64,000 nt of DNA from Bremerella sp. TYQ1. GTDB lineage: Bacteria > Planctomycetota > Planctomycetia > Pirellulales > Pirellulaceae. The notes beneath the pieces are model-generated. The model did not search any database. It saw only the letters and a program-made list of their open reading frames with translations, and was not told the DNA's origin. The stretch covers positions 5,270,001 through 5,334,000 of the forward strand of contig NZ_CP083740.1 in assembly GCF_020150455.1 (NCBI RefSeq), given 5' to 3'. Each line of letters opens with the position of its first letter. Position 1 is the stretch's first letter. This document shows, piece after piece, positions 1 through 64,000 of this stretch. A program made the position numbers and the translations under genes.

Positions 1-366
1 ATGCGCGTTCAGATCTTCGCACCACGCAGTCAGCGGAAGGGTTGTCGTGAAAGCGACTGGGCCTGATTCGCTGAGCGGGCTCACGGCGGTTTCGTGATCG
101 TGCTTCAAATTCAGTGCGACCATTTCAAGGTGAAATCGGTCGCACTGATGCGATTGGCCCAAGTGAAGCGCGAAGTCGAACGGGGCCGTATGCAACTGAG
201 CCAATTGCGGTTCGGTTTGCTGGTAGTTGACCGGAAGAATTTCTGTAACTATCTCGGACCGCTCGGTGCCAGGTCGATCTTCCTGCCAATGCTGCAAGAT
301 TTGCATCGAGGCATTGGTGGGATAGTCGAGAAAGGGCTCGAAGGCGGTAATCAAAATCCGAGGCAT
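1..366 (-). CDS. pcp: Pyroglutamyl-peptidase I (pyrrolidone-carboxylate peptidase), N-terminal part
   Basis: The gene begins at ATG 366 and runs off the window start, so only 122 residues are visible. The protein opens MPRILITAFEPFLDYPTNAS, matching the N-terminal signature of peptidase family C15 (a ...T-x-FEPF...N-S pattern). Near residue 70 it has HLGQ, then about nine residues later LE-x-VALN, the region that carries the catalytic Glu of the family. The catalytic Cys and His lie beyond the window. Enzymes of this family remove N-terminal pyroglutamate from peptides in the cytoplasm. It starts 11 bp after the hemH stop on the same strand, so the two genes are probably co-transcribed. The family call is fairly secure; whether the gene is intact cannot be judged. 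Confidence 0.8.
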   Translation of the reverse strand, partial: MPRILITAFEPFLDYPTNASMQILQHWQEDRPGTERSEIVTEILPVNYQQTEPQLAQLHTAPFDFALHLGQSHQCDRFHLEMVALNLKHDHETAVSPLSESGPVAFTTTLPLTAWCEDLNAH

Positions 367-377
367 CACGCGGTCTA

Positions 378-1424
378 CTATTTAGCTGGTTGCGGTGGGC
401 CAGGCCGGCGTGGTTGATATTTACAGCAATCGACCGGGCAAACGTCGTGCGACGGGCCAAACTTGCCGATCGCTTCTTTGTCGACCGTGCGGCCGAGGCG
501 TTCTTCGATCAGCTTACGAATCATGGTGATGAACTGCGGGTGGATGCCGGCCGTCTTGGCTCGCGACATCGGCAGGCCCAGTTCCTTGGCAAGCGTTGCC
601 GCTTCGTCATCCAGATCGTAAATCACTTCCATATGATCGGAAACAAAACCGACCGGCACCAGCACGATTTGCTTCGCCGATTTCTTGTCGGACACTTCCT
701 GAATGACATCGCACACGTCCGGTTCCAGCCAAGGCTGCTGCGGCGGGCCGCTACGGCTTTGATAAACGAGCGACCAGTTTTCGATCCCAACCGCTTCGGA
801 AATCAGCCGCGAGCTTTCTGTCAGTTGACGTTCGTAGGCACAAGTTTCAGCCATCGCGTTGGGAATGCTGTGGGCTGTGTACAGGATCAGGCGTTCGTCG
901 GATCCTTCCGCGGGAAGCTCGGCAAGGGCGTCGTTTACTCGGTCGACCATCGTGCTGATAAAGTCGGGGTGATTGTAGAACGTGCGGATCTTGCCGAACG
1001 TCATCGACTCTTCCAGTCCTAGTTCGGCTTGGGCTTTCATAATGTCTTCGCGATATTGCCGGCAGCCAGAGTAGGAACTGAAGATCGACGTAACAAACAC
1101 CAGCACGTTGCGATGGCCATCGGCATGCATCTGCTTCATGGTGTCGGCCAGCATGGGGTGCCAGTTGCGATTACCCCAATAAATCGGCAGGTCGACTTCG
1201 TGCTGTTTGAGCTCTGCAGTCAGGGCATCGATCAGCTCTCGATTTTGATCGTTGATCGGACTTTTGCCGCCGAAGTGATAGTAATGCTCGGCCACTTCGA
1301 GCATGCGTTCCCGCGGTACGTTTCGCCCGCGAAGGACATTTTCCAGGAACGGAATCACGTCGTCCGGCTTCTCAGGGCCACCAAACGAGAGGACAAGTAA
1401 AGCATCGTAGGGTTGTGCGGTCAT
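378..1424 (-). CDS. hemH: Ferrochelatase
   Basis: A 348-residue protein of normal ferrochelatase length. It starts with ALLVLSFGGPEKPDDV, the conserved N-terminal stretch, and has TAHSIP with the predicted metal-inserting His at residue 185. Ferrochelatases insert Fe2+ into protoporphyrin IX, or into coproporphyrin III in the coproporphyrin-dependent branch; the sequence alone does not tell me which. The SSYSGCRQY segment (Cys 121) and a C-terminal C-x3-CC cluster (Cys 329, 333, 334) resemble the actinobacterial type that binds a [2Fe-2S] cluster. A pcp gene follows in the same direction. hemC, another heme gene, lies 40 kb away, so heme genes are scattered. Confidence 0.93.
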   Translation of the reverse strand: MTAQPYDALLVLSFGGPEKPDDVIPFLENVLRGRNVPRERMLEVAEHYYHFGGKSPINDQNRELIDALTAELKQHEVDLPIYWGNRNWHPMLADTMKQMHADGHRNVLVFVTSIFSSYSGCRQYREDIMKAQAELGLEESMTFGKIRTFYNHPDFISTMVDRVNDALAELPAEGSDERLILYTAHSIPNAMAETCAYERQLTESSRLISEAVGIENWSLVYQSRSGPPQQPWLEPDVCDVIQEVSDKKSAKQIVLVPVGFVSDHMEVIYDLDDEAATLAKELGLPMSRAKTAGIHPQFITMIRKLIEERLGRTVDKEAIGKFGPSHDVCPVDCCKYQPRRPGPPQPAK

Positions 1425-1592
1425 GGCTGCTTGGCTGTGGGGGCTAGGCTTCGTAGTTAAACGAGGTTACCCGTAATCGTAGCGACGATTCAACGTGCGT
1501 GGAGAGGAAAGCGGCGAGTAACTGCCTATCGCAGGTATAAGTCGAAACGGGGAAGACGTCTGCCAGCGAGGTTTTCGGTTTCGCCAAGGCAT

Positions 1593-1629
1593 AAAAAAAG
1601 CCTCTCGCTTGATGAAGCGACAGGCTTTC
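1593..1629 (-). terminator. Intrinsic terminator after tRNA-Glu
   Basis: Read on the minus strand, AAAGCCTGTCGCTT and AAGCGAGAGGCTTT form a 14-position stem with one internal mismatch and a CATC loop. A run of T residues follows directly. It begins a few bases after the tRNA 3' end, so it should end the tRNA transcript. Confidence 0.85.
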
Positions 1630-1633
1630 AAAG

Positions 1634-1706
1634 TGACCCCTACGGGACTCGAACCCGTGTTACCGGCGTGAAAGGCCGGTGTCCTAGACCACTAGACGAA
1701 GGGGCC
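1634..1706 (-). tRNA. tRNA-Glu (anticodon UUC)
   Basis: The minus strand folds as a 73-nt cloverleaf. The acceptor 5' strand GGCCCCT pairs with AGGGGTC, with one G-U pair. The anticodon arm is CCGGC-CTTTCAC-GCCGG with anticodon TTC, and the T arm contains GGTTCGAATCC. The 3' CCA is not encoded. It is isolated from other tRNAs and followed by its own terminator. Confidence 0.97.
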
Positions 1707-1922
1707 GTTTGTTGAAGGGCTTAAATATACCCGAGCAGTGCAGAGGACTTCAAGTGGGGGAAGCCGACTCTCACGAAAAAATCTTACTGGGAGAACCGAA
1801 TCGGTAACCGCTTAACAACTTCGAAACGCGCTACCGCAGCAGAATGCGGCAAAGAATTTTGCGAATCTAAGCGAAACATTCAGTTCAAAGGGGAGGGTAA
1901 ACGAAAAACAAAGCCGCCGCGA

Positions 1923-2135
1923 TTATTCGGAGTCCAAATTGGCCGAAGCATCTGCCGACGATTGTTCGTTCTCGTTACGTTTGATGGCATCGTAAACTTC
2001 GCGACGATGGACTGGTACTTCCTTCGGGGCTTCTACCCCCAGGCGTACCTTATCGCCTCGAATTTCAACAACCACAATGGTGATGTCATTGTTGATGACA
2101 ATGCTCTCGTTTTTCTTCCTCGATAGTACCAGCAT
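1923..2135 (-). CDS. csrA: CsrA carbon storage regulator / translational repressor (copy 1)
   Basis: This 70-residue protein starts MLVLSRKKNESIVI and has the full CsrA core, including IRGDKVRLGVEAPKEVPVHR, with the usual RNA-binding residues at the end of strand 1 and in the VHR-x-E segment. CsrA dimers bind GGA-containing mRNA leaders and block or stabilise them. The start at 2135 is preferred over an upstream ATG at 2153 because GGAG sits eight bases before it and the family starts MLVL. The C-terminal tail is acidic and Ser-rich. It stands alone, unlike the second csrA at 29.6 kb in the flagellar block. That suggests a general role here, though this is inference. Confidence 0.93.
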   Translation of the reverse strand: MLVLSRKKNESIVINNDITIVVVEIRGDKVRLGVEAPKEVPVHRREVYDAIKRNENEQSSADASANLDSE

Positions 2136-2641
2136 CTTATGCTCTCCACGCAACCGCCAAGGGGGAAATACTCTCTCATAAAATTGGCGGCACTGCCTTG
2201 TCGAATGCTTGAACCTTCTTGGTGCCTTCGTTAGACTTGAGCAGAAATCAAAAGGTTCGAGTCAAATCGACCGATAACAGCGACATCCTCGAAAATCTCC
2301 ATCCGCGCAACAAAACAGCCTGTTGTGCGCGAGGAAACTCTCACTTCACTCTACGCGCTAAATTAGCCGCGTCAAGCAAGCAAATCTCGGACTTTAATGA
2401 AATCTGGTGCGCTTGCCGAGGAATGTACCGAAAAAACCGGAGCATTTGCCTTGTCTGCCTGGTTTGTCTAGTGTGCCTGGAGTTGAGCGAGAATTCCCCA
2501 CGATGTGGCCACTTGGTTTCACGTTGCCAGAAGGGCATCGATCGCTAATACTGAAGGAAGGCCCGTTACAGGGAAGTCTTGCTTGGTTAAGGGGATACGT
2601 GGTCACGTTCGTCCACCGTTTGCCCAATGCGAAAGGATAGC
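2136..2641. other. Intergenic region between divergent csrA and the nuo cluster
   Basis: About 500 bp with no convincing gene. It should hold the csrA promoter (minus) and the nuo promoter (plus), but I see no clear -35/-10 pair. An imperfect hairpin lies at 2305-2330 (GCGCAACA paired with TGTTGTGCGC). A short degenerate tandem motif, built on TGTCTGCCTGG and TGTCTAGTGTGCCTGG, lies near 2451-2481. Confidence 0.5.
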
Positions 2642-3178
2642 ATGACGAGTTGGTGGAAAAATCTGGTTCGTGCGGTTGCAACGGTTATTCAAGGCTTGCT
2701 GGTCACCCTGCGAGTCTGGAAATCGACGTATGACCCGAGCCGGAAAACATTTACCGAGCATTTCGAGTATCCGGAGCTCCCTGTCCATGTGGCCCCCCGC
2801 TATCGTGGCTTTCATCGCTTCGATGTCACGACATGTATCGGGTGCGATCAGTGTGCGAAGGCCTGCCCTGTCGACTGCATCTACATCGGTAAAGAGCGAG
2901 TCGAGAATGGGAAAGGGTTCAAGCTGACCCATTTCACCATCGACTACACCAAGTGCATGTTCTGTGCTTTGTGCGTCGAGCCTTGCCCGGTCGACTGTAT
3001 TTTCATGGGGGGAACGCTCGATTTAAGTTCCTACAGCCGCGATGGTGCATTGGTCGACTACTCAAGATTGCCGATCGACGTTGCATGGGGGCGTGCGACG
3101 CTGAATCCGACGGCGGTGGCTGAATCGAAAGCCGTTTTGAAACCGGTCCACGGCGGCCCAGCGGAACAGGCTGGCTAG
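2642..3178 (+). CDS. nuoI: NADH-quinone oxidoreductase subunit I
   Basis: A 178-residue protein with two ferredoxin motifs, [15 protein letters not shown] and [15 protein letters not shown], that would hold the two [4Fe-4S] clusters (N6a and N6b) of complex I. The N-terminal stretch [20 protein letters not shown] is the amphipathic helix that docks on the membrane arm. The start at 2642 is chosen over an in-frame ATG at 2627 because GAAAGGA lies just upstream. NuoI passes electrons from the peripheral arm towards NuoB and quinone. Here it is the first gene of the cluster, before nuoA, which differs from the usual A-N order. The C-terminal 40 residues are probably a lineage-specific tail. Confidence 0.93.
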
Positions 3179-3249
3179 TTGCACGAACCGCGCGAGACGC
3201 CTTAAATGAGGGCTCGCAGTTATTGTCCTTCCCTACAAGCCGAGCACCG

Positions 3250-3879
3250 ATGGGTTTATCTACCACGATTGTCGCCTACCTGATCCTGTTCACCTTGGGT
3301 GGATTTGGGTTTGTGCTGGTGAACTTGCTGCTGGGAAGTATCTTGCGGCCCAACAATCCGCACGAAGAAAAGCAAGAGATCTACGAGTGTGGCGAGCCAA
3401 CGATCGGCTCGAGCTTTGTGCAGTTCGATCTCCGCTTTTACGTGGTGGCGTTGCTGTTCATTATCTTCGACGTTGAAGTGGCGTTCTTCTTTCCCTGGGC
3501 GGTTGTCTTTGGCAAGTCAACGCAACTGGCTCAGCCGGAAATGCCTGCGATTGTTGAGATGGAAGATGGCACCAAAGCAGTCGGGCCTGCCTATGCCGGC
3601 TTGATGACCGAGTTGGGCTTGCCGATCGAAGACCAGCAACTTCTTACAGCAGAAGATGTAGCTGAGAAGAACGCCGAAGTGCAATCGGCGGCTTCCAAGT
3701 TGGTGTGGACCTGTGTTGCTGACATCATGCTTTTCTTTGCGGTGTTAATGGTCGGATTTGCCTACGTCTGGAAGCGAGGCGATCTCGACTGGGTTCGCTC
3801 CATGGCTGGGCATGCGCACACGCGGACTCAATCGAAAGCGAGTTGGCACGATTCCACCCAGGTCGTTTCTGCTCCGTAA
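3250..3879 (+). CDS. nuoA: NADH-quinone oxidoreductase subunit A
   Basis: A 209-residue membrane protein, well above the usual 120-150. Helix 1 is [20 protein letters not shown]. The conserved [10 protein letters not shown] loop and [21 protein letters not shown] follow, both typical of NuoA at the quinone-site entrance. A hydrophilic insertion of about 55 residues (near 93-147) separates helices 2 and 3. The last helix is [17 protein letters not shown] took ATG 3250; a TTG at 3223 is possible and neither has a good Shine-Dalgarno. It is followed directly by nuoC, with no nuoB between them. Confidence 0.92.
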
Positions 3880-3902
3880 GCGTTCACGAAAGAAGACTTC
3901 GC

Positions 3903-4436
3903 ATGGCGATTGACGAACCCTTCGTTCAGAAATTGAAGCAGCGCTTCGGCGAGAAGATTACCGGGGCGAATCTCGAGAGCATTGACCCTTGGGTTGAAGT
4001 TTCGCCGGAGGCATTGGCAGAAGTCTGCCGTTACTTGAAAGACGATCCGGCGATCGCGTTTGATTATTTGAACTCGATTTGCGTGGTCGATTATTGCGAG
4101 ACCGATCCTAAGAAGGCTGCCAAAGCGAAGTGGGAGCCGCACCTCGAGTTGGTTTATCATCTTTCGAGCATTCGTCACAAAACGACTGGAGTGCTGAAGG
4201 TGATGCTGCCGCGCTGGAAGGATGGCGTGGAAGGCAAGCTGCCGGAAGTTCCTTCGGTGGCAACGGTGTGGCGAACCGCCGATTGGCACGAACGCGAGAC
4301 GTACGATCTCTCCGGGATTCTGTTTGTCGGGCATCAAAACTTGCGACGGATCTTATGCCCCGAAGATTGGGTCGGTTACCCGCTACGGAAAGACTATGAA
4401 ATGCCGCTCGAATATCACGGCATCCGAGGACGTTAG
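3903..4436 (+). CDS. nuoC: NADH-quinone oxidoreductase subunit C
   Basis: A 177-residue protein with the 30-kDa subunit signature: [13 protein letters not shown], the [11 protein letters not shown] strand, [20 protein letters not shown], and the C-terminal [16 protein letters not shown]. NuoC is a peripheral-arm subunit without cofactors that packs against NuoD near the quinone pocket. The ATG at 3903 follows the nuoA stop by about 23 bp. nuoC and nuoD are separate genes here, unlike the fused nuoCD of E. coli. Confidence 0.95.
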
Positions 4437-4454
4437 TTCGTTGAAAGTGTGTGA

Positions 4455-5660
4455 ATGTCTGGCACAAACCATTCTGAAGTAATCGAACTCGACGTCCGCA
4501 CCGACGAGATGTTGGTGAACATGGGCCCGCAGCATCCCAGCACCCATGGCGTGTTGCGGCTCGTGCTGCGAACCGACGGTGAAGTGGTCTCGGAAGCGGT
4601 TCCGCACATTGGTTACTTGCATCGCTGTGCCGAGAAGATCGGCGAGAATCTCACGCCACGGCAGTTCGTTCCGTACACCGACCGGATGGATTACCTGGCA
4701 GGGATGAACATGAATCTCGGTTGGTCGTTGGCCGTCGAGAAGCTGATGCAGTACGACTTGCCCGAGAAAGTTCGGCATACGCGTGTGATCATTGCCGAGT
4801 TGAACCGGATTGCCAGTCATCTGGTGGGCATGGGAACGTACGGGCTCGATCTAGGGACGTTCAGTCCGTTTCTGTACGCGTTTCGAGAGCGGGAAAAAAT
4901 TCTCGACCTGCTGGAGTGGGTATGTGGGGCGCGACTGACTTACAGCTACATCACGCCGGGTGGCGTGACGGCCGATTTGCCGTCTGACTTTCTAGACAAG
5001 TGTCTTGCGTTTCTCGATCAGTTCGAGCCGCAGATACCTGACTATCACACGCTGTTGACGACCAACGCGATCTTCATCAAGCGAACGGCCGGGATTGGAA
5101 TTATGTCGGCCGATATGGCCATCGCCTATGGCTGTTCCGGCCCTGTCCTGCGAGGTTCCGGAATCGATCACGACTTGCGCCGCGACGGTGAGCCGCGTTA
5201 CACGTCGATGTACGAAGGGTACGATTTCGAGGTGATCGTCCAGAAGGATGGCAGCTACCCGAAAGATCAGGTCTATCCGGCGGTGCCCAGCGAGGCGATC
5301 CTGGGAGACTGTTGGCATCGCTTTTATGTCCGCATGCTGGAAGTGATTCAAGCGATCAAGCTGATCCGCCAAGGGATCGAGTTCTATAAGAAGGCGAGCG
5401 GCGACTGGGGGACTCCGATCAAGCTGATGACGAAGCTGCCAGCCGGCGAGGCCTACTTGGAGACCGAGTGTCCCCGCGGTCAGATGGGCTTTTATGTCGT
5501 CGCGGATGGGGGCGACTCGATCCCGCGTCGCGCGAGGGCACGCAGTAGTTGTTTCAGCAATTTGTCGGTGGTTGAAGAGCTGTGCCGCGGCTGTCTTATT
5601 GCCGATATCCCTGCAATTGTCGGTTCGCTCGATATCGTGATGGGCGAAATCGACCGGTAG
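4455..5660 (+). CDS. nuoD: NADH-quinone oxidoreductase subunit D
   Basis: This 401-residue protein carries the 49-kDa subunit signatures: MGPQHPSTHGVLRL near residue 23, GYLHRCAEKIGE, the ELNRIASHLV helix, and the C-terminal PAIVGSLDIVMGEIDR. NuoD forms much of the quinone-binding pocket and resembles the large subunit of [NiFe] hydrogenases without the metal centre. The gene starts 18 bp after the nuoC stop. It ends the first nuo segment, and a gene on the opposite strand follows. Confidence 0.97.
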   Translation: MSGTNHSEVIELDVRTDEMLVNMGPQHPSTHGVLRLVLRTDGEVVSEAVPHIGYLHRCAEKIGENLTPRQFVPYTDRMDYLAGMNMNLGWSLAVEKLMQYDLPEKVRHTRVIIAELNRIASHLVGMGTYGLDLGTFSPFLYAFREREKILDLLEWVCGARLTYSYITPGGVTADLPSDFLDKCLAFLDQFEPQIPDYHTLLTTNAIFIKRTAGIGIMSADMAIAYGCSGPVLRGSGIDHDLRRDGEPRYTSMYEGYDFEVIVQKDGSYPKDQVYPAVPSEAILGDCWHRFYVRMLEVIQAIKLIRQGIEFYKKASGDWGTPIKLMTKLPAGEAYLETECPRGQMGFYVVADGGDSIPRRARARSSCFSNLSVVEELCRGCLIADIPAIVGSLDIVMGEIDR

Positions 5661-5680
5661 TCGAATCGCACGCAGCAAAG

Positions 5681-6592
5681 CTATCCGCCGTTGTGTTCGT
5701 GCGGGTACGGTTCCAGGTGGACCAGCACGTCGCGAAGGCTGGCGAACTCGTGAAGAAGTCGATCTTTCGCGCGGTGCCCGATGCGGTGCCCTTCGTCGAC
5801 GGTCAGATTCGCATCGACTTGAATATGAATGTCGGCCAGATATTCGAGCCCCGTCTTGCGAACACGCAGGGTCTCGACGTGCCGCACGCCAGGGACTTGT
5901 AACGCAGTGTCGCGGATTTGTGCGACCAGTTTTTCGTCGGCCTGAGGATCGAGCAGTTCGCTCACGCTGCTGCGAAAGAGTAGTCCGCTGGACCAGGCAA
6001 TTGCTGCAACGACAAGCAACGCCGCCATTTCGTCGGCCCAGATGCAAGCCGGTCCGCCCCACAGGACAATGCTCAAACCAATCAGCACGGCCAGCGAGCA
6101 CAATGCGTCGCTTCGGTGGTCCCACGCATTGGCGAGAATGGCAGCGGAGCCTGTTTTCTGGCCGATTCGTCGTTTGTAGCGGTAAAGAGCCTCTTTGATG
6201 ATCACATTGGCGCCTGCGATCCACAATGTCCAGCTGGGCGGGATATCGTGCTGCGTATTGAGGCGAGAAATAGCTTCCCACCCCACAAACAAGGCAGATA
6301 TGAGGATCAGCAGAGCGACATTTGAGGCGGCAACCGCTTCTGCTCTGGTGTGGCCGTAGGGGTGCTCTTGGTCGGCTGGACGCTGGGCATACCATAGGGC
6401 ACCGAGGACAACGATCGAAGTCAGGGAGTCGCCAAGCGAGTTGACCGCGTCGGAAATCAATGCGAACGAACCACCAGCGATGCCACCCACCAATTTGACG
6501 ATGCCCAGCGTAAGATTGACGACCAGGCCTAGTAAGGCGGCTCGGATCGCCTCGCGGTAAAGGCTTGTCGCGGGAGTTGGAGGGGCCTCCAC
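5681..6592 (-). CDS. Cation diffusion facilitator family transporter (metal efflux)
   Basis: A 303-residue protein of normal CDF length. Helix 1-2 reads IRAALLGLVVNLTLGIVKLVGGIAGGSFALISDAVNSLGDS, whose S-DA-N-S-D pattern supplies metal ligands. HPYGHTRAE follows, then the second D-H-R-S-DA site in helix 5 (WDHRSDAL). The cytoplasmic C-terminal domain (from about 210) has VRKTGLEYLADIHIQVD, typical of the CDF dimer domain. Such proteins exchange Zn2+, Fe2+, Mn2+ or Co2+ for protons; the metal cannot be read safely. The start is GTG. It lies between nuoD and nuoH on the opposite strand, so it breaks the complex I operon. Confidence 0.9.
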   Translation of the reverse strand: MEAPPTPATSLYREAIRAALLGLVVNLTLGIVKLVGGIAGGSFALISDAVNSLGDSLTSIVVLGALWYAQRPADQEHPYGHTRAEAVAASNVALLILISALFVGWEAISRLNTQHDIPPSWTLWIAGANVIIKEALYRYKRRIGQKTGSAAILANAWDHRSDALCSLAVLIGLSIVLWGGPACIWADEMAALLVVAAIAWSSGLLFRSSVSELLDPQADEKLVAQIRDTALQVPGVRHVETLRVRKTGLEYLADIHIQVDANLTVDEGHRIGHRAKDRLLHEFASLRDVLVHLEPYPHEHNGG

Positions 6593-6910
6593 TGGGCTTC
6601 AACTTTCTGCAGGCAGCAAAGAGAGGGGCCAGCTTTTGAGCAAAGCGACCGCAATAACGGGGTGTTCCAGGCATTCGCATATTCAGGAGGCGTTGCCTAT
6701 CGCAGGGTTCTCTCAATGTACGGACAAAGCCGCCAATCGCCAAGTTGGTCCAGTTTCTGGGGATTCCACTGGGTGATGGTGCTAAAGCTTTTCAGGAAAA
6801 GCAGATATTGTCGACGGAGTAGTTTTCGACGGGGGCTTGGCCCGGTATCATGAGGGCCGGGAAAAGACGAGGTTTTGCCCGGTTTTTTAACGCACAAGGA
6901 AAGCGCGCAC
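6593..6910. other. Divergent intergenic region, CDF gene / nuoH
   Basis: About 320 bp with no supported gene. Because nuoH restarts transcription after an opposite-strand gene, a second nuo promoter should lie here, but I could not pick a clear -35/-10 pair. A short inverted pair lies near 6789-6802 (CTTTTC...GAAAAG). Confidence 0.4.
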
Positions 6911-8143
6911 GTGGGAGAGTTCTTCGCAGGCTGGTTTCCTGCAGGATGGGAATTCCTGGGGTACACGCTCGCCGCGCTGATGCAAGCTTTCTTGCTGGTC
7001 AACGTGATCGCCCTCGGGGCGTTCGTCTTCATTTGGGCCGAACGGAAAGTCTCTGGCCGCATTCAAGACCGTCTCGGTCCTACACGGACTGGGGGAGCGT
7101 TCGGCTGGCTGCAATCGCTTGCCGACGGGATCAAGTTGCTTTCGAAAGAAGACTTGATGCCGAAGGACGCCGATCCGATCCTTTTCAAGCTGGCTCCGTA
7201 TGTGGCATTCGCAGCTAGTTTCTCCGCGTTTATGGCGTTACCATTCGCTTCCGGCTGGGTAGCACTGCACCTGAATATCGGGTTGTTCTTTTTGATTGCC
7301 GTGCTGGGGCTGGAAGTCTTCGGCGTCATCCTGGCCGGCTATTCGTCGGGCTCGAAGTGGTCGTTGTTCGGTGCGATGCGGCAAGCAGCTCAAGTGGTCA
7401 GCTACGAAGTCCCGCTGGGCATTTGCGTGATCATACCGCTGATGATTTGCGGCACGATGGATCTAGTGGCGATTGGCGATCAACAGCGTGGGCTATTCAC
7501 CAATTGGCTGATCTTTCACGATCCGTTTATCTTCATCGTGTTTTGGGTTTACTTTACTTGTGCGGTGGCTAGTGTGAACCGAGCCCCGTTCGACTTAGCC
7601 GAAGCGGAAAGCGAACTGGTGGCCGGCTTTTTGACCGAGTACTCCGGCATGCGGTGGAGCTTGTTCTTCATGGCCGAATATGGATCGATGATCCTTGTGT
7701 CGGCGTTGGCTGCGATTCTGTTCTTTGGCGGATGGCACGGCCCCATTCCGATCTTCAGCGGACTGATGGACGCGTTTCCCGATTACCTGGGCAACTGCTG
7801 GTACTTCAGTTCGTTTGCCAATGTCATTGGCGTGGTGAACTTGCTGATCAAGGCGTCGATTGGTGTGATCGCGATGATGTGGGTCCGCTGGACATTCCCG
7901 CGTCTGCGCGTCGATCAAGTGATTACGATGTGCCTGAAGTACTGCGTGCCGATCGCAGCAGTTTGCTTGCTGGGCGTGATGTTCTGGACGGCACTGGGTG
8001 TCCCGTTCTTTAACGACTTGCTGCCGGCTCAAGAGCGAGCATTGGTACGCGAAGGCTGGGTCACCGCCGGCGAGAAGAACGCCGATCGTCTTATCGAGTC
8101 GTGGAAAGCGGACGCTTCTTCACAGGAAGGAGAGGTGGAATGA
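6911..8143 (+). CDS. nuoH: NADH-quinone oxidoreductase subunit H
   Basis: A 410-residue multi-helix membrane protein. It has FIWAERKVSGRIQDRLGP, the NuoH loop facing the quinone channel, then GWLQSLADGIKLLSKED and NRAPFDLAEAESELVAGF, all diagnostic. NuoH joins the membrane arm to the NuoB/NuoD/NuoI interface. GTG 6911 is preferred because AAGGA lies ten bases upstream; an in-frame TTG at 6875 would add 12 residues. The C-terminal 40 residues are hydrophilic and longer than in E. coli. Its TGA overlaps the nuoJ ATG. Confidence 0.93.
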   Translation: MGEFFAGWFPAGWEFLGYTLAALMQAFLLVNVIALGAFVFIWAERKVSGRIQDRLGPTRTGGAFGWLQSLADGIKLLSKEDLMPKDADPILFKLAPYVAFAASFSAFMALPFASGWVALHLNIGLFFLIAVLGLEVFGVILAGYSSGSKWSLFGAMRQAAQVVSYEVPLGICVIIPLMICGTMDLVAIGDQQRGLFTNWLIFHDPFIFIVFWVYFTCAVASVNRAPFDLAEAESELVAGFLTEYSGMRWSLFFMAEYGSMILVSALAAILFFGGWHGPIPIFSGLMDAFPDYLGNCWYFSSFANVIGVVNLLIKASIGVIAMMWVRWTFPRLRVDQVITMCLKYCVPIAAVCLLGVMFWTALGVPFFNDLLPAQERALVREGWVTAGEKNADRLIESWKADASSQEGEVE

Positions 8144-8859
8144 TCTCGCTTTTGGCCGCCACGTCCGAAGCCGCCATCAATTGGCACACCGTGCTGTTTT
8201 ATGTCGTTTCGCTTTGTGCGTGCGGCTTCGCGGTGATCGTAGCGACGACGAACAACATCGTCCGAATGGCGTTTGCCCTGATTGTCTCGTTGGCCGCGAC
8301 GAGTGCCCTGCTCTTCCTCGCTGGGGCTTACTTTGTTGGTGCGATGCAATTGATGATTTACGTGGGCGGAACGGTCGTGCTGCTGATCTTCGGGGTGATG
8401 CTAACAGCGCAGAAGGCGTTCATCACCATGCGAACCAAAGCAGGAGACTGGGTCCTTGGGCTGCTCGTTGGAGGAACCTTCCTGGCGGTCTTAGTGCAGT
8501 TAGCTTTTTTGATTCCGCAGTGGCAAAGCTCGCACTATCAGACGTCTGCAGACGAGCATTTGCAAGCGTATGCAGAAGAGCTTAAGCAACAAGTAGAGCG
8601 TGGCGAAGAAGTGACCGCCGAACAAAAGCGTCGCCTGGAAGGTTTGTTGGCCAAGGCAAACGAAGGCATGCCGCAGCGAACCGGAGAGATTGGGCTGGCA
8701 CTTTTGGGCGTCCGAGCCGACAAGATCGAGAGCGACCAATCAGGGCTTTCCGGGTACCTGCTGCCGTTTGAGATTGTCTCGGTCCACTTATTGGTGGTGT
8801 TGGTCGGAGCGGCTTACTTGGCACGCGCCAAGCGACATCACCAGGGAGGAGGCCACTAA
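8140..8859 (+). CDS. nuoJ: NADH-quinone oxidoreductase subunit J
   Basis: A 239-residue membrane protein with the NuoJ helix-3 stretch GAMQLMIYVGGTVVLLIFGVML, whose broken helix takes part in coupling. The start at 8140 overlaps the nuoH stop (ATGA) and is preceded by AGGAAGGAGAGG. A charged insertion of about 65 residues (near 127-192, rich in Glu, Gln and Lys, probably helical) precedes the last helix, which makes this subunit longer than the 184 residues of E. coli. Its TAA overlaps the nuoK ATG. Confidence 0.93.
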   Translation: MISLLAATSEAAINWHTVLFYVVSLCACGFAVIVATTNNIVRMAFALIVSLAATSALLFLAGAYFVGAMQLMIYVGGTVVLLIFGVMLTAQKAFITMRTKAGDWVLGLLVGGTFLAVLVQLAFLIPQWQSSHYQTSADEHLQAYAEELKQQVERGEEVTAEQKRRLEGLLAKANEGMPQRTGEIGLALLGVRADKIESDQSGLSGYLLPFEIVSVHLLVVLVGAAYLARAKRHHQGGGH

Positions 8860-9194
8860 TGGAACTGCTGAGCGAACCTGTCGGGTTGTCGCACTACCTG
8901 GTCGTGGGAGCGTTTCTGTTTGTGACCGGGGTGGTGTGCATGGCCACCAAGCGAAATGCCCTGGGGATTTTGATGGGAATCGAGTTGGTCCTTAATGGTG
9001 CGATTGTCAATTTCGTTGGCTTCGCGAGTCCCTACTTCCGCGATGAGAACCTGGGTTTGGACGGGCATATGATCGCGTTGTTTGTGATTGTCCTTGCGGC
9101 GGCAGAAGCGGCCGTAGCTTTGGCGATCGCTTTGAACTTCTACAACAACCACGCGACGATCGACGTCGATCGCGCTGATGAATTGAAAGGCTGA
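8859..9194 (+). CDS. nuoK: NADH-quinone oxidoreductase subunit K
   Basis: An 111-residue protein with three helices, the standard size for NuoK. MGIELVLNGAIVNFV carries the conserved membrane Glu, and AAAEAAVALAIALNFY carries the second; both belong to the proton path at the NuoJ/NuoK interface. Start and stop overlap nuoJ and nuoL (TAATG and TGATG), which indicates translational coupling. Confidence 0.97.
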   Translation: MELLSEPVGLSHYLVVGAFLFVTGVVCMATKRNALGILMGIELVLNGAIVNFVGFASPYFRDENLGLDGHMIALFVIVLAAAEAAVALAIALNFYNNHATIDVDRADELKG

Positions 9195-11641
9195 TGGACG
9201 CCGTTCTGCCGTACCTTCCGAACCTCCTTGCGACCGCGGTCTTGTTGCCGTTGGTCTCGTTCTGCGTGATCTTGCTGGCAGGTCCACGACTAGGGCAACG
9301 TGGGAAAGGTTCGGCATGGGTCGCCACGGGAGCTATCTTGGCGTCGACGCTTCTTTCATTCTTTGCGGCCACGGTTTGGTTCGCCGCGTACGAAACGCCG
9401 GCTCCGCGTCATGGAGCGAGCGAGCATCACGACGAAGCGCACGCGTCGACGGACGACGTCGCCATTGAGCACGTAGAAGCAGAGCATCATTTGCCGCCGA
9501 TCCTAACTGGCGAGGGATACACGCTGGCGAGCTTTGATGGCGTGAGCGTGGGGATCAATTATTACATCGACGCGCTGACGATCTTGATGTTCTGCATGGT
9601 GACGTTCATCGCGACATGTATCCATTTCTATTCGATGGGGTACATGCATGATGAGCTACACGAAGTGGTCGATCATGAAGCGGTACGGCACGACGGTGAA
9701 TCGGTTCGCCGGCCAGGGCGGTTCTCAAGATTCTTCCAGGCGTTGTCGCTTTTCTGCTTCAGCATGCTGGGATTAGTGATCTCCGGCAACTTTTTGATGA
9801 CGTTCGTCTTCTGGGAACTCGTGGGCGTTTGCTCTTGGTTTCTGATTGGGTTTTATGTCGAACGTCAATCGGCATCGACAGCCGCAAACAAAGCATTCAT
9901 CGTCAATCGTGTCGGCGACTTCGGCATGCTGATTGGATTGATGGTGCTGTGGGCAAGTATCGGGACGTTTAACTTCGGAGACATTTCCGGCAAAGCAGGC
10001 GTGTTTTCGCAAATGCGAGAGGAAGCGAATCATTACGCTTTGGCCGTGCCGGACGGAATGGTTCGCCTGGCCGCTGCTCAGCGGATCGAAGAGATGGCAC
10101 TTGCCGCACCGAAGCCACTCAGCGAGCAAGAGCTGGCTGCCCAAGTCGACGCTTCGCTCAATGCCTGGCGAGAAGGAACTACCGAAGGAGATACAACGAA
10201 GTATGGCTATACGCTGTTGATCGTGGCTGGACTGGGAATCTTCTGCGGTTGCGTCGGTAAAAGTGCCCAGTTCCCACTGCATGTCTGGCTGCCGGACGCG
10301 ATGGAAGGTCCGACGCCGGTGTCGGCATTGGTACACTCCGCAACGATGGTTGCCGCTGGCGTGTTTCTCGTCGCGCGATCGTATCCTATCTTCCTGCCGG
10401 AAGTGCTGCTGGTGATTGCCTGCGTAGGTTGCGTGACGCTGCTGCTCGGGGCGACGATTGCCATCGTAGCGACCGACATCAAACGAGTCTTGGCGTATTC
10501 GACCGTTAGCCAGCTGGGCTACATGATGTTGGCGCTGGGGGTCGGCGGCTGGGCGGCTGGTGTGATGCACCTGGTGACGCATGCCTGCTTCAAGAGCCTG
10601 CTCTTCTTGTGTTCTGGCTCGGTCATTCACGCGGTCCATACCAACGAGATGCCGCAAATGGGCGGGCTCATTCGTAAGATGCCATGGACGGGATACACCA
10701 TGCTGGTCGGCTGCTTGGCCATCGCAGGAATCGGGATTCCTTCGATTGTCGGCCTGCCGATCGGATTGAGTGGCTATTACTCGAAAGACGCCATTCTGGA
10801 GCAAGTCTTCTCGTTCCGAAACTTCAATCCGGCATGGGGAACGTTGTTCTTCGTAGCGGCGTGCGGTGGTGCTTGCCTGACGGCGTTCTACATGTTCCGT
10901 ATGTGGTATTTGACATTCGTAGGAGAACCACGTTCGCGCGAGAAGTTCGAGCATGCTCACGAATCGCCACGTGTGATGGTGGTGCCGTTGGTGCTGTTGG
11001 CGGTGGCTGCAGTGGTTGTGGCCTGGCCGATTTACGATTGGTTTAGTTTGCCGAACTTGACGCGAACGATCGAACAGGCCCGACCGCATGGCATTTGGCA
11101 AGACATGGCTGGCAATCATATCGATGTGATGATGCCGGAAGAGTCGAAAGGGCACGAAGCGGCCGTGAAAGGGCCTGTGGGACTGCTCGCATTCGGGGCG
11201 GCGATCAGCGGAATCCTGTTGGCTTCGATCTTCTACTTGTGGAAGACGCTCGATCCGAGCGACGTGCGCAGATCGTTCGATCCGGTTTACCGCTTGTTGG
11301 TCAAGAAGTGGTACTTCGACGAGATCTACAATGCTGTCTTCGTGCGTAGCACGTTGGCGGTAGCTGCTTGCGTGGCGATGTTCGATCGCCAGGTGATTGA
11401 TCGCACGGTCGATGCGTTGGCATGGCTGGCGATCCAAGTTGCGAACCTTTCCGATGCATGGATCGATCGTCGTGGAATCGACGGTGCGGTGAATTGGTTT
11501 TCGCGGCAAACGTATCGCCTGGGCAGTAGTCTTCGTACGCTGCAGACAGGTAGCTTGCGGCAGTACGTAATGTTCATCGTCGTGAGCACGGTGGCGTTGT
11601 TTGTGATATTGAGTTTTTGGACCTATTCGTTGGCTCGATAA
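9194..11641 (+). CDS. nuoL: NADH-quinone oxidoreductase subunit L
   Basis: An 815-residue antiporter-like subunit, longer than the 613 of E. coli NuoL. The core is recognisable: FVFWELVGVCSWFLIGFY (conserved Glu in helix 5), KSAQFPLHVWLPDAMEGPTPVSALVHSATMV, and the LAYSTVSQLGYMM segment. Two insertions stand out. One is a His/Glu/Asp-rich loop after helix 2 (about residues 74-99). The other is a charged helical stretch (about 272-336) before the helix that leads to the discontinuous helix. The C-terminus carries the long lateral-helix region and a last helix. The ATG overlaps the nuoK stop. Confidence 0.95.
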   Translation: MDAVLPYLPNLLATAVLLPLVSFCVILLAGPRLGQRGKGSAWVATGAILASTLLSFFAATVWFAAYETPAPRHGASEHHDEAHASTDDVAIEHVEAEHHLPPILTGEGYTLASFDGVSVGINYYIDALTILMFCMVTFIATCIHFYSMGYMHDELHEVVDHEAVRHDGESVRRPGRFSRFFQALSLFCFSMLGLVISGNFLMTFVFWELVGVCSWFLIGFYVERQSASTAANKAFIVNRVGDFGMLIGLMVLWASIGTFNFGDISGKAGVFSQMREEANHYALAVPDGMVRLAAAQRIEEMALAAPKPLSEQELAAQVDASLNAWREGTTEGDTTKYGYTLLIVAGLGIFCGCVGKSAQFPLHVWLPDAMEGPTPVSALVHSATMVAAGVFLVARSYPIFLPEVLLVIACVGCVTLLLGATIAIVATDIKRVLAYSTVSQLGYMMLALGVGGWAAGVMHLVTHACFKSLLFLCSGSVIHAVHTNEMPQMGGLIRKMPWTGYTMLVGCLAIAGIGIPSIVGLPIGLSGYYSKDAILEQVFSFRNFNPAWGTLFFVAACGGACLTAFYMFRMWYLTFVGEPRSREKFEHAHESPRVMVVPLVLLAVAAVVVAWPIYDWFSLPNLTRTIEQARPHGIWQDMAGNHIDVMMPEESKGHEAAVKGPVGLLAFGAAISGILLASIFYLWKTLDPSDVRRSFDPVYRLLVKKWYFDEIYNAVFVRSTLAVAACVAMFDRQVIDRTVDALAWLAIQVANLSDAWIDRRGIDGAVNWFSRQTYRLGSSLRTLQTGSLRQYVMFIVVSTVALFVILSFWTYSLAR

Positions 11642-11673
11642 CAGCCACTTGGATTTGCCCTTGAGGCAGTTGC

Positions 11674-13434
11674 ATGGATAACCTGGCATACTTCATCGTG
11701 ACATCGCTAATCTTCACGCCGGTCGTGGGAGCGATTGGGCTGTTGTTTTTCCCCGCGGAAAGCAAGTCGGCGATGCGCTGGTTCACGTTGCTGGTCACCC
11801 TGTTGGTGCTGCTGCCAACAATTTGGATGGCCCTGCCATGGAGTGAATCACTCAGCTTTCAAACGAGTGAAGCTGGTCTGCAGAATGTCGTTCAGGTTTC
11901 GTGGATACCGTCGTTCGATATTCAGTTTTTCCTGGGGATCGATGGCATCAGCTTTCCGTTGCTTTTGTTGACGGCTGTTATCTCGTGCCTGGCGATGGGG
12001 GCGAGTTGGACGGTCGACAAGTACGTCAAAAGTTATTGCGTGCTGTACTTGCTGCTGTTGGCGGGAATGATGGGCGTATTTTTGTCGCTTGATTTCTTCC
12101 TGTTCTATATCTTCTGGGAAGTGATGCTGTTGCCGATGTACTTTTTGATCGGCGTCTGGGGTGGGCCACGGAAAGAGTACGCCGCGATCAAGTTCTTTTT
12201 GTATACGCTCTTTGGCAGCGTGTTGATGTTGATCGCTGTCCTGATGCTGTACTTCAACAGTGACTTGCGAGAGCTTTCGGTCGATCAATTGCAAACAGCT
12301 CATGTTGCCGCGTGGGACGAATCTGGCGAGTTACTTTCGGCGGAAGCATATAAGCAGCAAATCGACACGAGCGAGTACCCAGTCCACACGTTCAATATCA
12401 TGGCCTTACAACAGTTGGGGCAGCATACCGACGTGTTCGATCAGGCATTGCTGTTCGGCAAGTCGATTCAATGGTGGGCGTTTGTGCTGCTATTCATTGG
12501 CTTCATCATCAAAGTGCCGAGCGTCCCGCTGCATACCTGGCTGCCCGATGCCCACGTGGAAGCTCCAACGCCAATTTCAATGATCCTGGCCGGCGTGCTG
12601 CTGAAGATGGGTGGCTATGGCATCGTGCGGATTTGCTACCCGATTTGTCCCGATGCCGGCTACGATCTGGTTTGGATTGTCTGCTCGATCGGTGTGATCA
12701 GCATGGTTTACGGCGCGTTCGCGGCGTTGGCTCAAAAAGATTTCAAACGGATGGTCGCCTACAGCTCGGTTAGCCATATGGGCTACGTCGTGTTGGGACT
12801 AGGTGTTTGGAGTGCAACGGCAGGAAGCGTATTCGATCCGATCTCGTGGAGCATGGGCGTCAAAGGAGCGTTGTTCCAAATGATCGGGCATGGCGTCAGC
12901 TCGGCAGGCATGTTCTTTATGGTGGGCGTGGTTTACGACCGTGTTCATCACCGAGATCTGAATCAGTTCGGCGGACTGTATGGAAAGATGCCGGTTTACA
13001 CGGCGATGGCGATGCTGCTGTTCTTTGCCGGTCTCGGTTTGCCTGGTCTGTGTGGATTTATTGGCGAAGTGTTTGTCGTACTTTCGGTCTGGAAGTTGAG
13101 CTCGACGTTGGCAGTCATTTCCGCGGCGGTCGTGATATTGACGGCCGGATATATCTTGTGGGCGGTGCAGCGAGTCTACTTGGGACCGGAATACCGCGGG
13201 CCCCATGAAGAAGCGTTAAGCGAGATCAACCTTCGCGAAATGCTCATTGCGTTGCCTCTGTGTGTGTTGGCCGTGGTGCTGGGGATTTTTCCTGCGACCA
13301 TCTTCCGCTATATGGATCAGACGGTCGATCAACAAGTGAACGACCTGGTTCAGTGGACGGAAGAAGTCAAGCTGCCGAAATTGCGAGCCGAACGTGAAGA
13401 AGCCGACAACGACGTTGCTGCGAATGCCCCTTAG
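11674..13434 (+). CDS. nuoM: NADH-quinone oxidoreductase subunit M
   Basis: A 586-residue antiporter-like membrane subunit. YIFWEVMLLPMYFLIGVWGG has the helix-5 Glu, and PSVPLHTWLPDAHVEAPTPISMILAGVLLKMGGYG is the NuoM signature. MVAYSSVSHMGYVVLG follows. A hydrophilic insertion near residues 194-265 is not part of the usual subunit (E. coli NuoM has 509 residues). GAGG lies eight bases before ATG 11674. nuoN follows after 17 bp. Confidence 0.96.
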   Translation: MDNLAYFIVTSLIFTPVVGAIGLLFFPAESKSAMRWFTLLVTLLVLLPTIWMALPWSESLSFQTSEAGLQNVVQVSWIPSFDIQFFLGIDGISFPLLLLTAVISCLAMGASWTVDKYVKSYCVLYLLLLAGMMGVFLSLDFFLFYIFWEVMLLPMYFLIGVWGGPRKEYAAIKFFLYTLFGSVLMLIAVLMLYFNSDLRELSVDQLQTAHVAAWDESGELLSAEAYKQQIDTSEYPVHTFNIMALQQLGQHTDVFDQALLFGKSIQWWAFVLLFIGFIIKVPSVPLHTWLPDAHVEAPTPISMILAGVLLKMGGYGIVRICYPICPDAGYDLVWIVCSIGVISMVYGAFAALAQKDFKRMVAYSSVSHMGYVVLGLGVWSATAGSVFDPISWSMGVKGALFQMIGHGVSSAGMFFMVGVVYDRVHHRDLNQFGGLYGKMPVYTAMAMLLFFAGLGLPGLCGFIGEVFVVLSVWKLSSTLAVISAAVVILTAGYILWAVQRVYLGPEYRGPHEEALSEINLREMLIALPLCVLAVVLGIFPATIFRYMDQTVDQQVNDLVQWTEEVKLPKLRAEREEADNDVAANAP

Positions 13435-13451
13435 ATAGATCATCACGCTCC

Positions 13452-15119
13452 ATGTTTTTCACCCTGGTGAATCATCTGACGACCGACACATTGGCCAGCC
13501 TTCCAGGCTTTGGGGCCGAGTTGGTCTTATGCGCGACGGTCTTGGTTATCTTGCTGGCTCGCATGTTTCCGCTGACCGAGCGAATCGACTCGACCTGGTT
13601 GGCGATGATCGGGACGTTTGTCGCTGTATGCGTGCTATCGCCTCTTGCGCCATGGGACATTTCCCAAAGCCCTGCCGAGATGGTTTCGATGGGCGAATTG
13701 CCTCGTGTCGAGATCTTCACGGGGATGCTTGTGCATGATGGATTTTCGGTCGTCATCAAGTCGATGCTGCTGTTGTTCCTGCTGCTGTTCTTTGGACTCG
13801 TGAAACTCACCAAGGCACATCGCAAGCCAGACAGCCCTGATTTCACCACGCTGATTTTGGGTTCAGCGCTCGGCATGTGTTTGATGGTCTCGTCGAATCA
13901 TATGCTCATGTTATTTCTTGCGATCGAAATGGCGTCGGTTCCTTCGTACGCGATGGTGGCCATGCACCGACACGATCGAAAGGCATCGGAAGCGGCGCTC
14001 AAGTACGCGGTCTACGGGGCAGGAACGGCCGGAGTGATGCTGTATGGGATCAGCTTGCTTTGCGGTCTGTTGAATTCCGCTCATTTGCCGACGATGGCGG
14101 TGCAGCTTTCCGAGATGGCCGCCGCCGGGATCTCTCCGGCCGAAACCGTAATGTTGGTGATGGCAGCTTTGATGGTCATGGTGGGTCTGGCGTTCAAGCT
14201 ATCGGCGGTTCCGTTTCATCAGTGGTGCCCTGATGTGTTCGAAGGAGCGACTGCCGAAGTCGGAGCGTTTCTATCGGTCGCGTCGAAGGCAGCCGCTTTG
14301 GCCCTGTTGGTGCGAGTGGCGATTGGACTGACCTGCGTGGAAGGGGCGGCCGATCCGTTGGTGGCATGGGAAGGGAATTCGCTCGCCGATACGACTTCAT
14401 CCGGGATGGATGGCATTCAGTCATTTGCTGCGGTTTTGATTGCCATCATCGCGGCGGTGACTTGCACATTTGGCAACTTGGCGGCGTTCGCACAAACCAA
14501 CATCAAGCGGCTTCTCGCCTACTCAACGATTGCCCATGCCGGTTATCTGATGATGGGAGTTCCACCAATTTTGGCGTTAGCTTCCATCGATCCGGCCGCG
14601 GCGGGAGCATGTGCTGGATACTTAGCGCTTTACATTGCGGTTTATCTGCTGATGAATTTAGGGGCGTTTGCCGTTGTGGCGTTCGTCCGTGATGTGACCG
14701 GCAGCGAAGAGATCCGTGATTATGCTGGCATGATCTACCGTAGCAAGTCGATCACGATTTGTATGACGATCTTGCTGGTAAGTTTGGTCGGCTTGCCTCC
14801 TTTGGCAGGCTTCATCGGCAAGTTTGCTGTGTTCGCCGGACTCGCACGTGGTTACCTGGCCAGCGGCGAAACCTACTTGGCGGTATTGTTGGCGGTTGGC
14901 TGCGTGAATACGGCGATCAGCTTGTTCTATTACCTTCGCATTGTGAAGACGATGACGATGGATCCTGTCGATTCTGATACAGCACCGATGCGGCACTCTC
15001 CCAGCATTTTGCAGACCGGCTATCTGTGGTGTCTGACCGTTCCGGTGTTGGTGCTGATCGTGGGATGGGACTTCCTGAACGTTTGGATTCAACAGGCTGT
15101 TCGTGGCCTGATTTCGTGA
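13452..15119 (+). CDS. nuoN: NADH-quinone oxidoreductase subunit N
   Basis: A 555-residue antiporter-like membrane protein, the last gene of the complex I cluster. Diagnostic pieces are the LAIEMASVPSYAMVAM helix with its conserved Glu, FKLSAVPFHQWCPDVFEGA, the IKRLLAYSTIAHAGYLMMG segment, and SLVGLPPLAGFIGKFAVF. It pumps protons as part of the membrane arm. A small unrelated gene starts 23 bp after the stop and may be the last cistron. Confidence 0.96.
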   Translation: MFFTLVNHLTTDTLASLPGFGAELVLCATVLVILLARMFPLTERIDSTWLAMIGTFVAVCVLSPLAPWDISQSPAEMVSMGELPRVEIFTGMLVHDGFSVVIKSMLLLFLLLFFGLVKLTKAHRKPDSPDFTTLILGSALGMCLMVSSNHMLMLFLAIEMASVPSYAMVAMHRHDRKASEAALKYAVYGAGTAGVMLYGISLLCGLLNSAHLPTMAVQLSEMAAAGISPAETVMLVMAALMVMVGLAFKLSAVPFHQWCPDVFEGATAEVGAFLSVASKAAALALLVRVAIGLTCVEGAADPLVAWEGNSLADTTSSGMDGIQSFAAVLIAIIAAVTCTFGNLAAFAQTNIKRLLAYSTIAHAGYLMMGVPPILALASIDPAAAGACAGYLALYIAVYLLMNLGAFAVVAFVRDVTGSEEIRDYAGMIYRSKSITICMTILLVSLVGLPPLAGFIGKFAVFAGLARGYLASGETYLAVLLAVGCVNTAISLFYYLRIVKTMTMDPVDSDTAPMRHSPSILQTGYLWCLTVPVLVLIVGWDFLNVWIQQAVRGLIS

Positions 15120-15142
15120 TGGAAGGGACTTAATCGTCGCCT

Positions 15143-15583
15143 ATGTTGCCGATCAAAGAGTTTCAAATCCTGAATCGCATCGCCGCGCTGCATCATCGGT
15201 CGCTACCGACCTATTTGACGTACGCGCGTCCATGGGTGAAAGTTGGCAGTGAAGACCGAGCGGCGATCATCGACGACATTGCCGCGGATCATCACGATTT
15301 AGTCGAACGCATACTGCGTGTGCTTGAAGCGGAAGATCGACCGATTGCTCTGGGGGATTTTCCGATGGCTTATACCGATTTGAACGATCTGTCGCTCGAC
15401 TTTATTCTTCAGGAGCTGACGCATTACGAACGCCGTTTGCTACATACGCTGGAAGACATCGCCACGTGGGTCGATCGCGACTCGGACGCGTTTCTGCTAG
15501 TGAACATGGCAATCGGTCTGGCCGTTGGTCATTTGGAAAACCTGGCCGAAGCCAACGGTGATTCTCCCGCGATGAAGACCTGA
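15143..15583 (+). CDS. Conserved-looking small helical protein of unknown function
   Basis: I do not recognise this 146-residue protein. It is predicted to be all-helical, with His and Glu spaced as on helices: DHHDLVERIL near residue 50, ELTHYERRLLHTLED near 92, and VGHLENLAEA near 130. The spacing of these E, H and ExxH-like groups recalls ferritin-like or hemerythrin-like bundles, but no family signature is complete. No signal peptide or membrane segment is seen. It follows nuoN by 23 bp on the same strand, so it may be co-transcribed with complex I. Codon use looks like that of the neighbours. Confidence 0.7.
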   Translation: MLPIKEFQILNRIAALHHRSLPTYLTYARPWVKVGSEDRAAIIDDIAADHHDLVERILRVLEAEDRPIALGDFPMAYTDLNDLSLDFILQELTHYERRLLHTLEDIATWVDRDSDAFLLVNMAIGLAVGHLENLAEANGDSPAMKT

Positions 15584-15673
15584 GCCTTGTCAGGCGTTTC
15601 GCCCTGGGGCGTTGCCCGTTAGGATGAACCGTTTTCTGCTTCGCCGTTGGACTCTGTCGGAAGAGTAGTTGCC

Positions 15674-16456
15674 GTGGAATGGTTTGACACACATGCCCAT
15701 TTGTTCGATGAAGGTCTTCTGCCTCAAATCGAAGACGTCCTTTCCAGGGCAGATGAAGCAGGCGTAAAAACGATGGTCGCCATTGGCACCACGCTGGAAG
15801 ATAGCCGCATCTGCGTCGAACTGGCTGAACGATTTCCACAGGTGTACGCGTCGGTCGGCATTCATCCCAATCATAGTGCCGAGGCGAAGGAAGGCGATTT
15901 GGATGCGGTCGAATCGCTAATGACGCATCCCAAAGTGGTAGCGATCGGCGAGACGGGACTCGATCGTTACTGGGACTTTGCCCCGATCGAGCTGCAAAAG
16001 GAATATTTGCAGTGGCATGTCGAGAAGTCTCGCCAGTATCAAAAGCCGCTCGTGATTCATATGCGCGAATGCGAACAAGATATTGTCGAGTGGTTAGAGG
16101 CTTCCAAAGCAGATGGACCGCTCTCTGGAATCTTGCATTCGTACACCGGAAACGTCGAGCTGGCCGAACTAGGTGTCGCGTGCGGAATGCATATTAGCTT
16201 TGCAGGGATGCTGACTTTTAAACGGAACCAGGAGCTTCGCGACGTCGCGAAAACGATTCCGCTTGAACGCCTGTTGGTGGAAACCGATTGTCCTTACTTA
16301 AGCCCGGAACCCTGTCGCAAACAACGGCCCAATGAGCCAGCGTTGGTCGTACATACGGGGACTTGTCTGGCTGGTGAGAGGGGGATGGAACCTGCTGAGC
16401 TGGCACGTGTTACGACCAACAACGCACGAAAGCTGTTTGGTATTCAGTCGACTTAA
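15674..16456 (+). CDS. tatD: TatD family metal-dependent deoxyribonuclease
   Basis: A 260-residue TIM-barrel hydrolase of normal TatD length. The metal ligands are visible: DTHAHL at the N-terminus, the Glu in GETGLDRYW, His in VIHMRE, His in LHSYTG, and Asp in ETDCPYLSPEP. TatD proteins are cytoplasmic Mg2+-dependent DNases linked to DNA repair and oxidative damage. GTG 15674 is chosen because GGAAGAG precedes it by eight bases and the protein then starts directly before the DTH motif. An upstream TTG at 15647 is less likely. Confidence 0.93.
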   Translation: MEWFDTHAHLFDEGLLPQIEDVLSRADEAGVKTMVAIGTTLEDSRICVELAERFPQVYASVGIHPNHSAEAKEGDLDAVESLMTHPKVVAIGETGLDRYWDFAPIELQKEYLQWHVEKSRQYQKPLVIHMRECEQDIVEWLEASKADGPLSGILHSYTGNVELAELGVACGMHISFAGMLTFKRNQELRDVAKTIPLERLLVETDCPYLSPEPCRKQRPNEPALVVHTGTCLAGERGMEPAELARVTTNNARKLFGIQST

Positions 16457-16561
16457 CGGCTGGCTTCATGTTGCCCTTGGTTGAGAGCATTGGCCACTGG
16501 GGTAGAATACGAGAACGGTTCACGATTGATTGCACCCAATTAGCCCAGGACAATTTCTGCG

Positions 16562-17155
16562 ATGGTTAAGACTGCTAGTACCATGCTTCCGTTGGGAACG
16601 AAGGCTCCCGATTTCTCGCTTCTGAACGTCGACTCAAAGACAGTTTCTCTTGCTGATTTTGCCGATGCCAAGGCATTGGTGGTGATCTTCATGTGCAACC
16701 ACTGTCCTTTCGTGAAGCACCTGGCCGACGATCTGGCCAAGTTTGGTCGTGAGTGCCAAGAGAAAGGCGTCGCCGTCGTCGCAATTAGCTCGAATGACGT
16801 CGCGAATTATCCGGACGACTCGCCAGAGCAGATGGTTCACGAAGCCGAAAACCGCGGCTACACGTTTCCATACTTGTATGACGAAGACCAGAGCGTTGCC
16901 AAGGCTTACAAGGCGGCCTGTACGCCAGACTTCTATGTCTTCGATGGCGAGCAGAAGTTGGCTTATCGCGGTCAGTTCGATGCCAGTCGACCTGGTAACG
17001 ATGTCGCCGTGACGGGGGAAGACCTTCGCAAAGCGGTTGATGCAGTCGTCGCCGGACAGCCAGTTCCCGAACCGCACATGCCCAGCATTGGTTGCAATAT
17101 TAAGTGGATTGCCGGGAAAGAACCGGAATACTTCAATCCAGCCGGTACGGCCTAA
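16562..17155 (+). CDS. Thioredoxin-fold redoxin / peroxiredoxin-like protein
   Basis: This 197-residue protein starts APDFSLLNVDSKTVSLADF, the entry of the AhpC/TSA-redoxin fold, and has FMCNHCPFVKH at about residue 45, which gives a C-x2-C pair followed by Pro. A cis-Pro region lies in ACTPDFYVFD (about residue 120). It resembles the PRX-like group with a CNHCP motif, which is common in planctomycetes. No signal peptide is seen, so it is probably cytoplasmic. The physiological partner and substrate are unknown. AGGA lies 11 bases before the ATG. It converges with the GCS2 gene. Confidence 0.85.
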   Translation: MVKTASTMLPLGTKAPDFSLLNVDSKTVSLADFADAKALVVIFMCNHCPFVKHLADDLAKFGRECQEKGVAVVAISSNDVANYPDDSPEQMVHEAENRGYTFPYLYDEDQSVAKAYKAACTPDFYVFDGEQKLAYRGQFDASRPGNDVAVTGEDLRKAVDAVVAGQPVPEPHMPSIGCNIKWIAGKEPEYFNPAGTA

Positions 17156-17159
17156 TTTG

Positions 17160-17176
17160 ACTGGCAATTAGCCAGT
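17160..17176. terminator. Possible short hairpin between convergent genes
   Basis: ACTGGC-AATTA-GCCAGT is a perfect 6-bp stem between the convergent stops of the redoxin gene and the GCS2 gene. It overlaps the stop codon of the latter. There is no strong T-run on either side, so termination activity is uncertain. Confidence 0.35.
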
Positions 17177-18316
17177 TGAATCTTCGGAAACAGCGGCTTT
17201 GGATAGTCTCGACTTCTGCGAAAGAATTCGGACCATCTCGGCCGCTGATCCTGTTTCTTGCAGCAGTGTTCTTTGCTGAGTGGCCCAACTGGGGCGATTG
17301 GCGATGACGTTGCAGTGCTCAAGATAGTCGGCACATTGCAGGCGTTTGGCCAACGGAGCCAGTGCGGTGACAAGCCGCTTGGTCATTTGCGGAACCGTTT
17401 CGACGTCAAACGTGAACGAGTTCACCAAGCGGGCCGACGTACCGAAGCGAGCAGCTCGCCATTTGTTTTGCCGCACCATCATTGGATGGCAGTCGTGCTG
17501 ATAGGCTCCTTCATCGATCTCACGGGAGAGATGAACAATCAGGCACTGAGTCATTGCGGTCAATGCCAGGACATCTTCAAAGTTGCCTGGCATGTCGCAG
17601 ATTCGGACTTCGACAGTGCCGAAGTTATGGTGAGGGCGAACGTCCCACCAGATTTCACGGATGGTATTAATAAACCCTGTGTCGACCATGTGGTTGACGA
17701 TCCAAACGTATTCGCTCCAGTTTCTCATCAACGTTGGAATGCCAGCGGTTGGGAGTCCTTCCATGATTTTGCTGCGGTGGGATGAAAGACCCGTATCGCG
17801 GCCTTCCCAGTAGGGACTGGAACTGGAGAGCGCCAAAAGAAGCGGCAGATACTGCATGATCCGGTCGCACAGCATCACGGCTTTATCGCCTGATTCAACA
17901 CCGACATGGACGTGCAAGCCTTGCGTGACGAGGCGTCGCGCCATCTCTTGCAGCAGTTCGAGAAGATCTAAGTAACGCTGATTCGGCGTGACGGTTTGAT
18001 CTTTCCAACGAGAAAAAGGGTGCGTTGCACCCCACCAAAGGTTGAGCCCCAGCTTGTCGAGGACCGTTTCAATGCGTTTGATCTTGGCCGACAAGTCTTG
18101 CTCGGCTTCACCGACGGTATGACAGATGCCGGTGTTGATCTCGAGGCAGCACTGCATCAGTTCTGGCTTGTATTGTTCCCGTTCTTCTTCCGGGCATGCG
18201 TCCAAGATTTTCTGAACCGAAGACGAAAGTTCCATCGTCTGGGCATCAATAACCCCTAGTTCCAGTTCCACACCGAGCGTGGGGTAATTGTTGGCGCGAA
18301 ATTCGATTTTCGACAT
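17168..18316 (-). CDS. GCS2-family carboxylate-amine ligase (YbdK-like glutamate-cysteine ligase)
   Basis: A 382-residue protein. GVELELGVID near residue 15 is the ATP-grasp-like glutamate-cysteine ligase type 2 entry. LHVHVGV, YWEGRDTGLSSHR, WWDVRPHHNFGTVEVRICDMP and a late R-x-N-KWRAARFG stretch follow in the expected order. YbdK-type enzymes make a peptide-like bond between a carboxylate such as glutamate and an amine; in E. coli YbdK the gamma-glutamylcysteine activity is weak. The real substrate here is unknown. It follows the M20 gene by nine bases on the same strand, so the two are probably one operon. Confidence 0.88.
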   Translation of the reverse strand: MSKIEFRANNYPTLGVELELGVIDAQTMELSSSVQKILDACPEEEREQYKPELMQCCLEINTGICHTVGEAEQDLSAKIKRIETVLDKLGLNLWWGATHPFSRWKDQTVTPNQRYLDLLELLQEMARRLVTQGLHVHVGVESGDKAVMLCDRIMQYLPLLLALSSSSPYWEGRDTGLSSHRSKIMEGLPTAGIPTLMRNWSEYVWIVNHMVDTGFINTIREIWWDVRPHHNFGTVEVRICDMPGNFEDVLALTAMTQCLIVHLSREIDEGAYQHDCHPMMVRQNKWRAARFGTSARLVNSFTFDVETVPQMTKRLVTALAPLAKRLQCADYLEHCNVIANRPSWATQQRTLLQETGSAAEMVRILSQKSRLSKAAVSEDSTG

Positions 18317-18325
18317 GGGTACGTC

Positions 18326-19594
18326 CTAACCTGAAGCCGAATCGGGGTGAGAGGTCGTCCGAGACTGTAAGAGTTGCGTGCTCCACCGCGATCCTGGCTC
18401 GAAACAGGCGATCAGGCTGCGGGCCAGAAGATTCGCTCCAAAGGGAAGAACACGCTCGTCGATGTCAAACGTTGTGCTATGCAGCAGGGGCCAGTTGTCG
18501 ACACCCGGCGTCGCGCAGCCTAAGCGAATCATCGCCCCCGGCAGATTGTCGAGGTAGAAAGCGAAGTCTTCGCCTCCCATGCTGGCTCTTGGAATTTCGT
18601 GAACTGAAGGAAGGCCAAGCAGTTCGACGCAGTTCTCTTTCAGCAGATCGATCATGTTGGAATCGTTACGGACCGCAGCGGTGCCGAGATCGAAACTGAC
18701 TTCAATCTCGGTTTGTGTCGCCATGGCAATGCCATCGGCGATGCGGTGAATATGTCGAATCGTATCGAGTCGAGTCTGCGGCAGCAGCGTTCGCATCGTC
18801 CCTTGGAGCTCGACGGTTTCCGGGATAACGTTGGGGCTCGAGCCGCCATGGATCTGCCCGAAGCTGATGACGACCGCTTCGTGCGTTTGGGTAACGCGTG
18901 GTAGCGCCAAGTAAAGTGTGTTGACTAGCTGGGCCGCCGCGGCAATCGGATCGTTGGCCTCATAGGGACGAGCTCCATGTCCACTGGAGCCATGGATTTT
19001 GATATGTACCTCTTCGCAATTGGCTGTGAGTTCCCCTTTGCGGAAACCAACTTTGCCAAACGGCAGGCTGGGCTCCATGTGGGTCGCCATAATCGCGGAG
19101 ACATCTTCCAGTGCTCCAGCTTTTATCATGTCGCGTGCGCCAGTGCAGATTTCTTCCGCTGGCTGAAAGATGAACCGAGCACGAATCGGCCAAGGAAGTT
19201 TGTTGTGTTTGGCCAATGCTTGCACAGCTTGAGCGGCGCCTAATACGACGGCTGTATGGGCGTCGTGACCGCAAGCATGCATTACGCCATCGACTTGGCT
19301 GCAGTAGTCGACCTTCTTGCAGTCATGAATTCGCAGGGCGTCTATATCGCCACGTAGCGCGATCGCGGTGGTGCCGTCGCTTTCGAAGGTGTCGAGATCG
19401 GCGATCACCCCTCGTCCGTCAGGCCCCATACGGACGCTTAGACCTAAGTCGCCTAACAACTGATAGAGAGTCAGGCTGGTCTGAAATTCTTCTCCGGAAA
19501 CTTCCGGATTGCGATGTAGATTTCGGCGGAAATCGATGAGTTGATCGCTTAGCTGGTCGATCTCCGCACTCAGTCTCGATTGCCAGGCTGTCAT
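18326..19594 (-). CDS. M20-family amidohydrolase (N-acyl-amino acid / hippurate hydrolase type)
   Basis: A 422-residue M20D peptidase. It opens with LIDFRRNLHRNPEVSGEE and has ALRGDIDAL, the metal site MHACGHDAHTA, FQPAEE with the catalytic Glu pair, and GHGARP in the lid domain. SMGGEDFAFYL and a late LHS complete the set. These enzymes remove acyl groups from amino acids or cleave small amide bonds with a di-metal centre. There is no signal peptide. It is upstream of the GCS2 ligase with a 9-bp gap, which hints at linked metabolism of amino-acid conjugates (inference). Confidence 0.9.
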   Translation of the reverse strand: MTAWQSRLSAEIDQLSDQLIDFRRNLHRNPEVSGEEFQTSLTLYQLLGDLGLSVRMGPDGRGVIADLDTFESDGTTAIALRGDIDALRIHDCKKVDYCSQVDGVMHACGHDAHTAVVLGAAQAVQALAKHNKLPWPIRARFIFQPAEEICTGARDMIKAGALEDVSAIMATHMEPSLPFGKVGFRKGELTANCEEVHIKIHGSSGHGARPYEANDPIAAAAQLVNTLYLALPRVTQTHEAVVISFGQIHGGSSPNVIPETVELQGTMRTLLPQTRLDTIRHIHRIADGIAMATQTEIEVSFDLGTAAVRNDSNMIDLLKENCVELLGLPSVHEIPRASMGGEDFAFYLDNLPGAMIRLGCATPGVDNWPLLHSTTFDIDERVLPFGANLLARSLIACFEPGSRWSTQLLQSRTTSHPDSASG

Positions 19595-19712
19595 GCTGCG
19601 GGGACTTTCCTCATCCAGTTGTTGAATCTCGGTACTCCAATCTTACCATGCAATTGGAGTACCGTTCATCATCAATTTGGATGGGAATTCCCGTCCAGCC
19701 GGCGGTAAAGAA

Positions 19713-20576
19713 CTAACCGTCGACAAATTCCGGCGTAATCAAATCCGGAATCGCACCTAGTTCGTGGCCTTCCTTCAGGAAGCGGCTGACCGATTCGCGA
19801 CCACGTTCGCCGAAGTCGATCGTCCAGTCGTTTACGTACATGCCAACGAACTTGTCCGCCAGTTGGTTGTCCAAGCCACGACCGAACTGCAGGGCATAGT
19901 CGAGAGCCGCTTGGCGATTTTCCAAGCCGTAGACGATGCTTTCCTTCAGCAGTCGGGTCACTTCGCGGATGGTCTCTTCGCCCATGTCCTTGCGAATGCC
20001 GTTGGCACCCAGTGGAAGTGGCAACCCATCGGTGCGATCGTGCCACCAGACGCCGAGATCGACGATCAGTTGCAAGTCTTGTCGCTGATAGGTCAATTGA
20101 CCTTCGTGGATGATCAGACCGGCATCGATCTTTTTGCCTTCGTACTCGCCAGCGGCAGTGACTTCGATAATCTCGTCGAATGGAACGACAACATGCTCGA
20201 ATTCCTGCCCGAGATACATGCGTAGACCGAGGAATGCGGACGTGAGCGTGCCAGGGACGGCAATCGTTTTGGTCTTTAGTTCATCCTGCGTGAACTTTTC
20301 CTTGGCGATCACCATGGGGCCGTAGTTGTCACCCATGCTGGCACCACAAGAGCAGATCGCGTACTTGTCGTGCAGGTGGGCGTAAGCATGGATACTGATT
20401 GCGGTCAGTTCCAGTTCGCCGGAAAAAGCCCGACGATTGAGTGTTTCGATATCGACGAGTTCATGCTCGAACCGGTAGTTGCCGGTGTCGATCTTGTCGC
20501 AGGCCAGTGCGTAGAACATGAAGGCATCGTCCGGGTCAGGGCTGTGCCCTACGCGGATCAGTTTTTTCTCGGCCAA
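19713..20576 (-). CDS. mqnD: MqnD/MqnA-type protein, probably 1,4-dihydroxy-6-naphthoate synthase
   Basis: This 287-residue protein has a periplasmic-binding-protein-type fold. It opens IRVGHSPDPDDAFMFYAL, which matches the SPCPND-F entry of MqnD. Later come VPGTLTSAFLGLRMYL, DAGLIIHEGQLTYQ and LPLGANGIRKD, also as in that family. MqnD converts the cyclic futalosine intermediate to 1,4-dihydroxy-6-naphthoate in menaquinone biosynthesis. The start is TTG 20576 because a stop lies two codons upstream. There is no signal peptide, which argues against a transporter-binding role. MqnA and a generic binding protein remain alternatives. Confidence 0.75.
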   Translation of the reverse strand: MAEKKLIRVGHSPDPDDAFMFYALACDKIDTGNYRFEHELVDIETLNRRAFSGELELTAISIHAYAHLHDKYAICSCGASMGDNYGPMVIAKEKFTQDELKTKTIAVPGTLTSAFLGLRMYLGQEFEHVVVPFDEIIEVTAAGEYEGKKIDAGLIIHEGQLTYQRQDLQLIVDLGVWWHDRTDGLPLPLGANGIRKDMGEETIREVTRLLKESIVYGLENRQAALDYALQFGRGLDNQLADKFVGMYVNDWTIDFGERGRESVSRFLKEGHELGAIPDLITPEFVDG

Positions 20577-20671
20577 GATTCAATGTCCCTGGTTGGGGTG
20601 AAACGGGAATACGAAACCGTCCATTGTTGCGTGGACTGGCGTCTTCCATCAACCAGGGAACCGAGTGGAAA

Positions 20672-20711
20672 CGCCCTCAATAACACCCCTTTTTGGTGGA
20701 ACATGAGGGCG
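20672..20711 (-). terminator. Probable terminator of the flagellar block
   Basis: On the minus strand CGCCCTCA pairs with TGAGGGCG, with an inner CACC/GGTG stem, and TTT follows. It begins about ten bases after the fliS stop, the last flagellar gene. Confidence 0.6.
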
Positions 20712-20720
20712 AAAAAGGAT

Positions 20721-21278
20721 TTAGGCGTCGAAAGAGATGCCACCACCGCTGTTGGGGTAGTAATCGCTATGCGGATCGTAGCCAAACGCGGTAGGCGAAC
20801 GCTGCTCTTGAGTCTCGCTGGCTTGATCAAGCGAACCCATCATTTCTTCCGCGTCCGACGAAGTGATTTCGCGTTCTTCCTCGCGAGGACGCTCCGGTGC
20901 TTCCGGCATCTGGCGGCACAGTTCTTCCCATGTTTCGCGTTCTTCGTTCAACACGTTCAGCACCCCTTCCAGACGATGATATTCGTCTTGGGCATGCAGT
21001 TCGGTCAGCTCTTGAAACAAGAAGAAGTACACGCCAGCAACGCTGCGCATCAAGTCGCTTCCGTCGTCTTTGATACTGCATAAAATCTGCGCGACGATTT
21101 CGCGGCAGCGAAGCAAGCTTTCCCAAGCTTCTTCTTTTTCTTCTTGCTTGCGAAGGTGCTGGGCCTGATAGGCAAAGCGAATGGCCCCGTTGATCATCAT
21201 CAACTGGAGCTTCTGCGGGGTCGCTGTAAGGACCTCGGTTTCCAGGTAGTTTTCTGTCGAATCGCTTTGGAAGCTCAT
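20721..21278 (-). CDS. fliS: Flagellar export chaperone FliS
   Basis: A 185-residue protein. The first 120 residues match FliS: YLETEVLTATPQKLQLMMINGAIRF, then a four-helix bundle with VAQILCSIKDDGSDLMRSVAGVYFFLFQEL. FliS binds the C-terminal helix of flagellin in the cytoplasm and prevents early polymerisation. The extra 60 residues at the C-terminus are acidic (EEREITSSDAEE), Gly/Ser-rich and probably disordered; ordinary FliS has about 130 residues. It lies directly after fliD, as in most bacteria, with a 96-bp gap and the same direction. Confidence 0.9.
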   Translation of the reverse strand: MSFQSDSTENYLETEVLTATPQKLQLMMINGAIRFAYQAQHLRKQEEKEEAWESLLRCREIVAQILCSIKDDGSDLMRSVAGVYFFLFQELTELHAQDEYHRLEGVLNVLNEERETWEELCRQMPEAPERPREEEREITSSDAEEMMGSLDQASETQEQRSPTAFGYDPHSDYYPNSGGGISFDA

Positions 21279-21374
21279 AGGTCTCGTCTTGGGTCAGGTC
21301 GAAAAGTGGGTCTATTCGTACTATCGGACCATAGCACGGCATGTCTTGCGGCGAATCCAATTCGGCTGCGGCTT

Positions 21375-24300
21375 TTACGTTCCGTCAGGCGAGATGTATT
21401 GAATCCCTTCCAAAGCCGACGTATTGCTTTGCAGCTTGCCGATGGTCAGTTCCAGATTGTAGAACTGCTTGAGCAGTTGTTCCGACTTCCGTTCGAGACG
21501 AGCTGTCATTGCCAGGATGCGTTCAGTATTGATGTCGGCGCGGGCCTGCAACGTTTGAGCACGACTGACCAGCAGTGAACTACCAGCCCCGGCAAACTGC
21601 TCGGTAAGATTGAAAACCTTGTGAGCGAAGCCGGTGGTTTCTTTGGTGAAGAATGTCTCAACGGCTTCCGGATCCGACTCGAATGCATTCCGCAGCTTGG
21701 TAGTATTCAAGCTCAGCTTGCCGGTGTCGTTGATCTCGAACCCAAGTTGCTCCAGCGATTGAAACTGGCCATTTCCAACGAGACGCGACGTGATCAAACT
21801 GCCTAGCTCGGTATCAACACGTAACGCTTCGTTAGAACCAAACAAAACACCGGTCGAGTTGTCGGCTTCGTTGAAGAAGGTGTTGTCGTCGAGCTTGGTT
21901 CGCAATGCGTTGTACTGGTCAACGAACTCTTGAGCCGCTTTCAACAGCGGTTCATCTGAGATCTGAATGTTGACATTGACTGGCGACGTTGAAGCTTCGT
22001 TGATGGTGAGCGAAACGCCTTCGAGAACTTCGCTGAATTTATTCGTATTGGACGAGGTAAGGATACCTGCCGAAGCGTTGCTGGCCGAACCAAATAGCAG
22101 CAGCGCGTCTTGGGCTTCCACGATCTCATCGAAGCGGAACTGGGATTCGCTCGAATCGATGACCACACGTCCCTTGCTTCCGGAGGTGGTGCTAACCAGC
22201 GACAGGCGGACCGGATTGGTGCCGGTTCCAGTGTTTAGCGAGCTGGCCGAAAGACCGATGTCGGCATCGTTGATTTGATCGATGACGTCTTGCAGCGTGT
22301 CCCCATCTTCAATGTTGATAGTGGTGACTTGCGACCCCTCGATAACGGTCCGAGTGACTCCGTCAACCTCTTTCTCGACCCCGGTGCCTAGTAAGCCGAG
22401 GCTTGCCGCCGTGTTGATGGAACTGCCTTCGGTGACGGTCAGCTTCCCAGAGCCGGAAGTCTTGTCGATTAACGCAATGCCGTCCCCGTTGTCGTTAATC
22501 CGGGCTTCGACATTGAGGCTGAGTTCTGCATTGATCTTATCGATCAAGTCACCGACAGTTTCAATCGATGTGTCGGATAAATCAAAGAGTCGCGTGTTGC
22601 CGTCACTATTCTTAATCAAGAACTTGCCACGCTCGATTCCAGCACCTCCTTTGAGGTCGTCGAGCTTGGTGTTCTCGTTGACGAACTGTTGTCCAAGATT
22701 GCCTGAATTGACGGTCAGCGAAGTAGAGTCGTGCTCGATGTTCAGCAACTCGGCACTGTTGGTGCCGTCCGCGTTGGCAATGATGAAATTACTGTCGAAC
22801 GAGCCACTGGCATCGTTCAGTGAAATGCCGGTGCCGGAGGTGTTCACTTTGGCACTGACCGACAGGCCGGAACCATTGATCAACTCGATCAGGTCTTCGA
22901 CCGTTTCTGCCGACGAAAGATCGACATTGGCCGAAGCCCCACTCCGGTCGGTGATCGAAATCGTGCCGAGTGTGCCAAGTCCTTGACCGCCGTTGAGCGA
23001 TGTCAGTAATGTCGACTTAAGACCAGATTGAAGGCGGCGACTGGCGAGCGTACCTCCGGAGGCGGTTCCCGTAAGCCCGAGATCTTCCGCCGTCGAACTG
23101 TTGTTGATGCTGGTAACCGCGAATGTTCCACCGCTGTCGGTCGTCAGATCAACCAGTTCGAGGCTGTCGCCATCGTCGCTGATCTGTGCTCGTAATTTCG
23201 TTGGATCCGCCGCGTTGATCGCATCGATCAGTTGTCCCAAAGTTTGCGGTTCCGACGCCTCGGAAGCTTCGCCTTTGGAAGTTGTTTCGCTGACGGAAGC
23301 GTCGATGATTCGATCGCCGGCCGCACTGGTCGGTTTCGAGGCGGTGAATGTTGCCGCAAATGCGGTGTTGCCGTTCAGTGCTGTGACGACATCGTCCGCG
23401 GTCGTTGCTCCTTCAGCAATACGAACCGTGATAGTTTTCGCTTCCGCATCGAATTCAACGACTTCATTCCCTTGTGTAACCGCACCGTCAGCGACGTAAG
23501 AGATCTCAAAGTCGTCGTAGTTTGCTCCCTTGACTTTCGCCGTGACGTTGACTTGCCCATTGGACGCATCATCGGGAGTCGTGGCACTTGATTGCAGGAC
23601 GCCGCCAGCGGTAACGGCAGTGTCTGAAACATCGACCAGGCCGCTACCATCGCTTCCAGAACCGTTCGACGCGGTGAAAAGGGCACTTGCGGTCGGGTCG
23701 TTGTTAATCGCGTCAATGACGTTCGCGCCGGTCGAGTTGCCAGCATCGATACGAACGGTGAGCGTTTTGTTATCTGGATCGGAATCGTCGTAGGTAACCG
23801 TTTCCGCTCCGGCAGTGACCCCGGCGTCGTCTACGAAAATAATCGTGACGTCGTCGTAACTGCCGCCGGTTCCACCTGCCGTTAAAGTAATGACTGCGTT
23901 AGGGTCGACCGACGTCGTTGTCGCGGAGGCCGTTCCGGTGGTGGCACTCGTCGTGACGGAATCTTTGGCAGGATCGATGATGCCGTTGCCGAGACCATTG
24001 TTGACGGTACTTGCCGTAAAGTACTGACTGGCCGTCGCATCGTCTTCCAGAGTCGAAATGATATCGGCAGCGGTTGTCTTGCCTGCGTCGATTTGAAAAG
24101 TAAGCGTCTTCGCCGTTTCGTCAAAAACGACCGTTTCGCTACCCTTGGTTACCGAAGCGTTGTCTTGGAAGATGATCTGGACACCGTCGTAGTCGCTTCC
24201 TGACTGTACCGACGTAAAGCTGAGTCGTGCATCGCCTGACTTGACGCTTGCGGTGGCGAAGTCCTCTGGCGCGGCGGCCTGTCCAAGATCGATTTCCAGC

Positions 24301-25136
24301 GAAGTGCCATCTCTTAGTGAAACAGAGAGGTCGGCCGCACTTCGGTTGACGCTAATACCGTTGCCATCATTCAGTGCGGAAAGCTGTGTATTCGCGTGCA
24401 GGTTGAGTAAGTCCGCCCCGGTCGCTGAATTCGAGGCCGTGTTGATGCCCTCCAGCCCAAGATCGGCAGCCGTGCTGCTGCTACCAACCGCTTGAACAAC
24501 CAAATTAGATGTTGTTTGTCCCGAGGTATCGGTCAGCTTGATGCGATCGCCATCGACCGTGGCAGTGACTTGAGTGGTATCGTTGTCGTTGATTGCGCTG
24601 AGAACGTCGTCGATCGTCTGGGCGTAGCTTAAGTCGATCGCGGCACTGCTTCCGCTGCGGTCAGTGATGCGAATCTTGCCACGTTGAATACCCTGGCCGC
24701 CGTTCAGTTGATCGAGCGAGATACCATCGTCCAAGCGAGGGCCGTGACTGATCTGAATTTTCCCAGCACTCAACGGTTGTGTCACGGAAGCGACACCAGA
24801 ACTGAGAAACTGTTGGGATTGGGCCGTACGGATGGGCGTGAACTGATAGTTGCCCGTCTTCGGCGTTCCGGTGACAGCAGCCGAAAGGAACGACGTGTTG
24901 CTGCTCGTTGCTTTGGCGGTAGTGAAGAGCGTGCTCTTCTCGAACTTCTTCGCGGTGAACTGAAAGCTTAGAACGCTCGCGGTAAGTTCCGCGATGGCCT
25001 TGGCTTCGGCATTTATCGCCTCGGTACGCGTGACGAGGGCTTCGCGCGGCTGTGCTTCGACCTCAAGCAGTTGCTTGACGGTTTCCGCGATCGGAATCCC
25101 GGTGATTAAACCGGTATTTGCTTGTATGCCTGCCAT
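21375..25136 (-). CDS. fliD: Flagellar filament cap / hook-associated protein 2, giant form
   Basis: A protein of about 1253 residues, more than twice the usual FliD length. The N-terminus (GLITGIPIAETVKQLLEVEAQP) and the C-terminus (LEQLGFEINDTGKLSLNTTKL, then a long coiled-coil helix) are typical. FliD forms the filament cap that folds incoming flagellin. The middle holds several flagellin-IN-like motifs of the form LNGGQGI-RG-I-ITD (near residues 150, 710 and 830). Three tandem copies of the roughly 100-residue beta-rich module also found in FliC and FlgL lie at residues 299-624. ATG 25136 fits the family N-terminus better than an upstream TTG. No good Shine-Dalgarno is seen. Confidence 0.92.
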   Translation of the reverse strand: MAGIQANTGLITGIPIAETVKQLLEVEAQPREALVTRTEAINAEAKAIAELTASVLSFQFTAKKFEKSTLFTTAKATSSNTSFLSAAVTGTPKTGNYQFTPIRTAQSQQFLSSGVASVTQPLSAGKIQISHGPRLDDGISLDQLNGGQGIQRGKIRITDRSGSSAAIDLSYAQTIDDVLSAINDNDTTQVTATVDGDRIKLTDTSGQTTSNLVVQAVGSSSTAADLGLEGINTASNSATGADLLNLHANTQLSALNDGNGISVNRSAADLSVSLRDGTSLEIDLGQAAAPEDFATASVKSGDARLSFTSVQSGSDYDGVQIIFQDNASVTKGSETVVFDETAKTLTFQIDAGKTTAADIISTLEDDATASQYFTASTVNNGLGNGIIDPAKDSVTTSATTGTASATTTSVDPNAVITLTAGGTGGSYDDVTIIFVDDAGVTAGAETVTYDDSDPDNKTLTVRIDAGNSTGANVIDAINNDPTASALFTASNGSGSDGSGLVDVSDTAVTAGGVLQSSATTPDDASNGQVNVTAKVKGANYDDFEISYVADGAVTQGNEVVEFDAEAKTITVRIAEGATTADDVVTALNGNTAFAATFTASKPTSAAGDRIIDASVSETTSKGEASEASEPQTLGQLIDAINAADPTKLRAQISDDGDSLELVDLTTDSGGTFAVTSINNSSTAEDLGLTGTASGGTLASRRLQSGLKSTLLTSLNGGQGLGTLGTISITDRSGASANVDLSSAETVEDLIELINGSGLSVSAKVNTSGTGISLNDASGSFDSNFIIANADGTNSAELLNIEHDSTSLTVNSGNLGQQFVNENTKLDDLKGGAGIERGKFLIKNSDGNTRLFDLSDTSIETVGDLIDKINAELSLNVEARINDNGDGIALIDKTSGSGKLTVTEGSSINTAASLGLLGTGVEKEVDGVTRTVIEGSQVTTINIEDGDTLQDVIDQINDADIGLSASSLNTGTGTNPVRLSLVSTTSGSKGRVVIDSSESQFRFDEIVEAQDALLLFGSASNASAGILTSSNTNKFSEVLEGVSLTINEASTSPVNVNIQISDEPLLKAAQEFVDQYNALRTKLDDNTFFNEADNSTGVLFGSNEALRVDTELGSLITSRLVGNGQFQSLEQLGFEINDTGKLSLNTTKLRNAFESDPEAVETFFTKETTGFAHKVFNLTEQFAGAGSSLLVSRAQTLQARADINTERILAMTARLERKSEQLLKQFYNLELTIGKLQSNTSALEGIQYISPDGT
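23265..24240 (-). repeat. Three tandem copies of the shared filament module in fliD
   Basis: Each copy encodes a strand such as VTIIFVDDAGVTAG, an E-TV-YD turn, then KTLTVRIDAG, a TTA-DV-AIN helix and an ALFTAS strand, ending in DGSG and TAGG. The same order of elements recurs in fliC and flgL. Confidence 0.8.
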
Positions 25137-25281
25137 GAGGTTATGTGCCACGTAGGTGGGCCGTCGCCCACGCAAAAGTTCCGCAGAAAGAGTCCGCGCT
25201 ACTCAACGTTATCGACTAGATAGCCTGCTTCGCTGGAGGAATTTTCCGATTAGGTAGTTTTGAATGGCCACTTCAAGAACA

Positions 25282-25314
25282 AAAAACGCCCGACCAAAAG
25301 GCCGGGCGTTTCTT
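25282..25314 (-). terminator. Intrinsic terminator after fliC
   Basis: On the minus strand AAACGCCCGGCC-TTTT-GGTCGGGCGTTTTTT forms a 12-position GC-rich stem (one G-T pair) followed by T residues. It lies 27 bp after the flagellin stop and separates fliC from fliD. Confidence 0.88.
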
Positions 25315-25340
25315 TTATTGTCAAATCGCTTGAGCCACGA

Positions 25341-28300
25341 TTAACGGAGCAGACTCAAGACGTTCTGTGGGTTCTGGTTGGCGATACCCAACACCGAAGT
25401 ACCCGACTGAACCAGAATCTGCGAACGCGTCAGCTTAGCCGATTCAGCGGCGAAGTCCGCGTCACGGATCGAGCTTTCAGCTTCGGTCAGGTTGGCCAGC
25501 GTATCGTTCAAGGTGTAGATATTCGATTCCAGCGTCGTTTTCTGGAATGCACCCAGTCGACCACGAAGCTGAGTGACCACAGTGATCGTTTCGTCAACGA
25601 TCTTAGCGGCTGCACCCACGTCGGCGGTCAGGCTCTTGGAACCACCCGAACGCAGCTCGAACAAACGTCCGCTGACACCACCGAGGGTTGCCGTGCTGAC
25701 GCTCTGAATACCGAGACGGGCTTGCTGATTGCTAACCACGTCTGGGCCGAGTTGGAACAGGGCACCACCACCCGAGATCTGAAAACTCAGATTCGAGTTG
25801 TCGTCGACCGAAGCATTCAAGGAGAAGCTCAAGTCGAGCGACGAGGTGTTGATCGAAGCCTTGAGACCGTCACCGACAGCTTGGATACCGTTGATGCGGA
25901 CGTCGACGTCGGTACCAACCGAACGGTCAGCAGTTTCGCCAGTGTCATCGGTCAGGCTGAATGTACCGCTCAGAGCCTTGACGCTAACGAAGCTATCCGA
26001 GCCGTAGCGAGTTGCTTGGAACGTCAGACCAGTGTTTTCCAGGTCGGAGTTGCCTTGCAGAGCAGCACCTTGGACGGAGCCGTTATCGACCACGCCACCG
26101 GTCAGCGTTGCGGTGTCGTCAACTGTGACAACCCCAGCACCACTACCGCCAGCGGTTGCCGAGAACAACGCAGCGACATCGGCATCGTAATTACCATCAC
26201 CGGAATCGAAGATGTCTTCGATGTCGGCAGCGGTCGTCGCACCTTCTTCGATGTAGAAGGTAAGCGTCTTCGATGCCGCATCGTATTCAGCACGTTCGTC
26301 GGTGCCAGCGGTGACCGTGGCATCGTTGACAAACTGAATGGTCACGTCATCGTACTCTTCGCCACCGTTGATCGCAGTCAGCGTGAGCTGAGCGTCTTCG
26401 CCGTTGACAGCCGTGGTCGTGCCAGTTGCCTGGGCATCTTCCAAGTCAGTACCACTGGTGGAGAACGAAATGTCTTCCGTGGAGACTGCCAGGACACCGG
26501 AACCGTCGCTACCACCCGAGTTGGTGACGCTGATACCGCGTTCGGCCAGATAAGCAGCCGTGTTCGCAGCTTCGGTGCCGTCTTCGATGAATTGGCTTGG
26601 ATCATCGAAGAATGCGATCAGATCGTTCGCAGTCGTCGTGATGGTGCCGTTTTCATCCGTGGCCAGGTTGATGACCAGCGTGCCTTCTGATTCGACGCCA
26701 CCGGTAGTTCCAGCAGGAATGTCGAGGTCGGCAATCGTGATAGCATCGGTACCGTCGCTCGAACCAAAGTTCGATGCTTCAAAGTACTGGCTCACGTAAG
26801 CGTCATCGTTGATGGCGGTCAAGACGTCGTCAGCAGTTGTGACACCATCTTCGATGTTGATGGTGATCGTCTTGTTTTCTTTATCGAGAACAGCGTACTC
26901 GTTGCCACCGCCGGTGACCGAAGCGTTGTCGACAAAGCTAATGGTGTAGCCATCGAAGTCGGTGCCTTTCAGCTTCGACTTGATCTCGAACGATCCGTTG
27001 GCATCGGCATTCTGGATGACGGCGGTCGAATAACCTTCGACGCGAGGATCGGTCGTGGTGTCGATGCTCAGGCCGGTACCTGGATTCGAGACGAAACGAA
27101 TGTTTGGATTCGACTCTGGGGCCAGGAACTGCAGCGAGTTGTTCTGTTCGGCGACACCGCTGTTAGCAACGTCGGTGAACTCGGAGACAACGCCGTAGCC
27201 ATTGTTGCCTGCTTGCAGCGAAGCGGTGACTTTGTCGTTGCCCGAAGCAGAGTTGATTGCTTCGATGACGTCATTGGCGGTTGCGATCACGTCGCCACCG
27301 TCAACACCACCGGCAGTCGCCGTACCATAGGTGCCAGTGAAAGCAACTGCACCGGCACCGGTGCCGTTGGTTTCGACCAAAGCAGCGGTGAACAAAGCAG
27401 CGGTGGCTGCATTGTTGGAGGTTGCGGTAACAGCACCACTGTCTGCGACAGCGATCGTACCGGAACCGTCACTACCGGTAACGTTGGCAGCTGCGGTGAA
27501 CAAAGGACCGACTGTTGCGTCGCCGTTCAATGCAGTGATCACTTGGTTAGCGGTCGACACACCATCTTGAATACCGACGGTGATAACAACGTTATCAGGA
27601 TCGCTATTGTCGTAGGTAACCGTTTCACTACCGGCTGTAGCCGTATCAGTAAAGTTGATCGTAACGTTGTCGTTCGCCAAGCCGGTCGAATCCGACGTCA
27701 ACGTGAACAGCGAGTTACCACCGGAGGCGGTACCAACGACTGCGGTCGGGGTGTCGGCGAGGGCGTGCGTGTTGTTCACAGCAGCGACGATGTCGGCAGC
27801 GGTGGACGCAGCGTTTTTGGTAATCGTCAACGTTTTGGCGTCGGCGTCATAGACTGCCGTTTCTTCGCCCGTGTTCGCACCGTCGGCAAAGATGATGCTG
27901 ACGTCATTGAAGTCGGCACCGAGCTGATCGGCGGTGATCGTGAAGTCGTTGTCCGTACCAGCGGTGTCGACGGTAACGGATGCTGCTTCGTAATCACGGA
28001 CGCCGAGGGCGACTTCGATGGTGGCTGGATCGTCGCCGACCGAACCGGAGTAGTTCGCGGTGGTCGAGGAAGACGAACCTTTGACGTACTTGACGCGGAC
28101 GTCGCCGGCGTCGAAGCCAGCTTCGTTGGCGGTCAGCAGGACGTCGTTGTTTTCGCCGTAGCTGGAAGCGACTAGAGTACCCTTCGTGGCAGCCGTTTCG
28201 ACGATGGCTTCCACGCCGGTCGCGTCCGAGACCAGGTTGACGGCCGAAGCAACTTCTTCGATGGTCGAACCCTTGGCGAAGTTGAAGGCTTCTGTACCGT

Positions 28301-28910
28301 TGCCGCCACCGATTTGCAGCACGAGATCTTCAGCGATCGCACCGAAGTTGTAGTTCAGTTGACCACGGGTCGCTTGCTTGACGACGTTGACCTCGACGCC
28401 GATAGCACTGAACGAACCGAAGTTGGCCTGGTCGACGCGAAGACCTTCGATCGAGTTGTTGTCGACGCCATTGGTGATGAAGTCGAGGTTACCGTCCAGG
28501 AGACGTTTGCCCTGGAAGGAGGTGATTTGGGCGATACGATCGATAGCTTCAAGCGACGAGTCGATCTGCAACTGGTTAGCTGCGATCTGTTCTTCACTCA
28601 ACGCACCGGTATTCGCGGCTTCCGAGGTCAGACCACGGATGTCGTTGAGCAGCTGGCTCACCTGGCCGAGAGCACTATCGGCAGTTGCGATCAGCTGATT
28701 GGCTCGCTCACTGTTGGTGATGGCCTTTTCGACGCTGATGATATCGCTTCGAAGACCTTCACTGGCGATCAAACCGGCCGGATCGTCTTTACCACGATTG
28801 ATCCGGAGACCGGTGCTCAAACGACCCAGAGCGGTTTGCAAATCGCTGTTGGAACGCGACAAGGTGTTCTGAGCAATGAGAGAGCTGACGTTAGTATTGA
28901 TTCGGGTCAT
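25341..28910 (-). CDS. fliC: Flagellin, giant form with module-filled outer domain
   Basis: An 1189-residue flagellin; typical ones have 270-500. The D0/D1 N-terminus (residues 1-160) is standard: INTNVSSLIAQNTLSRSN, RLSTGLRINRGKDDPAGL, then a long helix. The C-terminus is also standard: EAESSIRDADFAAESAKLTRSQILVQSG and NPQNVLSLLR, the FliS-binding end. Residues 180-1030 form the outer domain, with about five copies of a roughly 100-residue module (312-395, 398-500, 634-737, a partial one 738-805, and 835-938). The Shine-Dalgarno AGGAGGGG is strong and contains a GGA. A terminator follows, so it is probably mainly monocistronic. CsrA/FliW control is likely. Confidence 0.97.
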   Translation of the reverse strand: MTRINTNVSSLIAQNTLSRSNSDLQTALGRLSTGLRINRGKDDPAGLIASEGLRSDIISVEKAITNSERANQLIATADSALGQVSQLLNDIRGLTSEAANTGALSEEQIAANQLQIDSSLEAIDRIAQITSFQGKRLLDGNLDFITNGVDNNSIEGLRVDQANFGSFSAIGVEVNVVKQATRGQLNYNFGAIAEDLVLQIGGGNGTEAFNFAKGSTIEEVASAVNLVSDATGVEAIVETAATKGTLVASSYGENNDVLLTANEAGFDAGDVRVKYVKGSSSSTTANYSGSVGDDPATIEVALGVRDYEAASVTVDTAGTDNDFTITADQLGADFNDVSIIFADGANTGEETAVYDADAKTLTITKNAASTAADIVAAVNNTHALADTPTAVVGTASGGNSLFTLTSDSTGLANDNVTINFTDTATAGSETVTYDNSDPDNVVITVGIQDGVSTANQVITALNGDATVGPLFTAAANVTGSDGSGTIAVADSGAVTATSNNAATAALFTAALVETNGTGAGAVAFTGTYGTATAGGVDGGDVIATANDVIEAINSASGNDKVTASLQAGNNGYGVVSEFTDVANSGVAEQNNSLQFLAPESNPNIRFVSNPGTGLSIDTTTDPRVEGYSTAVIQNADANGSFEIKSKLKGTDFDGYTISFVDNASVTGGGNEYAVLDKENKTITINIEDGVTTADDVLTAINDDAYVSQYFEASNFGSSDGTDAITIADLDIPAGTTGGVESEGTLVINLATDENGTITTTANDLIAFFDDPSQFIEDGTEAANTAAYLAERGISVTNSGGSDGSGVLAVSTEDISFSTSGTDLEDAQATGTTTAVNGEDAQLTLTAINGGEEYDDVTIQFVNDATVTAGTDERAEYDAASKTLTFYIEEGATTAADIEDIFDSGDGNYDADVAALFSATAGGSGAGVVTVDDTATLTGGVVDNGSVQGAALQGNSDLENTGLTFQATRYGSDSFVSVKALSGTFSLTDDTGETADRSVGTDVDVRINGIQAVGDGLKASINTSSLDLSFSLNASVDDNSNLSFQISGGGALFQLGPDVVSNQQARLGIQSVSTATLGGVSGRLFELRSGGSKSLTADVGAAAKIVDETITVVTQLRGRLGAFQKTTLESNIYTLNDTLANLTEAESSIRDADFAAESAKLTRSQILVQSGTSVLGIANQNPQNVLSLLR
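26098..27975 (-). repeat. Region with about five copies of the shared filament module in fliC
   Basis: The copies differ in sequence but keep the same order: a DVTI-FVNDATVTAG strand, E-Y-A-KTLT strand, EGATTA-D helix, FSATAG strand and a terminal GG. At the DNA level they are diverged, so they look old or under selection to differ. Confidence 0.75.
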
Positions 28911-29000
28911 TTTGAGACACCCCTCCTAGTTGAGGACTACGTTTGGTTCCAACCGAGACGGGGAGTCGTGACTCAGCTGGTGCGGCTGCAAAACGCAGCC
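28911..29000 (-). promoter_or_regulatory. fliC leader: strong RBS with GGA, upstream GGA, and a hairpin
   Basis: On the minus strand the Shine-Dalgarno AGGAGGGG (28921-28928) sits about ten bases before ATG 28910 and contains a GGA. A second GGA (28948-28950, in GGTTGGAACC) lies some 25 bases upstream. A perfect stem GGCTGC-GTTTT-GCAGCC covers 28984-29000. Two GGA sites, one overlapping the RBS, is the arrangement used by CsrA to repress flagellin in Bacillus. CsrA binding here is inferred, not shown. Confidence 0.5.
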
Positions 29001-29187
29001 CCGAAATATATGGGAACGAACGATTGTCAATCTCGAGTTTGGCCATGCATGGTGTTGACGAAAGTCGTCGCCAGCGGGGCCTGCCCCGTTCGACGTCCTA
29101 AAAACCGAGCTAGCTACGTGGTCAGCGCAGCTTGTGCGAGGATTCCGAAACGTCTAGATGGGAAGATCGTCACACTTTGACACTAGC

Positions 29188-29301
29188 TTGAGATAAAGAG
29201 ATTCTTTTTCGTTGACGTACGAGTTGACGGAAGTTGTTTGCCTTGTCTATTCGTCAACGTCAGAACAGCCAGTACAACCGGGCATCGGTTGAGATAAAGA
29301 G
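29188..29301. repeat. 13-bp direct repeat upstream of fliC
   Basis: TTGAGATAAAGAG occurs at 29188-29200 and again at 29289-29301, exactly 101 bp apart. That spacing is close to a whole number of helical turns (about 9.6). Flanking bases differ. Confidence 0.7.
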
Positions 29302-29554
29302 TGTTGCTAGCTGGATTGCCATTTCCCAAACGTAGGGGAAGGAATGGCCGAAGATTCCCGAAGAAAAACGCTTTATGAGCGTACAGATTGGTGGCGCAAG
29401 AGGACCATCTCAGCGGTCGCGCACGAGTAAGCAGTCAAGGGTGCAAAATGTCCGTGGGAGAGTGCTCTCCGGCAATACCGCACTACGGATTGCCGAAGAC
29501 AGTGCAGCGCAAGGCGGGCCGTGCTGCGCGGACTGTGTCGGTAGGGAGAGGCTG

Positions 29555-29591
29555 GGAGGTCGCCTGAATCGACTCAGGATGGTCGACCTCC
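29555..29591 (-). terminator. Hairpin after the flagellar csrA
   Basis: GGAGGTCG and CGACCTCC pair around an inner CCTGA/TCAGG stem with a small asymmetric bulge. It lies 17 bp after the csrA stop (minus strand). No T-run follows, so it may protect a 3' end rather than terminate. Confidence 0.5.
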
Positions 29592-29607
29592 GTACGTACC
29601 GACGCGC

Positions 29608-29832
29608 TTACTTGCGTCCCTTTTTCATCATGGCCGTATCTTCCGGTTGCATACCGGAGGCCTGCATGTTTTCGCGTTTGATGGCTTCGTAGACTTCCTG
29701 GCGATGAACCGGGATGTCTTGAGGGGCAGCAATCCCCAGACGAACTTTGTCTCCACGAATATCCACAATCGTGATGACAATGTTGTCGCCGATCATGATG
29801 CTTTCGTCACGGTGCCTCGAGAGTACCAGCAT
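29608..29832 (-). CDS. csrA: CsrA translational regulator (flagellar copy)
   Basis: A 74-residue CsrA with MLVLSRHRDESIMIGDNI and IRGDKVRLGIAAPQDIPVHRQEVYEAI. It binds GGA motifs in mRNA leaders as a dimer. AAGGAG stands eight bases before the ATG. The C-terminal tail (MQASGMQPEDTAMMKKGRK) is longer and basic at the end, unlike the acidic tail of the first copy. It lies between fliW and fliC on the same strand, the arrangement known from Bacillus, where FliW sequesters CsrA and free CsrA represses flagellin translation. Confidence 0.96.
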   Translation of the reverse strand: MLVLSRHRDESIMIGDNIVITIVDIRGDKVRLGIAAPQDIPVHRQEVYEAIKRENMQASGMQPEDTAMMKKGRK

Positions 29833-30045
29833 CTCTGGCTCCTTCCTACTTTTATTTCAATCAAGGTATAGGGCATATGGTGCTTGTTCGATTCCGTCCA
29901 GCCCCGAATGACCGCAGTGATGCAGTCGCTCGCCAGCAATGATAGCAGTGCATTGCTATGACTCGACGTGTTGAGTATCGGACACCTAGAGAGCAGGAAT
30001 CAGTTTTCGATTCACGGATACTGTTCTGACGGCAAGTCCGGATGT

Positions 30046-30486
30046 TCAAGCACTGCGACGAAGTGGGATTGTTTCAGTCGCAATGACATGCCGCAGCGGC
30101 TGTTCGTCGGTCGTTATGACCTGACGGCCTACCTGCAAAGAAAGATTGATTAAGAGCGGAGCCCGCAGATTTACGGTCACCAGGCTCGATTCGCGGCTAA
30201 CGATCACCAGGACGAAAGTTTCCATACCGGCGTCGATCTTCAGCGAATTGGCCTGTTCTGGGCTGATTCGGACCTTATAGGAAGGGATGTATCGTCGCGG
30301 ACTGACGACCGCAAACGCTAAGCCAGGGTCTTCCATCGACTGAAGCCAGCCGACCGATTCGTTGGATTCATCTGCCAAAATCGCCCACTTAGTGTGCGTA
30401 TCGAATCCAATCAAGCCACCTGCGAAGGTGATGATTTCATCTTGGCGAATGTCGAGCTTACCGAATCGGGTAGTTTGAACTTCCAT
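30046..30486 (-). CDS. fliW: Flagellar assembly factor FliW (CsrA antagonist)
   Basis: A 146-residue protein of normal FliW size. FGKLDIRQDEIITFAGGLIGFDTHTKWAIL and the FVLVIVSRESSLVTVNLRAPLLIN stretch are the family signatures. FliW binds CsrA or flagellin in a mutually exclusive way, so flagellin translation follows export. The start is ATG 30486; GGGG lies just upstream. The gap to csrA is 213 bp and to flgL 117 bp, so it may have its own promoter. Confidence 0.94.
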   Translation of the reverse strand: MEVQTTRFGKLDIRQDEIITFAGGLIGFDTHTKWAILADESNESVGWLQSMEDPGLAFAVVSPRRYIPSYKVRISPEQANSLKIDAGMETFVLVIVSRESSLVTVNLRAPLLINLSLQVGRQVITTDEQPLRHVIATETIPLRRSA

Positions 30487-30603
30487 GGCCCCTGGCGTCC
30501 TTGCAAGGTCTTGGCGACGAACTAGTTACGGACGCGAAGAAAACGCCCTATTCTCTTTATCGGTTCTTCATTCGGAGGAATCCACACAATCGTCAAAGTC
30601 AGA

Positions 30604-33600
30604 CTAAATAAAGTCTAACAACGTCAACTGGTACAGCTGGCCGGCCGTTTGAAGCGACGCTTGAAATGATGCCTGTTTAGCGGTCATCTCGGTGATGGCC
30701 TGTACGATATCGACATCGATTTCCAACGAAAGATTGGTCTTTAGTTCCAAGATTTCGTCTTCGCCGCGTGCTTTGAGAACGTCAACATGTTGATCCCGGG
30801 CACCCAGTTCGCCTCGAGTAAAACTAAGCCGCTGGATGTCTTCTTCGATCAGTCCTGCGATACGGGAAACCTCTTGGACGTTTTTCGTGTCGATGGCGTC
30901 TTTCAAACGAAGCAGCGAGTTGAAGATGCCTTTGGTTTCGAGTGGGTTCGTGTTTCGACCTTGGAGAACTTCCGCGGAACCTCCGGCGGTTGTGCCAACG
31001 GTTCCTGCCGCATGAATAATCCCCGTTCCGGAATTCGTCAGGTCGTTTGTGAAATTGAGCTTGGCGTCGAAATCGCCTTGCTGGTCGATAGCAGCGATCA
31101 CCTGATTGGCAGTGGTAACGCCGGCTTCAATCTGAACTGTCAGTGTTTTGGTGGCCGGATTAAAAGCCGCACTGGGAACACCACCTGAAAGCGAATCCTC
31201 GAACACAACTTGAACGTCGTTCATGCGTGTTCCAGGATATTTCGCAACCACTGAGAACGCGGAGTTCAAGTGATTCGGTGAGGCAAACGAAATATCGGCA
31301 GTTGCGGCGGCCGAGTCTGCGACCGGGGTTCCACCGTTGGTCGATGCCATGACGCCGGTTTGCGTAATGAGCCCGGTGCCGGCGTTCGTTACATCGTCGC
31401 TGGAATGCAACTCGGCATTGAATGTTCCTTCCGCTTTGATGGCGGCGATTACCGTGTTCGCGGAGGTCAGCGTCGGATCGACATCGATCGTTAGCTTCTG
31501 CGTGGCCGCGTCATACGAAACCAAGGCCTCATTGCCATTGGCGGCATTGTTGACTATTTCAATCTGGACGTTGTTGTAACTGGTGCCTGGATGATTTGCG
31601 GTTAGCTTAAAAGCGTTATTGACATCGTCTGGGGCGGTAAACTTGACGACTGCAGTCGCTGGTTGAGCATCTGGTGAATCAGATACGGTCGCCTCGGTCT
31701 GCCCAGCCGGGATAAGCCCCAGATCGGTTCCTGCCTGGCTCAACACTCCCTGAGAAACAGTGAGACGGCCGAAGCCAGGCGGATTGTCGTCGATCAGTTC
31801 GATTCCATTGCCGAACTCGGCAAGTCGGGCCGTCACATTATTGGGACTGTCGAGGTTCTTGGGATGATTGTTAATCTGATTCAGCACGTCACCAATGGTC
31901 TTAGCGCTCGCCAAATCGATTTCTAGTTCGACACCGTCGTTTCGGGTAATGGTCAGATCGGTTCCGTCGGTACCGTTGACCCCTTTGCCAAAATTCAAAT
32001 CGGAAAGCAACGTTCCAGACGTGAAGCTTCGTAAACCTAACTGAGTGGCCGTTTCGCCGCCGTTTTCTCCGATTGAGAAATTGCCACCGCTGACGTTGGA
32101 GCGAACATTGATACCATTGCCATTGGCGTTGATTTCAGCAACGAGCCCCGCTCCACTACCGTTGAAGACATTCAGCAGGTCTTCAACGGTCTCGACATCT
32201 TCGAACGTAAGAGTCGTGATTTCGTCGCCGTTTTGAATTTGAATGCCAGAGTTCTTGTCGAACGTTGTTCCTGACCCGCCTGTCGTTTCGCCGATGACAC
32301 TGGTGCTGACCGTTCCACTGGCAGTCAGAAAGTCAGCGGTAGTGTCTTTCGGATCGATCTCGGCAGTAAACTCGCTTGAAAACTTCGCGTTATTATTGAG
32401 GGCACGAATCAGATCGTTCGCAGTCGTTGTTCCGCTGGCAACTTGCACGAAATAGGTGTCGACTTCCCCGCCCGTGTTGCCTGTGTTGCCGATGGTTCCT
32501 GCACTGGCGATGTTGACTGAAGCGGTCAAGTTGAATGCTTCGCCGTTGCCATTATCGCTTGTCACCGAAAACGTGCCATCTGCGGCGATGGCATTCATAA
32601 TCGACTGAACAGTCGTTTCGTTCGTGTCGTCAATTTGTATGGTCAGACGGCGTGTTGTGCCATCGTCGGTATACGTTGCCGTCGCCGCGTCGCCGAGATC
32701 ACTCGAGGCGTCGATGACGATCTCGACATCGTTGAACAGATCACCAGCCTGATTGGCAATCAGTGTTAAGTCGTTGCCGCCACCAACCAATGGCAACGAA
32801 GCACGAGCTTTGACAGCTTGGGTGGTGACATAAGCCGTCGATATTTGCCCGTCGTTCGCTGTCGTGACGGCCGAAGTTGGATTGAACCCTTCGCCGGTGG
32901 AAGTCGCTTTGCCGACAGCGAAGCGACCATCTGTCGCGAATGCATTCATTAACGACTGGAGCGACGTCTCATCACTGTCGTCAATTTGAACGGTGATCGT
33001 CGGAACGCCATCAACGAGAGTCGTGGGACCAATAACGGCGGTGTCTCCGATGTCGCTCGATGCATCGAAAACGATTTGAGCACCATCGAGACTGCCGTCG
33101 GTGGAGTTGGCTGTGAGCAGAAGATCGTTATCCGCTCCGTCAAGATTGAGCGTCACTTGAGGACGCAAGAGGTCTTCGCCTTTGGTGACAATTTCATTGC
33201 CACGAGCGATCCCCGTGCCGGCCTTCAATAAGTTGTCGTCGACAAGTTGAATCTTGGTCCCGTTGAGCGACTCGCCATTTGCATTTGCTTTGATCAGGAT
33301 GTCGTTGTTCGAGCCGGGGTACTCCAGAATCGTTTTGGACTTCGTTCCAAGAAGGTTCTCAACTTTCGTCGTTAACGTCACTCGCGGATTGAGATCGGCA
33401 CCGACGATAGGATTGGTCAGATTGCCTTCTGTTTTCAGAATCCCAAGCTGAGCAGCAACTCGGCTTCCACCCACTTCGCGAATCGTTAGATTGCCACCAC
33501 CGGCGTCGTCAATGTCGACGATCAAACCGTTATCGCTAATTCTCGCGGTGACGGTACGACCTGCCGGTGGGTTCGCTTCAATTAATTTCGCGACATCAGC

Positions 33601-34344
33601 AAGCGTGTTCGCTTTGGTGATGTCAATCGTTACCGGCGGGGAAAGTCCGTCCGAAATCTGGAAGCTTCCTTTCTGGATCCCCTTCCCTCCCCTGAGGTCG
33701 GCCAGCTTTGTCGAGCCACTAACGATCGGATTTAAGTCACTCAACCCTTGAACTTGTTGACTGATCGCTCCAAACGCGTCATGCCCATTGACGGTCGTGT
33801 CGAACAGCAAGTCGATATCGGCGAAACTTTGCAGTCCGGTCGTGTTGCCTTGGTATTGGATTAAACCATTTTCAAGTGACTGAAACGGTGTTGTTGTGGT
33901 GTTCGATCCTGAGAATAGATATCGGCCACGGAACTGCTGGTTCGATAAGTCCAGCAATTGTTGGATGGCTCGTTCAACTTGTTCTCCGGCGGCGGCAAGT
34001 TCTGTGTCGGAAAATGTTGTATCCGCTAAACGAACGGCCAAACCTTTGACGTCATTTAAAGTCGTCTGGACGTTTGCCAACGCTACATCGGTGGCTGAAA
34101 GATACGATTGACTGGTAATCAGGTTCGTTTGGATCTGTGATTTCTGTTCCAGCAGCGACTGAAGAGTCACGCCACGAATTGCGGCCGGCGCGTCATCACT
34201 TAACGAAAGGACACGACGACCGGTGCTCAATTGCGTTTGCAGACGCAACAAGTCGAGCTGGTCGGACGACATCTGATTGGTCAAACGCTGCGACAGTAAG
34301 TAGTCGCTTGTTCGACCTGCTGGTACCGGGATGATTCGTGTCAT
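30604..34344 (-). CDS. flgL: Hook-filament junction protein FlgL, giant form
   Basis: A 1246-residue FlgL; typical ones have about 300. The N-terminus (LLSQRLTNQMSSDQLDLLRL and LSTGRRVLSLSDDAPAA) and the region to residue 160 (QFRGRYLFSGSNTTTTPF) are classic FlgL/flagellin D0-D1. The C-terminus has the helix LEIDVDIVQAITEMTAKQASFQASL. Between them lie IN-type motifs (LADLRGGKGIQKGSFQISD near residue 220) and at least four module copies in two groups, residues 400-690 and 895-1125. It caps FlgK and anchors the filament. It is followed by fliW and preceded by flgK with a 69-bp gap. Confidence 0.93.
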   Translation of the reverse strand: MTRIIPVPAGRTSDYLLSQRLTNQMSSDQLDLLRLQTQLSTGRRVLSLSDDAPAAIRGVTLQSLLEQKSQIQTNLITSQSYLSATDVALANVQTTLNDVKGLAVRLADTTFSDTELAAAGEQVERAIQQLLDLSNQQFRGRYLFSGSNTTTTPFQSLENGLIQYQGNTTGLQSFADIDLLFDTTVNGHDAFGAISQQVQGLSDLNPIVSGSTKLADLRGGKGIQKGSFQISDGLSPPVTIDITKANTLADVAKLIEANPPAGRTVTARISDNGLIVDIDDAGGGNLTIREVGGSRVAAQLGILKTEGNLTNPIVGADLNPRVTLTTKVENLLGTKSKTILEYPGSNNDILIKANANGESLNGTKIQLVDDNLLKAGTGIARGNEIVTKGEDLLRPQVTLNLDGADNDLLLTANSTDGSLDGAQIVFDASSDIGDTAVIGPTTLVDGVPTITVQIDDSDETSLQSLMNAFATDGRFAVGKATSTGEGFNPTSAVTTANDGQISTAYVTTQAVKARASLPLVGGGNDLTLIANQAGDLFNDVEIVIDASSDLGDAATATYTDDGTTRRLTIQIDDTNETTVQSIMNAIAADGTFSVTSDNGNGEAFNLTASVNIASAGTIGNTGNTGGEVDTYFVQVASGTTTANDLIRALNNNAKFSSEFTAEIDPKDTTADFLTASGTVSTSVIGETTGGSGTTFDKNSGIQIQNGDEITTLTFEDVETVEDLLNVFNGSGAGLVAEINANGNGINVRSNVSGGNFSIGENGGETATQLGLRSFTSGTLLSDLNFGKGVNGTDGTDLTITRNDGVELEIDLASAKTIGDVLNQINNHPKNLDSPNNVTARLAEFGNGIELIDDNPPGFGRLTVSQGVLSQAGTDLGLIPAGQTEATVSDSPDAQPATAVVKFTAPDDVNNAFKLTANHPGTSYNNVQIEIVNNAANGNEALVSYDAATQKLTIDVDPTLTSANTVIAAIKAEGTFNAELHSSDDVTNAGTGLITQTGVMASTNGGTPVADSAAATADISFASPNHLNSAFSVVAKYPGTRMNDVQVVFEDSLSGGVPSAAFNPATKTLTVQIEAGVTTANQVIAAIDQQGDFDAKLNFTNDLTNSGTGIIHAAGTVGTTAGGSAEVLQGRNTNPLETKGIFNSLLRLKDAIDTKNVQEVSRIAGLIEEDIQRLSFTRGELGARDQHVDVLKARGEDEILELKTNLSLEIDVDIVQAITEMTAKQASFQASLQTAGQLYQLTLLDFI
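30970..31660 (-). repeat. Shared filament module, C-terminal group in flgL
   Basis: Two copies encode FKLTANHPGTSYNNVQIEIV and FSVVAKYPGTRMNDVQVVFE strands, each followed by a TQKLTI or TKTLTV strand, a T-AN-VIAAI helix, and an NAGTGLI or NSGTGII turn. The copies are diverged at the DNA level. Confidence 0.75.
32275..33145 (-). repeat. Shared filament module, N-terminal group in flgL
   Basis: Two full copies with the pattern NDL-L-AN, D-VEIVIDASSDLGD, RLTIQIDD and a Q-IMNAIA helix, then a partial copy with a TTTANDLIRALN helix. They are closer to each other than to the fliC copies. Confidence 0.7.
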
Positions 34345-34413
34345 GGATTGTATTCCGTTGTCGCGAGGTGGAACTTTCGCTTCCTATTAAGGACTCGCGA
34401 CAAAAGGCCTTCC

Positions 34414-36114
34414 TTACAGGTTGACCAAAATTTCTAATAGCTCGTCGAGTGTGGCAATCATTCGTGACGAGGCTTGAAATTGTCTTTGATAGGTAATCAT
34501 GCGTACTGCCTCCTCATCGAGGTTCACGCCACTGACGCCTAGTTTTTGGCCTTCTAACGTGTCTTTAAACACGCGAAAGCCTTCGGTGATTCCCTTGGTG
34601 ACCGCGGAAGTTTGCGCGACTCCACCCACGAGATCTTTATAAAACGTCGCGACCGAAGTCCCGCCGAAAGAATCGAGAGCTCGGTCCGAGAACGAGGCCA
34701 AAGCCAACGCGTTTTCGGTGTCCTTGCCAATCCCTGATTTACTAGCGGCGAATTTGGAAGGATCTTTGCTCACCATCTCGTTCACGCCCATATCAAGCGC
34801 CGACGAACCTGTGAAGAATGTGCCTACCCCAAGTGCTGCCAATACGCCGCTGGTATCATCGGCGAACGCAAATTCGACGTTCGGTTCATCGGCTTCGATC
34901 TGAAGTTGACCTTCCAGGGTGATCGTCGCCGATAGTCCATCGATTGCATCGAGCGAAGCTCTCAAGTCTTCAAGCGACGTGTCTTCGTTGGTACCGTTCA
35001 GTTCGATAAAGATGTCGTGCGTTTCCGATACGCCCGTCTGTCGATTTAACATCTTTACTTGGAACGATCCATTTTCAGGAGTGAACGGCAGTCCAACTTG
35101 GTCAAGGGCATCTGTCAGTTGATCCGCACTGACAAAGTGTTCCGCTTCAACCGATTCATAACCGGTTAGACCCTGCCCGCTGCTAAAAACCTTGTTGAAT
35201 TCAAACGCGAACGACTTTGCGAAATCGTCCAGCTGCGTTAGAAAGTCGCCAAGGATATGATCCCGCGAGTTAACGAGACCAGCTAGTTTGCCAGTGTCTG
35301 ATTGAATAGGAGACTCAAAATCGGCGATCTTGATTTCCACGAAGTTGATGCCATCGCTGGGAACTTCGTCGGCGTAAACTTGTCGGGCAATGCCATCCGT
35401 TACCAGGTACTCGCCCCCAGCGAAGACCGAGACGGCACCATTTTCCTGTTCGACGGCACGAATACCGATCAGCTCGGAAAGCTCTGTTAATTTCCGCTGG
35501 CGTTGATCGCGAAGGCCTACGGCGTCGCTTTTGGTTACGCCCCCTTCCATCTCGGTGATCTTCTCATTCAAATCGGCGATGTCCGTTAGCAAGCCATTTA
35601 TGTCACCTGCGGCATCGCGGATCCGGTCGTTTGTGTCGATTTGAACTTGTTGCACACGCTCGTAGAGACGCTTGATATCCGCAGCGAGTGTTTCGCCACG
35701 CAGGATCGTCAGATTACGAACGCCCAGGTCTTCCGGTTGATTTAGAATGTCGTTGATAGACCCGAAGAAGTTGTTGAGCGACGTACTGAGGTCGGTGTCG
35801 CTAAGTTCGCCAATCAGTGCGTCAAGCTGCGTGAACGTGTTTTCTTCGGCTTCACCTTTGGCCAGATCGCTACGCGAACCACGGAGGCGTTCTTCCAGGA
35901 AGTGGTCGACCTGTTGAACGATCGCCTCGACTTGAACGCCAAGCCCTAGACGCAAGTTGCCCACGGCCTGAGTCGGCGCAGGCGTATAAATCACACGCTG
36001 CCGAAGGTAATCGGGCGTGTTGACGTTCGCGATATTATTGCCGGTGACTTGCAACCCAACTTGGGCCGCATTCAGGGCATTGTTCGCTTGTTGTAGAGAG
36101 CTAAAGAGAGACAT
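34414..36114 (-). CDS. flgK: Flagellar hook-associated protein 1 FlgK
   Basis: A 566-residue FlgK of normal size. The N-terminus has ALNAAQVGLQVTGNNIANVNTPDYLRQRV, the rod/hook/HAP signature. The C-terminal helix VNLDEEAVRMITYQRQFQASSRMIATLDELLEILVNL is the D0 partner. FlgK forms the hook-proximal junction zone. Unlike its neighbours FlgL, FliC and FliD it has no copies of the roughly 100-residue module, though residues around 330-430 hold a smaller beta-rich insert (FQVKMLNRQTGVSETHDIFI) typical of FlgK. Confidence 0.95.
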   Translation of the reverse strand: MSLFSSLQQANNALNAAQVGLQVTGNNIANVNTPDYLRQRVIYTPAPTQAVGNLRLGLGVQVEAIVQQVDHFLEERLRGSRSDLAKGEAEENTFTQLDALIGELSDTDLSTSLNNFFGSINDILNQPEDLGVRNLTILRGETLAADIKRLYERVQQVQIDTNDRIRDAAGDINGLLTDIADLNEKITEMEGGVTKSDAVGLRDQRQRKLTELSELIGIRAVEQENGAVSVFAGGEYLVTDGIARQVYADEVPSDGINFVEIKIADFESPIQSDTGKLAGLVNSRDHILGDFLTQLDDFAKSFAFEFNKVFSSGQGLTGYESVEAEHFVSADQLTDALDQVGLPFTPENGSFQVKMLNRQTGVSETHDIFIELNGTNEDTSLEDLRASLDAIDGLSATITLEGQLQIEADEPNVEFAFADDTSGVLAALGVGTFFTGSSALDMGVNEMVSKDPSKFAASKSGIGKDTENALALASFSDRALDSFGGTSVATFYKDLVGGVAQTSAVTKGITEGFRVFKDTLEGQKLGVSGVNLDEEAVRMITYQRQFQASSRMIATLDELLEILVNL

Positions 36115-36152
36115 CCTTGTTTACCTCGTTAGGCGAGCCGCGTTAGCACGAC

Positions 36153-36671
36153 CTAAGCATCCTGATCTACCAGGGTCCCACCCTGATTCGAGGCATTCTC
36201 CGCTTCATATGTCGGTTTAATCTTTCCGCCAGTCGCAATGATTTGTAGCAATTGCGAAAGATGTAACACGGTTTGTTGGGCTAGCACGAAGTTTGTGAGC
36301 GTTTCGTTTTGAATATGCCGCATTGCATCTTTAGCCGTATGTGCTTTCTTTGATAGCTCGCCAGCATTGCTATCCAGGGCTTTCGCCAAGGAGTGCAAAC
36401 TGTCGGCCGGCAATCCTTTGCCTCTTGCATCGGCGAGTAGCGATTGCCGCGAGTCACGCAGTTGATCAAGACGATCCAGTAGCTCTTGTTCGCTGTTCAT
36501 CGTTTGCTGCATGGCCTCCAAGTCGTTGGCGACCATTTGCTCTCGCTTTCGCTGCAAGACGGTTAGCAAATCGGCTTGAACGTCGGACAGTTCCTGCAGA
36601 AACGTCGCGGTCTCGTTCTCGAGATCGAGAGGCATCGAAACTTCTGCGGTGGAAGGAATTGGGGAAGTCAT
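36153..36671 (-). CDS. flgN: FlgN-like flagellar export chaperone
   Basis: A 172-residue coiled-coil protein. FLQELSDVQADLLTVLQRKREQMVANDLEAM and EQELLDRLDQLRDSRQSLL fit FlgN, which escorts FlgK and FlgL to the export gate. Position supports the call: it lies between flgJ and flgK. ATG 36671 is preferred over GTG 36686; neither has a clear Shine-Dalgarno. The sequence of FlgN is poorly conserved, so the name depends partly on context. Confidence 0.75.
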   Translation of the reverse strand: MTSPIPSTAEVSMPLDLENETATFLQELSDVQADLLTVLQRKREQMVANDLEAMQQTMNSEQELLDRLDQLRDSRQSLLADARGKGLPADSLHSLAKALDSNAGELSKKAHTAKDAMRHIQNETLTNFVLAQQTVLHLSQLLQIIATGGKIKPTYEAENASNQGGTLVDQDA

Positions 36672-36712
36672 AGCTACAAAAACCACTGGAAAGGCGTGGG
36701 AAGTATTTTGAT

Positions 36713-37138
36713 TTAGAACGAAACATCCAGCTGCGAAACGGCAGCCGAATCGGCGTGGTTGTCTTGAACCTGATTTCGTTGGACGGCGTCGTCTAGCTGG
36801 CCGATTGCCGCTTGGGCATCTTCTTCGCTGACGAATGTGGAAAGTTCCGAAGCGTTGTGGCGATTGCCCATGTTGGCAGTAAACAGTTCGTACATCGGTT
36901 CCGCGATCTGCTCGGCACTGGCATCCGAGATCTTCTCGACGAGCAACTGATCTAACTGCGACTGGAAAACTTCTTCGGCTCGGCCACCATGAAGGTAGGC
37001 TGGCTTGCCGAGCGACTGTCGCATGCTCTTGAGCATCTGACCGAACATCGATTCGCCGACGAACTGGTCGAACTTCTCACGCAACTGTCCTTCTGGAGCA
37101 GCAGCGGCGGAAGTCGATGTTAAGGAGCTAACGTTCAT
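36713..37138 (-). CDS. flgJ: Rod-binding protein, FlgJ N-terminal domain only
   Basis: A 141-residue protein with the rod-binding domain: LREKFDQFVGESMFGQMLKSMRQS, then GGRAEEVFQSQLDQLLVEKISDASAEQIAEPMY. It lacks the C-terminal muramidase domain that FlgJ has in enterobacteria, so it probably acts as a rod-assembly scaffold, with wall cleavage done by another enzyme. It follows flgI with a 20-bp gap. Confidence 0.88.
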   Translation of the reverse strand: MNVSSLTSTSAAAAPEGQLREKFDQFVGESMFGQMLKSMRQSLGKPAYLHGGRAEEVFQSQLDQLLVEKISDASAEQIAEPMYELFTANMGNRHNASELSTFVSEEDAQAAIGQLDDAVQRNQVQDNHADSAAVSQLDVSF

Positions 37139-37158
37139 GGGAAGTACTTTTCGTTGAC

Positions 37159-38298
37159 TTAGTTGACGTAGATCAGTTCGCCGTAAACTTTGCCTTGGTG
37201 ATGCAGTGCTTCAACAATGTCGATAATGTCGGTGGCTGGCACTTTCAGCGTAGTCAGTGCATCTTCCAGGTCCTTCAATCGGGTCGCGTACTGCTTTTGC
37301 GTGTCAACGGTTACAAACTTGGATGCTTCAGGATTGGCTGTCTCGACTTTGATGCCGTTATGATTGATCACTACCGGGCCAATCTCGACGTCGCTGCCAA
37401 TTACAATCAGCCCTTGCTGCTTGTTGATTACGACTTTGTTGTTCAGCAGGCTGTCGACAATCGGCGTCTCCATCAGGATAGAGACGAAGAAGACAGGCTC
37501 TTCTTTGTATTGCGGTGGAATGGTGACTTCGATGGTCTTTTGATCGAGTGCCCGAGCGATCTGGCCACTGGTGCCACGGCTGATGTTTTGCTCCAGGTTA
37601 TTGACACCGAAGACGATTTCCTGAGCCATTCGCCAATCTTTATGGCCTTCGTTGATGACCAGGAAAATCTTTCCGTCTGCGGTAACAAACGGATTGCGGA
37701 TCGTCTGTTCGATACGGCAGCCCTTCTTGGCATAGCCACGCGTAGGGATCTCGGGGTTGGCGATCTCGACAGGACCGCTTGCCAAAGCCCACACCGTCTT
37801 GTCGTGAGGGTTAGGACCTTGCAGGGTTGAAATGGCCAGCGTGCCGCCCTTTAAGCTCTTGGCTCCGAGCGAGCTGACTTCGCAGTCAATGAAATCACCT
37901 TCTTCGGCACCCTCGGCCGGAATGTTGGCTCGAACGAGCACGAGGGCCATGTTCTTAATGTTCTTCAGCTCTTCGGCCAGGTATTCCCCTTCAGGACCGC
38001 TGCCGGCGTTGTTGCCCATGTGCTTCAGCATCAAAGACAGGGCTCGATGGGTCGGTGTCAAATCGGTGTCGCCGGTCCCTTTCAAGCCAACGACCAGACC
38101 AACCCCTTGCAGATAGTTGCCTTCCTGGCCTTTCACGCGGACGAAGTCGGAGAGCGGGCGATTGATCTGGAAACGTTGCGAATCGATCGAACTGTATTGC
38201 GTTCGCGAGACTTGAGCTTCAGCCCAGGAGGCAAGCGTTGCCAAGATGGCGAACGTTGTCAGGCAGGCAAGTTGTCGAATCGTTTTATTCATGATCAT
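37159..38298 (-). CDS. flgI: Flagellar P-ring protein FlgI
   Basis: A 379-residue protein with a signal peptide (residues 1-28, ending WAEA-QV). Signatures are LSDFVRVKGQEGNYLQGVGLVVGLKGTGD and, near the end, LKDLEDALTTLKVPATDIIDIVEALHHQGKVYGELIYVN. FlgI polymerises in the periplasm around the rod at the peptidoglycan layer. Two start choices six bases apart (38298 and 38292) exist; both keep the signal peptide. Its presence argues for a diderm envelope. Confidence 0.95.
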   Translation of the reverse strand: MIMNKTIRQLACLTTFAILATLASWAEAQVSRTQYSSIDSQRFQINRPLSDFVRVKGQEGNYLQGVGLVVGLKGTGDTDLTPTHRALSLMLKHMGNNAGSGPEGEYLAEELKNIKNMALVLVRANIPAEGAEEGDFIDCEVSSLGAKSLKGGTLAISTLQGPNPHDKTVWALASGPVEIANPEIPTRGYAKKGCRIEQTIRNPFVTADGKIFLVINEGHKDWRMAQEIVFGVNNLEQNISRGTSGQIARALDQKTIEVTIPPQYKEEPVFFVSILMETPIVDSLLNNKVVINKQQGLIVIGSDVEIGPVVINHNGIKVETANPEASKFVTVDTQKQYATRLKDLEDALTTLKVPATDIIDIVEALHHQGKVYGELIYVN

Positions 38299-38328
38299 TA
38301 TGCTTTGTACGGAGGTTCGCCGAGTGAT

Positions 38329-39030
38329 TTAGAACCAGTGGACTTTGTCCCACAGTCGAAGCAACCACCCGCGGCGATAAGCGTCGCGAACGGAACCTTG
38401 GTCTTCTTTGGTGATGGTCAAGTCGGCGAGGTGTTCGCTAAGAACCGTATTGTTCGGGTTGATGTCTTCGGTGCGACAGACGCCTCGCAGATGATAAATC
38501 CAGATCTCGTCGTTGACGGTGATAGTTTTGCGGGCTTCCAGCTTGAGCGTTCCGTTCGGCAAGATCTCTTGCACTTCGGCGGCGATGGTGAACTTGAGAC
38601 CTTCGGAGGTTTCCATCTCCGCTTCCGATTTCAGACGCTGATTGAGCGTGCCGGCCACGGTTTGATTACCGTCAGCTTGGACCGAAGGCTTAATCGAGTC
38701 GATGCCATCCAGTCGCAGCCAATCAGTGAGAACCGCTGCATACTGACCGCTTTTCTTTCGATCGATTTCACCATCCGAGAAAGCTTGTGCACGTTCATCG
38801 ACACGAATGTGAATCAGATCATGAACTTGTACCTGGCGTGGCGGAGGCAACTCGCGGTACATCCAACTCAGTTCTTTGGTCGTTGGGTTGTAAGGCATTC
38901 GCTGAGCGATTTCGCCTTCTGGCAAGTTTCGTTGGCTGAGACTTGAAATCGGTCCGCCTTGTTGAGCCAAAGCGGCATTGCTCAAGATGGCAACAAACAG
39001 CGACGCCATGATGAAGAAAATTGATTTCAT
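38329..39030 (-). CDS. flgH: Flagellar L-ring protein FlgH, without a lipobox
   Basis: A 233-residue protein. VHDLIHIRVDERAQAFSDGEIDRKKSGQY and FTIAAEVQEILPNGTLKLEARKTITVNDEIWIYHLRGVCRTEDINPNNTV are the FlgH signatures. The signal peptide MKSIFFIMASLFVAILSNAALA ends in ALA-QQ, a signal peptidase I site, and no Cys follows, although FlgH is normally a lipoprotein. Its ATG overlaps the flgA stop (ATGA). FlgH forms the ring in the outer membrane. Confidence 0.92.
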   Translation of the reverse strand: MKSIFFIMASLFVAILSNAALAQQGGPISSLSQRNLPEGEIAQRMPYNPTTKELSWMYRELPPPRQVQVHDLIHIRVDERAQAFSDGEIDRKKSGQYAAVLTDWLRLDGIDSIKPSVQADGNQTVAGTLNQRLKSEAEMETSEGLKFTIAAEVQEILPNGTLKLEARKTITVNDEIWIYHLRGVCRTEDINPNNTVLSEHLADLTITKEDQGSVRDAYRRGWLLRLWDKVHWF

Positions 39031-39923
39031 CGATTGATCTCCGTTTTCGGCAGAGGCATAAGGGGCTTCGCGGTGGGAACATTGATATGGCCACCTAGAA
39101 CGATTGCTTCGCCTGGGCCGGAAACTTGGGCTTGGAAGCGTTCCACTTCGCGAGCACGGCCGTAATGTTTTGGTTGGATGGGTTGAACTTCGACAAGTTC
39201 CTGCAGGCCGGCATCATTCAGGGCCATCATTTCTCGGCGAACGACGACGTTACCGGCGTGTGCAAACACAGTGACCACTTCGTTGCGTCGAACGATCACT
39301 GGCTGGCGAATATCTTCCGAAGCAATTGGGCGATCGGCGGCGATACCACGAGTGACTTGCTTGCCGATCACGTTATGAATCGAAGTTGGATAAGCATCAT
39401 CGCGACGAATCACGGTAAGCTCTCGCATTTCGACGTCGCTCGCTTGAATGACTTCGCCGCGGCGAACATTGCGAACGACATGGGCTACCGTGATGACTTC
39501 TTGAGGTTGGTCAATCACTTGGCGACCGCCGAATGTACGTCGTGGAAGACGTTTGGCAGTGGAATTGGTTGGGGCAACGTTGCCTTCAGCCGCGGCTTGC
39601 ATCCGGACTCGGCTCGAGCCAGTCACTTCGATGATTTCGCTCGAAATGCCACGAGCAGCAAGGATTGAACGAACGTCATTGATCGTCAGGTAAGTGGTTT
39701 GATCCGCACTCGGAGCTGGCATCAGTTCCATGCTGGCCAGTTCTTCACGAAGTGCTACGTTACTTACCTCGATCGATGCGACGTCACCTAGCAGTACGAT
39801 GGAACTGCTGATCGATGTCGACGCCTTCAGGGCGACGCGTTCCGTCTGGGCCGTTGCAAGTGATGCGAAGACGGCGACCATCAGTAGGCTGAATGTGAAT
39901 CGAGTTGCATGAACGAAAGTCAT
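39027..39923 (-). CDS. flgA: P-ring chaperone FlgA
   Basis: A 298-residue protein with a signal peptide and a SAF domain. The SAF part has NVRRGEVIQASDVEMREL followed by IGKQVTRGIAADRPI, typical of FlgA. FlgA helps FlgI form the P-ring in the periplasm. It sits between flgG and flgH and overlaps flgH by four bases. The N-terminal 130 residues are a less conserved extra domain (TTYLTINDVRSILAARGI). Confidence 0.93.
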   Translation of the reverse strand: MTFVHATRFTFSLLMVAVFASLATAQTERVALKASTSISSSIVLLGDVASIEVSNVALREELASMELMPAPSADQTTYLTINDVRSILAARGISSEIIEVTGSSRVRMQAAAEGNVAPTNSTAKRLPRRTFGGRQVIDQPQEVITVAHVVRNVRRGEVIQASDVEMRELTVIRRDDAYPTSIHNVIGKQVTRGIAADRPIASEDIRQPVIVRRNEVVTVFAHAGNVVVRREMMALNDAGLQELVEVQPIQPKHYGRAREVERFQAQVSGPGEAIVLGGHINVPTAKPLMPLPKTEINR

Positions 39924-39940
39924 GGTTCTAAGTCAAAATC

Positions 39941-40741
39941 CTATCGACGCAGGTTCGAGATAAGTTGCAAGATTTGATCACCGGCTTGGATCGTTTGCGA
40001 ATTCAACTCGAACGATCGCTGCGTGGTGATCAAGTCAATCAGCTCTTGAACCGGTTCGACGTTCGAGGCTTCGAGCATGCCTTTGCGAACCTGGCCAAGT
40101 CCGTTGGTTTGGGGATTGCCGGTAATCGGAGCACTGGAAGCTCCCGTTTCCGCGAAGAGGTTTTCACCTAGCTTCAGCAGGCCTTCCGGGTTGATGAACG
40201 TGGCCAATTGAATTTGACCGACTTCATTCAACGTGCTCGAGCCTGGCTGTTGTACCGAAACGATTCCGTCAGGGCTGACTTCCACTGCGGTTGCGTCCTG
40301 CGGAATAATGATCGCAGGTTCCAGTGGGCGGCCGATACCAGCCGAACCAGTCACGACTTGTCCATTGGCGTTGACCGAGAAGTTACCGGCTCGCGTGTAA
40401 TAGATTTCCCCGTTTGGATCGAGGACTTGGAAGAACCCTTCACCCTCGATGAGCATATCCAAGGGGCGGTCGGTGCTGGTGAACGCTCCTTGCTCGAAGT
40501 CAGTCTGAACGCTGGAGACTCGCACACCAAGACCGATGTCCGTGCCAGTTGGAGTCAGGTTACCGGTCGAGTCTGGATTGCCTGGCAGCACTTCGTGGTT
40601 GTAGAACAAGTCCTCGAAGTTGGCTCGATCTCGCTTGAAGCCCGACGTGTTAACGTTGGCCAGGTTATTGGCGATGACGTCGAGCTTCGTCTGCATCGAC
40701 TGCATGCCGGTGGCTGCGGTGTATAAGGTTTGAACGCTCAT
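39941..40741 (-). CDS. flgG: Flagellar distal rod protein FlgG
   Basis: A 266-residue protein with LDVIANNLANVNTSGFKRDRANFEDLFY at the N-terminus, the FlgG signature. RPLDMLIEGEGFFQVLDPNGEIYYTRAGNFSVNANGQVVTG follows, and the C-terminal helix ends SFELNSQTIQAGDQILQLISNLRR. It is an axial rod protein exported by the flagellar type III apparatus. Length and motifs are standard. Confidence 0.96.
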   Translation of the reverse strand: MSVQTLYTAATGMQSMQTKLDVIANNLANVNTSGFKRDRANFEDLFYNHEVLPGNPDSTGNLTPTGTDIGLGVRVSSVQTDFEQGAFTSTDRPLDMLIEGEGFFQVLDPNGEIYYTRAGNFSVNANGQVVTGSAGIGRPLEPAIIIPQDATAVEVSPDGIVSVQQPGSSTLNEVGQIQLATFINPEGLLKLGENLFAETGASSAPITGNPQTNGLGQVRKGMLEASNVEPVQELIDLITTQRSFELNSQTIQAGDQILQLISNLRR

Positions 40742-40790
40742 GGCTTACTTCCTTGTTCGCCTTGGAATCGCGTGTGTTGTGCGGGGGAGT

Positions 40791-41558
40791 TTAGCTTTGT
40801 CGTAGGACGCGACCGAGCAAGTTGCCCAGTGCTTCGTCCTGCGATTTGATCATGTTGATGTTGGATTCGTAGGCTCGCGTCGTTTCGATCATCGACATCA
40901 TTTCGGTGATCGGATTGGCTGCGGATCGTTCCAACATGCCGGGAGCCGCGAGTCGCTGTTCTTCCGGAATCTGCTGGACGGGACCAAGCGAGCGAAACAG
41001 GTTCTTGCCGAATTTCACCAAGTCGGCATTCGACTCAGGCTTCGCAATGGCCAGCGGGATCAGTTCGCCGCCGATCATGACTTCGCCGCGTTCGTTGTAG
41101 TACGAGCCGGTGTGAACCGCTTTGGCTTCTGGATCGACTTGAACCGGAGTGCCATCAATGGCAAGTACCGGATAACCTTCTTGCGTCGTTAGCTGGCCTT
41201 CAGGCGAGAAAACAAAGTTGCCACCGCGAGTCAGCAACACCTGGTCGCCATGCTGGACTTGAAAGTAGCCTTCGCCGCGGATGGCGATGTCGTCACGGTT
41301 GCCAGTTGGGGTGATTGGCCCTGGCTTGAAGTTGGTTTGCGTATCGCGAACCATTACCCCGCCGCCGATGTTGTTGATCGTTCCGGAGCCGGGTGAATCG
41401 TAGTGTTGGTTGATGGCTTCTGAATCACGAGCTTCGAGGATCGCAAATTCGTTCTTGAAGCCTGGCGTGTCGACGTTGGCCAAGTTATTCGCAATCACCT
41501 CAAGGCGACGCGATTGGGCTTGGGCACCCTCTGCCGAAATGTACAGGCCGTAGACCAT
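40791..41558 (-). CDS. flgF: Flagellar rod protein FlgF
   Basis: A 255-residue rod protein related to FlgG. It opens MVYGLYISAEGAQAQSRRLE and has VIANNLANVDTPGFKNEFA, then DDIAIRGEGYFQV and the C-terminal helix. The N-terminus GLY-SAEGA is closer to FlgF than to FlgG. It is the first gene of the block, with a sigma-54 promoter about 50 bp upstream. Proximal rod genes (flgB, flgC, fliE) and hook genes (flgE, flgD) are absent from this window. Confidence 0.9.
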   Translation of the reverse strand: MVYGLYISAEGAQAQSRRLEVIANNLANVDTPGFKNEFAILEARDSEAINQHYDSPGSGTINNIGGGVMVRDTQTNFKPGPITPTGNRDDIAIRGEGYFQVQHGDQVLLTRGGNFVFSPEGQLTTQEGYPVLAIDGTPVQVDPEAKAVHTGSYYNERGEVMIGGELIPLAIAKPESNADLVKFGKNLFRSLGPVQQIPEEQRLAAPGMLERSAANPITEMMSMIETTRAYESNINMIKSQDEALGNLLGRVLRQS

Positions 41559-41608
41559 GATGAATCTTCAGACTTAAACATGCCCCCCCGGACACGCTCT
41601 TTCCTAAG

Positions 41609-41623
41609 GCAAGCGGTGTGCCA
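41609..41623 (-). promoter_or_regulatory. Sigma-54 promoter ahead of flgF
   Basis: Minus strand TGGCAC-ACCGC-TTGC, with GG and GC separated by exactly ten bases, matches the sigma-54 consensus TGGCAC-N5-TTGC at every key base. The predicted start lies about 40 bases before flgF ATG 41558. It implies RpoN and an enhancer-binding protein of the FlrC/FleR type, encoded elsewhere. Confidence 0.85.
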
Positions 41624-41733
41624 AAGACTCATCACGCGAGAAGAAAATAGCGGGAACGACGCTAAGTCAAGTAACAGACTCAAGATGAGTGACTGATAGC
41701 AAAGTCCGCCAGCATGGCGGCAGAATTTTCCGT

Positions 41734-41765
41734 GAGCCCGGCAATCGGAAAAAGCTGCCGGGCTC
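41734..41765 (-). terminator. Intrinsic-type hairpin after hemC
   Basis: GAGCCCGGCA and TGCCGGGCTC form a perfect 10-bp GC-rich stem with a 12-base loop, 31 bp after the hemC stop. Only a short A/T stretch follows (ACGGAAAATT). It separates hemC from the flagellar promoter. Confidence 0.7.
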
Positions 41766-41796
41766 GGTCGGCAAAGATTGCGGAAGCGTTTACCGT

Positions 41797-42735
41797 TTAG
41801 CCGCGTCCGCCGGTCGATCGTGCGTAGCTAATGATTCGCTGTGCACCTTGAATGAGAAGCTGTGATGCGACCTGACGACCAATTTCGGCGGCCTTCGATG
41901 GAGGACCACACGCGTACGCCGAGATCTTCTGAACACCATCGCCGCTAATCACGATGCCGTCCAAATGCAGTAGGTCTCGTTCCAGCTCCAAGCGAGCCCA
42001 AGCACCGACAGGGGCCAAGCAACCACCGCGAAGTTCTGCTAGCAGCACGCGTTCAGCTTGGACGCAGTGATAGCTATCGGGATGATGAAGAACTCCAACG
42101 GCCGCTTTGGCACGATGGTCGTTCTCGCGAACTTCGATACCGAGCGCTCCTTGGCCGACAGCAGGAAGCATGACACGCTTGTCGATCACATGAACGATTC
42201 GTTCGGCTAATTCCAAACGGCGAAGACCAGCTTCGGCGAGGACAATCGCTTCGTATTCGCCATCGTCCATCTTTCGCAAACGTGTCTCGACGTTGCCACG
42301 GATGTCGCGAATCTCGAGATCGGGCCGAGCATGAAGCAGTTGAGCGCGACGACGAACGCTGCCGGTGCCGATGATCGCTCCTTGGGGGAGCGTGTCGACA
42401 TGGTAGCCTGCTTTGGAAACCAGCACGTCGCCACATGCTTCGCGAGAAGGAATCGCTGCGAGTGCCAGACCGGGGGTTGGTTCGGTCGGAAGGTCCTTCA
42501 AGCTGTGAACGGCTACATCGACGCGATTGTCGAACAGCGCCGCTTGAATCTCTTTGGTGAAGAGACCTTGGCCACCAATTTCTCCCAAAGGCCCGGATGT
42601 GACATCGCCGGTGGTCGAAACATGGACGATCTCGACAGGCTGACCGCTGCGTTTCAACTCTTCAGCGACGAAGTTGGCCTGCCAAAGGGCTAAAGGACTG
42701 CTGCGCGTACCGATGCGGAGAGGCTCACCATTCAT
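41797..42735 (-). CDS. hemC: Hydroxymethylbilane synthase (porphobilinogen deaminase)
   Basis: A 312-residue protein of standard length. It opens PLRIGTRSSPLALWQANFVAEEL, has FTKEIQAALFDNRVDVAVHSLKDLP, and GSVRRRAQLLHARPDLEIRDIRGNVETRL. The ELRGGCLAPVGAW loop near residue 239 carries the Cys that binds the dipyrromethane cofactor. It joins four porphobilinogen units into hydroxymethylbilane in the cytoplasm. Upstream lies an unusual stem-loop cluster (42801-42897). Confidence 0.97.
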   Translation of the reverse strand: MNGEPLRIGTRSSPLALWQANFVAEELKRSGQPVEIVHVSTTGDVTSGPLGEIGGQGLFTKEIQAALFDNRVDVAVHSLKDLPTEPTPGLALAAIPSREACGDVLVSKAGYHVDTLPQGAIIGTGSVRRRAQLLHARPDLEIRDIRGNVETRLRKMDDGEYEAIVLAEAGLRRLELAERIVHVIDKRVMLPAVGQGALGIEVRENDHRAKAAVGVLHHPDSYHCVQAERVLLAELRGGCLAPVGAWARLELERDLLHLDGIVISGDGVQKISAYACGPPSKAAEIGRQVASQLLIQGAQRIISYARSTGGRG

Positions 42736-42800
42736 ACGTGCGTTTTCGTTCCATGAATCGAAGGCGGGATGAGATGGAGGTCATCCGAACGAGAAACCAA

Positions 42801-42897
42801 GTTCAGATGATGAGGACGTTCGTTGGTGAGTTCAGAAGTTTGCTACGTACTTTTGGCGTTGCGCCAAAATCTCATTAGCTTGGCTAATCATCTGAAC
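42801..42897. other. Three-stem inverted-repeat structure upstream of hemC
   Basis: An 11-bp perfect inverted repeat (GTTCAGATGAT at 42801-42811 and ATCATCTGAAC at 42887-42897) encloses two perfect stem-loops. These are TTTTGGCG-TTG-CGCCAAAA at 42851-42869 and ATTAGC-TTG-GCTAAT at 42874-42888; the last two bases of the second are shared with the outer repeat. It lies about 65 bp before the hemC start and after the DUF502 stop on the minus strand. It could be a structured leader, a processed RNA or an intergenic repeat element. Confidence 0.6.
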
Positions 42898-43004
42898 AAG
42901 TCCTTAGCATACAAAACAAAAGAGTGCTGGGGGAGTTGGGGTAAGTCGAGGATGGCAGAAATGGACAAAACTGATGATTCGATCCATCAAAAACACCCTG
43001 CCAT

Positions 43005-43964
43005 CTAGGCATTTCCTTTGCGGGGCTCGCTCTGAGATGATGGATCCTCTTTTTCCTTGAGGTGAGCTTGGATTTGACCAGCAACGGGGGAAGCCTGAGT
43101 CTGCTGCTGGGGAGGGACCACCACACCACAACTGACGATGAACTGAAACGCCTGATCCAGTGTTAGATTCAGTTCGATCGTTTCGCTCTTTTTAGCATTA
43201 ATCGTAAATCCCGTGGCTGGCATCGGTGACGTTGGAATCAAGATCGTTAATACCGGTTCGCCAGCTTTGTCTTTAATATCCAACAGGCTTTCGCTTGTCA
43301 CAAAACCTAGTGACCACATGTCTTTACGTGGATATTCCACGGCAACGACACGGGTAAACTGAATTTCCTGTTCATTTAACAAAAAGTCGGTGACCTGTTT
43401 CACCGAACCGTAAACATTTCTGATGATCGGCAGACGTTGCATGATCTGCCGTTCGGATGCATTCCAAAGCATACGGCCCAGCCCGCCTGCAAGAAATTTT
43501 CCGGTGAAATACAAAGCAAGAACACAGATGCTTAGAAGCAACGGGATCGTGAACTTTCGCTGCAGCCATCGCTGTTGAACGTATTGCTCGTAAATTCCAT
43601 ACCCGGAAGCCGGCATCGGCTGATCGCCCAGGTGGTTATAGACGTATTCATAGATTTTGCCGGGCACCCACTGTCCGTTGGCCGTTTTTCGGTAGATTTC
43701 GGAATCGTGGACCGCACTGGTGGCTTCAGGAGCAACGTTGGGAAAATCGCGATGGACATCTTCAATTGCCCAGGCAATCGTCGTGCGAGCGGTCGATTCG
43801 ATCGGGGAAAGGATGTAGTTCTGAATCGTTGAGAAGATCCAGATGAAGATCACAATCGTGAGCAGTGGAGGTGCGGCGATGGCCAATCCGCGGAGGACTG
43901 CTCGACGGAACATATAGAATCCGCTGACCGGTTTTTGGTCGGTCTTCGATAATTCGTTGGCCAT
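43005..43964 (-). CDS. DUF502-family membrane protein
   Basis: A 319-residue protein with two membrane segments: GLAIAAPPLLTIVIFIWIF near residue 30, and IPLLLSICVLALYFTGKFL near residue 140. RLPIIRNVYGSVKQVTDFLL, FTRVVAVEYPRKDMWSLGFVTSE and VLTILIPTSPMPATGF are the DUF502 signatures. The function is unknown. About 65 residues between the two helices are hydrophilic and unlike ordinary members, where the loop is shorter. A Gln/Ser-rich tail ends the protein. It stands alone on the minus strand with hemC downstream. Confidence 0.88.
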   Translation of the reverse strand: MANELSKTDQKPVSGFYMFRRAVLRGLAIAAPPLLTIVIFIWIFSTIQNYILSPIESTARTTIAWAIEDVHRDFPNVAPEATSAVHDSEIYRKTANGQWVPGKIYEYVYNHLGDQPMPASGYGIYEQYVQQRWLQRKFTIPLLLSICVLALYFTGKFLAGGLGRMLWNASERQIMQRLPIIRNVYGSVKQVTDFLLNEQEIQFTRVVAVEYPRKDMWSLGFVTSESLLDIKDKAGEPVLTILIPTSPMPATGFTINAKKSETIELNLTLDQAFQFIVSCGVVVPPQQQTQASPVAGQIQAHLKEKEDPSSQSEPRKGNA

Positions 43965-44171
43965 AAAAAGGGATACCTTATCGGCTCGGATCTGGATTGA
44001 CGGTCATCAAGTCGAGGGAAGGCCATCCATGTTGGGGGCTAATCTTTAGCGTCCTACTTTTCCGCTTTGCCTGAAAAGCGTCGGTGCCCCTCCCTCTTGC
44101 TTCGATACTTTCTACGCGGAGAAAATAGTCAAACCAGTTCAATTTTCGTGAATATTGCCAGCAACGTCCGC

Positions 44172-44927
44172 CTAAACGTCAATGTAGTCGGGAGTCGAAC
44201 GTGCCACGACGGCAACGCGAATATCCGAAACGCCAGCCCTGCGGAGCGTTCGTCCAATTTCTGACAGCGTTGATCCGGTCGTCAAAATATCGTCGACCAA
44301 TACAATCGTCTGATCCGGAGGAATTGAACCTCGGAGTTCAAACGCTCCTCGAACATTCGTGCGCCGGGCTGAAAAAGGTAGTTCACTTTGCTTGGCCAGT
44401 CGGCGTTGGCAGGCGACTATTCTTTTCAGCGGCCATTTTCGACGATGGGCCAATGACTTCGCGAGAATGAACGCCGTATCGGTTCCGCGGCGGATCCGTC
44501 GCGTCCAGTGCATGGGAACTGGGACAACCCAGGGCAAAGTTGCTGTCTGCAAGTCACCGATCGATGCTAGCAACTGCCCCAAATCCCAAGCCGTAGCCGT
44601 ACCACGATGCGACTTGGCAGCGAGAATGGCTTCTTTCAACGAACCTACGTAGTTACCTATAGAAGTGATATTCTCGAACGGCAACTTCAGATGGTGGCAC
44701 CATGGGCAGTCTTCCGAAGGGAGCGAATTCTCGTGCTTGAGTACTGCCGAACAGCGGAGGCACTTTTTTGCTTGAACAAGTTGCGACTCACAGGTCTGGC
44801 AAACGACATTCGGTCGACGGTAAGCAGTCACATCGTCCTGGCACAGACAACAAGACCCAGGCAAGAAAAGATCGGCCAGTCGACTTCCCAGACGATAAAG
44901 CGGTTCTGAAATCGAGCGAGTCGACAT
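44172..44927 (-). CDS. ComF-family phosphoribosyltransferase-like protein
   Basis: A 251-residue protein. The N-terminal half has zinc-finger Cys pairs (CCLC, CQTC, CLRC, CPWC; residues 27-80). The C-terminal half has the phosphoribosyltransferase part: VPVPMHWTRRIRRGTDTAFILAKSLA and the PRPP-binding motif TIVLVDDILTTGSTLSE. ComF proteins are linked to DNA uptake in competent bacteria, though the enzymatic role is unclear. ATG 44927 is preferred over TTG 44954. It is divergent from the LptF/G gene, which starts about 190 bp away. Confidence 0.9.
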   Translation of the reverse strand: MSTRSISEPLYRLGSRLADLFLPGSCCLCQDDVTAYRRPNVVCQTCESQLVQAKKCLRCSAVLKHENSLPSEDCPWCHHLKLPFENITSIGNYVGSLKEAILAAKSHRGTATAWDLGQLLASIGDLQTATLPWVVPVPMHWTRRIRRGTDTAFILAKSLAHRRKWPLKRIVACQRRLAKQSELPFSARRTNVRGAFELRGSIPPDQTIVLVDDILTTGSTLSEIGRTLRRAGVSDIRVAVVARSTPDYIDV

Positions 44928-45118
44928 CGATTGAACCTGGCACCAATGGACCAAAGATAAAGCGAAACTTGCCTGAAGACTCGTTTGGTTATCATCCCTG
45001 TGATAAGCCGAGTCAAATCTCGCCCGACATTTCGTCTTTGGAGAAAAGAGCGAAACAGGTATAAACGCCCGACCGTTTCCTTACCCAAGTGCTAGCAAAC
45101 CGGCCCCGTTGTTGCCCT

Positions 45119-46255
45119 ATGCTATTGATCGATCGATATCTGCTGTTTCAGTTCCTCAAGTCGTTTCTGATTTTCTTTGTCAGTTTCACAGGGCTGTTCA
45201 TTGTCATCGACTCGTTCAACAACTTGGACGAATTCCTGAAATACGGGGACCAAACCGGTAGCACGTTTGGGGTTCTGTGGGATTACTACAGCCCTCGAGT
45301 CTTTACGTTCTTCGGGATGACGAGTGGGATTTTGACGCTCATCTCGGCGATGTTTACCGTCACGTGGATTCAGCGTCACAACGAAATGACGGCGCTGATG
45401 GCAGCTGGGATTTCTCAGGCTCGAATCGTTCGCCCGGTCATTATCGCCGTGATCGTGATTGCCGTTTTAGGGGTATTGAACCGCGAATTGCTTATCCCGA
45501 AATACATGGATCGGCTTACGCGAAACGCCCAAGACTGGATGGGCGATTCGAAGAAGACCTTCCAGCCGAAGTTTGATAACCGCACGGGAGTGCTGCTCAA
45601 CGGAGCATCGACCGTTGCCGCAGATAGCCGGATTGAGGGCCCGAACTTTCGACTCGATAAGTCGTACGAAGGGATTGGCAATCAGATCAATGGCGAGAAC
45701 GCTTTTTATCAGGCGGCCACCGATCAGCACCCCAGCGGCTTTTTGATCGACAACGTGACCAAGCCAGAATCGACTGCCGGGCTAAGTTCGATTGATTTCG
45801 AGGGAACTCCCTATGTGCTGATGCCAGACGATCATGACTGGCTCAAACCGAATCAATGCTTTCTTGTCACTGAATTGACGTTTGAGCAGCTTACCGCGAG
45901 CAGCCAATGGCGCGACTACGCTTCGACTTACAGTTTGGTCTCGACGCTGAGTAACCGAAGTCTCGACGTGGGGGCGGATGTGCGTGTTGAGATTCACAGC
46001 CGAATCGTTCAGCCCTTTTTGGACATCACGTTGCTGTTTCTCGGGTTGCCGATTGTGCTACGAAAAGAGAATCGCAACATCTTCATCGCAATTGGCTACT
46101 GCCTACTATTGGTGATGTGCTTTTACGCGGTTACGTTGGCCTGTAAGGCAATGGGAGGAATCACATGGATTCGCCCCACCTCGTTAGCGGCCTTCTTACC
46201 GCTGATTATCTTCGTCCCGATCGCGACTGCCATGTCAGCGCCGCTTCGCGATTGA
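45119..46255 (+). CDS. LptF/LptG (YjgP/YjgQ) family permease
   Basis: A 378-residue membrane protein. It opens LLIDRYLLFQFLKSFLIFFVSFTGLFIVIDSF, typical of the family. Helix 3 is followed by MTALMAAGISQARIVRPVI, the segment that meets the ATPase LptB. A periplasmic beta-jellyroll-like domain covers residues 130-290, and three C-terminal helices close it. These proteins extract lipopolysaccharide from the inner membrane; whether it is LptF or LptG cannot be decided. It fits a diderm cell with an outer membrane. It converges on the giant macroglobulin gene. Confidence 0.88.
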   Translation: MLLIDRYLLFQFLKSFLIFFVSFTGLFIVIDSFNNLDEFLKYGDQTGSTFGVLWDYYSPRVFTFFGMTSGILTLISAMFTVTWIQRHNEMTALMAAGISQARIVRPVIIAVIVIAVLGVLNRELLIPKYMDRLTRNAQDWMGDSKKTFQPKFDNRTGVLLNGASTVAADSRIEGPNFRLDKSYEGIGNQINGENAFYQAATDQHPSGFLIDNVTKPESTAGLSSIDFEGTPYVLMPDDHDWLKPNQCFLVTELTFEQLTASSQWRDYASTYSLVSTLSNRSLDVGADVRVEIHSRIVQPFLDITLLFLGLPIVLRKENRNIFIAIGYCLLLVMCFYAVTLACKAMGGITWIRPTSLAAFLPLIIFVPIATAMSAPLRD

Positions 46256-46261
46256 AGCGGC
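46240..46261. terminator. Bidirectional hairpin between lptF/G-like and macroglobulin genes
   Basis: GCCGCTTC-GCGATT-GAAGCGGC is a perfect 8-bp stem that overlaps the stop codon of the permease gene. It lies 20 bp from the stop of the convergent macroglobulin gene. There is no T-run on either side. Confidence 0.45.
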
Positions 46262-46280
46262 ACCATATGCTGCCTGGGCA

Positions 46281-49200
46281 TTAGAACTTGAAGTTCTTGA
46301 TGCCCCCTTTCACGTCGTTGCGATAGAACCGATCCAGATTGCGCCGCTGTTCCTGTTGGATCATGCCGTTGCCGGATTGAATGCCCTTGAGCAGTTCCTG
46401 TCGAGCATCCATTTGGTTCATGCCACCGCCACCCATGCCGCCACGAGATTGTGGTTCACGTTGCTTACGACGGTTTAGTTCTTCAGGCGTCAGAGCCAAG
46501 TCGGTCGCGCCACGGAAGAAAGCATACTCCCCCTTTTTCGCTTCGGCGATGACGGTCGTTCGACCACGGATTCCATCGCCGATGAAGATGCCACGTAGAT
46601 CGGTTTCTCCCGAGACGAAATCGGAGTTACTTGTTCCGATTACCTTTACATGGACGTCATCGACGTAGGTGTCTTTCGTCTTGTTTTTGACCGTCACGCG
46701 AACACGACCGGAGACGTGATCTTCGTTGACGTCCAAGCGAAGCGGACTGATCAGCACGAGGCCGCTTGCGTGAAGATTGTCGGCACGAGCAACAATGAGA
46801 TATGCACCTTCTTCTTCGAGCGGAAGTGGTATGTCGCGTTCTTTGTCTTGATAGTCCTTGCCGTCACCAAGCTCGATGGTCGTTTCGTGCAGCGGCTGAA
46901 TCCCGGCCAAGTTGATGGTCGTGATTTTCTGCAAGTTCCGCTGTAAGAGACCAAACTTCATTAAGTCGATGCGATAAACTTTCACTTCGCACGCTTTGAC
47001 GTTGCGATAGTCGAGTTTCAGCTTCACGTCTTCTTCAGGCAGGAAGCTGGTGACCTCTTCGACCGAGATCGCCTCGCGAGTGAAGTAGTCGATTGCCTGA
47101 GCTGCGTCGACGAAACGGTCTTTCACTTGCGAGTAGTTGTCGATTGCTTTCGCGGCCTGATTCAATGAGTGGTAAATCTGACCCATGATGTAAATAGCTC
47201 GCCAGCGATTCTGCGCAGCAACGCTGTTTGTGTTTCGCTGCGAGGCATCCACGCTTTCGGCGACTTTGTCCGACATCTTGAGGGCCTCTTCCGGCTGGCT
47301 GAGGGCGAAGTGGCAGAACGCGGTGAGATACCAGAAACTGCTCAAGTGGTCGCTCTTTGGATAACGCCGCGTGTACTTCTCGCTCAGCTTGATCGTCTGT
47401 TCATACTGCTCCAGTTCGGTCATCCCGGAAGCCAACGTGAATGCCGCTTCGTCCGCCGAAGGATCCTCTGGATGCGTCGTCAGGAACTGTTCGAGCATCT
47501 GCAGAGATTTCTTCAGGAAGTGGACTTTGGTCAGCTTCAAGTTCTTGCCTTCGCGAGACGCTGCCGCTTGGGCCGCATTGCCGTAGACATCAGTTGCCAA
47601 CGCATACTCCGCAATTGCCGCGTACGGTTCCTGAGGGGAATTCTTCAGTAGATCTTCCATCACTTGAATACTGCGAATCGCTTCCCCTTGATCGACAAGG
47701 AATCCCGCGACTTGGCTTTCCACCATGAAGTTGGCTTCGACGGTGGCTCGGAAAACGAGATAGCTGCGCTCATATTCGCCGAGCTCGTTGTAGGCGTCGC
47801 CGACTTTCAACAGTTTGGCAAACGGGATCTTTTCGTCAGGGAACTTTTCGATCAACAGCTCGAAGAACTTAATGGCTTCGGCTGCATGATCAGCTTGCAG
47901 ATGAATATCGAACAGCATCTTGGTTGTCTCGCGGAAGGGACCGTTGTCGAGCGACCAATTACTGAATAGTTCGGTCAGATGTGACTCGGCTTCCGCGATG
48001 TCTCCCTTGTCGAACTTGCGGCGTCCCAATTCGTAAAGCTCTTGAGGCGTCAAGCGATACTCGTCGCCACTGGCTTGCCCGGTCGGTAACACGTTCAGCG
48101 ATTTGGCGGCTCCGACGGCAAGGCTTTCCGGTTGATAGATGTCCTGGGCCAATGTCGGAGCGGTATAGTAATCGCCTGGCTGAATGCCAACGAGTTCGTA
48201 CGTCAAGTAACGCGAGCTGCGGCTTGGGCCGAGATAGAATAACAGATAGCCAGGGTGGATTTCGTAGCGTTCAAAACTACCACTGATCGAACTTGGATCG
48301 ACCGTCGTACCGGCAGGAATTGGCTCGGTGACGACCAGGTACTCCATCTGTTGCTCTTCTTCATCATTACGCACATTGCTGCGATAGATATTGACGCGAA
48401 CCGTTCCGCGATCTCCTCCCGGAAGTTGAGTCAGTTCGTTGCGGAACGATTGATAGCTGCCACTGACAACGCCAAATCCACGCGGGATTTCTTCGCCATC
48501 GAAACGAAGCGGAGCGGGGTCGTAATAGCGACGGACGTACCAACGGGAAGTGTTCGATTTTAACTTATCGAGCGGCACGTCGGCGGCAAGTTCACAGCGA
48601 TAGGTGAAATCGCCACGTCCTGTCAGTTGAAAGCGAACCGTTTCCTGCTTCTCACGTTTCAGCAAGTCAGCAGGAATCTCGACCGTTTGCGTGATGCTCT
48701 TAGCGTCGATATTGAGAGTCTTCACTTCTTGGTCGTTTACCAAAATGGTCAGCTTATATTCGTCGGCTGCCATGGCTTTGCCAGCCGTCCAGCCACACAC
48801 AGCCATCATCGCAGGGCCAGTCGCTTTGTCGGGATGCCAACGATGGCCTTGGCGAGCCTTCAGCACTTGCGTGGCGACCTTCGTCATTTCTGGCGACTTC
48901 GGCTGGGTAGCCAAAACGCACAATGCATAAAGGGCCTGAGCTTCCACGGTCGAACTGTTCCAGCCCGAAACGCCGGCCTGGCCGATTTTGGTTTTGGCGA
49001 GATCGGCAAGTTCACGAGCCGTGTCGTCGCGGCTCATCTCGGCAAACACGAGCGCCAAATAGGCACATCCCGATGCGGTTAACGATTGTCGATTGCGATG
49101 AAGCTGGTTGGCCAAAGAGAAGTCACCTGAGCCAGCCACTGTCAAAGCGTGCAACAAGGTTGCCTTGCTGTCGTAGTCGCCGACGGGAAGCTTGGGAATT

Positions 49201-52200
49201 TCATTCTTCAATGCGTAGACCGACTTCTGAATCAAGTCGTCGTCGACTCGATGGCCTGCCTTGCGAGCGGCGGCAAGTGCCCACAATGCTCGTGCGGTGG
49301 AATAGCGGTTAGTCCCCTTTTGGGCACCACTCCAGCTGAACCCGCCGTCGTCGTTTTGCATCACAATCAGTGAAGCGATCGCGGAGTCCACTTTCGACTT
49401 AACGGTTTCCAGGGAAGGGCCACCTTGATCGGGGCTTTGCTTCAACAAGCCTTCCAGTGCTAAGCCGGTCAGGATGTCGCTCGTCAATGTATCGATCGGA
49501 GTCGCCGCGATCGTGCCACAGCGATAGAGCGGCATCGCTGGGGGATCGAGCACGCTCAGCAGGTCAGCACGAACGTTCGGTCCGATGACGACTTGAAGCG
49601 AAGGATTCTCCCACGGCATGCCTTCCGGATAGTTGACGACCGCGGTCATATCGCTCGACGCTTGCCCTGAAGAAGATCGAACCACGCGATACGTCCGTTG
49701 ACGCACTGGGACCGACCGTCGCTGGACATCGACCATATCTCCGGCTTGCACCTCAAGACGGAATTCGGCAACCGATTGCTTGGTGTTTTTGACCGACTCC
49801 GGATCGATCTCAAGCGGGATTAAAATGTCTTGCTCGCTGCCGTCATCAAAAGTAAGCGTCTTGTTCTGGGTGACTTTCTTGTCGCCCACTTCAATCTCTA
49901 AAGCCAGTTTGACTTCGCCTGGCTTGCCATCGGTTTTAAAGACGCGAACGGGAACTTGAATCTTGTCGCCACTTTGCAGAGCCATGGGCAACTTGATATC
50001 GGCGAACAGCGACTTGGTGACCGTTAGTTCCGCTTCCGTTTCACCGGCCAATGTCTCGACGGTGATTCCTTTGCCCAGCATCTTCCATGTTGTCGAGTTG
50101 GGCGGCAGGGTGATATCGACTGAAGCGATACCGTTTTGATTGGTCACCAGGCTCGGAACCCAGAATGCTGTCTCTTGCGGAGGCAGGCCTGGCAGCAGCA
50201 AATCACCATTCTTTTCGGCTTCATTTACCAAAGCCAACAAGCTTTTGTTTTGAGCAATCGCCGCATCTTTTACCTCAATGGCTCGGTTGGAATAGCCCCC
50301 GTTGGCATCGAGCACTTGAATCCCCAGGTTCGCATTCCCTTTGGAATCGAAGTACCAATTGCGTTCCGAAAGCGTCGAGAGATCTTCCCACTGCGTATCT
50401 TTGCCACCCCACATCAAGTCACGTTTCTTCGATTGATCGAAGTCGTACGAAAAACGTTGGCCAGCCAATTGCGACGGTTTCTCAGCCCTCAAGCCATCGA
50501 CCATTTGGGGTGCTGCGAGTTGACTTTGCGGGCGCGAAGCTGACGCATTAGGCTGATTGCCGGGGCTTCTACCGAATGCTCCGCCACTACCGCCGAAGCC
50601 TCCACCTCCACCGCCAAAACCACCTCCGCCTCCGCCGCCGAAGCCGCCCATGCCTGCCGGACGACCGTATGAATCGTCGCCCTGGGCATACTGAGCACTC
50701 GGGGTGGGAGCGAATGGATCGGAGCCACCGCTGCCCGATTGATTTCCTCCGAATGGATCGCTGCTATTCCCTGCCTGGTTGCCACCAAACGGATCCGCGT
50801 CTGCGGCGTTGTCGAACGCACGCATCTGCTCGCGACTAAAGTCGTTCAGCTCGAGACGGATTTCCTCGGCTGCTTCGATTCGTTCTGCTTCGGCGAGAAG
50901 TTGCTCGTCGATTTGCTCTGTGCTCGGCTGATAGTGGAAATCGATGCTCGAACTTGCACGCATGGCGAACACCCGAGGGTTGCCTTGCCAGAAGTCACTT
51001 GGCTTCGTCCAATGCGGTGGAAATTGATCGAGCAAGCTCTTCTCGACGAGCGCCAAGCTCACTTCGGCTGGCAGTGGATTCCCCAAGGCATCCGTGGTTT
51101 TCAGCTGCGCGTTCACCGTGTCGCCTGGTCGGGCATTCTCTGGCAATGTCAACTCGATACGTAAATCGCGTTCGACCTGAAATACACTTTCAGCTGTATG
51201 AAATCGAAGTGGCTCCTCTTTCCCGTCGACAATGTCTTTTTGCGGGACGTCGGTCATTGCCGAAATTGCCAACTGGAAGTTCGGGGCCAGGAATGTGTCG
51301 ACATCAAACTTCAACGCATTCTTCCCATCCTTCAATTCCACCAAGCGGTAGTCGAGAATCTTCGAGCCCTCGAACGTCACTAACGCCAGCGTTGGTTTGC
51401 CGCGCCAGTGCACATCGATGGACGCCTTTTGGCCTGATTTCAGCGAGTGACTGTCTGCCAAAATATGAAGTCGGATGCGATCGTTCTCGTCCGAGATCTT
51501 GACCGTCGTCTGGGCAGAAACGTCATGCTTGAATCGGTCGACGCCGGTGAATCGCAGGATGTACTGTCCTCCTTTTTCCAACGCGAGCGTCTGTCGGGCT
51601 TCTCCATTCTCGTTCGACTTCAGTTCGTGCTTCGAGACCAGCACTTCCTGAGCCTGACCTGGTTCATCGTTGGAAAGTCGCATCACCGAAAGGGTCAAGT
51701 CGGTCTCCAACGGTTCCCCTTCCAGGTCTTTAACCATGGCAGTAACGTCGAACGATTCGCCATGGATGTAGGTGTCGCGCACGACCGAAGCGGTCATCGA
51801 AAAACCAACGGCCGAAATGAAGACACTCTTTCCGGTCGAGGCGTTTTCGCTCGGCATGCGAGCGTGGATTTTGATCGCCTTCGAGTCGCGCAGATCGCGC
51901 GTTGGCAGTTCAAACTCGACTTGGCCTTGGTTGTTGGTTTGCGCGTCGATTTGTTTGCCGTCCAGGAAGTACTGGAGGTTTCGCTTGATAACAGGATCGC
52001 CGTGATAATACTTCGCGGTGATCGTTCCTTTCACGACTTCGCCGCGATAGTAAACGTCTTCTTCCGTTTCAATCTCCAGAAAGATTCGCGGTAGCTGAAA
52101 TTCCGCGACGGTGAAATTACCTTGGTAGGTTTCAGACTTATTGCTGGCCGAACGCATGAGGACTTGATACGAGCCGACCGCAGCTTCGGCGGGAAGCAGC

Positions 52201-54587
52201 AAGTGCCCGCCGGCAGAGCCGAAGTCGGAAAGTTTGACTTCGCGATAAAGTAAGGATCGACCGCGTGGATCGAGTACTTCCAACTGATACGTTTGTCCGG
52301 CCGGAGTGACATAGCGGTCGTCTTTGACGTGGCGAATAATACCGCGGACATGTACCAATTGCCCTGGACGATACGCAGGTCGATCGGTGTAAAGATACCC
52401 ACGACGCTGTAGGCCTCTGGCCATTTGAAGCCCGCTGAGGCTCACAACGTTCGCTGCCGAATGACCGTCGACGACCCCCAGCACGCGGATATCGCCGGAC
52501 CCATGCAACTCGTCACGCTGAGCACGGTAGACACCATCTTCTCCGGTCGCGGCTTCGGCGAAAACTTCGCTTCCGTTGGACATCAAAAGACGAACGTCCG
52601 CCCAAGGCTTGCCGGTTTTCATATTCTGGGCGTAGACAAACACTTCGTCTCGCGAGCTTTTGACGATCATGTCGAGATCGCTTTGTAGGACGATCGTCGT
52701 CGCTTCCTTCTTTTCACCGGTTACCGTTACCGCAACAACGCCTGCTTCGGCAAGCTTTTCGTCTTCGCCATGGAGCGCGGGGATAGGGATCTCGACGGAG
52801 TGCGTTTCAAGTCGGTATTTCTCATACTTCGGAACCTCGAAGGTGAAGCTTTCTGCGGGATCGATCAGAGCGATGTCGAGGCTTTCGATGCCGCCGGTCG
52901 TTTGCATCTTGCGAAAGTACGTTTCCAAATCGATAGGGTAGATCTGAACTTGAACCGATTCGAGGTTTCGCGTTTTCAGTTGAATGGAAGGCTTCTGGTT
53001 TGACCGAAACTTTCGCAGCGTGGCGACTTCTAGTTGTTCGCCGGACAACTGCGTGATCCGCTGGTGAGCCTGCGACGCAAACGGCGTGTTGGCCAGTTCT
53101 TTATATAGTTCCATTGCATCGGCCAACTGGTCGAGCTTTTGCTCAGTGGTCAGCGCGATGTGATACTTGGCCTGGGCAGCGATATGCGAACCTGGAAACT
53201 TGCTGGCAAGCTGCTGCCAGGATGCGATGGCCTCTTGCCATTTCTCTTCCTGATGGAGGCTTTCGCCAATGCGGAATTGGATCTGCTGCGAGCGGGAATC
53301 GATGGGGTATTTAACGAGGAACTCTTGCCAAAGTTTGCGTGCTTCGTCGTAGTTTTTCTCGCTGTAGGCGTACTCCGCTTTTTGGTACTGCGTGTTGATG
53401 ATTCGCTGCTGGGCTTCGCTCCACTTCGAGTGGGTCGGGTGCTTGGAGAGGTAATCGCTCCAAGCGGCGATTGCTTCGTCAAACTTGTTTTGCTGGGCAT
53501 AGATGGAACCAAGCAGAAATCGGGCGTCAGCATAAGCGTCGGTTTCGGCGTACTGCTCGATCTTGAGAAACGACTGCAGCGCCGCCACGGCATCGTCGCC
53601 GCGACTACGGCTGGAGTAGGCCCGGGCCAGCCGGAAATGGGCTTCAGGGACGCTCTCATGTTCAGGATATTTCACGAGATACGACTCGATGGCGGCAACG
53701 CCAAGCTCGAGATCTTGCTCGGATGGAGGGCTCGGAAATTGGTACGTTTCGGCCATTCGGAAGGCGGCTTTGGCCATCAATGGAGATGCTTCGCCGTCGT
53801 GCAATGCGAGTAGGTCCTCCCACGCTTTACGGGCCGCAACGTGTTGGCCTGATTGGAGATAGAGATCGCCCAGCTCATAGCGGGCAATCAGCTGCGTGGG
53901 GCGATCGGTGCTGTCGGCAACGAGTGCTGCATAGACATTGATCGCGTCTCCCTGTCGCCCTAAGTGCTTGTGGCTTCTAGCGATCTGAAGATTAGTCTTG
54001 TCCTTGGTTTTCGGTTTGGGACCTACTTCCAGGGCTTTTTGATAGAACTGGAGGGCTTTTGTGTATTCTTTGTGGTCCTTGGTTTCTTCGCCGCACTCGA
54101 AGGCGACGGTGGCGAGACTGAGATATATTTCGGCGACTTCTTCCTTCCGATCCAGCGATAACAGATAGCGTGCCTGCTCGCGATAAGCCTCTTCTGCAAG
54201 GCGATAATTGCCACTGCGGGCATAAGCTAAACCAATGGCAAAGTTAGCTTTACGTGACCACTTGGAATCGGGGAATCGCTTCAGCTGCTGTTCGAAGGTT
54301 TTGACCGCTTCTTCGTACTTGCCGGAGAAGTGGAGAGCTCGTCCTTTGAGATAGAGCAGCTGCTCTTTATCTCCTCCATCTTTGGCCAACTGAGCATCAA
54401 TCAGCTCGATCGCTTCGTCATACTTTCGGTCCTGCAAGGCATCGCGGATTGCCGTCGGAGCTAAGACGTAAAGCGTATTCTCTACGCTGGTTACGTCTTC
54501 GATGTCTCCTTCTGCTGCTGTCGCAAATGGAGAAAAAAGTATCGCAAATGCGAACGTCCAGATCAGCAATCGAAGAGGTGGCAACAT
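46281..54587 (-). CDS. Giant TPR / alpha-2-macroglobulin family protein
   Basis: About 2768 residues from ATG 54587 (an in-frame ATG at 54650 adds 21). A signal peptide (LLIWTFAFAILFSPFATAA) leads. Residues 40-535 are TPR repeats (EEAVKTFEQQLKRFPDSKWSRK type). Residues 537-720 are a macroglobulin-like beta domain, followed by the A2M entry RGYLYTDRPAYRPGQLVHVRG near 730 and further MG domains. A Gly-rich linker lies at 1309-1339. The A2M core (ETAFWVPSLVTNQNG near 1480) and an alpha/alpha toroid (1690-2010) come next. In place of the CxEQ thioester it has YRCGTIAATP. A second TPR stretch (2190-2500) and a second copy of the first beta domain (from 2524) end it. Secreted trapping of proteases or peptide scaffolding is a guess. 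Confidence 0.88.
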   Translation of the reverse strand: MLPPLRLLIWTFAFAILFSPFATAAEGDIEDVTSVENTLYVLAPTAIRDALQDRKYDEAIELIDAQLAKDGGDKEQLLYLKGRALHFSGKYEEAVKTFEQQLKRFPDSKWSRKANFAIGLAYARSGNYRLAEEAYREQARYLLSLDRKEEVAEIYLSLATVAFECGEETKDHKEYTKALQFYQKALEVGPKPKTKDKTNLQIARSHKHLGRQGDAINVYAALVADSTDRPTQLIARYELGDLYLQSGQHVAARKAWEDLLALHDGEASPLMAKAAFRMAETYQFPSPPSEQDLELGVAAIESYLVKYPEHESVPEAHFRLARAYSSRSRGDDAVAALQSFLKIEQYAETDAYADARFLLGSIYAQQNKFDEAIAAWSDYLSKHPTHSKWSEAQQRIINTQYQKAEYAYSEKNYDEARKLWQEFLVKYPIDSRSQQIQFRIGESLHQEEKWQEAIASWQQLASKFPGSHIAAQAKYHIALTTEQKLDQLADAMELYKELANTPFASQAHQRITQLSGEQLEVATLRKFRSNQKPSIQLKTRNLESVQVQIYPIDLETYFRKMQTTGGIESLDIALIDPAESFTFEVPKYEKYRLETHSVEIPIPALHGEDEKLAEAGVVAVTVTGEKKEATTIVLQSDLDMIVKSSRDEVFVYAQNMKTGKPWADVRLLMSNGSEVFAEAATGEDGVYRAQRDELHGSGDIRVLGVVDGHSAANVVSLSGLQMARGLQRRGYLYTDRPAYRPGQLVHVRGIIRHVKDDRYVTPAGQTYQLEVLDPRGRSLLYREVKLSDFGSAGGHLLLPAEAAVGSYQVLMRSASNKSETYQGNFTVAEFQLPRIFLEIETEEDVYYRGEVVKGTITAKYYHGDPVIKRNLQYFLDGKQIDAQTNNQGQVEFELPTRDLRDSKAIKIHARMPSENASTGKSVFISAVGFSMTASVVRDTYIHGESFDVTAMVKDLEGEPLETDLTLSVMRLSNDEPGQAQEVLVSKHELKSNENGEARQTLALEKGGQYILRFTGVDRFKHDVSAQTTVKISDENDRIRLHILADSHSLKSGQKASIDVHWRGKPTLALVTFEGSKILDYRLVELKDGKNALKFDVDTFLAPNFQLAISAMTDVPQKDIVDGKEEPLRFHTAESVFQVERDLRIELTLPENARPGDTVNAQLKTTDALGNPLPAEVSLALVEKSLLDQFPPHWTKPSDFWQGNPRVFAMRASSSIDFHYQPSTEQIDEQLLAEAERIEAAEEIRLELNDFSREQMRAFDNAADADPFGGNQAGNSSDPFGGNQSGSGGSDPFAPTPSAQYAQGDDSYGRPAGMGGFGGGGGGGFGGGGGGFGGSGGAFGRSPGNQPNASASRPQSQLAAPQMVDGLRAEKPSQLAGQRFSYDFDQSKKRDLMWGGKDTQWEDLSTLSERNWYFDSKGNANLGIQVLDANGGYSNRAIEVKDAAIAQNKSLLALVNEAEKNGDLLLPGLPPQETAFWVPSLVTNQNGIASVDITLPPNSTTWKMLGKGITVETLAGETEAELTVTKSLFADIKLPMALQSGDKIQVPVRVFKTDGKPGEVKLALEIEVGDKKVTQNKTLTFDDGSEQDILIPLEIDPESVKNTKQSVAEFRLEVQAGDMVDVQRRSVPVRQRTYRVVRSSSGQASSDMTAVVNYPEGMPWENPSLQVVIGPNVRADLLSVLDPPAMPLYRCGTIAATPIDTLTSDILTGLALEGLLKQSPDQGGPSLETVKSKVDSAIASLIVMQNDDGGFSWSGAQKGTNRYSTARALWALAAARKAGHRVDDDLIQKSVYALKNEIPKLPVGDYDSKATLLHALTVAGSGDFSLANQLHRNRQSLTASGCAYLALVFAEMSRDDTARELADLAKTKIGQAGVSGWNSSTVEAQALYALCVLATQPKSPEMTKVATQVLKARQGHRWHPDKATGPAMMAVCGWTAGKAMAADEYKLTILVNDQEVKTLNIDAKSITQTVEIPADLLKREKQETVRFQLTGRGDFTYRCELAADVPLDKLKSNTSRWYVRRYYDPAPLRFDGEEIPRGFGVVSGSYQSFRNELTQLPGGDRGTVRVNIYRSNVRNDEEEQQMEYLVVTEPIPAGTTVDPSSISGSFERYEIHPGYLLFYLGPSRSSRYLTYELVGIQPGDYYTAPTLAQDIYQPESLAVGAAKSLNVLPTGQASGDEYRLTPQELYELGRRKFDKGDIAEAESHLTELFSNWSLDNGPFRETTKMLFDIHLQADHAAEAIKFFELLIEKFPDEKIPFAKLLKVGDAYNELGEYERSYLVFRATVEANFMVESQVAGFLVDQGEAIRSIQVMEDLLKNSPQEPYAAIAEYALATDVYGNAAQAAASREGKNLKLTKVHFLKKSLQMLEQFLTTHPEDPSADEAAFTLASGMTELEQYEQTIKLSEKYTRRYPKSDHLSSFWYLTAFCHFALSQPEEALKMSDKVAESVDASQRNTNSVAAQNRWRAIYIMGQIYHSLNQAAKAIDNYSQVKDRFVDAAQAIDYFTREAISVEEVTSFLPEEDVKLKLDYRNVKACEVKVYRIDLMKFGLLQRNLQKITTINLAGIQPLHETTIELGDGKDYQDKERDIPLPLEEEGAYLIVARADNLHASGLVLISPLRLDVNEDHVSGRVRVTVKNKTKDTYVDDVHVKVIGTSNSDFVSGETDLRGIFIGDGIRGRTTVIAEAKKGEYAFFRGATDLALTPEELNRRKQREPQSRGGMGGGGMNQMDARQELLKGIQSGNGMIQQEQRRNLDRFYRNDVKGGIKNFKF

Positions 54588-54906
54588 CGAACGGTCCCGG
54601 GGCTGGTGGTGTGATGAGAGTTTGCCGAGTAGCTCTGTTATCTCAGACATAGACGATTCAGGCCAGGAAATGGTTTTTACCGTTTTCCAGGCATCTTTAC
54701 GCCTTTCATCGCTTCCTCTGTTCTACGTCATAAGTGTCCTGGCAGCAAATAGTTAACGCTAAATTCGCTTCGTTGAATCTGTTGCTGCATGGTAGTTGTT
54801 GCTGAGAAAATCGACCTTTCCGCGAACTGCCTTCATCGGTACGATCGGCCCCCACTTTGAACCAGGCAGGGCCTGGAAGCATGGATGGTAATAGGGGGTT
54901 TGGGCT

Positions 54907-56883
54907 ATGTCCAAAACGACCGAATATCGACAAACTTTCGCCGATAACCTGCACATTTCGTCAATACGACGCGCAAACTTCGCGAGACCGCTCTGCCAAC
55001 CGGGGGGGATTCTGTCGCTGATGCTCATTGTCGTGCTGACGGTTGGATGCGCGCAGGAAAAAGGGGAAGAACAGGTCGCACAGGGCGACCAGGGCAGCGC
55101 GCCGCCGGTCGAAGTGGTCGAGCAGACGCCTCCTCAAGTGGCGCCTCCCCAAGTCGCTCCGAATCCGTCGCCAGCGCCGACCGAGTTCCGGCCGACGTTC
55201 GTGAATCCGGAAGAGGTTCCGCCACCGCAAATGCAGCAGCCGGTTCCGGAACAGCAGTTCGGATTTTCCGATCAGTCGACAGCACGAATGCCAGCTCAGG
55301 CACAACAGCTTCCGCAGTACGCTCCCCGGTCGATGGCACCTCAGGCAGCCGAAAGCTCGCCCAATCTTCAGCGAAGCGTGGCTCCACGGATGAGCCAATA
55401 TTCGCAGCCGCAATCCGTTCCTCAGAATACTCAGCCACAGGGAATGCAGCCTCAAGCGATTCAACCCCAGGCGATGCAGTCGCAAGCCATGCCGGCTCAG
55501 CCGATGCAAACCGAAGCGATGCAGCCGCGGATGATGCAAGCACCGCCGCAAGTGGCTCCCCAGACGAGCCCGCCGATGCAGTCAATGGCTAACGATCCGC
55601 CAAGTTGGAACATGGAAGCGGAAGCTCAATCAAATGCGCCCAACAACGATCCGTTCGATGTGGTGGAAGTCTTTTACGGAACCGACCGTGCTCCGATGCT
55701 TTGGCCTGGCGGCGTCTTGCCGCACAAGTTTCACGCACTCCTTCCAGCAGCGTTGTGTGTGCTGCTTGGTTTGGTGGTCGGTCTGGTGCTAACGCGTTTC
55801 AAGCAATACATCATTGCCGGACTGACGGTGGTGGTGGCGCTGACTGGCTCGGTTGTTGTTGGCCAAGAAGGTTGGGTTCAGTACCACAAGTACGATCGCT
55901 TTCTTTCCAACGATTCGGTCGTCTACGGCAAAGAGCAAGGCGAACTGCAACTTGGGACGTGCAAAGTCAGCATTCCAAAGTCGCATCAGGCCGGCAAATT
56001 GGAATCGCCTTCGGTGATCTCATGGGAATTCGAAGAGAAACCGGAAGACCATGTGATGCTGATGGAAGTGAAGTCGAAGGAAGAGCAAGCATTCTTCGAC
56101 ATGCTCAAAACACGCGTCGCCATGTCCCCCAATCAAGATCTGTTGATCTTCGTACATGGTTACAACGTCACGTTTGAAGACGCCGCTCGGCGAACGGCAC
56201 AGATCGCTCACGACTTGGATTTCAAAGGGGCCCCGGTCTTTTTCAGCTGGCCATCGCAAGGGGAACTGTTGGGTTACGTGGTCGATCGAGGTAACTCATT
56301 CTGGACCGCGTCGCACTTGAAGGAGTTCCTGCTGAAAGTGCATCAACACAGTGGTGCCCAATCGGTTCACCTGATCGCCCATAGCATGGGGAACCGAGCG
56401 TTCGGAGCTGCGGTCGAGTCGCTCGCGCAAGACTTGGGGCAGAACCAGAAGATGTTTAACGAAGTGATCCTCGCGGCACCCGATGTCGACGCGAAGATTT
56501 TTCAGGAAGAGATCGCTCCCCGTCTGACAGGGCTGGCCAATCATGTGACGCTGTATGCATCGCAGAACGACTTGGCACTGAAAGCGTCGCGAGCGGTGAA
56601 CGGTTATCCCAGGGCAGGCGACGTCGGGGCGAACATCTTGATTCTCAACGGAATCGATACGATCGACGTAACGCAGATCGACACCAGCTTGATGGGACAC
56701 GCCTATTACGGCGACAACACCACGGTGATCAGCGACATTTACGCCCTGCTGAAAAACGCCCACCGGCCAACCCAACGAGAATGGCTGCGAGACATCTCAA
56801 GCCCCGGCGGCATGTACTGGTACTTCGACCCCCAGTATAACAACTCGGTAACCAGAGCCCCATCGACTCCGCCGCTGCGATAG
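54907..56883 (+). CDS. DUF900 alpha/beta hydrolase, lipoprotein with internal membrane hairpin
   Basis: A 658-residue protein. A long N-region leads to LSLMLIVVLTVGC (a lipobox-like end at residue 48). Residues 50-230 are Pro/Gln/Met-rich and low in complexity (MQPQAIQPQAMQSQAMPAQP). At about 250 the DUF900 start VEVFYGTDRAP appears, but two membrane helices follow (LLPAALCVLLGLVVGLVL and YIIAGLTVVVALTGSVVV) before the domain resumes at LQLGTCKVSIPKSHQAG. The hydrolase core has LLIFVHGYNVTFEDAARR, PVFFSWPSQG and the nucleophile elbow LIAHSMGNRAF. The late H in LMGHAYYGDN completes the triad. The substrate is unknown. Confidence 0.9.
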   Translation: MSKTTEYRQTFADNLHISSIRRANFARPLCQPGGILSLMLIVVLTVGCAQEKGEEQVAQGDQGSAPPVEVVEQTPPQVAPPQVAPNPSPAPTEFRPTFVNPEEVPPPQMQQPVPEQQFGFSDQSTARMPAQAQQLPQYAPRSMAPQAAESSPNLQRSVAPRMSQYSQPQSVPQNTQPQGMQPQAIQPQAMQSQAMPAQPMQTEAMQPRMMQAPPQVAPQTSPPMQSMANDPPSWNMEAEAQSNAPNNDPFDVVEVFYGTDRAPMLWPGGVLPHKFHALLPAALCVLLGLVVGLVLTRFKQYIIAGLTVVVALTGSVVVGQEGWVQYHKYDRFLSNDSVVYGKEQGELQLGTCKVSIPKSHQAGKLESPSVISWEFEEKPEDHVMLMEVKSKEEQAFFDMLKTRVAMSPNQDLLIFVHGYNVTFEDAARRTAQIAHDLDFKGAPVFFSWPSQGELLGYVVDRGNSFWTASHLKEFLLKVHQHSGAQSVHLIAHSMGNRAFGAAVESLAQDLGQNQKMFNEVILAAPDVDAKIFQEEIAPRLTGLANHVTLYASQNDLALKASRAVNGYPRAGDVGANILILNGIDTIDVTQIDTSLMGHAYYGDNTTVISDIYALLKNAHRPTQREWLRDISSPGGMYWYFDPQYNNSVTRAPSTPPLR

Positions 56884-56926
56884 CGCGGCGTTTGTCGAGT
56901 AAAGCTTCGCATCGGTCCGCAGCGAA

Positions 56927-57379
56927 TTACTTCGTGGTGACGATGTCGTACTGGAAGTCACTTGTGGGAAGGTCCGTGCGGACGTTTGACTCTTTGGGTG
57001 AGCGAAGTTTGGCGGGTACCAAATCGATGGTGCTGCCGGCGGACGGTTTCATATCGCTGGGCAGGTCGTCACCATTCTTTAAAGCAGGCTTCGAGAACGT
57101 AACAACACACTGTTGGGTTCCGCCGAGATCGATGTTTTGCACCGCGAATGTGCCGTCTTCCGACGTCGAGGTCGAAAGGATCATTCGATCGGTTTCCGCA
57201 GCGTCCCAGAAAGTGATTTCGATGCCACCACGTGGATGACCGTCGACAGAGACTTTTCCGTGCGCTGTTTGGGGAACTGGTTTGACGTTGCATCCGCTAA
57301 CTAGCAGAGTCAGCACCACAGCGATGCTGACTCCCCAACCAGCGGACGACCCTACAATTGCTTGGTGGTGAGTCGTCAT
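56927..57379 (-). CDS. Small lipoprotein with transthyretin/carboxypeptidase-regulatory-like domain
   Basis: A 150-residue protein. VSIAVVLTLLVSGC is a lipobox-terminated signal, so the mature protein is probably a lipoprotein. A small beta domain with GKVSVDGHPRGGIEITFWD and STSEDGTFAVQNIDLGG follows, as in the carboxypeptidase-regulatory-like family common in planctomycete surface proteins. The function is unknown. It follows a DUF1559 gene by 18 bp on the same strand, and the same pairing recurs at 60.0-61.6 kb. Confidence 0.8.
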   Translation of the reverse strand: MTTHHQAIVGSSAGWGVSIAVVLTLLVSGCNVKPVPQTAHGKVSVDGHPRGGIEITFWDAAETDRMILSTSTSEDGTFAVQNIDLGGTQQCVVTFSKPALKNGDDLPSDMKPSAGSTIDLVPAKLRSPKESNVRTDLPTSDFQYDIVTTK

Positions 57380-57397
57380 TGATTGTTGTCCTGGATG

Positions 57398-58414
57398 TTA
57401 GTTGTTGGAAACGACTTCTTCGCCGTTGCGGGTTCCGAAGCCTTTGCGAGTGGCTGCATTGGTGGTTTCAGCCAGGAAGGTTACCGAACCATCCGTCAGG
57501 CAGAACATGGCTCCGCCAGGGTGCTTGCTGCTGTAACCAAATTCGTACTCGCTAAATCCGGATGCTCCGGGGGCGACTTTCGGCAAGTTGATACCGACGC
57601 CCAGCGTGCCGAACATTTCCGACCAGTCTTGCGGCACGTCGGCATCGTCGCCACCGATGATCCAGTGATCTTTTTGGGCCGAACTGCCGTTGGCGCTGTC
57701 TTCGCGGGCTCCGGTGTTGAGCGGGTCGGGAACCGCTTCGCCAAACGCGACCGTATTGGATGTTCCGTCGGTCACGTCTGCAAAACGCAATGGCCGGAAG
57801 TTTTGGAAGATGCCGTTTAGTTCGTTGCTAGCCGATTTGCCCCACCAGGCTTGTCCTTGGCCAGATTGATGATCGGACGTAAGCGTTCCCGAGCAGTTGC
57901 CAAGGTAGCTGGCCGGGACACGATTCTGAACGGTCCAGTTGTCGGTGGACGTATCGCGAATGTGTTCCGGAATAGGAGCGGACGGGCAGCGGAAACCGGG
58001 GATTAGTGTTTCGCAAGCGGCAATGTTGCGATGCGAAGCGTTGCTGCTGGTCAGGGAAGCACCGCTGACACCGCCACTGCCGGCAGCGAAGTTGGCCGAA
58101 TCGGTAGTAAGCGTCAACGCTTCGTACAGATTCGATTGTTCGACGAACGGCAGAAGTCGGGCACTCCAATGGGCGCCGGTTTCGTCGCTGGAGGAGTCTT
58201 CTTCGTTACTGGCACCTGCCGGAAACTTACCGTAGGTGTCGTGGTGATTGTGAAGAGCGAGGCCAAGCTGTTTCAAGTTGTTCGTGCAGCTAATCCGGCG
58301 AGCTGCTTCACGAGCTTGCTGGACGGCGGGAAGCAGCAGGGCAATTAAAACACCGATAATCGCGATGACCACCAGTAATTCGACCAACGTAAATCCGCGA
58401 GACTTTCGAGGCAT
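57398..58414 (-). CDS. DUF1559 pseudopilin-like protein (copy 1)
   Basis: A 338-residue protein with a prepilin-type leader and helix: [23 protein letters not shown], where Glu 5 of the mature helix is present. [39 protein letters not shown] follows, the DUF1559 signature. The C-terminus has the H-x9-DG element ([12 protein letters not shown]). A prepilin peptidase would be needed to process it. DUF1559 proteins occur in many copies in planctomycetes; their job is unknown. The start follows AAAAAGG by eight bases. Confidence 0.95.
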
Positions 58415-58683
58415 CGGAGCAAACCTTTTTTCATGAGGCGAAGACGAAAGATAGATGATCTTCAGTGCGGGAAATCAACCGGCTTTGTGGGGTCGCTTTC
58501 CTGCAACGCTGAACATGGTAGCCTTGAGGTGGTTTGGTCGACATGACAAAATACGCACAACGTTTGACAATATGCACTTTGTGTTCGCTGATCTTTAAAA
58601 GAATAATCATCTCATTTTCCCACAGCGTGCGAGGCGTAGATCCTAGCAACGTTACGAGGTAATTAAGGGGGAACGGAGCGGCG
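58415..58683. other. Divergent promoter region, DUF1559 / XylR-type regulator
   Basis: A 269-bp gap. On the plus strand TTGACA stands at 58564-58569, but no good -10 follows at 17 bp. The RBS GGAG for the regulator is at 58674. The regulator may control both flanking units from here. Confidence 0.4.
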
Positions 58684-59889
58684 ATGAGTACATCTCTCTT
58701 GGGCGTCCCAGCTCGGCGTTCGATCGCACTGGTCGTGCAAACGGCAACGGAATGGAGCCGCGACGTCTTGCGGGGCGTGGCGGACTACGCGGCAGAACAA
58801 GGAGGCTGGGACTGCTTTATCGAGCCGCATGGTTTCTGGGACACGCTGCAGATTCCGCCCGACTGGAAAGGGCATGGGGTCATCGGTCGATTGACGAACC
58901 CCAGCTTGATTCGCAGCATCACGCGTCGAAAATTGCCGTGCGTGAATGTTTCGTGGACGCGCAAGCACTCGCTTCGATTTCCGAACGTTGTTTCCGATCA
59001 ACGTGCGTGCGGGCACATGGCGGCGAAGCATTTCCTTGATCGCGGCTTTCGAAACGTGGCGTACGTTGGTCCGGCGCCGCATATGCCGTACGGTACAACG
59101 ATGGTCGACGCACTGCGTGAAAAGACCGATGAGGACGAAGCCACGTTGCATGTCTTTTCTTACAGCAAACAGAAAGTCAAACCACGGGAGCATGGCGTTC
59201 GAAGCAACGCGAACGATCTTCGGCGTTGGCTACTGGAGCTACCGAAGCCTGTGGGTGTGATTACGTGGAGTGCGATGATCGGTCGTGCCGTAATGACACA
59301 GTGTGCGAATGCAACGATTGAAGTGCCGGACGACATCGCCATCTTGGGAATCGAGGATGACGCGCTCATGTCGGCGTTGGCACCTGTAGAGCTTTCGAGT
59401 CTTGATCAGGCAGGGCGAACGGTCGGCTATCGCGCGGCGGAACTGCTGGACCGTATGATCCAGGGGGAATCGCCGCCGGAAGAGCCCATTGAAGTTCCAC
59501 CCCGCGGCGTCTTAGCTCGTCGGTCTTCGGATGCGACAGGCTTTCAGGACGAAGTGGTTGCCGAAGCAATCAAATTTATTCGGGACAATGCCTCGAGGCC
59601 CATTCAGGTTCGAGACTTGGAGAAAGCACTTAACGTCTCGCGACGTGTCCTCGAAAACCGCTTCGAACGAACGGTTGGTCGCTCACCAGCGATTATCTTA
59701 CGGCGAGTCCGCCTGGAACGTGCTGCGGTGCTGCTCAGGGATACTGAACTGGCCATTCCGGAAATTGCCTATCAATGCGGTTTCAACCACACAGAATCAT
59801 TCATCCGTAGCTTCAAGCGAACGATGGGAGACGTTCCGAGCCAGTACCGTCGGCAAAATCGACGAAAGAACTACCTCGGGGACTCCTAG
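58684..59889 (+). CDS. XylR-type AraC-family transcriptional regulator
   Basis: A 401-residue regulator. Residues 1-280 form a LacI/periplasmic-binding-like sensor: SIALVVQTATEWSRDVLRGVADYA, LPCVNVSWTRKHSLRFPNVVSDQRACGHMAAKHFLDRGFRNVAYVG, and VPDDIAILGIEDDALMSALAPVELSSLDQAGRTVGYRAAELLDRM. Residues 290-390 are a double HTH of the AraC type (ALNVSRRVLENRFERTVGRSP and AIPEIAYQCGFNHTESFIRSFKR). It resembles XylR, which senses xylose, but the ligand here is unknown. GGAG lies five bases before ATG 58684. It sits between two DUF1559 units. Confidence 0.92.
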   Translation: MSTSLLGVPARRSIALVVQTATEWSRDVLRGVADYAAEQGGWDCFIEPHGFWDTLQIPPDWKGHGVIGRLTNPSLIRSITRRKLPCVNVSWTRKHSLRFPNVVSDQRACGHMAAKHFLDRGFRNVAYVGPAPHMPYGTTMVDALREKTDEDEATLHVFSYSKQKVKPREHGVRSNANDLRRWLLELPKPVGVITWSAMIGRAVMTQCANATIEVPDDIAILGIEDDALMSALAPVELSSLDQAGRTVGYRAAELLDRMIQGESPPEEPIEVPPRGVLARRSSDATGFQDEVVAEAIKFIRDNASRPIQVRDLEKALNVSRRVLENRFERTVGRSPAIILRRVRLERAAVLLRDTELAIPEIAYQCGFNHTESFIRSFKRTMGDVPSQYRRQNRRKNYLGDS

Positions 59890-59915
59890 GTCTCCTTTTC
59901 ACACAAGAAATAAAG

Positions 59916-59951
59916 AAAGCCAGAGTCGTCTTGGGGGATGACTCTGGCTTT
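59916..59951 (+). terminator. Intrinsic terminator after the XylR-type gene
   Basis: AAAGCCAGAGTC and GACTCTGGCTTT form a perfect 12-bp stem with a 12-base loop, about 25 bp after the stop. A short T-run is part of the descending arm. It also faces the convergent lipoprotein gene. Confidence 0.85.
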
Positions 59952-60000
59952 CGAGGTGGCCGCCCTACGTAGAGCATATTGGCCGTTGCACGAAGTGACG

Positions 60001-60492
60001 TTACGGAAGAGTACCGTCGGAGTTTAATGGGAAGTCGATCACGTTCGAGCCGCTTTCAACTTCCTTTACGATTTCTGATTTGGCGTTGTAGGTCGCAGGG
60101 ATTGGCTCGCGGACGACGGCGTTGTTGTAGTCCGAGCGACGTGTCATCAGCATCTCTTCGTAGCGAGGATCGTCCGAACTGATCTCGGAGAAGTCCTCGT
60201 CATCTGACTGAACCGCGGTCGTGATGCTTACTTTGTGGTTGCCAATAAGGGCTCCCATGCGATCGATGAATGCGAGCTGGTACTCGCCGCTCTCGTTGGT
60301 TGTCGCAACCGAAGCACGGCCTCCGGCGGTGGGTACGAACGATACGATGGCGTTGGGGAGCGGTTTGCCGTCCATGGTGACCGTGCCAGAGACGGTCCCG
60401 AGCGGCGGACCACTTTCCGCACAGCCGATCAGCATGACGCAAAGGAGCGTCGTCGGCAGCCACGCGAGTTGTGGCAAGTTGAAGCTGGACAT
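60001..60492 (-). CDS. Small lipoprotein with carboxypeptidase-regulatory-like domain (copy 2)
   Basis: A 163-residue protein. TTLLCVMLIGC is a lipobox-terminated signal. VSGTVTMDGKPLPNAIVSFVP and TTNESGEYQLAFIDR form a small beta domain like that of the 56.9-kb lipoprotein. The tail is charged (DDPRYEEMLMTRR). It lies 72 bp after a DUF1559 gene, the same gene pair as at 56.9-58.4 kb. The function is unknown. Confidence 0.8.
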   Translation of the reverse strand: MSSFNLPQLAWLPTTLLCVMLIGCAESGPPLGTVSGTVTMDGKPLPNAIVSFVPTAGGRASVATTNESGEYQLAFIDRMGALIGNHKVSITTAVQSDDEDFSEISSDDPRYEEMLMTRRSDYNNAVVREPIPATYNAKSEIVKEVESGSNVIDFPLNSDGTLP

Positions 60493-60564
60493 GATGATAA
60501 GCCTCCTGGAAATGAAACAAAGAAAAGCGAGGGGCCAAGCTGTCGGCTCGGCCCCTCTAGGGGC

Positions 60565-61620
60565 TTACGGAAGTTGCGCGGCTTCGCCACCACTGCGGCT
60601 ACCCAACGCACCCCAGACTCCATAGTCTGATGCGCCTGAAGGGCTGGCCGTGCTGTCGGCGGCTTGGTTTCCGGTGTCGATTGTTTCAGGAATGAAGTGA
60701 ACCGAACCGTCGGCCATCAGCACGTTGCCACCGCCGGGGTGCCAGCTGGTGAGTGTGCCCATGTGTTCGTTTCCATCAACGCCACCCCAGTGGCACGTCG
60801 GACCATTGGGACCCACCATGGTGGTGAATCCCGCGAAGTAGGGTCGACCATCCCAAGCACGTCCGGTGTGAGGACGGAAGTCGGCACGAACGTCCCCTGT
60901 CAGTTCTTTCGTGGCGGGATTGTAACGTGCGGAACATGCCTGAGGGTTCCAGTTCTTCATGTTCAATGCGACACCACCACGAATCGAACGTGGTCCACCA
61001 CTCCCAGCCGTTTCGCCCATCATGATCGTGTTGGAAAGACCATCGGTGACCGACGAGAAGTTCAGCTTGCGATCAATCTGGAACATGCCGCGGTTGTCGC
61101 GACCATCGGCTGGACGGAACTGGTTCTGGTGATAGTCGTCCCCCACGCAGGCTTTGTAGTTGAGTACCGAAGGGCTTTCACCGCGGTTGGTTGGCGGGGC
61201 GTCCGATGGGCACATGAAAGCATCGATGTCGACTTTCCAGTACTGATTCTCCCAAGTGTTGTTGCCGGTGCTCCAAGGATTCGGCAGGGACGAACTGTCG
61301 GCACGATCCCGCATGGCGTCGTTCAAAGCGTTCTGTTCGATGTACGGCAGAACGTAGATCGTCCAGGCAAACACGCGGTTCGAGCCCCAGTTGCCGTCGA
61401 CGTTGTAGTTCCCCAGAGGTGGCATCTCGTTGAAGGTGTCGTGATGGTTGTGCATCGCGAGCCCAAGTTGCTTGAGATTGTTTGTGCACTGCATCCGACG
61501 AGCGGCCTCGCGGGCTTGTTGGACAGCAGGAAGGAGAAGGGCAACTAAGACCCCAATGATGGCAATGACGACAAGCAGCTCGACCAGCGTGAAACCACGC
61601 GGCTTGCAGGAGCGATTCAT
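60565..61620 (-). CDS. DUF1559 pseudopilin-like protein (copy 2)
   Basis: A 351-residue protein from ATG 61620 (an upstream ATG at 61680 would add 20 residues before the leader). Leader and helix are [23 protein letters not shown], followed by the DUF1559 stretch [33 protein letters not shown]. The H-x9-DG element is HPGGGNVLMADG. GGGG stands ten bases before 61620. Identity to copy 1 is high over the first 65 residues and low after that, as is usual for the family. Confidence 0.95.
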   Translation of the reverse strand: MNRSCKPRGFTLVELLVVIAIIGVLVALLLPAVQQAREAARRMQCTNNLKQLGLAMHNHHDTFNEMPPLGNYNVDGNWGSNRVFAWTIYVLPYIEQNALNDAMRDRADSSSLPNPWSTGNNTWENQYWKVDIDAFMCPSDAPPTNRGESPSVLNYKACVGDDYHQNQFRPADGRDNRGMFQIDRKLNFSSVTDGLSNTIMMGETAGSGGPRSIRGGVALNMKNWNPQACSARYNPATKELTGDVRADFRPHTGRAWDGRPYFAGFTTMVGPNGPTCHWGGVDGNEHMGTLTSWHPGGGNVLMADGSVHFIPETIDTGNQAADSTASPSGASDYGVWGALGSRSGGEAAQLP

Positions 61621-62051
61621 GGCGATTCCCCAAGATGAGAAGAGAACAAGATGTAAGAAGAGGAGATAAGGCAAAAACAATTTATCGGTGCCTTGGCCAG
61701 CTTTATATCAGCTTTTAGGGTTGCTGGGAGTCCGCTTTGAGATAATTGCGGCTTTTACTAAGAAAACAATACCACCCTCTGCGGGGTTGGCTGCCTCAAT
61801 GGGCCCAAAGATGGTTTGTCTGGGGGGAGTTAGCTACTGGCAAAAGAGTTAGCGTTCGACAACGACGGATTAATGCCGGGAACTTCCGCTTTTATTTTCA
61901 GCGTTGTCTCTAAGGAGGTGGCCCCGCCTATTGAGAATGATGGCAGGGGGCTGAGACTGGTTGCGGGCGAAAGAGCGTTCTTGTCGCAACCGGCCCTGTT
62001 CGCGGCTCTGATAGGTAGAGATCAGGCCGCGAACGGTTGGGGGGGGCGCCG
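61621..62051. other. Intergenic region between DUF1559 copy 2 and the C13-like peptidase gene
   Basis: About 430 bp with no supported gene; short plus-strand frames here have no RBS or recognisable protein. It should carry the DUF1559 promoter near 61650-61800 and, at 61998-62034, a hairpin after the peptidase gene. Confidence 0.5.
61998..62034 (-). terminator. Hairpin after the peptidase gene
   Basis: GTTCGCGGC and GCCGCGAAC pair, with an inner CTGAT/ATCAG stem and a single-base bulge, giving 14 pairs around an 8-base loop. It lies 17 bp after the peptidase stop (minus strand). No T-run follows. Confidence 0.5.
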
Positions 62052-63764
62052 CTAGATGGCCTGCGATTCAAGATGAACCAACGCGTTGAGGCGTTCGACT
62101 TTGTCGCTGTCGGCCGTCTTAGGAAGATTCATGACGCGTGCGCGACGTTCGAGCCAGAACTTGAGGCGTTCCAGCTTGACGATCTCCAGTTCGAGAGCTT
62201 CCTGATCGGCCCGAAGCTTGTCGAGTTCTTCGCTCGCTTCACGGAGCGGGGCATACTCGTCATGCTCGACAATCGCCGTTCGCAGTGTCTCTGGTTCTTC
62301 GGTCAGCAGGCTGACCGTTTTGGGATGCCACGGATTGGTGATCTCGGGCCACTGTTTTTCCAGCGAGTCGCGGATCTTGCGTTTCAGCCCGCTGATCTTG
62401 CCCAACTGCTTGCGAACGTCTCCGTCGGTCTTTCGCTTGGCTCCCTTTTTGTCGCGGATGGATTCCTCGACTTGCTTACCGCGATCGGCATCGGAAAACT
62501 CGAAGCGATTGCTCAGGCCTTCGATCACTGCACGCTCGCAAGGATCGGCACCTTCCAGCAGCTGATCGATCGGTGTGTGAACGGTGAAAAGATCTTTCTC
62601 CCCCTTCAGCGTCGAATATTCGCGAAGGAAGAAGTCGGACGTACGCGTCGGGATGTCGATCGTGTCTGCGTTCAACGCTGTGTACGCATGCGCTTCGAGT
62701 AGCGACGTGGTACCGTCCTGATCGAAGTCTGGCTTTTCGATCGAATCGCCGGTTCGCGTGACGCCGCTCAATGCTTCCCAGAAATAGGAAGAGTATTCGC
62801 GGTATTCGGCCTGGTTAATGTTGGGCGTGCAGCCAGCTGCCACGCGATCAGGCACCGTGGAAAAGAAGCCGCACCGCGGATGGTCGGCCAGGCCGTTATC
62901 GGGATCACCCCCTTTGAAGATCAGATTGCCGAATCCACCGCTGTAACATTGCACCATGACGGCGACAAACGGGACATCGGTTGGCAGTTCGTCCAGCTTT
63001 TCAGTCCAGTCTGTGGCAGTCATTTTGTCGCGAAACCACAAGTGGGTCACGTTGCCGCTGTACGTGGGCTCGGTCCGATGCTTCTTGGCAGGCTTCTCTT
63101 CTTCCTTTTCATCACTCGACTCTGACGGTTCTTCTTCGTCATGCTTGTCTTGGGAAGGCTCTTTGTCGTCGGCGTCTTTGGCATCCGCTTCTTCGGATGA
63201 GTCGTCCTTGGTCGGATCGCTTTCTTCCGTGTCGTTTTTCTCCTCTTCCTGTTTCTTATCCGCCTCTGGCTTAGCTTTCGGAGGAGGCTTGGGCTTGGTG
63301 CGGTCTTTGCCGCCATGTCCTGTGAAGTAGAAGATTATGCGGTCATCCGATTTCAGTCGCTGGGACAGATCGGCGAGTGTTTTTTCGATGCTCTCTGGCG
63401 TTGCTTCGCCGTTGATTCCGGGGATGGTGCTGGAGCGGTAATCGTACTTGATCCCCTGCCCTGGCCCGACTATTTCGGCCATTAAGCGGTGGATGTCTTC
63501 TTCGGTTCGATCGACGTTTTCGTACTGCAGATCGACGGCCGGATTGGTTCCGTCGGCGAACAAGATCTGATGTTCGACCTCATCCATGCCCAGCTGCGAA
63601 AGAACGCGTTGGAAGTAAAGGACGTTGTTTTCCAGCGAGATCTGATTGCCATCGGCGACAGGGCCACCGCCGACGGTCAAAAGATGATCCTCAGCCGTTA
63701 ACGGCGAGCTCACCAACAGCGAGCCAACGAGCAAGCCACACGTGGTCAAGTAAGAGCGGAGCAT
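62052..63764 (-). CDS. Secreted caspase/legumain-like (clan CD) cysteine peptidase with EF-hand-like loop
   Basis: A 570-residue protein. The signal peptide is LTTCGLLVGSLLVSSPLTA. The clan CD dyad is visible: His in IIFYFTGHGGKD (about residue 149), and Cys in VAVMVQCYSGGFGN (about 271). Between them lies a roughly 85-residue Lys/Glu/Pro/Ser insertion (155-240), probably disordered. DFDQDGTTSLLE (about 347) is an EF-hand-like calcium loop. The C-terminal half is helical and charged, with a coiled coil at the end (LDKLRADQEALELEIVKLERLKF). Legumain (C13) and caspase (C14) types are both possible. The target is unknown. Confidence 0.85.
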   Translation of the reverse strand: MLRSYLTTCGLLVGSLLVSSPLTAEDHLLTVGGGPVADGNQISLENNVLYFQRVLSQLGMDEVEHQILFADGTNPAVDLQYENVDRTEEDIHRLMAEIVGPGQGIKYDYRSSTIPGINGEATPESIEKTLADLSQRLKSDDRIIFYFTGHGGKDRTKPKPPPKAKPEADKKQEEEKNDTEESDPTKDDSSEEADAKDADDKEPSQDKHDEEEPSESSDEKEEEKPAKKHRTEPTYSGNVTHLWFRDKMTATDWTEKLDELPTDVPFVAVMVQCYSGGFGNLIFKGGDPDNGLADHPRCGFFSTVPDRVAAGCTPNINQAEYREYSSYFWEALSGVTRTGDSIEKPDFDQDGTTSLLEAHAYTALNADTIDIPTRTSDFFLREYSTLKGEKDLFTVHTPIDQLLEGADPCERAVIEGLSNRFEFSDADRGKQVEESIRDKKGAKRKTDGDVRKQLGKISGLKRKIRDSLEKQWPEITNPWHPKTVSLLTEEPETLRTAIVEHDEYAPLREASEELDKLRADQEALELEIVKLERLKFWLERRARVMNLPKTADSDKVERLNALVHLESQAI

Positions 63765-64000
63765 CAGGAAACCTACGAAAAAGGGTCGCGAGTCTCAAAA
63801 ATTCGTATGGCATTCCGTCGCCGGCTGTGGGGCAAGCATCCTGAGAAGATAGGTAAACGCAGCGTGGTTCGTTGCGGTGCTTGGGGGATTAGGGTGAATT
63901 CTTAATATAAAGATGCCAGCACGCAGATGCACCTGTCAGGAAGAAGTTTCGTCGTGCTGTTTCTCTTGTAGCGTCGCGATCGTCTCCCTTAAAGTGATCG
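63765..64000. other. Window end, no feature seen
   Basis: 236 bp upstream of the peptidase gene with no readable gene, tRNA or hairpin. The promoter of the peptidase gene should lie here. Confidence 0.4.

What the first reader, a model, noticed from the sequence alone, without database searches (positions are those of the whole stretch)
21375..34344. FliC, FliD and FlgL all enlarged by the same module
Flagellin (1189 aa), cap (about 1253 aa) and hook-filament junction protein (1246 aa) each carry several copies of one beta-rich module of about 100 residues, with the order strand V-I-FVD-ATVTAG, KTLTV strand, TTA-DV-AIN helix, FTAS strand. FlgK between them has none. Three proteins that touch one another along the axis sharing one expansion suggests that the module either decorates the filament surface or lets the cap and junction match a thick filament. 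The copies are diverged in DNA, so this is not recent slippage.
Basis: partly seen in the sequence, partly recalled or inferred. Interest (0 to 1): 0.8.

Follow-up and report, generated by a model that had tools for sequence, protein, structure and literature searches.

The report
Shared nested modules enlarge flagellar proteins
In this Bremerella-like planctomycete, the propeller filament protein, its tip cap and its base connector are all swollen by copies of one uncatalogued protein module, sometimes inserted inside one another like Russian dolls, which shows one way bacteria can build oversized flagellar proteins.

Summary
FliD carries 3, FliC 4 and FlgL 4 whole copies of one ~108-residue module. 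Profiles built from two of the proteins find the third at 112-213 bits, against at most 4.9 for 200 shuffles each. FlgK has none, but its gene is not between the others. Single modules pass no Pfam cut-off seen here. First, in FliC and FlgL modules are nested: one is split in a strand hairpin and hosts whole modules; in this FliC a further module sits inside the guest. The split pattern occurs in 64 of 81 FliC, 89 of 122 FlgL and 0 of 38 FliD. Second, over genus means FliC length does not follow FliD (rho -0.04 to -0.06) but does moderately follow FlgL (0.34 to 0.42): cap-to-filament matching is not supported, junction-to-filament matching possible. A surface-building role is likeliest. The module's second half resembles Flagellin_IN; its first half resembles phage tail-sheath domain II, a weaker link. 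Verdict: a real new variant of a known kind (enlarged flagellar outer domains), widespread in its order.

The parts
21375..25175 (-). fliD, filament cap (1266-codon ORF; likely start ATG gives 1253 aa)
   Evidence: Pfam FliD_N and FliD_C over cut-off; the closest relatives are 1253-1258 aa
23922..24263 (-). FliD module D1 (aa 305-418 of the ORF)
23592..23921 (-). FliD module D2 (aa 419-528)
23262..23576 (-). FliD module D3 (aa 534-638)
25341..28910 (-). fliC, flagellin, 1189 aa
   Evidence: Pfam Flagellin_N and Flagellin_C
28182..28484 (-). FliC proximal hub, N part (about aa 143-243), pairs with 25767-26078; resembles FliD D2-D3
25767..26078 (-). FliC proximal hub, C part (about aa 945-1048)
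   Evidence: boundary approximate
27981..28181 (-). FliC split module C0, N half (aa 244-310)
   Evidence: HMM positions 4-43, 23.7 bits; joined to C half 33.5 bits against 26.1 best of 100 controls
27738..27980 (-). FliC module C1, N part (aa 311-391), interrupted by C2
27411..27734 (-). FliC module C2 (aa 393-500), whole module nested inside C1; absent from 3-module relatives
27291..27410 (-). FliC module C1, C part (about aa 501-540)
   Evidence: the same residues follow the helix directly in relatives without C2
27147..27290 (-). FliC split module C0, C half (aa 541-588)
   Evidence: HMM positions 59-96, 18.8 bits
26697..27029 (-). FliC module C3 (aa 628-738)
26094..26420 (-). FliC module C4 (aa 831-939)
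30604..34344 (-). flgL, hook-filament junction protein, 1246 aa
   Evidence: Pfam Flagellin_N over cut-off; Flagellin_C below it; FlgL homologues
33163..33357 (-). FlgL split module L0, N half (aa 330-394)
   Evidence: HMM positions 4-34, 25.7 bits
32845..33162 (-). FlgL module L1 (aa 395-500), inside L0
32488..32811 (-). FlgL module L2 (aa 512-619), inside L0; matches phage 812 sheath in VIA-align
32236..32469 (-). FlgL split module L0, C half (aa 626-703)
   Evidence: HMM positions 48-99, 35.6 bits
31330..31665 (-). FlgL module L3 (aa 894-1005)
30979..31305 (-). FlgL module L4 (aa 1014-1122)
34414..36114 (-). flgK, 566 aa, no module; lies upstream of flgL
   Evidence: Pfam FlgK_D1

Best explanation
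The module is a compact, mostly Cys-free, acidic beta-rich outer domain (typically five strands, one helix, two strands) that Pirellulales flagella use as a building brick on three axial proteins. Each copy lies between the two halves of the axial core, so after export and folding it should point away from the filament axis (inferred). Copies are added as whole units, either in tandem (FliD; FlgL L3-L4) or into a loop of an existing module (FliC C0 containing C1 containing C2; FlgL L0 containing L1 and L2). Nesting puts the new copy at the tip of the old one, so the surface should grow outward without disturbing the core; that step is inferred from topology. The likely function is to make a thick, decorated outer layer on filament, cap and junction that contacts neighbouring subunits or surroundings, and not to keep filament and cap the same size. 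Shown: homology of copies, repeated predicted strand order, split halves, whole-module length steps, absence from FlgK, no FliC-FliD length correlation over genera. Inferred: radial position, thickness, surface function.
For: Homology across proteins. All 51 ORFs with a module of 35 bits or more in 20 fetched stretches of relatives plus the window are FliC (19), FliD (15) or FlgL (17), and 0 of 15 FlgK ORFs carry it (stretches were chosen around module hits). The order five strands, helix, then strands recurs in 6 of 8 copies of the two models (L1-L4, C3, C4); C1 is cut by C2, and C2 shows four strands before its helix (mean pLDDT 89.5 and 79.2). Length rises by 110 aa per module in FlgL (r2 0.83) and 122 in FliD (r2 0.91). 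Split modules flanking whole ones in 64 of 81 FliC and 89 of 122 FlgL. C2 interrupts C1 in 4 FliC and C1 is uninterrupted in the other 6 of 10 aligned. Precedent: giant flagellins with repeats giving filaments of at least 30 nm (PMC6248924, section 13 and passages).
Against: No filament from this group was seen, so thickness and exposure are untested. Folds are predictions; the FliC model has pTM 0.54 and FliD was not modelled. The FliC slope is 218 aa per module (r2 0.57), so other sequence also adds length. The module is not flagellum-only: P0089, a metagenomic protein without flagellar ends that by eye looks adhesin-like, carries eight whole copies and one partial, and large extracellular proteins of one relative (G330) give weak hits. 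A further pair of putative halves around C3 was not supported.
Confidence: 0.58

Rival explanations
1. Size matching: cap and junction grow to fit a thick filament, so that the cap still covers the growing end and the junction passes smoothly into the filament.
For: All three are large in the order: FliD 838-1464 and FlgL 692-1448 codons in 62 genomes each after dropping partial genes. FliC and FlgL correlate: rho 0.57-0.62 over 59 and 55 genomes, 0.34-0.42 over 40 and 39 genus means (p 0.03 and 0.007), 0.24-0.35 without the own family (p 0.15 and 0.03).
Against: FliC-FliD: rho -0.04 over 42 genus means, -0.06 over 40 with both FliC ends checked; only single genomes give 0.22-0.27. FliD-FlgL -0.27 over 41. 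Extreme pair: FliC 1449 with FliD 838. FliC gains or loses a module within the genus without change in the others.
Confidence: 0.2
2. A mobile adhesive or cementing module: the copies bind surfaces, polymers or each other, as in adhesins, and spread among whichever exported proteins have a tolerant loop.
For: Copies in P0089, which has no flagellar ends; acidic, Cys-poor copies (mean net charge -9.3, 4 of 655 with Cys); similarity to an exposed domain of phage tail sheaths that was proposed to stabilise the sheath disk (PMC9230969, passages).
Against: No ligand or binding residue identified. In this genome all hits are in the three axial proteins. Movement between genes was not shown: neither C2 with D2 as one clade nor all FliC copies as one clade is rejected (p-AU 0.23 and 0.32).
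Confidence: 0.2
3. Neutral ratchet: tolerant outer loops accumulate module duplications by recombination, with no common function.
For: Copy number varies between close relatives, and FliC and FliD lengths are uncorrelated over genera.
Against: The 62 FliD and 62 FlgL lengths kept all stay well above those of model bacteria (468 and 317 aa in E. coli, recalled). Most module positions form supported orthologue groups through the genus (D2 less clearly), and in FliD and FlgL modules diverge only slightly faster than the cores.
Confidence: 0.15

Closest known systems
Giant flagellins with duplicated Domain-Extension regions (Oceanospirillales; PMC6248924; passages and section 13 seen)
   Same: Flagellin over 1000 aa, enlarged by repeated outer units; Planctomycetes are named there among lineages with giant flagellins.
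   Different: That paper treats flagellin; 'FliD' occurs 0 times in its text. It weighs tandem against split folding, favours tandem and leaves it to future structures. Here the module is shared with cap and junction, and both tandem and nested layouts occur. Their repeat was not compared with ours.
Flagellin_IN, Pfam PF07196
   Same: Beta-alpha motif found in flagellin and FliD; IN-type repeats sit beside the module in FliD and FlgL. The module's second half matches them (hhalign 24.7, null maximum 14.9 of 100).
   Different: Single modules pass no IN cut-off; the module is about twice as long (55 positions in the Pfam model), with an extra strand block in front.
Phage tail sheath domain II (PF17481; PHROG 279)
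FliD D2-D3 and flagellin D2 domains
   Different: Ranges span several domains of the model, so which domain matches is unclear; sequence identity 9-18%.
Flagellin outer-domain sheaths and screws (PMC8931119; abstract and outline seen)
   Same: Outer domains form contacts on the filament surface and affect motility.
   Different: There, dimers or tetramers were seen by cryo-EM; nothing comparable was measured here.

Membership tests
Flagellin / FliD / FlgL | Conserved N- and C-terminal core domains | tested here: met
   Flagellin_N/C, FliD_N/C over cut-off; FlgL has Flagellin_N over and Flagellin_C below cut-off (15.3 of 23 bits)
Giant flagellins with repeated extension | Flagellin over 1000 aa with repeated central unit | tested here: met
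   1189 aa, 4 copies
Giant flagellins with repeated extension | Filament at least 30 nm thick | not testable with these tools
   needs electron microscopy
Giant flagellins with repeated extension | Homology of the module to the published DE region | not tested
   DE sequences were not fetched
Flagellin_IN (PF07196) | Single module reaches the curated cut-off | tested here: not met
   not among the 17 families matched by 11 members; not among the 25 shown of 33 families for 36 members
Flagellin_IN (PF07196) | Profile similarity above background | tested here: met
   second half only, hhalign 24.7 against null maximum 14.9 of 100, P 2.5e-4
Phage_sheath_domII (PF17481) | Curated cut-off of 31.4 bits | tested here: not met
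   best 22.3 bits in 60 genomes, own included; two real sheath proteins also miss it
Phage_sheath_domII (PF17481) | Profile similarity above background | tested here: met
   27 columns, 23.4 against null maximum 13.2 of 100; sheath set selected by the GxWGN motif
Phage_sheath_domII (PF17481) | Same fold over the whole domain | tested here: inconclusive

The most novel reading that the evidence does not exclude
The module shares ancestry with the exposed beta-sandwich domain (domain II) of phage contractile tail sheaths: a phage-type surface domain was fused to an IN-like beta-alpha unit and then recruited as a stackable, nestable brick by all three outer axial proteins of the flagellum.
Probability: 0.22. 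Interest if true: 0.75.

Novelty: new variant of a known kind. Interest (0 to 1): 0.52.

Why it matters
It shows one module enlarging three partner proteins of a nanomachine while sparing the fourth (FlgK), with no length tie between filament and cap. It also gives a concrete natural case for the published question of how a repeat-bearing giant flagellin can fold: whole modules nested in a loop of another module, with the empty-site version present in sister species. The order-wide set (lengths for about 60 genomes) makes tests of filament thickness against module number possible.

Tried and rejected
Size matching of cap and filament: tested by length correlation and not supported. Rows dropped: FliC 2 of 65 genomes (G356, G404: no full flagellin hit, or a stop), FliD 4 of 66 (G352, G383, G384, G398: partial or suspected cut genes; G384 was not checked), FlgL 5 of 67 (G352, G361, G383, G394, G404). 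In one search five more FliC were dropped (G351, G361, G366, G367, G422) because no N-terminal hit in an ORF of the same length was listed; in G422 the two ends lie in different frames, so its 486 codons are not a full length. This re-check raised FliC-FlgL from 0.34 to 0.42, and I raised the size-matching rival accordingly. FliD was checked by its C end and FlgL by its N end only. Where a genome had several flagellins the best-scoring one was used. Lengths are open-frame codons; no tree was used.

FliD as donor of FliC module C2: C2 and D2 are 56% identical and share a SDPxN insert, but the tree leaves C2 unplaced, and neither C2+D2 nor 'all FliC copies together' is rejected. No transfer between genes is claimed. 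C4 groups with FliD D3 at 95/87 in that tree, under midpoint rooting only.

A further split module around C3: halves score 1.9 and 7.1 bits, joined 4.0, below controls: dropped. For C1 the joined score (67.8) is no better than controls (71.3), and for L0 and C0 the halves in swapped order score nearly as high (53.4 and 33.3), so order is shown by the HMM positions, not by the sums. The nesting of C2 rests on the comparison with relatives.

Phages carrying the module: tblastn of module D2 against 50,697 phage records gave one hit at E=6; FliC hits in phage records start and end at the flagellin ends and cover at most 27%. PDB by sequence: the first profile gave a sheath first (8kee, E 0.012), the broader one did not list it, so that lead is unstable. 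Sheath families were hit by 2 of 11 members, and by 3 of 36 (Pfam) or 4 and 1 of 36 (PHROGs 279 and 165), among many weak unrelated families. Foldseek against PDB: no match at E<=0.001. Against viral models the best rows by E are long low-TM alignments; an unnamed viral protein (F6LQD4) has probability 1.00 with both models and a tail sheath protein 0.80 with FlgL, at E 0.01-0.4.

Homologue searches were drawn from module regions, so counts are biased towards bearers; one search listed 120 of 444. In one search at most 16 candidates a genome were scored.

Literature: listings in the PMC open library show no title about this shared module; subscription papers are not covered.
Full report
What is there. 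The window lies in a 6.66 Mb one-contig genome. Its closest named homologues are Bremerella and Blastopirellula, so it is taken as a Pirellulaceae planctomycete. On the minus strand run a rod/hook-type gene, flgA, flgH, flgI, a rod-binding gene, flgN, flgK, flgL, fliW, a csrA-like ORF (by recalled consensus), fliC, fliD and fliS.

Check of the observation. I cut 11 copies by eye and aligned them. HMMs trained on the copies of two proteins find the third at 193.7, 212.9 and 112.2 bits, while the best of 200 shuffles each reaches 3.5, 4.0 and 4.9 and the reversed proteins score below -32. FlgK and a 2789-aa neighbour score at most 0.1 bit. In the own genome all 15 hits lie in the three genes.

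Distribution. 45 of 60 genomes, own included, have the module at E<=0.001. In an even draw of 294 genomes of the phylum, own included, 10 do, five of them in the own order (at most 16 candidates a genome scored). Of the five outside, two are true flagellins with weaker copies (L100, L101) and three were not recovered with a larger profile. In the own family, two large extracellular frames of one genome (G330) give weak hits. All 51 ORFs with a module of 35 bits or more in the 20 fetched stretches plus the window are FliC, FliD or FlgL, and 0 of 15 FlgK ORFs bear it. Of 256 homologous proteins, 255 match at least one FliC, FliD or FlgL end (86, 41, 128); the other, P0089, is a metagenomic protein that by eye looks adhesin-like, with eight whole copies, one partial, and no Pfam match. 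The module is therefore an exported brick not confined to flagella.

Nesting. In FlgL a module is split: its first half (HMM 4-34, 25.7 bits) ends by aa 394, L1 and L2 follow whole, and its second half (HMM 48-99, 35.6 bits) starts after aa 626. In FliC, C0 is split alike (HMM 4-43 and 59-96; joined 33.5 bits against 26.1 best of 100 controls). In FlgL the cut falls between predicted strands 4 and 5. Within C0, C1 is itself interrupted by C2: in six of ten aligned FliC the helix of C1 runs on into LF[TS]AALVE, while in this genome and three others a whole module stands between them. Two second-halves then follow in a row, which a plain tandem duplication would not give. Among complete homologues the split pattern appears in 64 of 81 FliC, 89 of 122 FlgL and 0 of 38 FliD, so in these FliD only tandem copies were seen.

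Growth in whole units. Median FliD lengths are 1029, 1147.5 and 1254 aa for 1, 2 and 3 modules; FlgL 895, 1006, 1127 and 1245 for 1 to 4. Slopes are 122 and 110 aa per module (r2 0.91 and 0.83); for FliC 218 (r2 0.57), so FliC also grows by other sequence.

Is it size matching? In a draw of 107 genomes of the order, own included, 65, 66 and 67 have hits for FliC, FliD and FlgL. After dropping partial genes, FliD spans 838-1464 and FlgL 692-1448 codons (62 genomes each); FliC with both ends in one frame spans 583-1449 (58 genomes). Over genus means rho for FliC-FliD is -0.04 (42) or -0.06 (40); for FliC-FlgL 0.34 (40, p 0.03) or 0.42 (39, p 0.007), and 0.24 or 0.35 without the own family; for FliD-FlgL -0.27 (41). 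Single genomes give higher values (FliC-FliD 0.22-0.27, FliC-FlgL 0.57-0.62) but are not independent. No tree was used. The cap does not follow the filament across genera; the junction does to a moderate degree.

Evolution. Most copies form orthologue groups by position through the genus (D2 not as one supported group). In FliC modules C1-C4 diverge faster than the core (71-94% against 93-99% identity); in FliD and FlgL only slightly faster than the core. Exchange between genes was suspected for C2 and D2 but is not shown.

Conclusion. A real enlargement of three axial proteins by one uncatalogued module that is stacked and nested, widespread in the order. The most likely role is building an outer surface layer; size matching of cap to filament is not supported, of junction to filament is possible.

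Noticed in passing
window 27411-27734 and relatives L034-L041: The FliC of close species differs by one nested module (1193-1194 versus 1078-1081 codons), and the grouping of FliC variants in the quick tree conflicts with that of FliD, which hints at exchange of flagellin outer regions within the genus.
   Followed up: partly
L043; L047: Second flagellin genes: one distant copy in G026, a tandem pair (1057 and 1055 codons) in G052.
   Followed up: no
P0089: Metagenomic protein of 1450 aa with eight whole module copies and one partial, no flagellar ends and no Pfam match; adhesin-like by eye.
   Followed up: partly
order-wide: After dropping partial genes, each FliD and FlgL kept (62 genomes each) is about 1.8 to 4.6 times the E. 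coli size (recalled), even where flagellin is only 583 codons (G045).
   Followed up: partly
window 29608-30486: A fliW and a csrA-like ORF lie between flgL and fliC.
   Followed up: no
window 46281-54650: A 2789-aa protein that by eye looks like TPR repeats plus an alpha-2-macroglobulin-like region; not annotated with tools.
   Followed up: no
own genome C1:2011866-2012027: A 4732-codon open frame outside the window has a Flagellin_IN hit over the cut-off.
   Followed up: no
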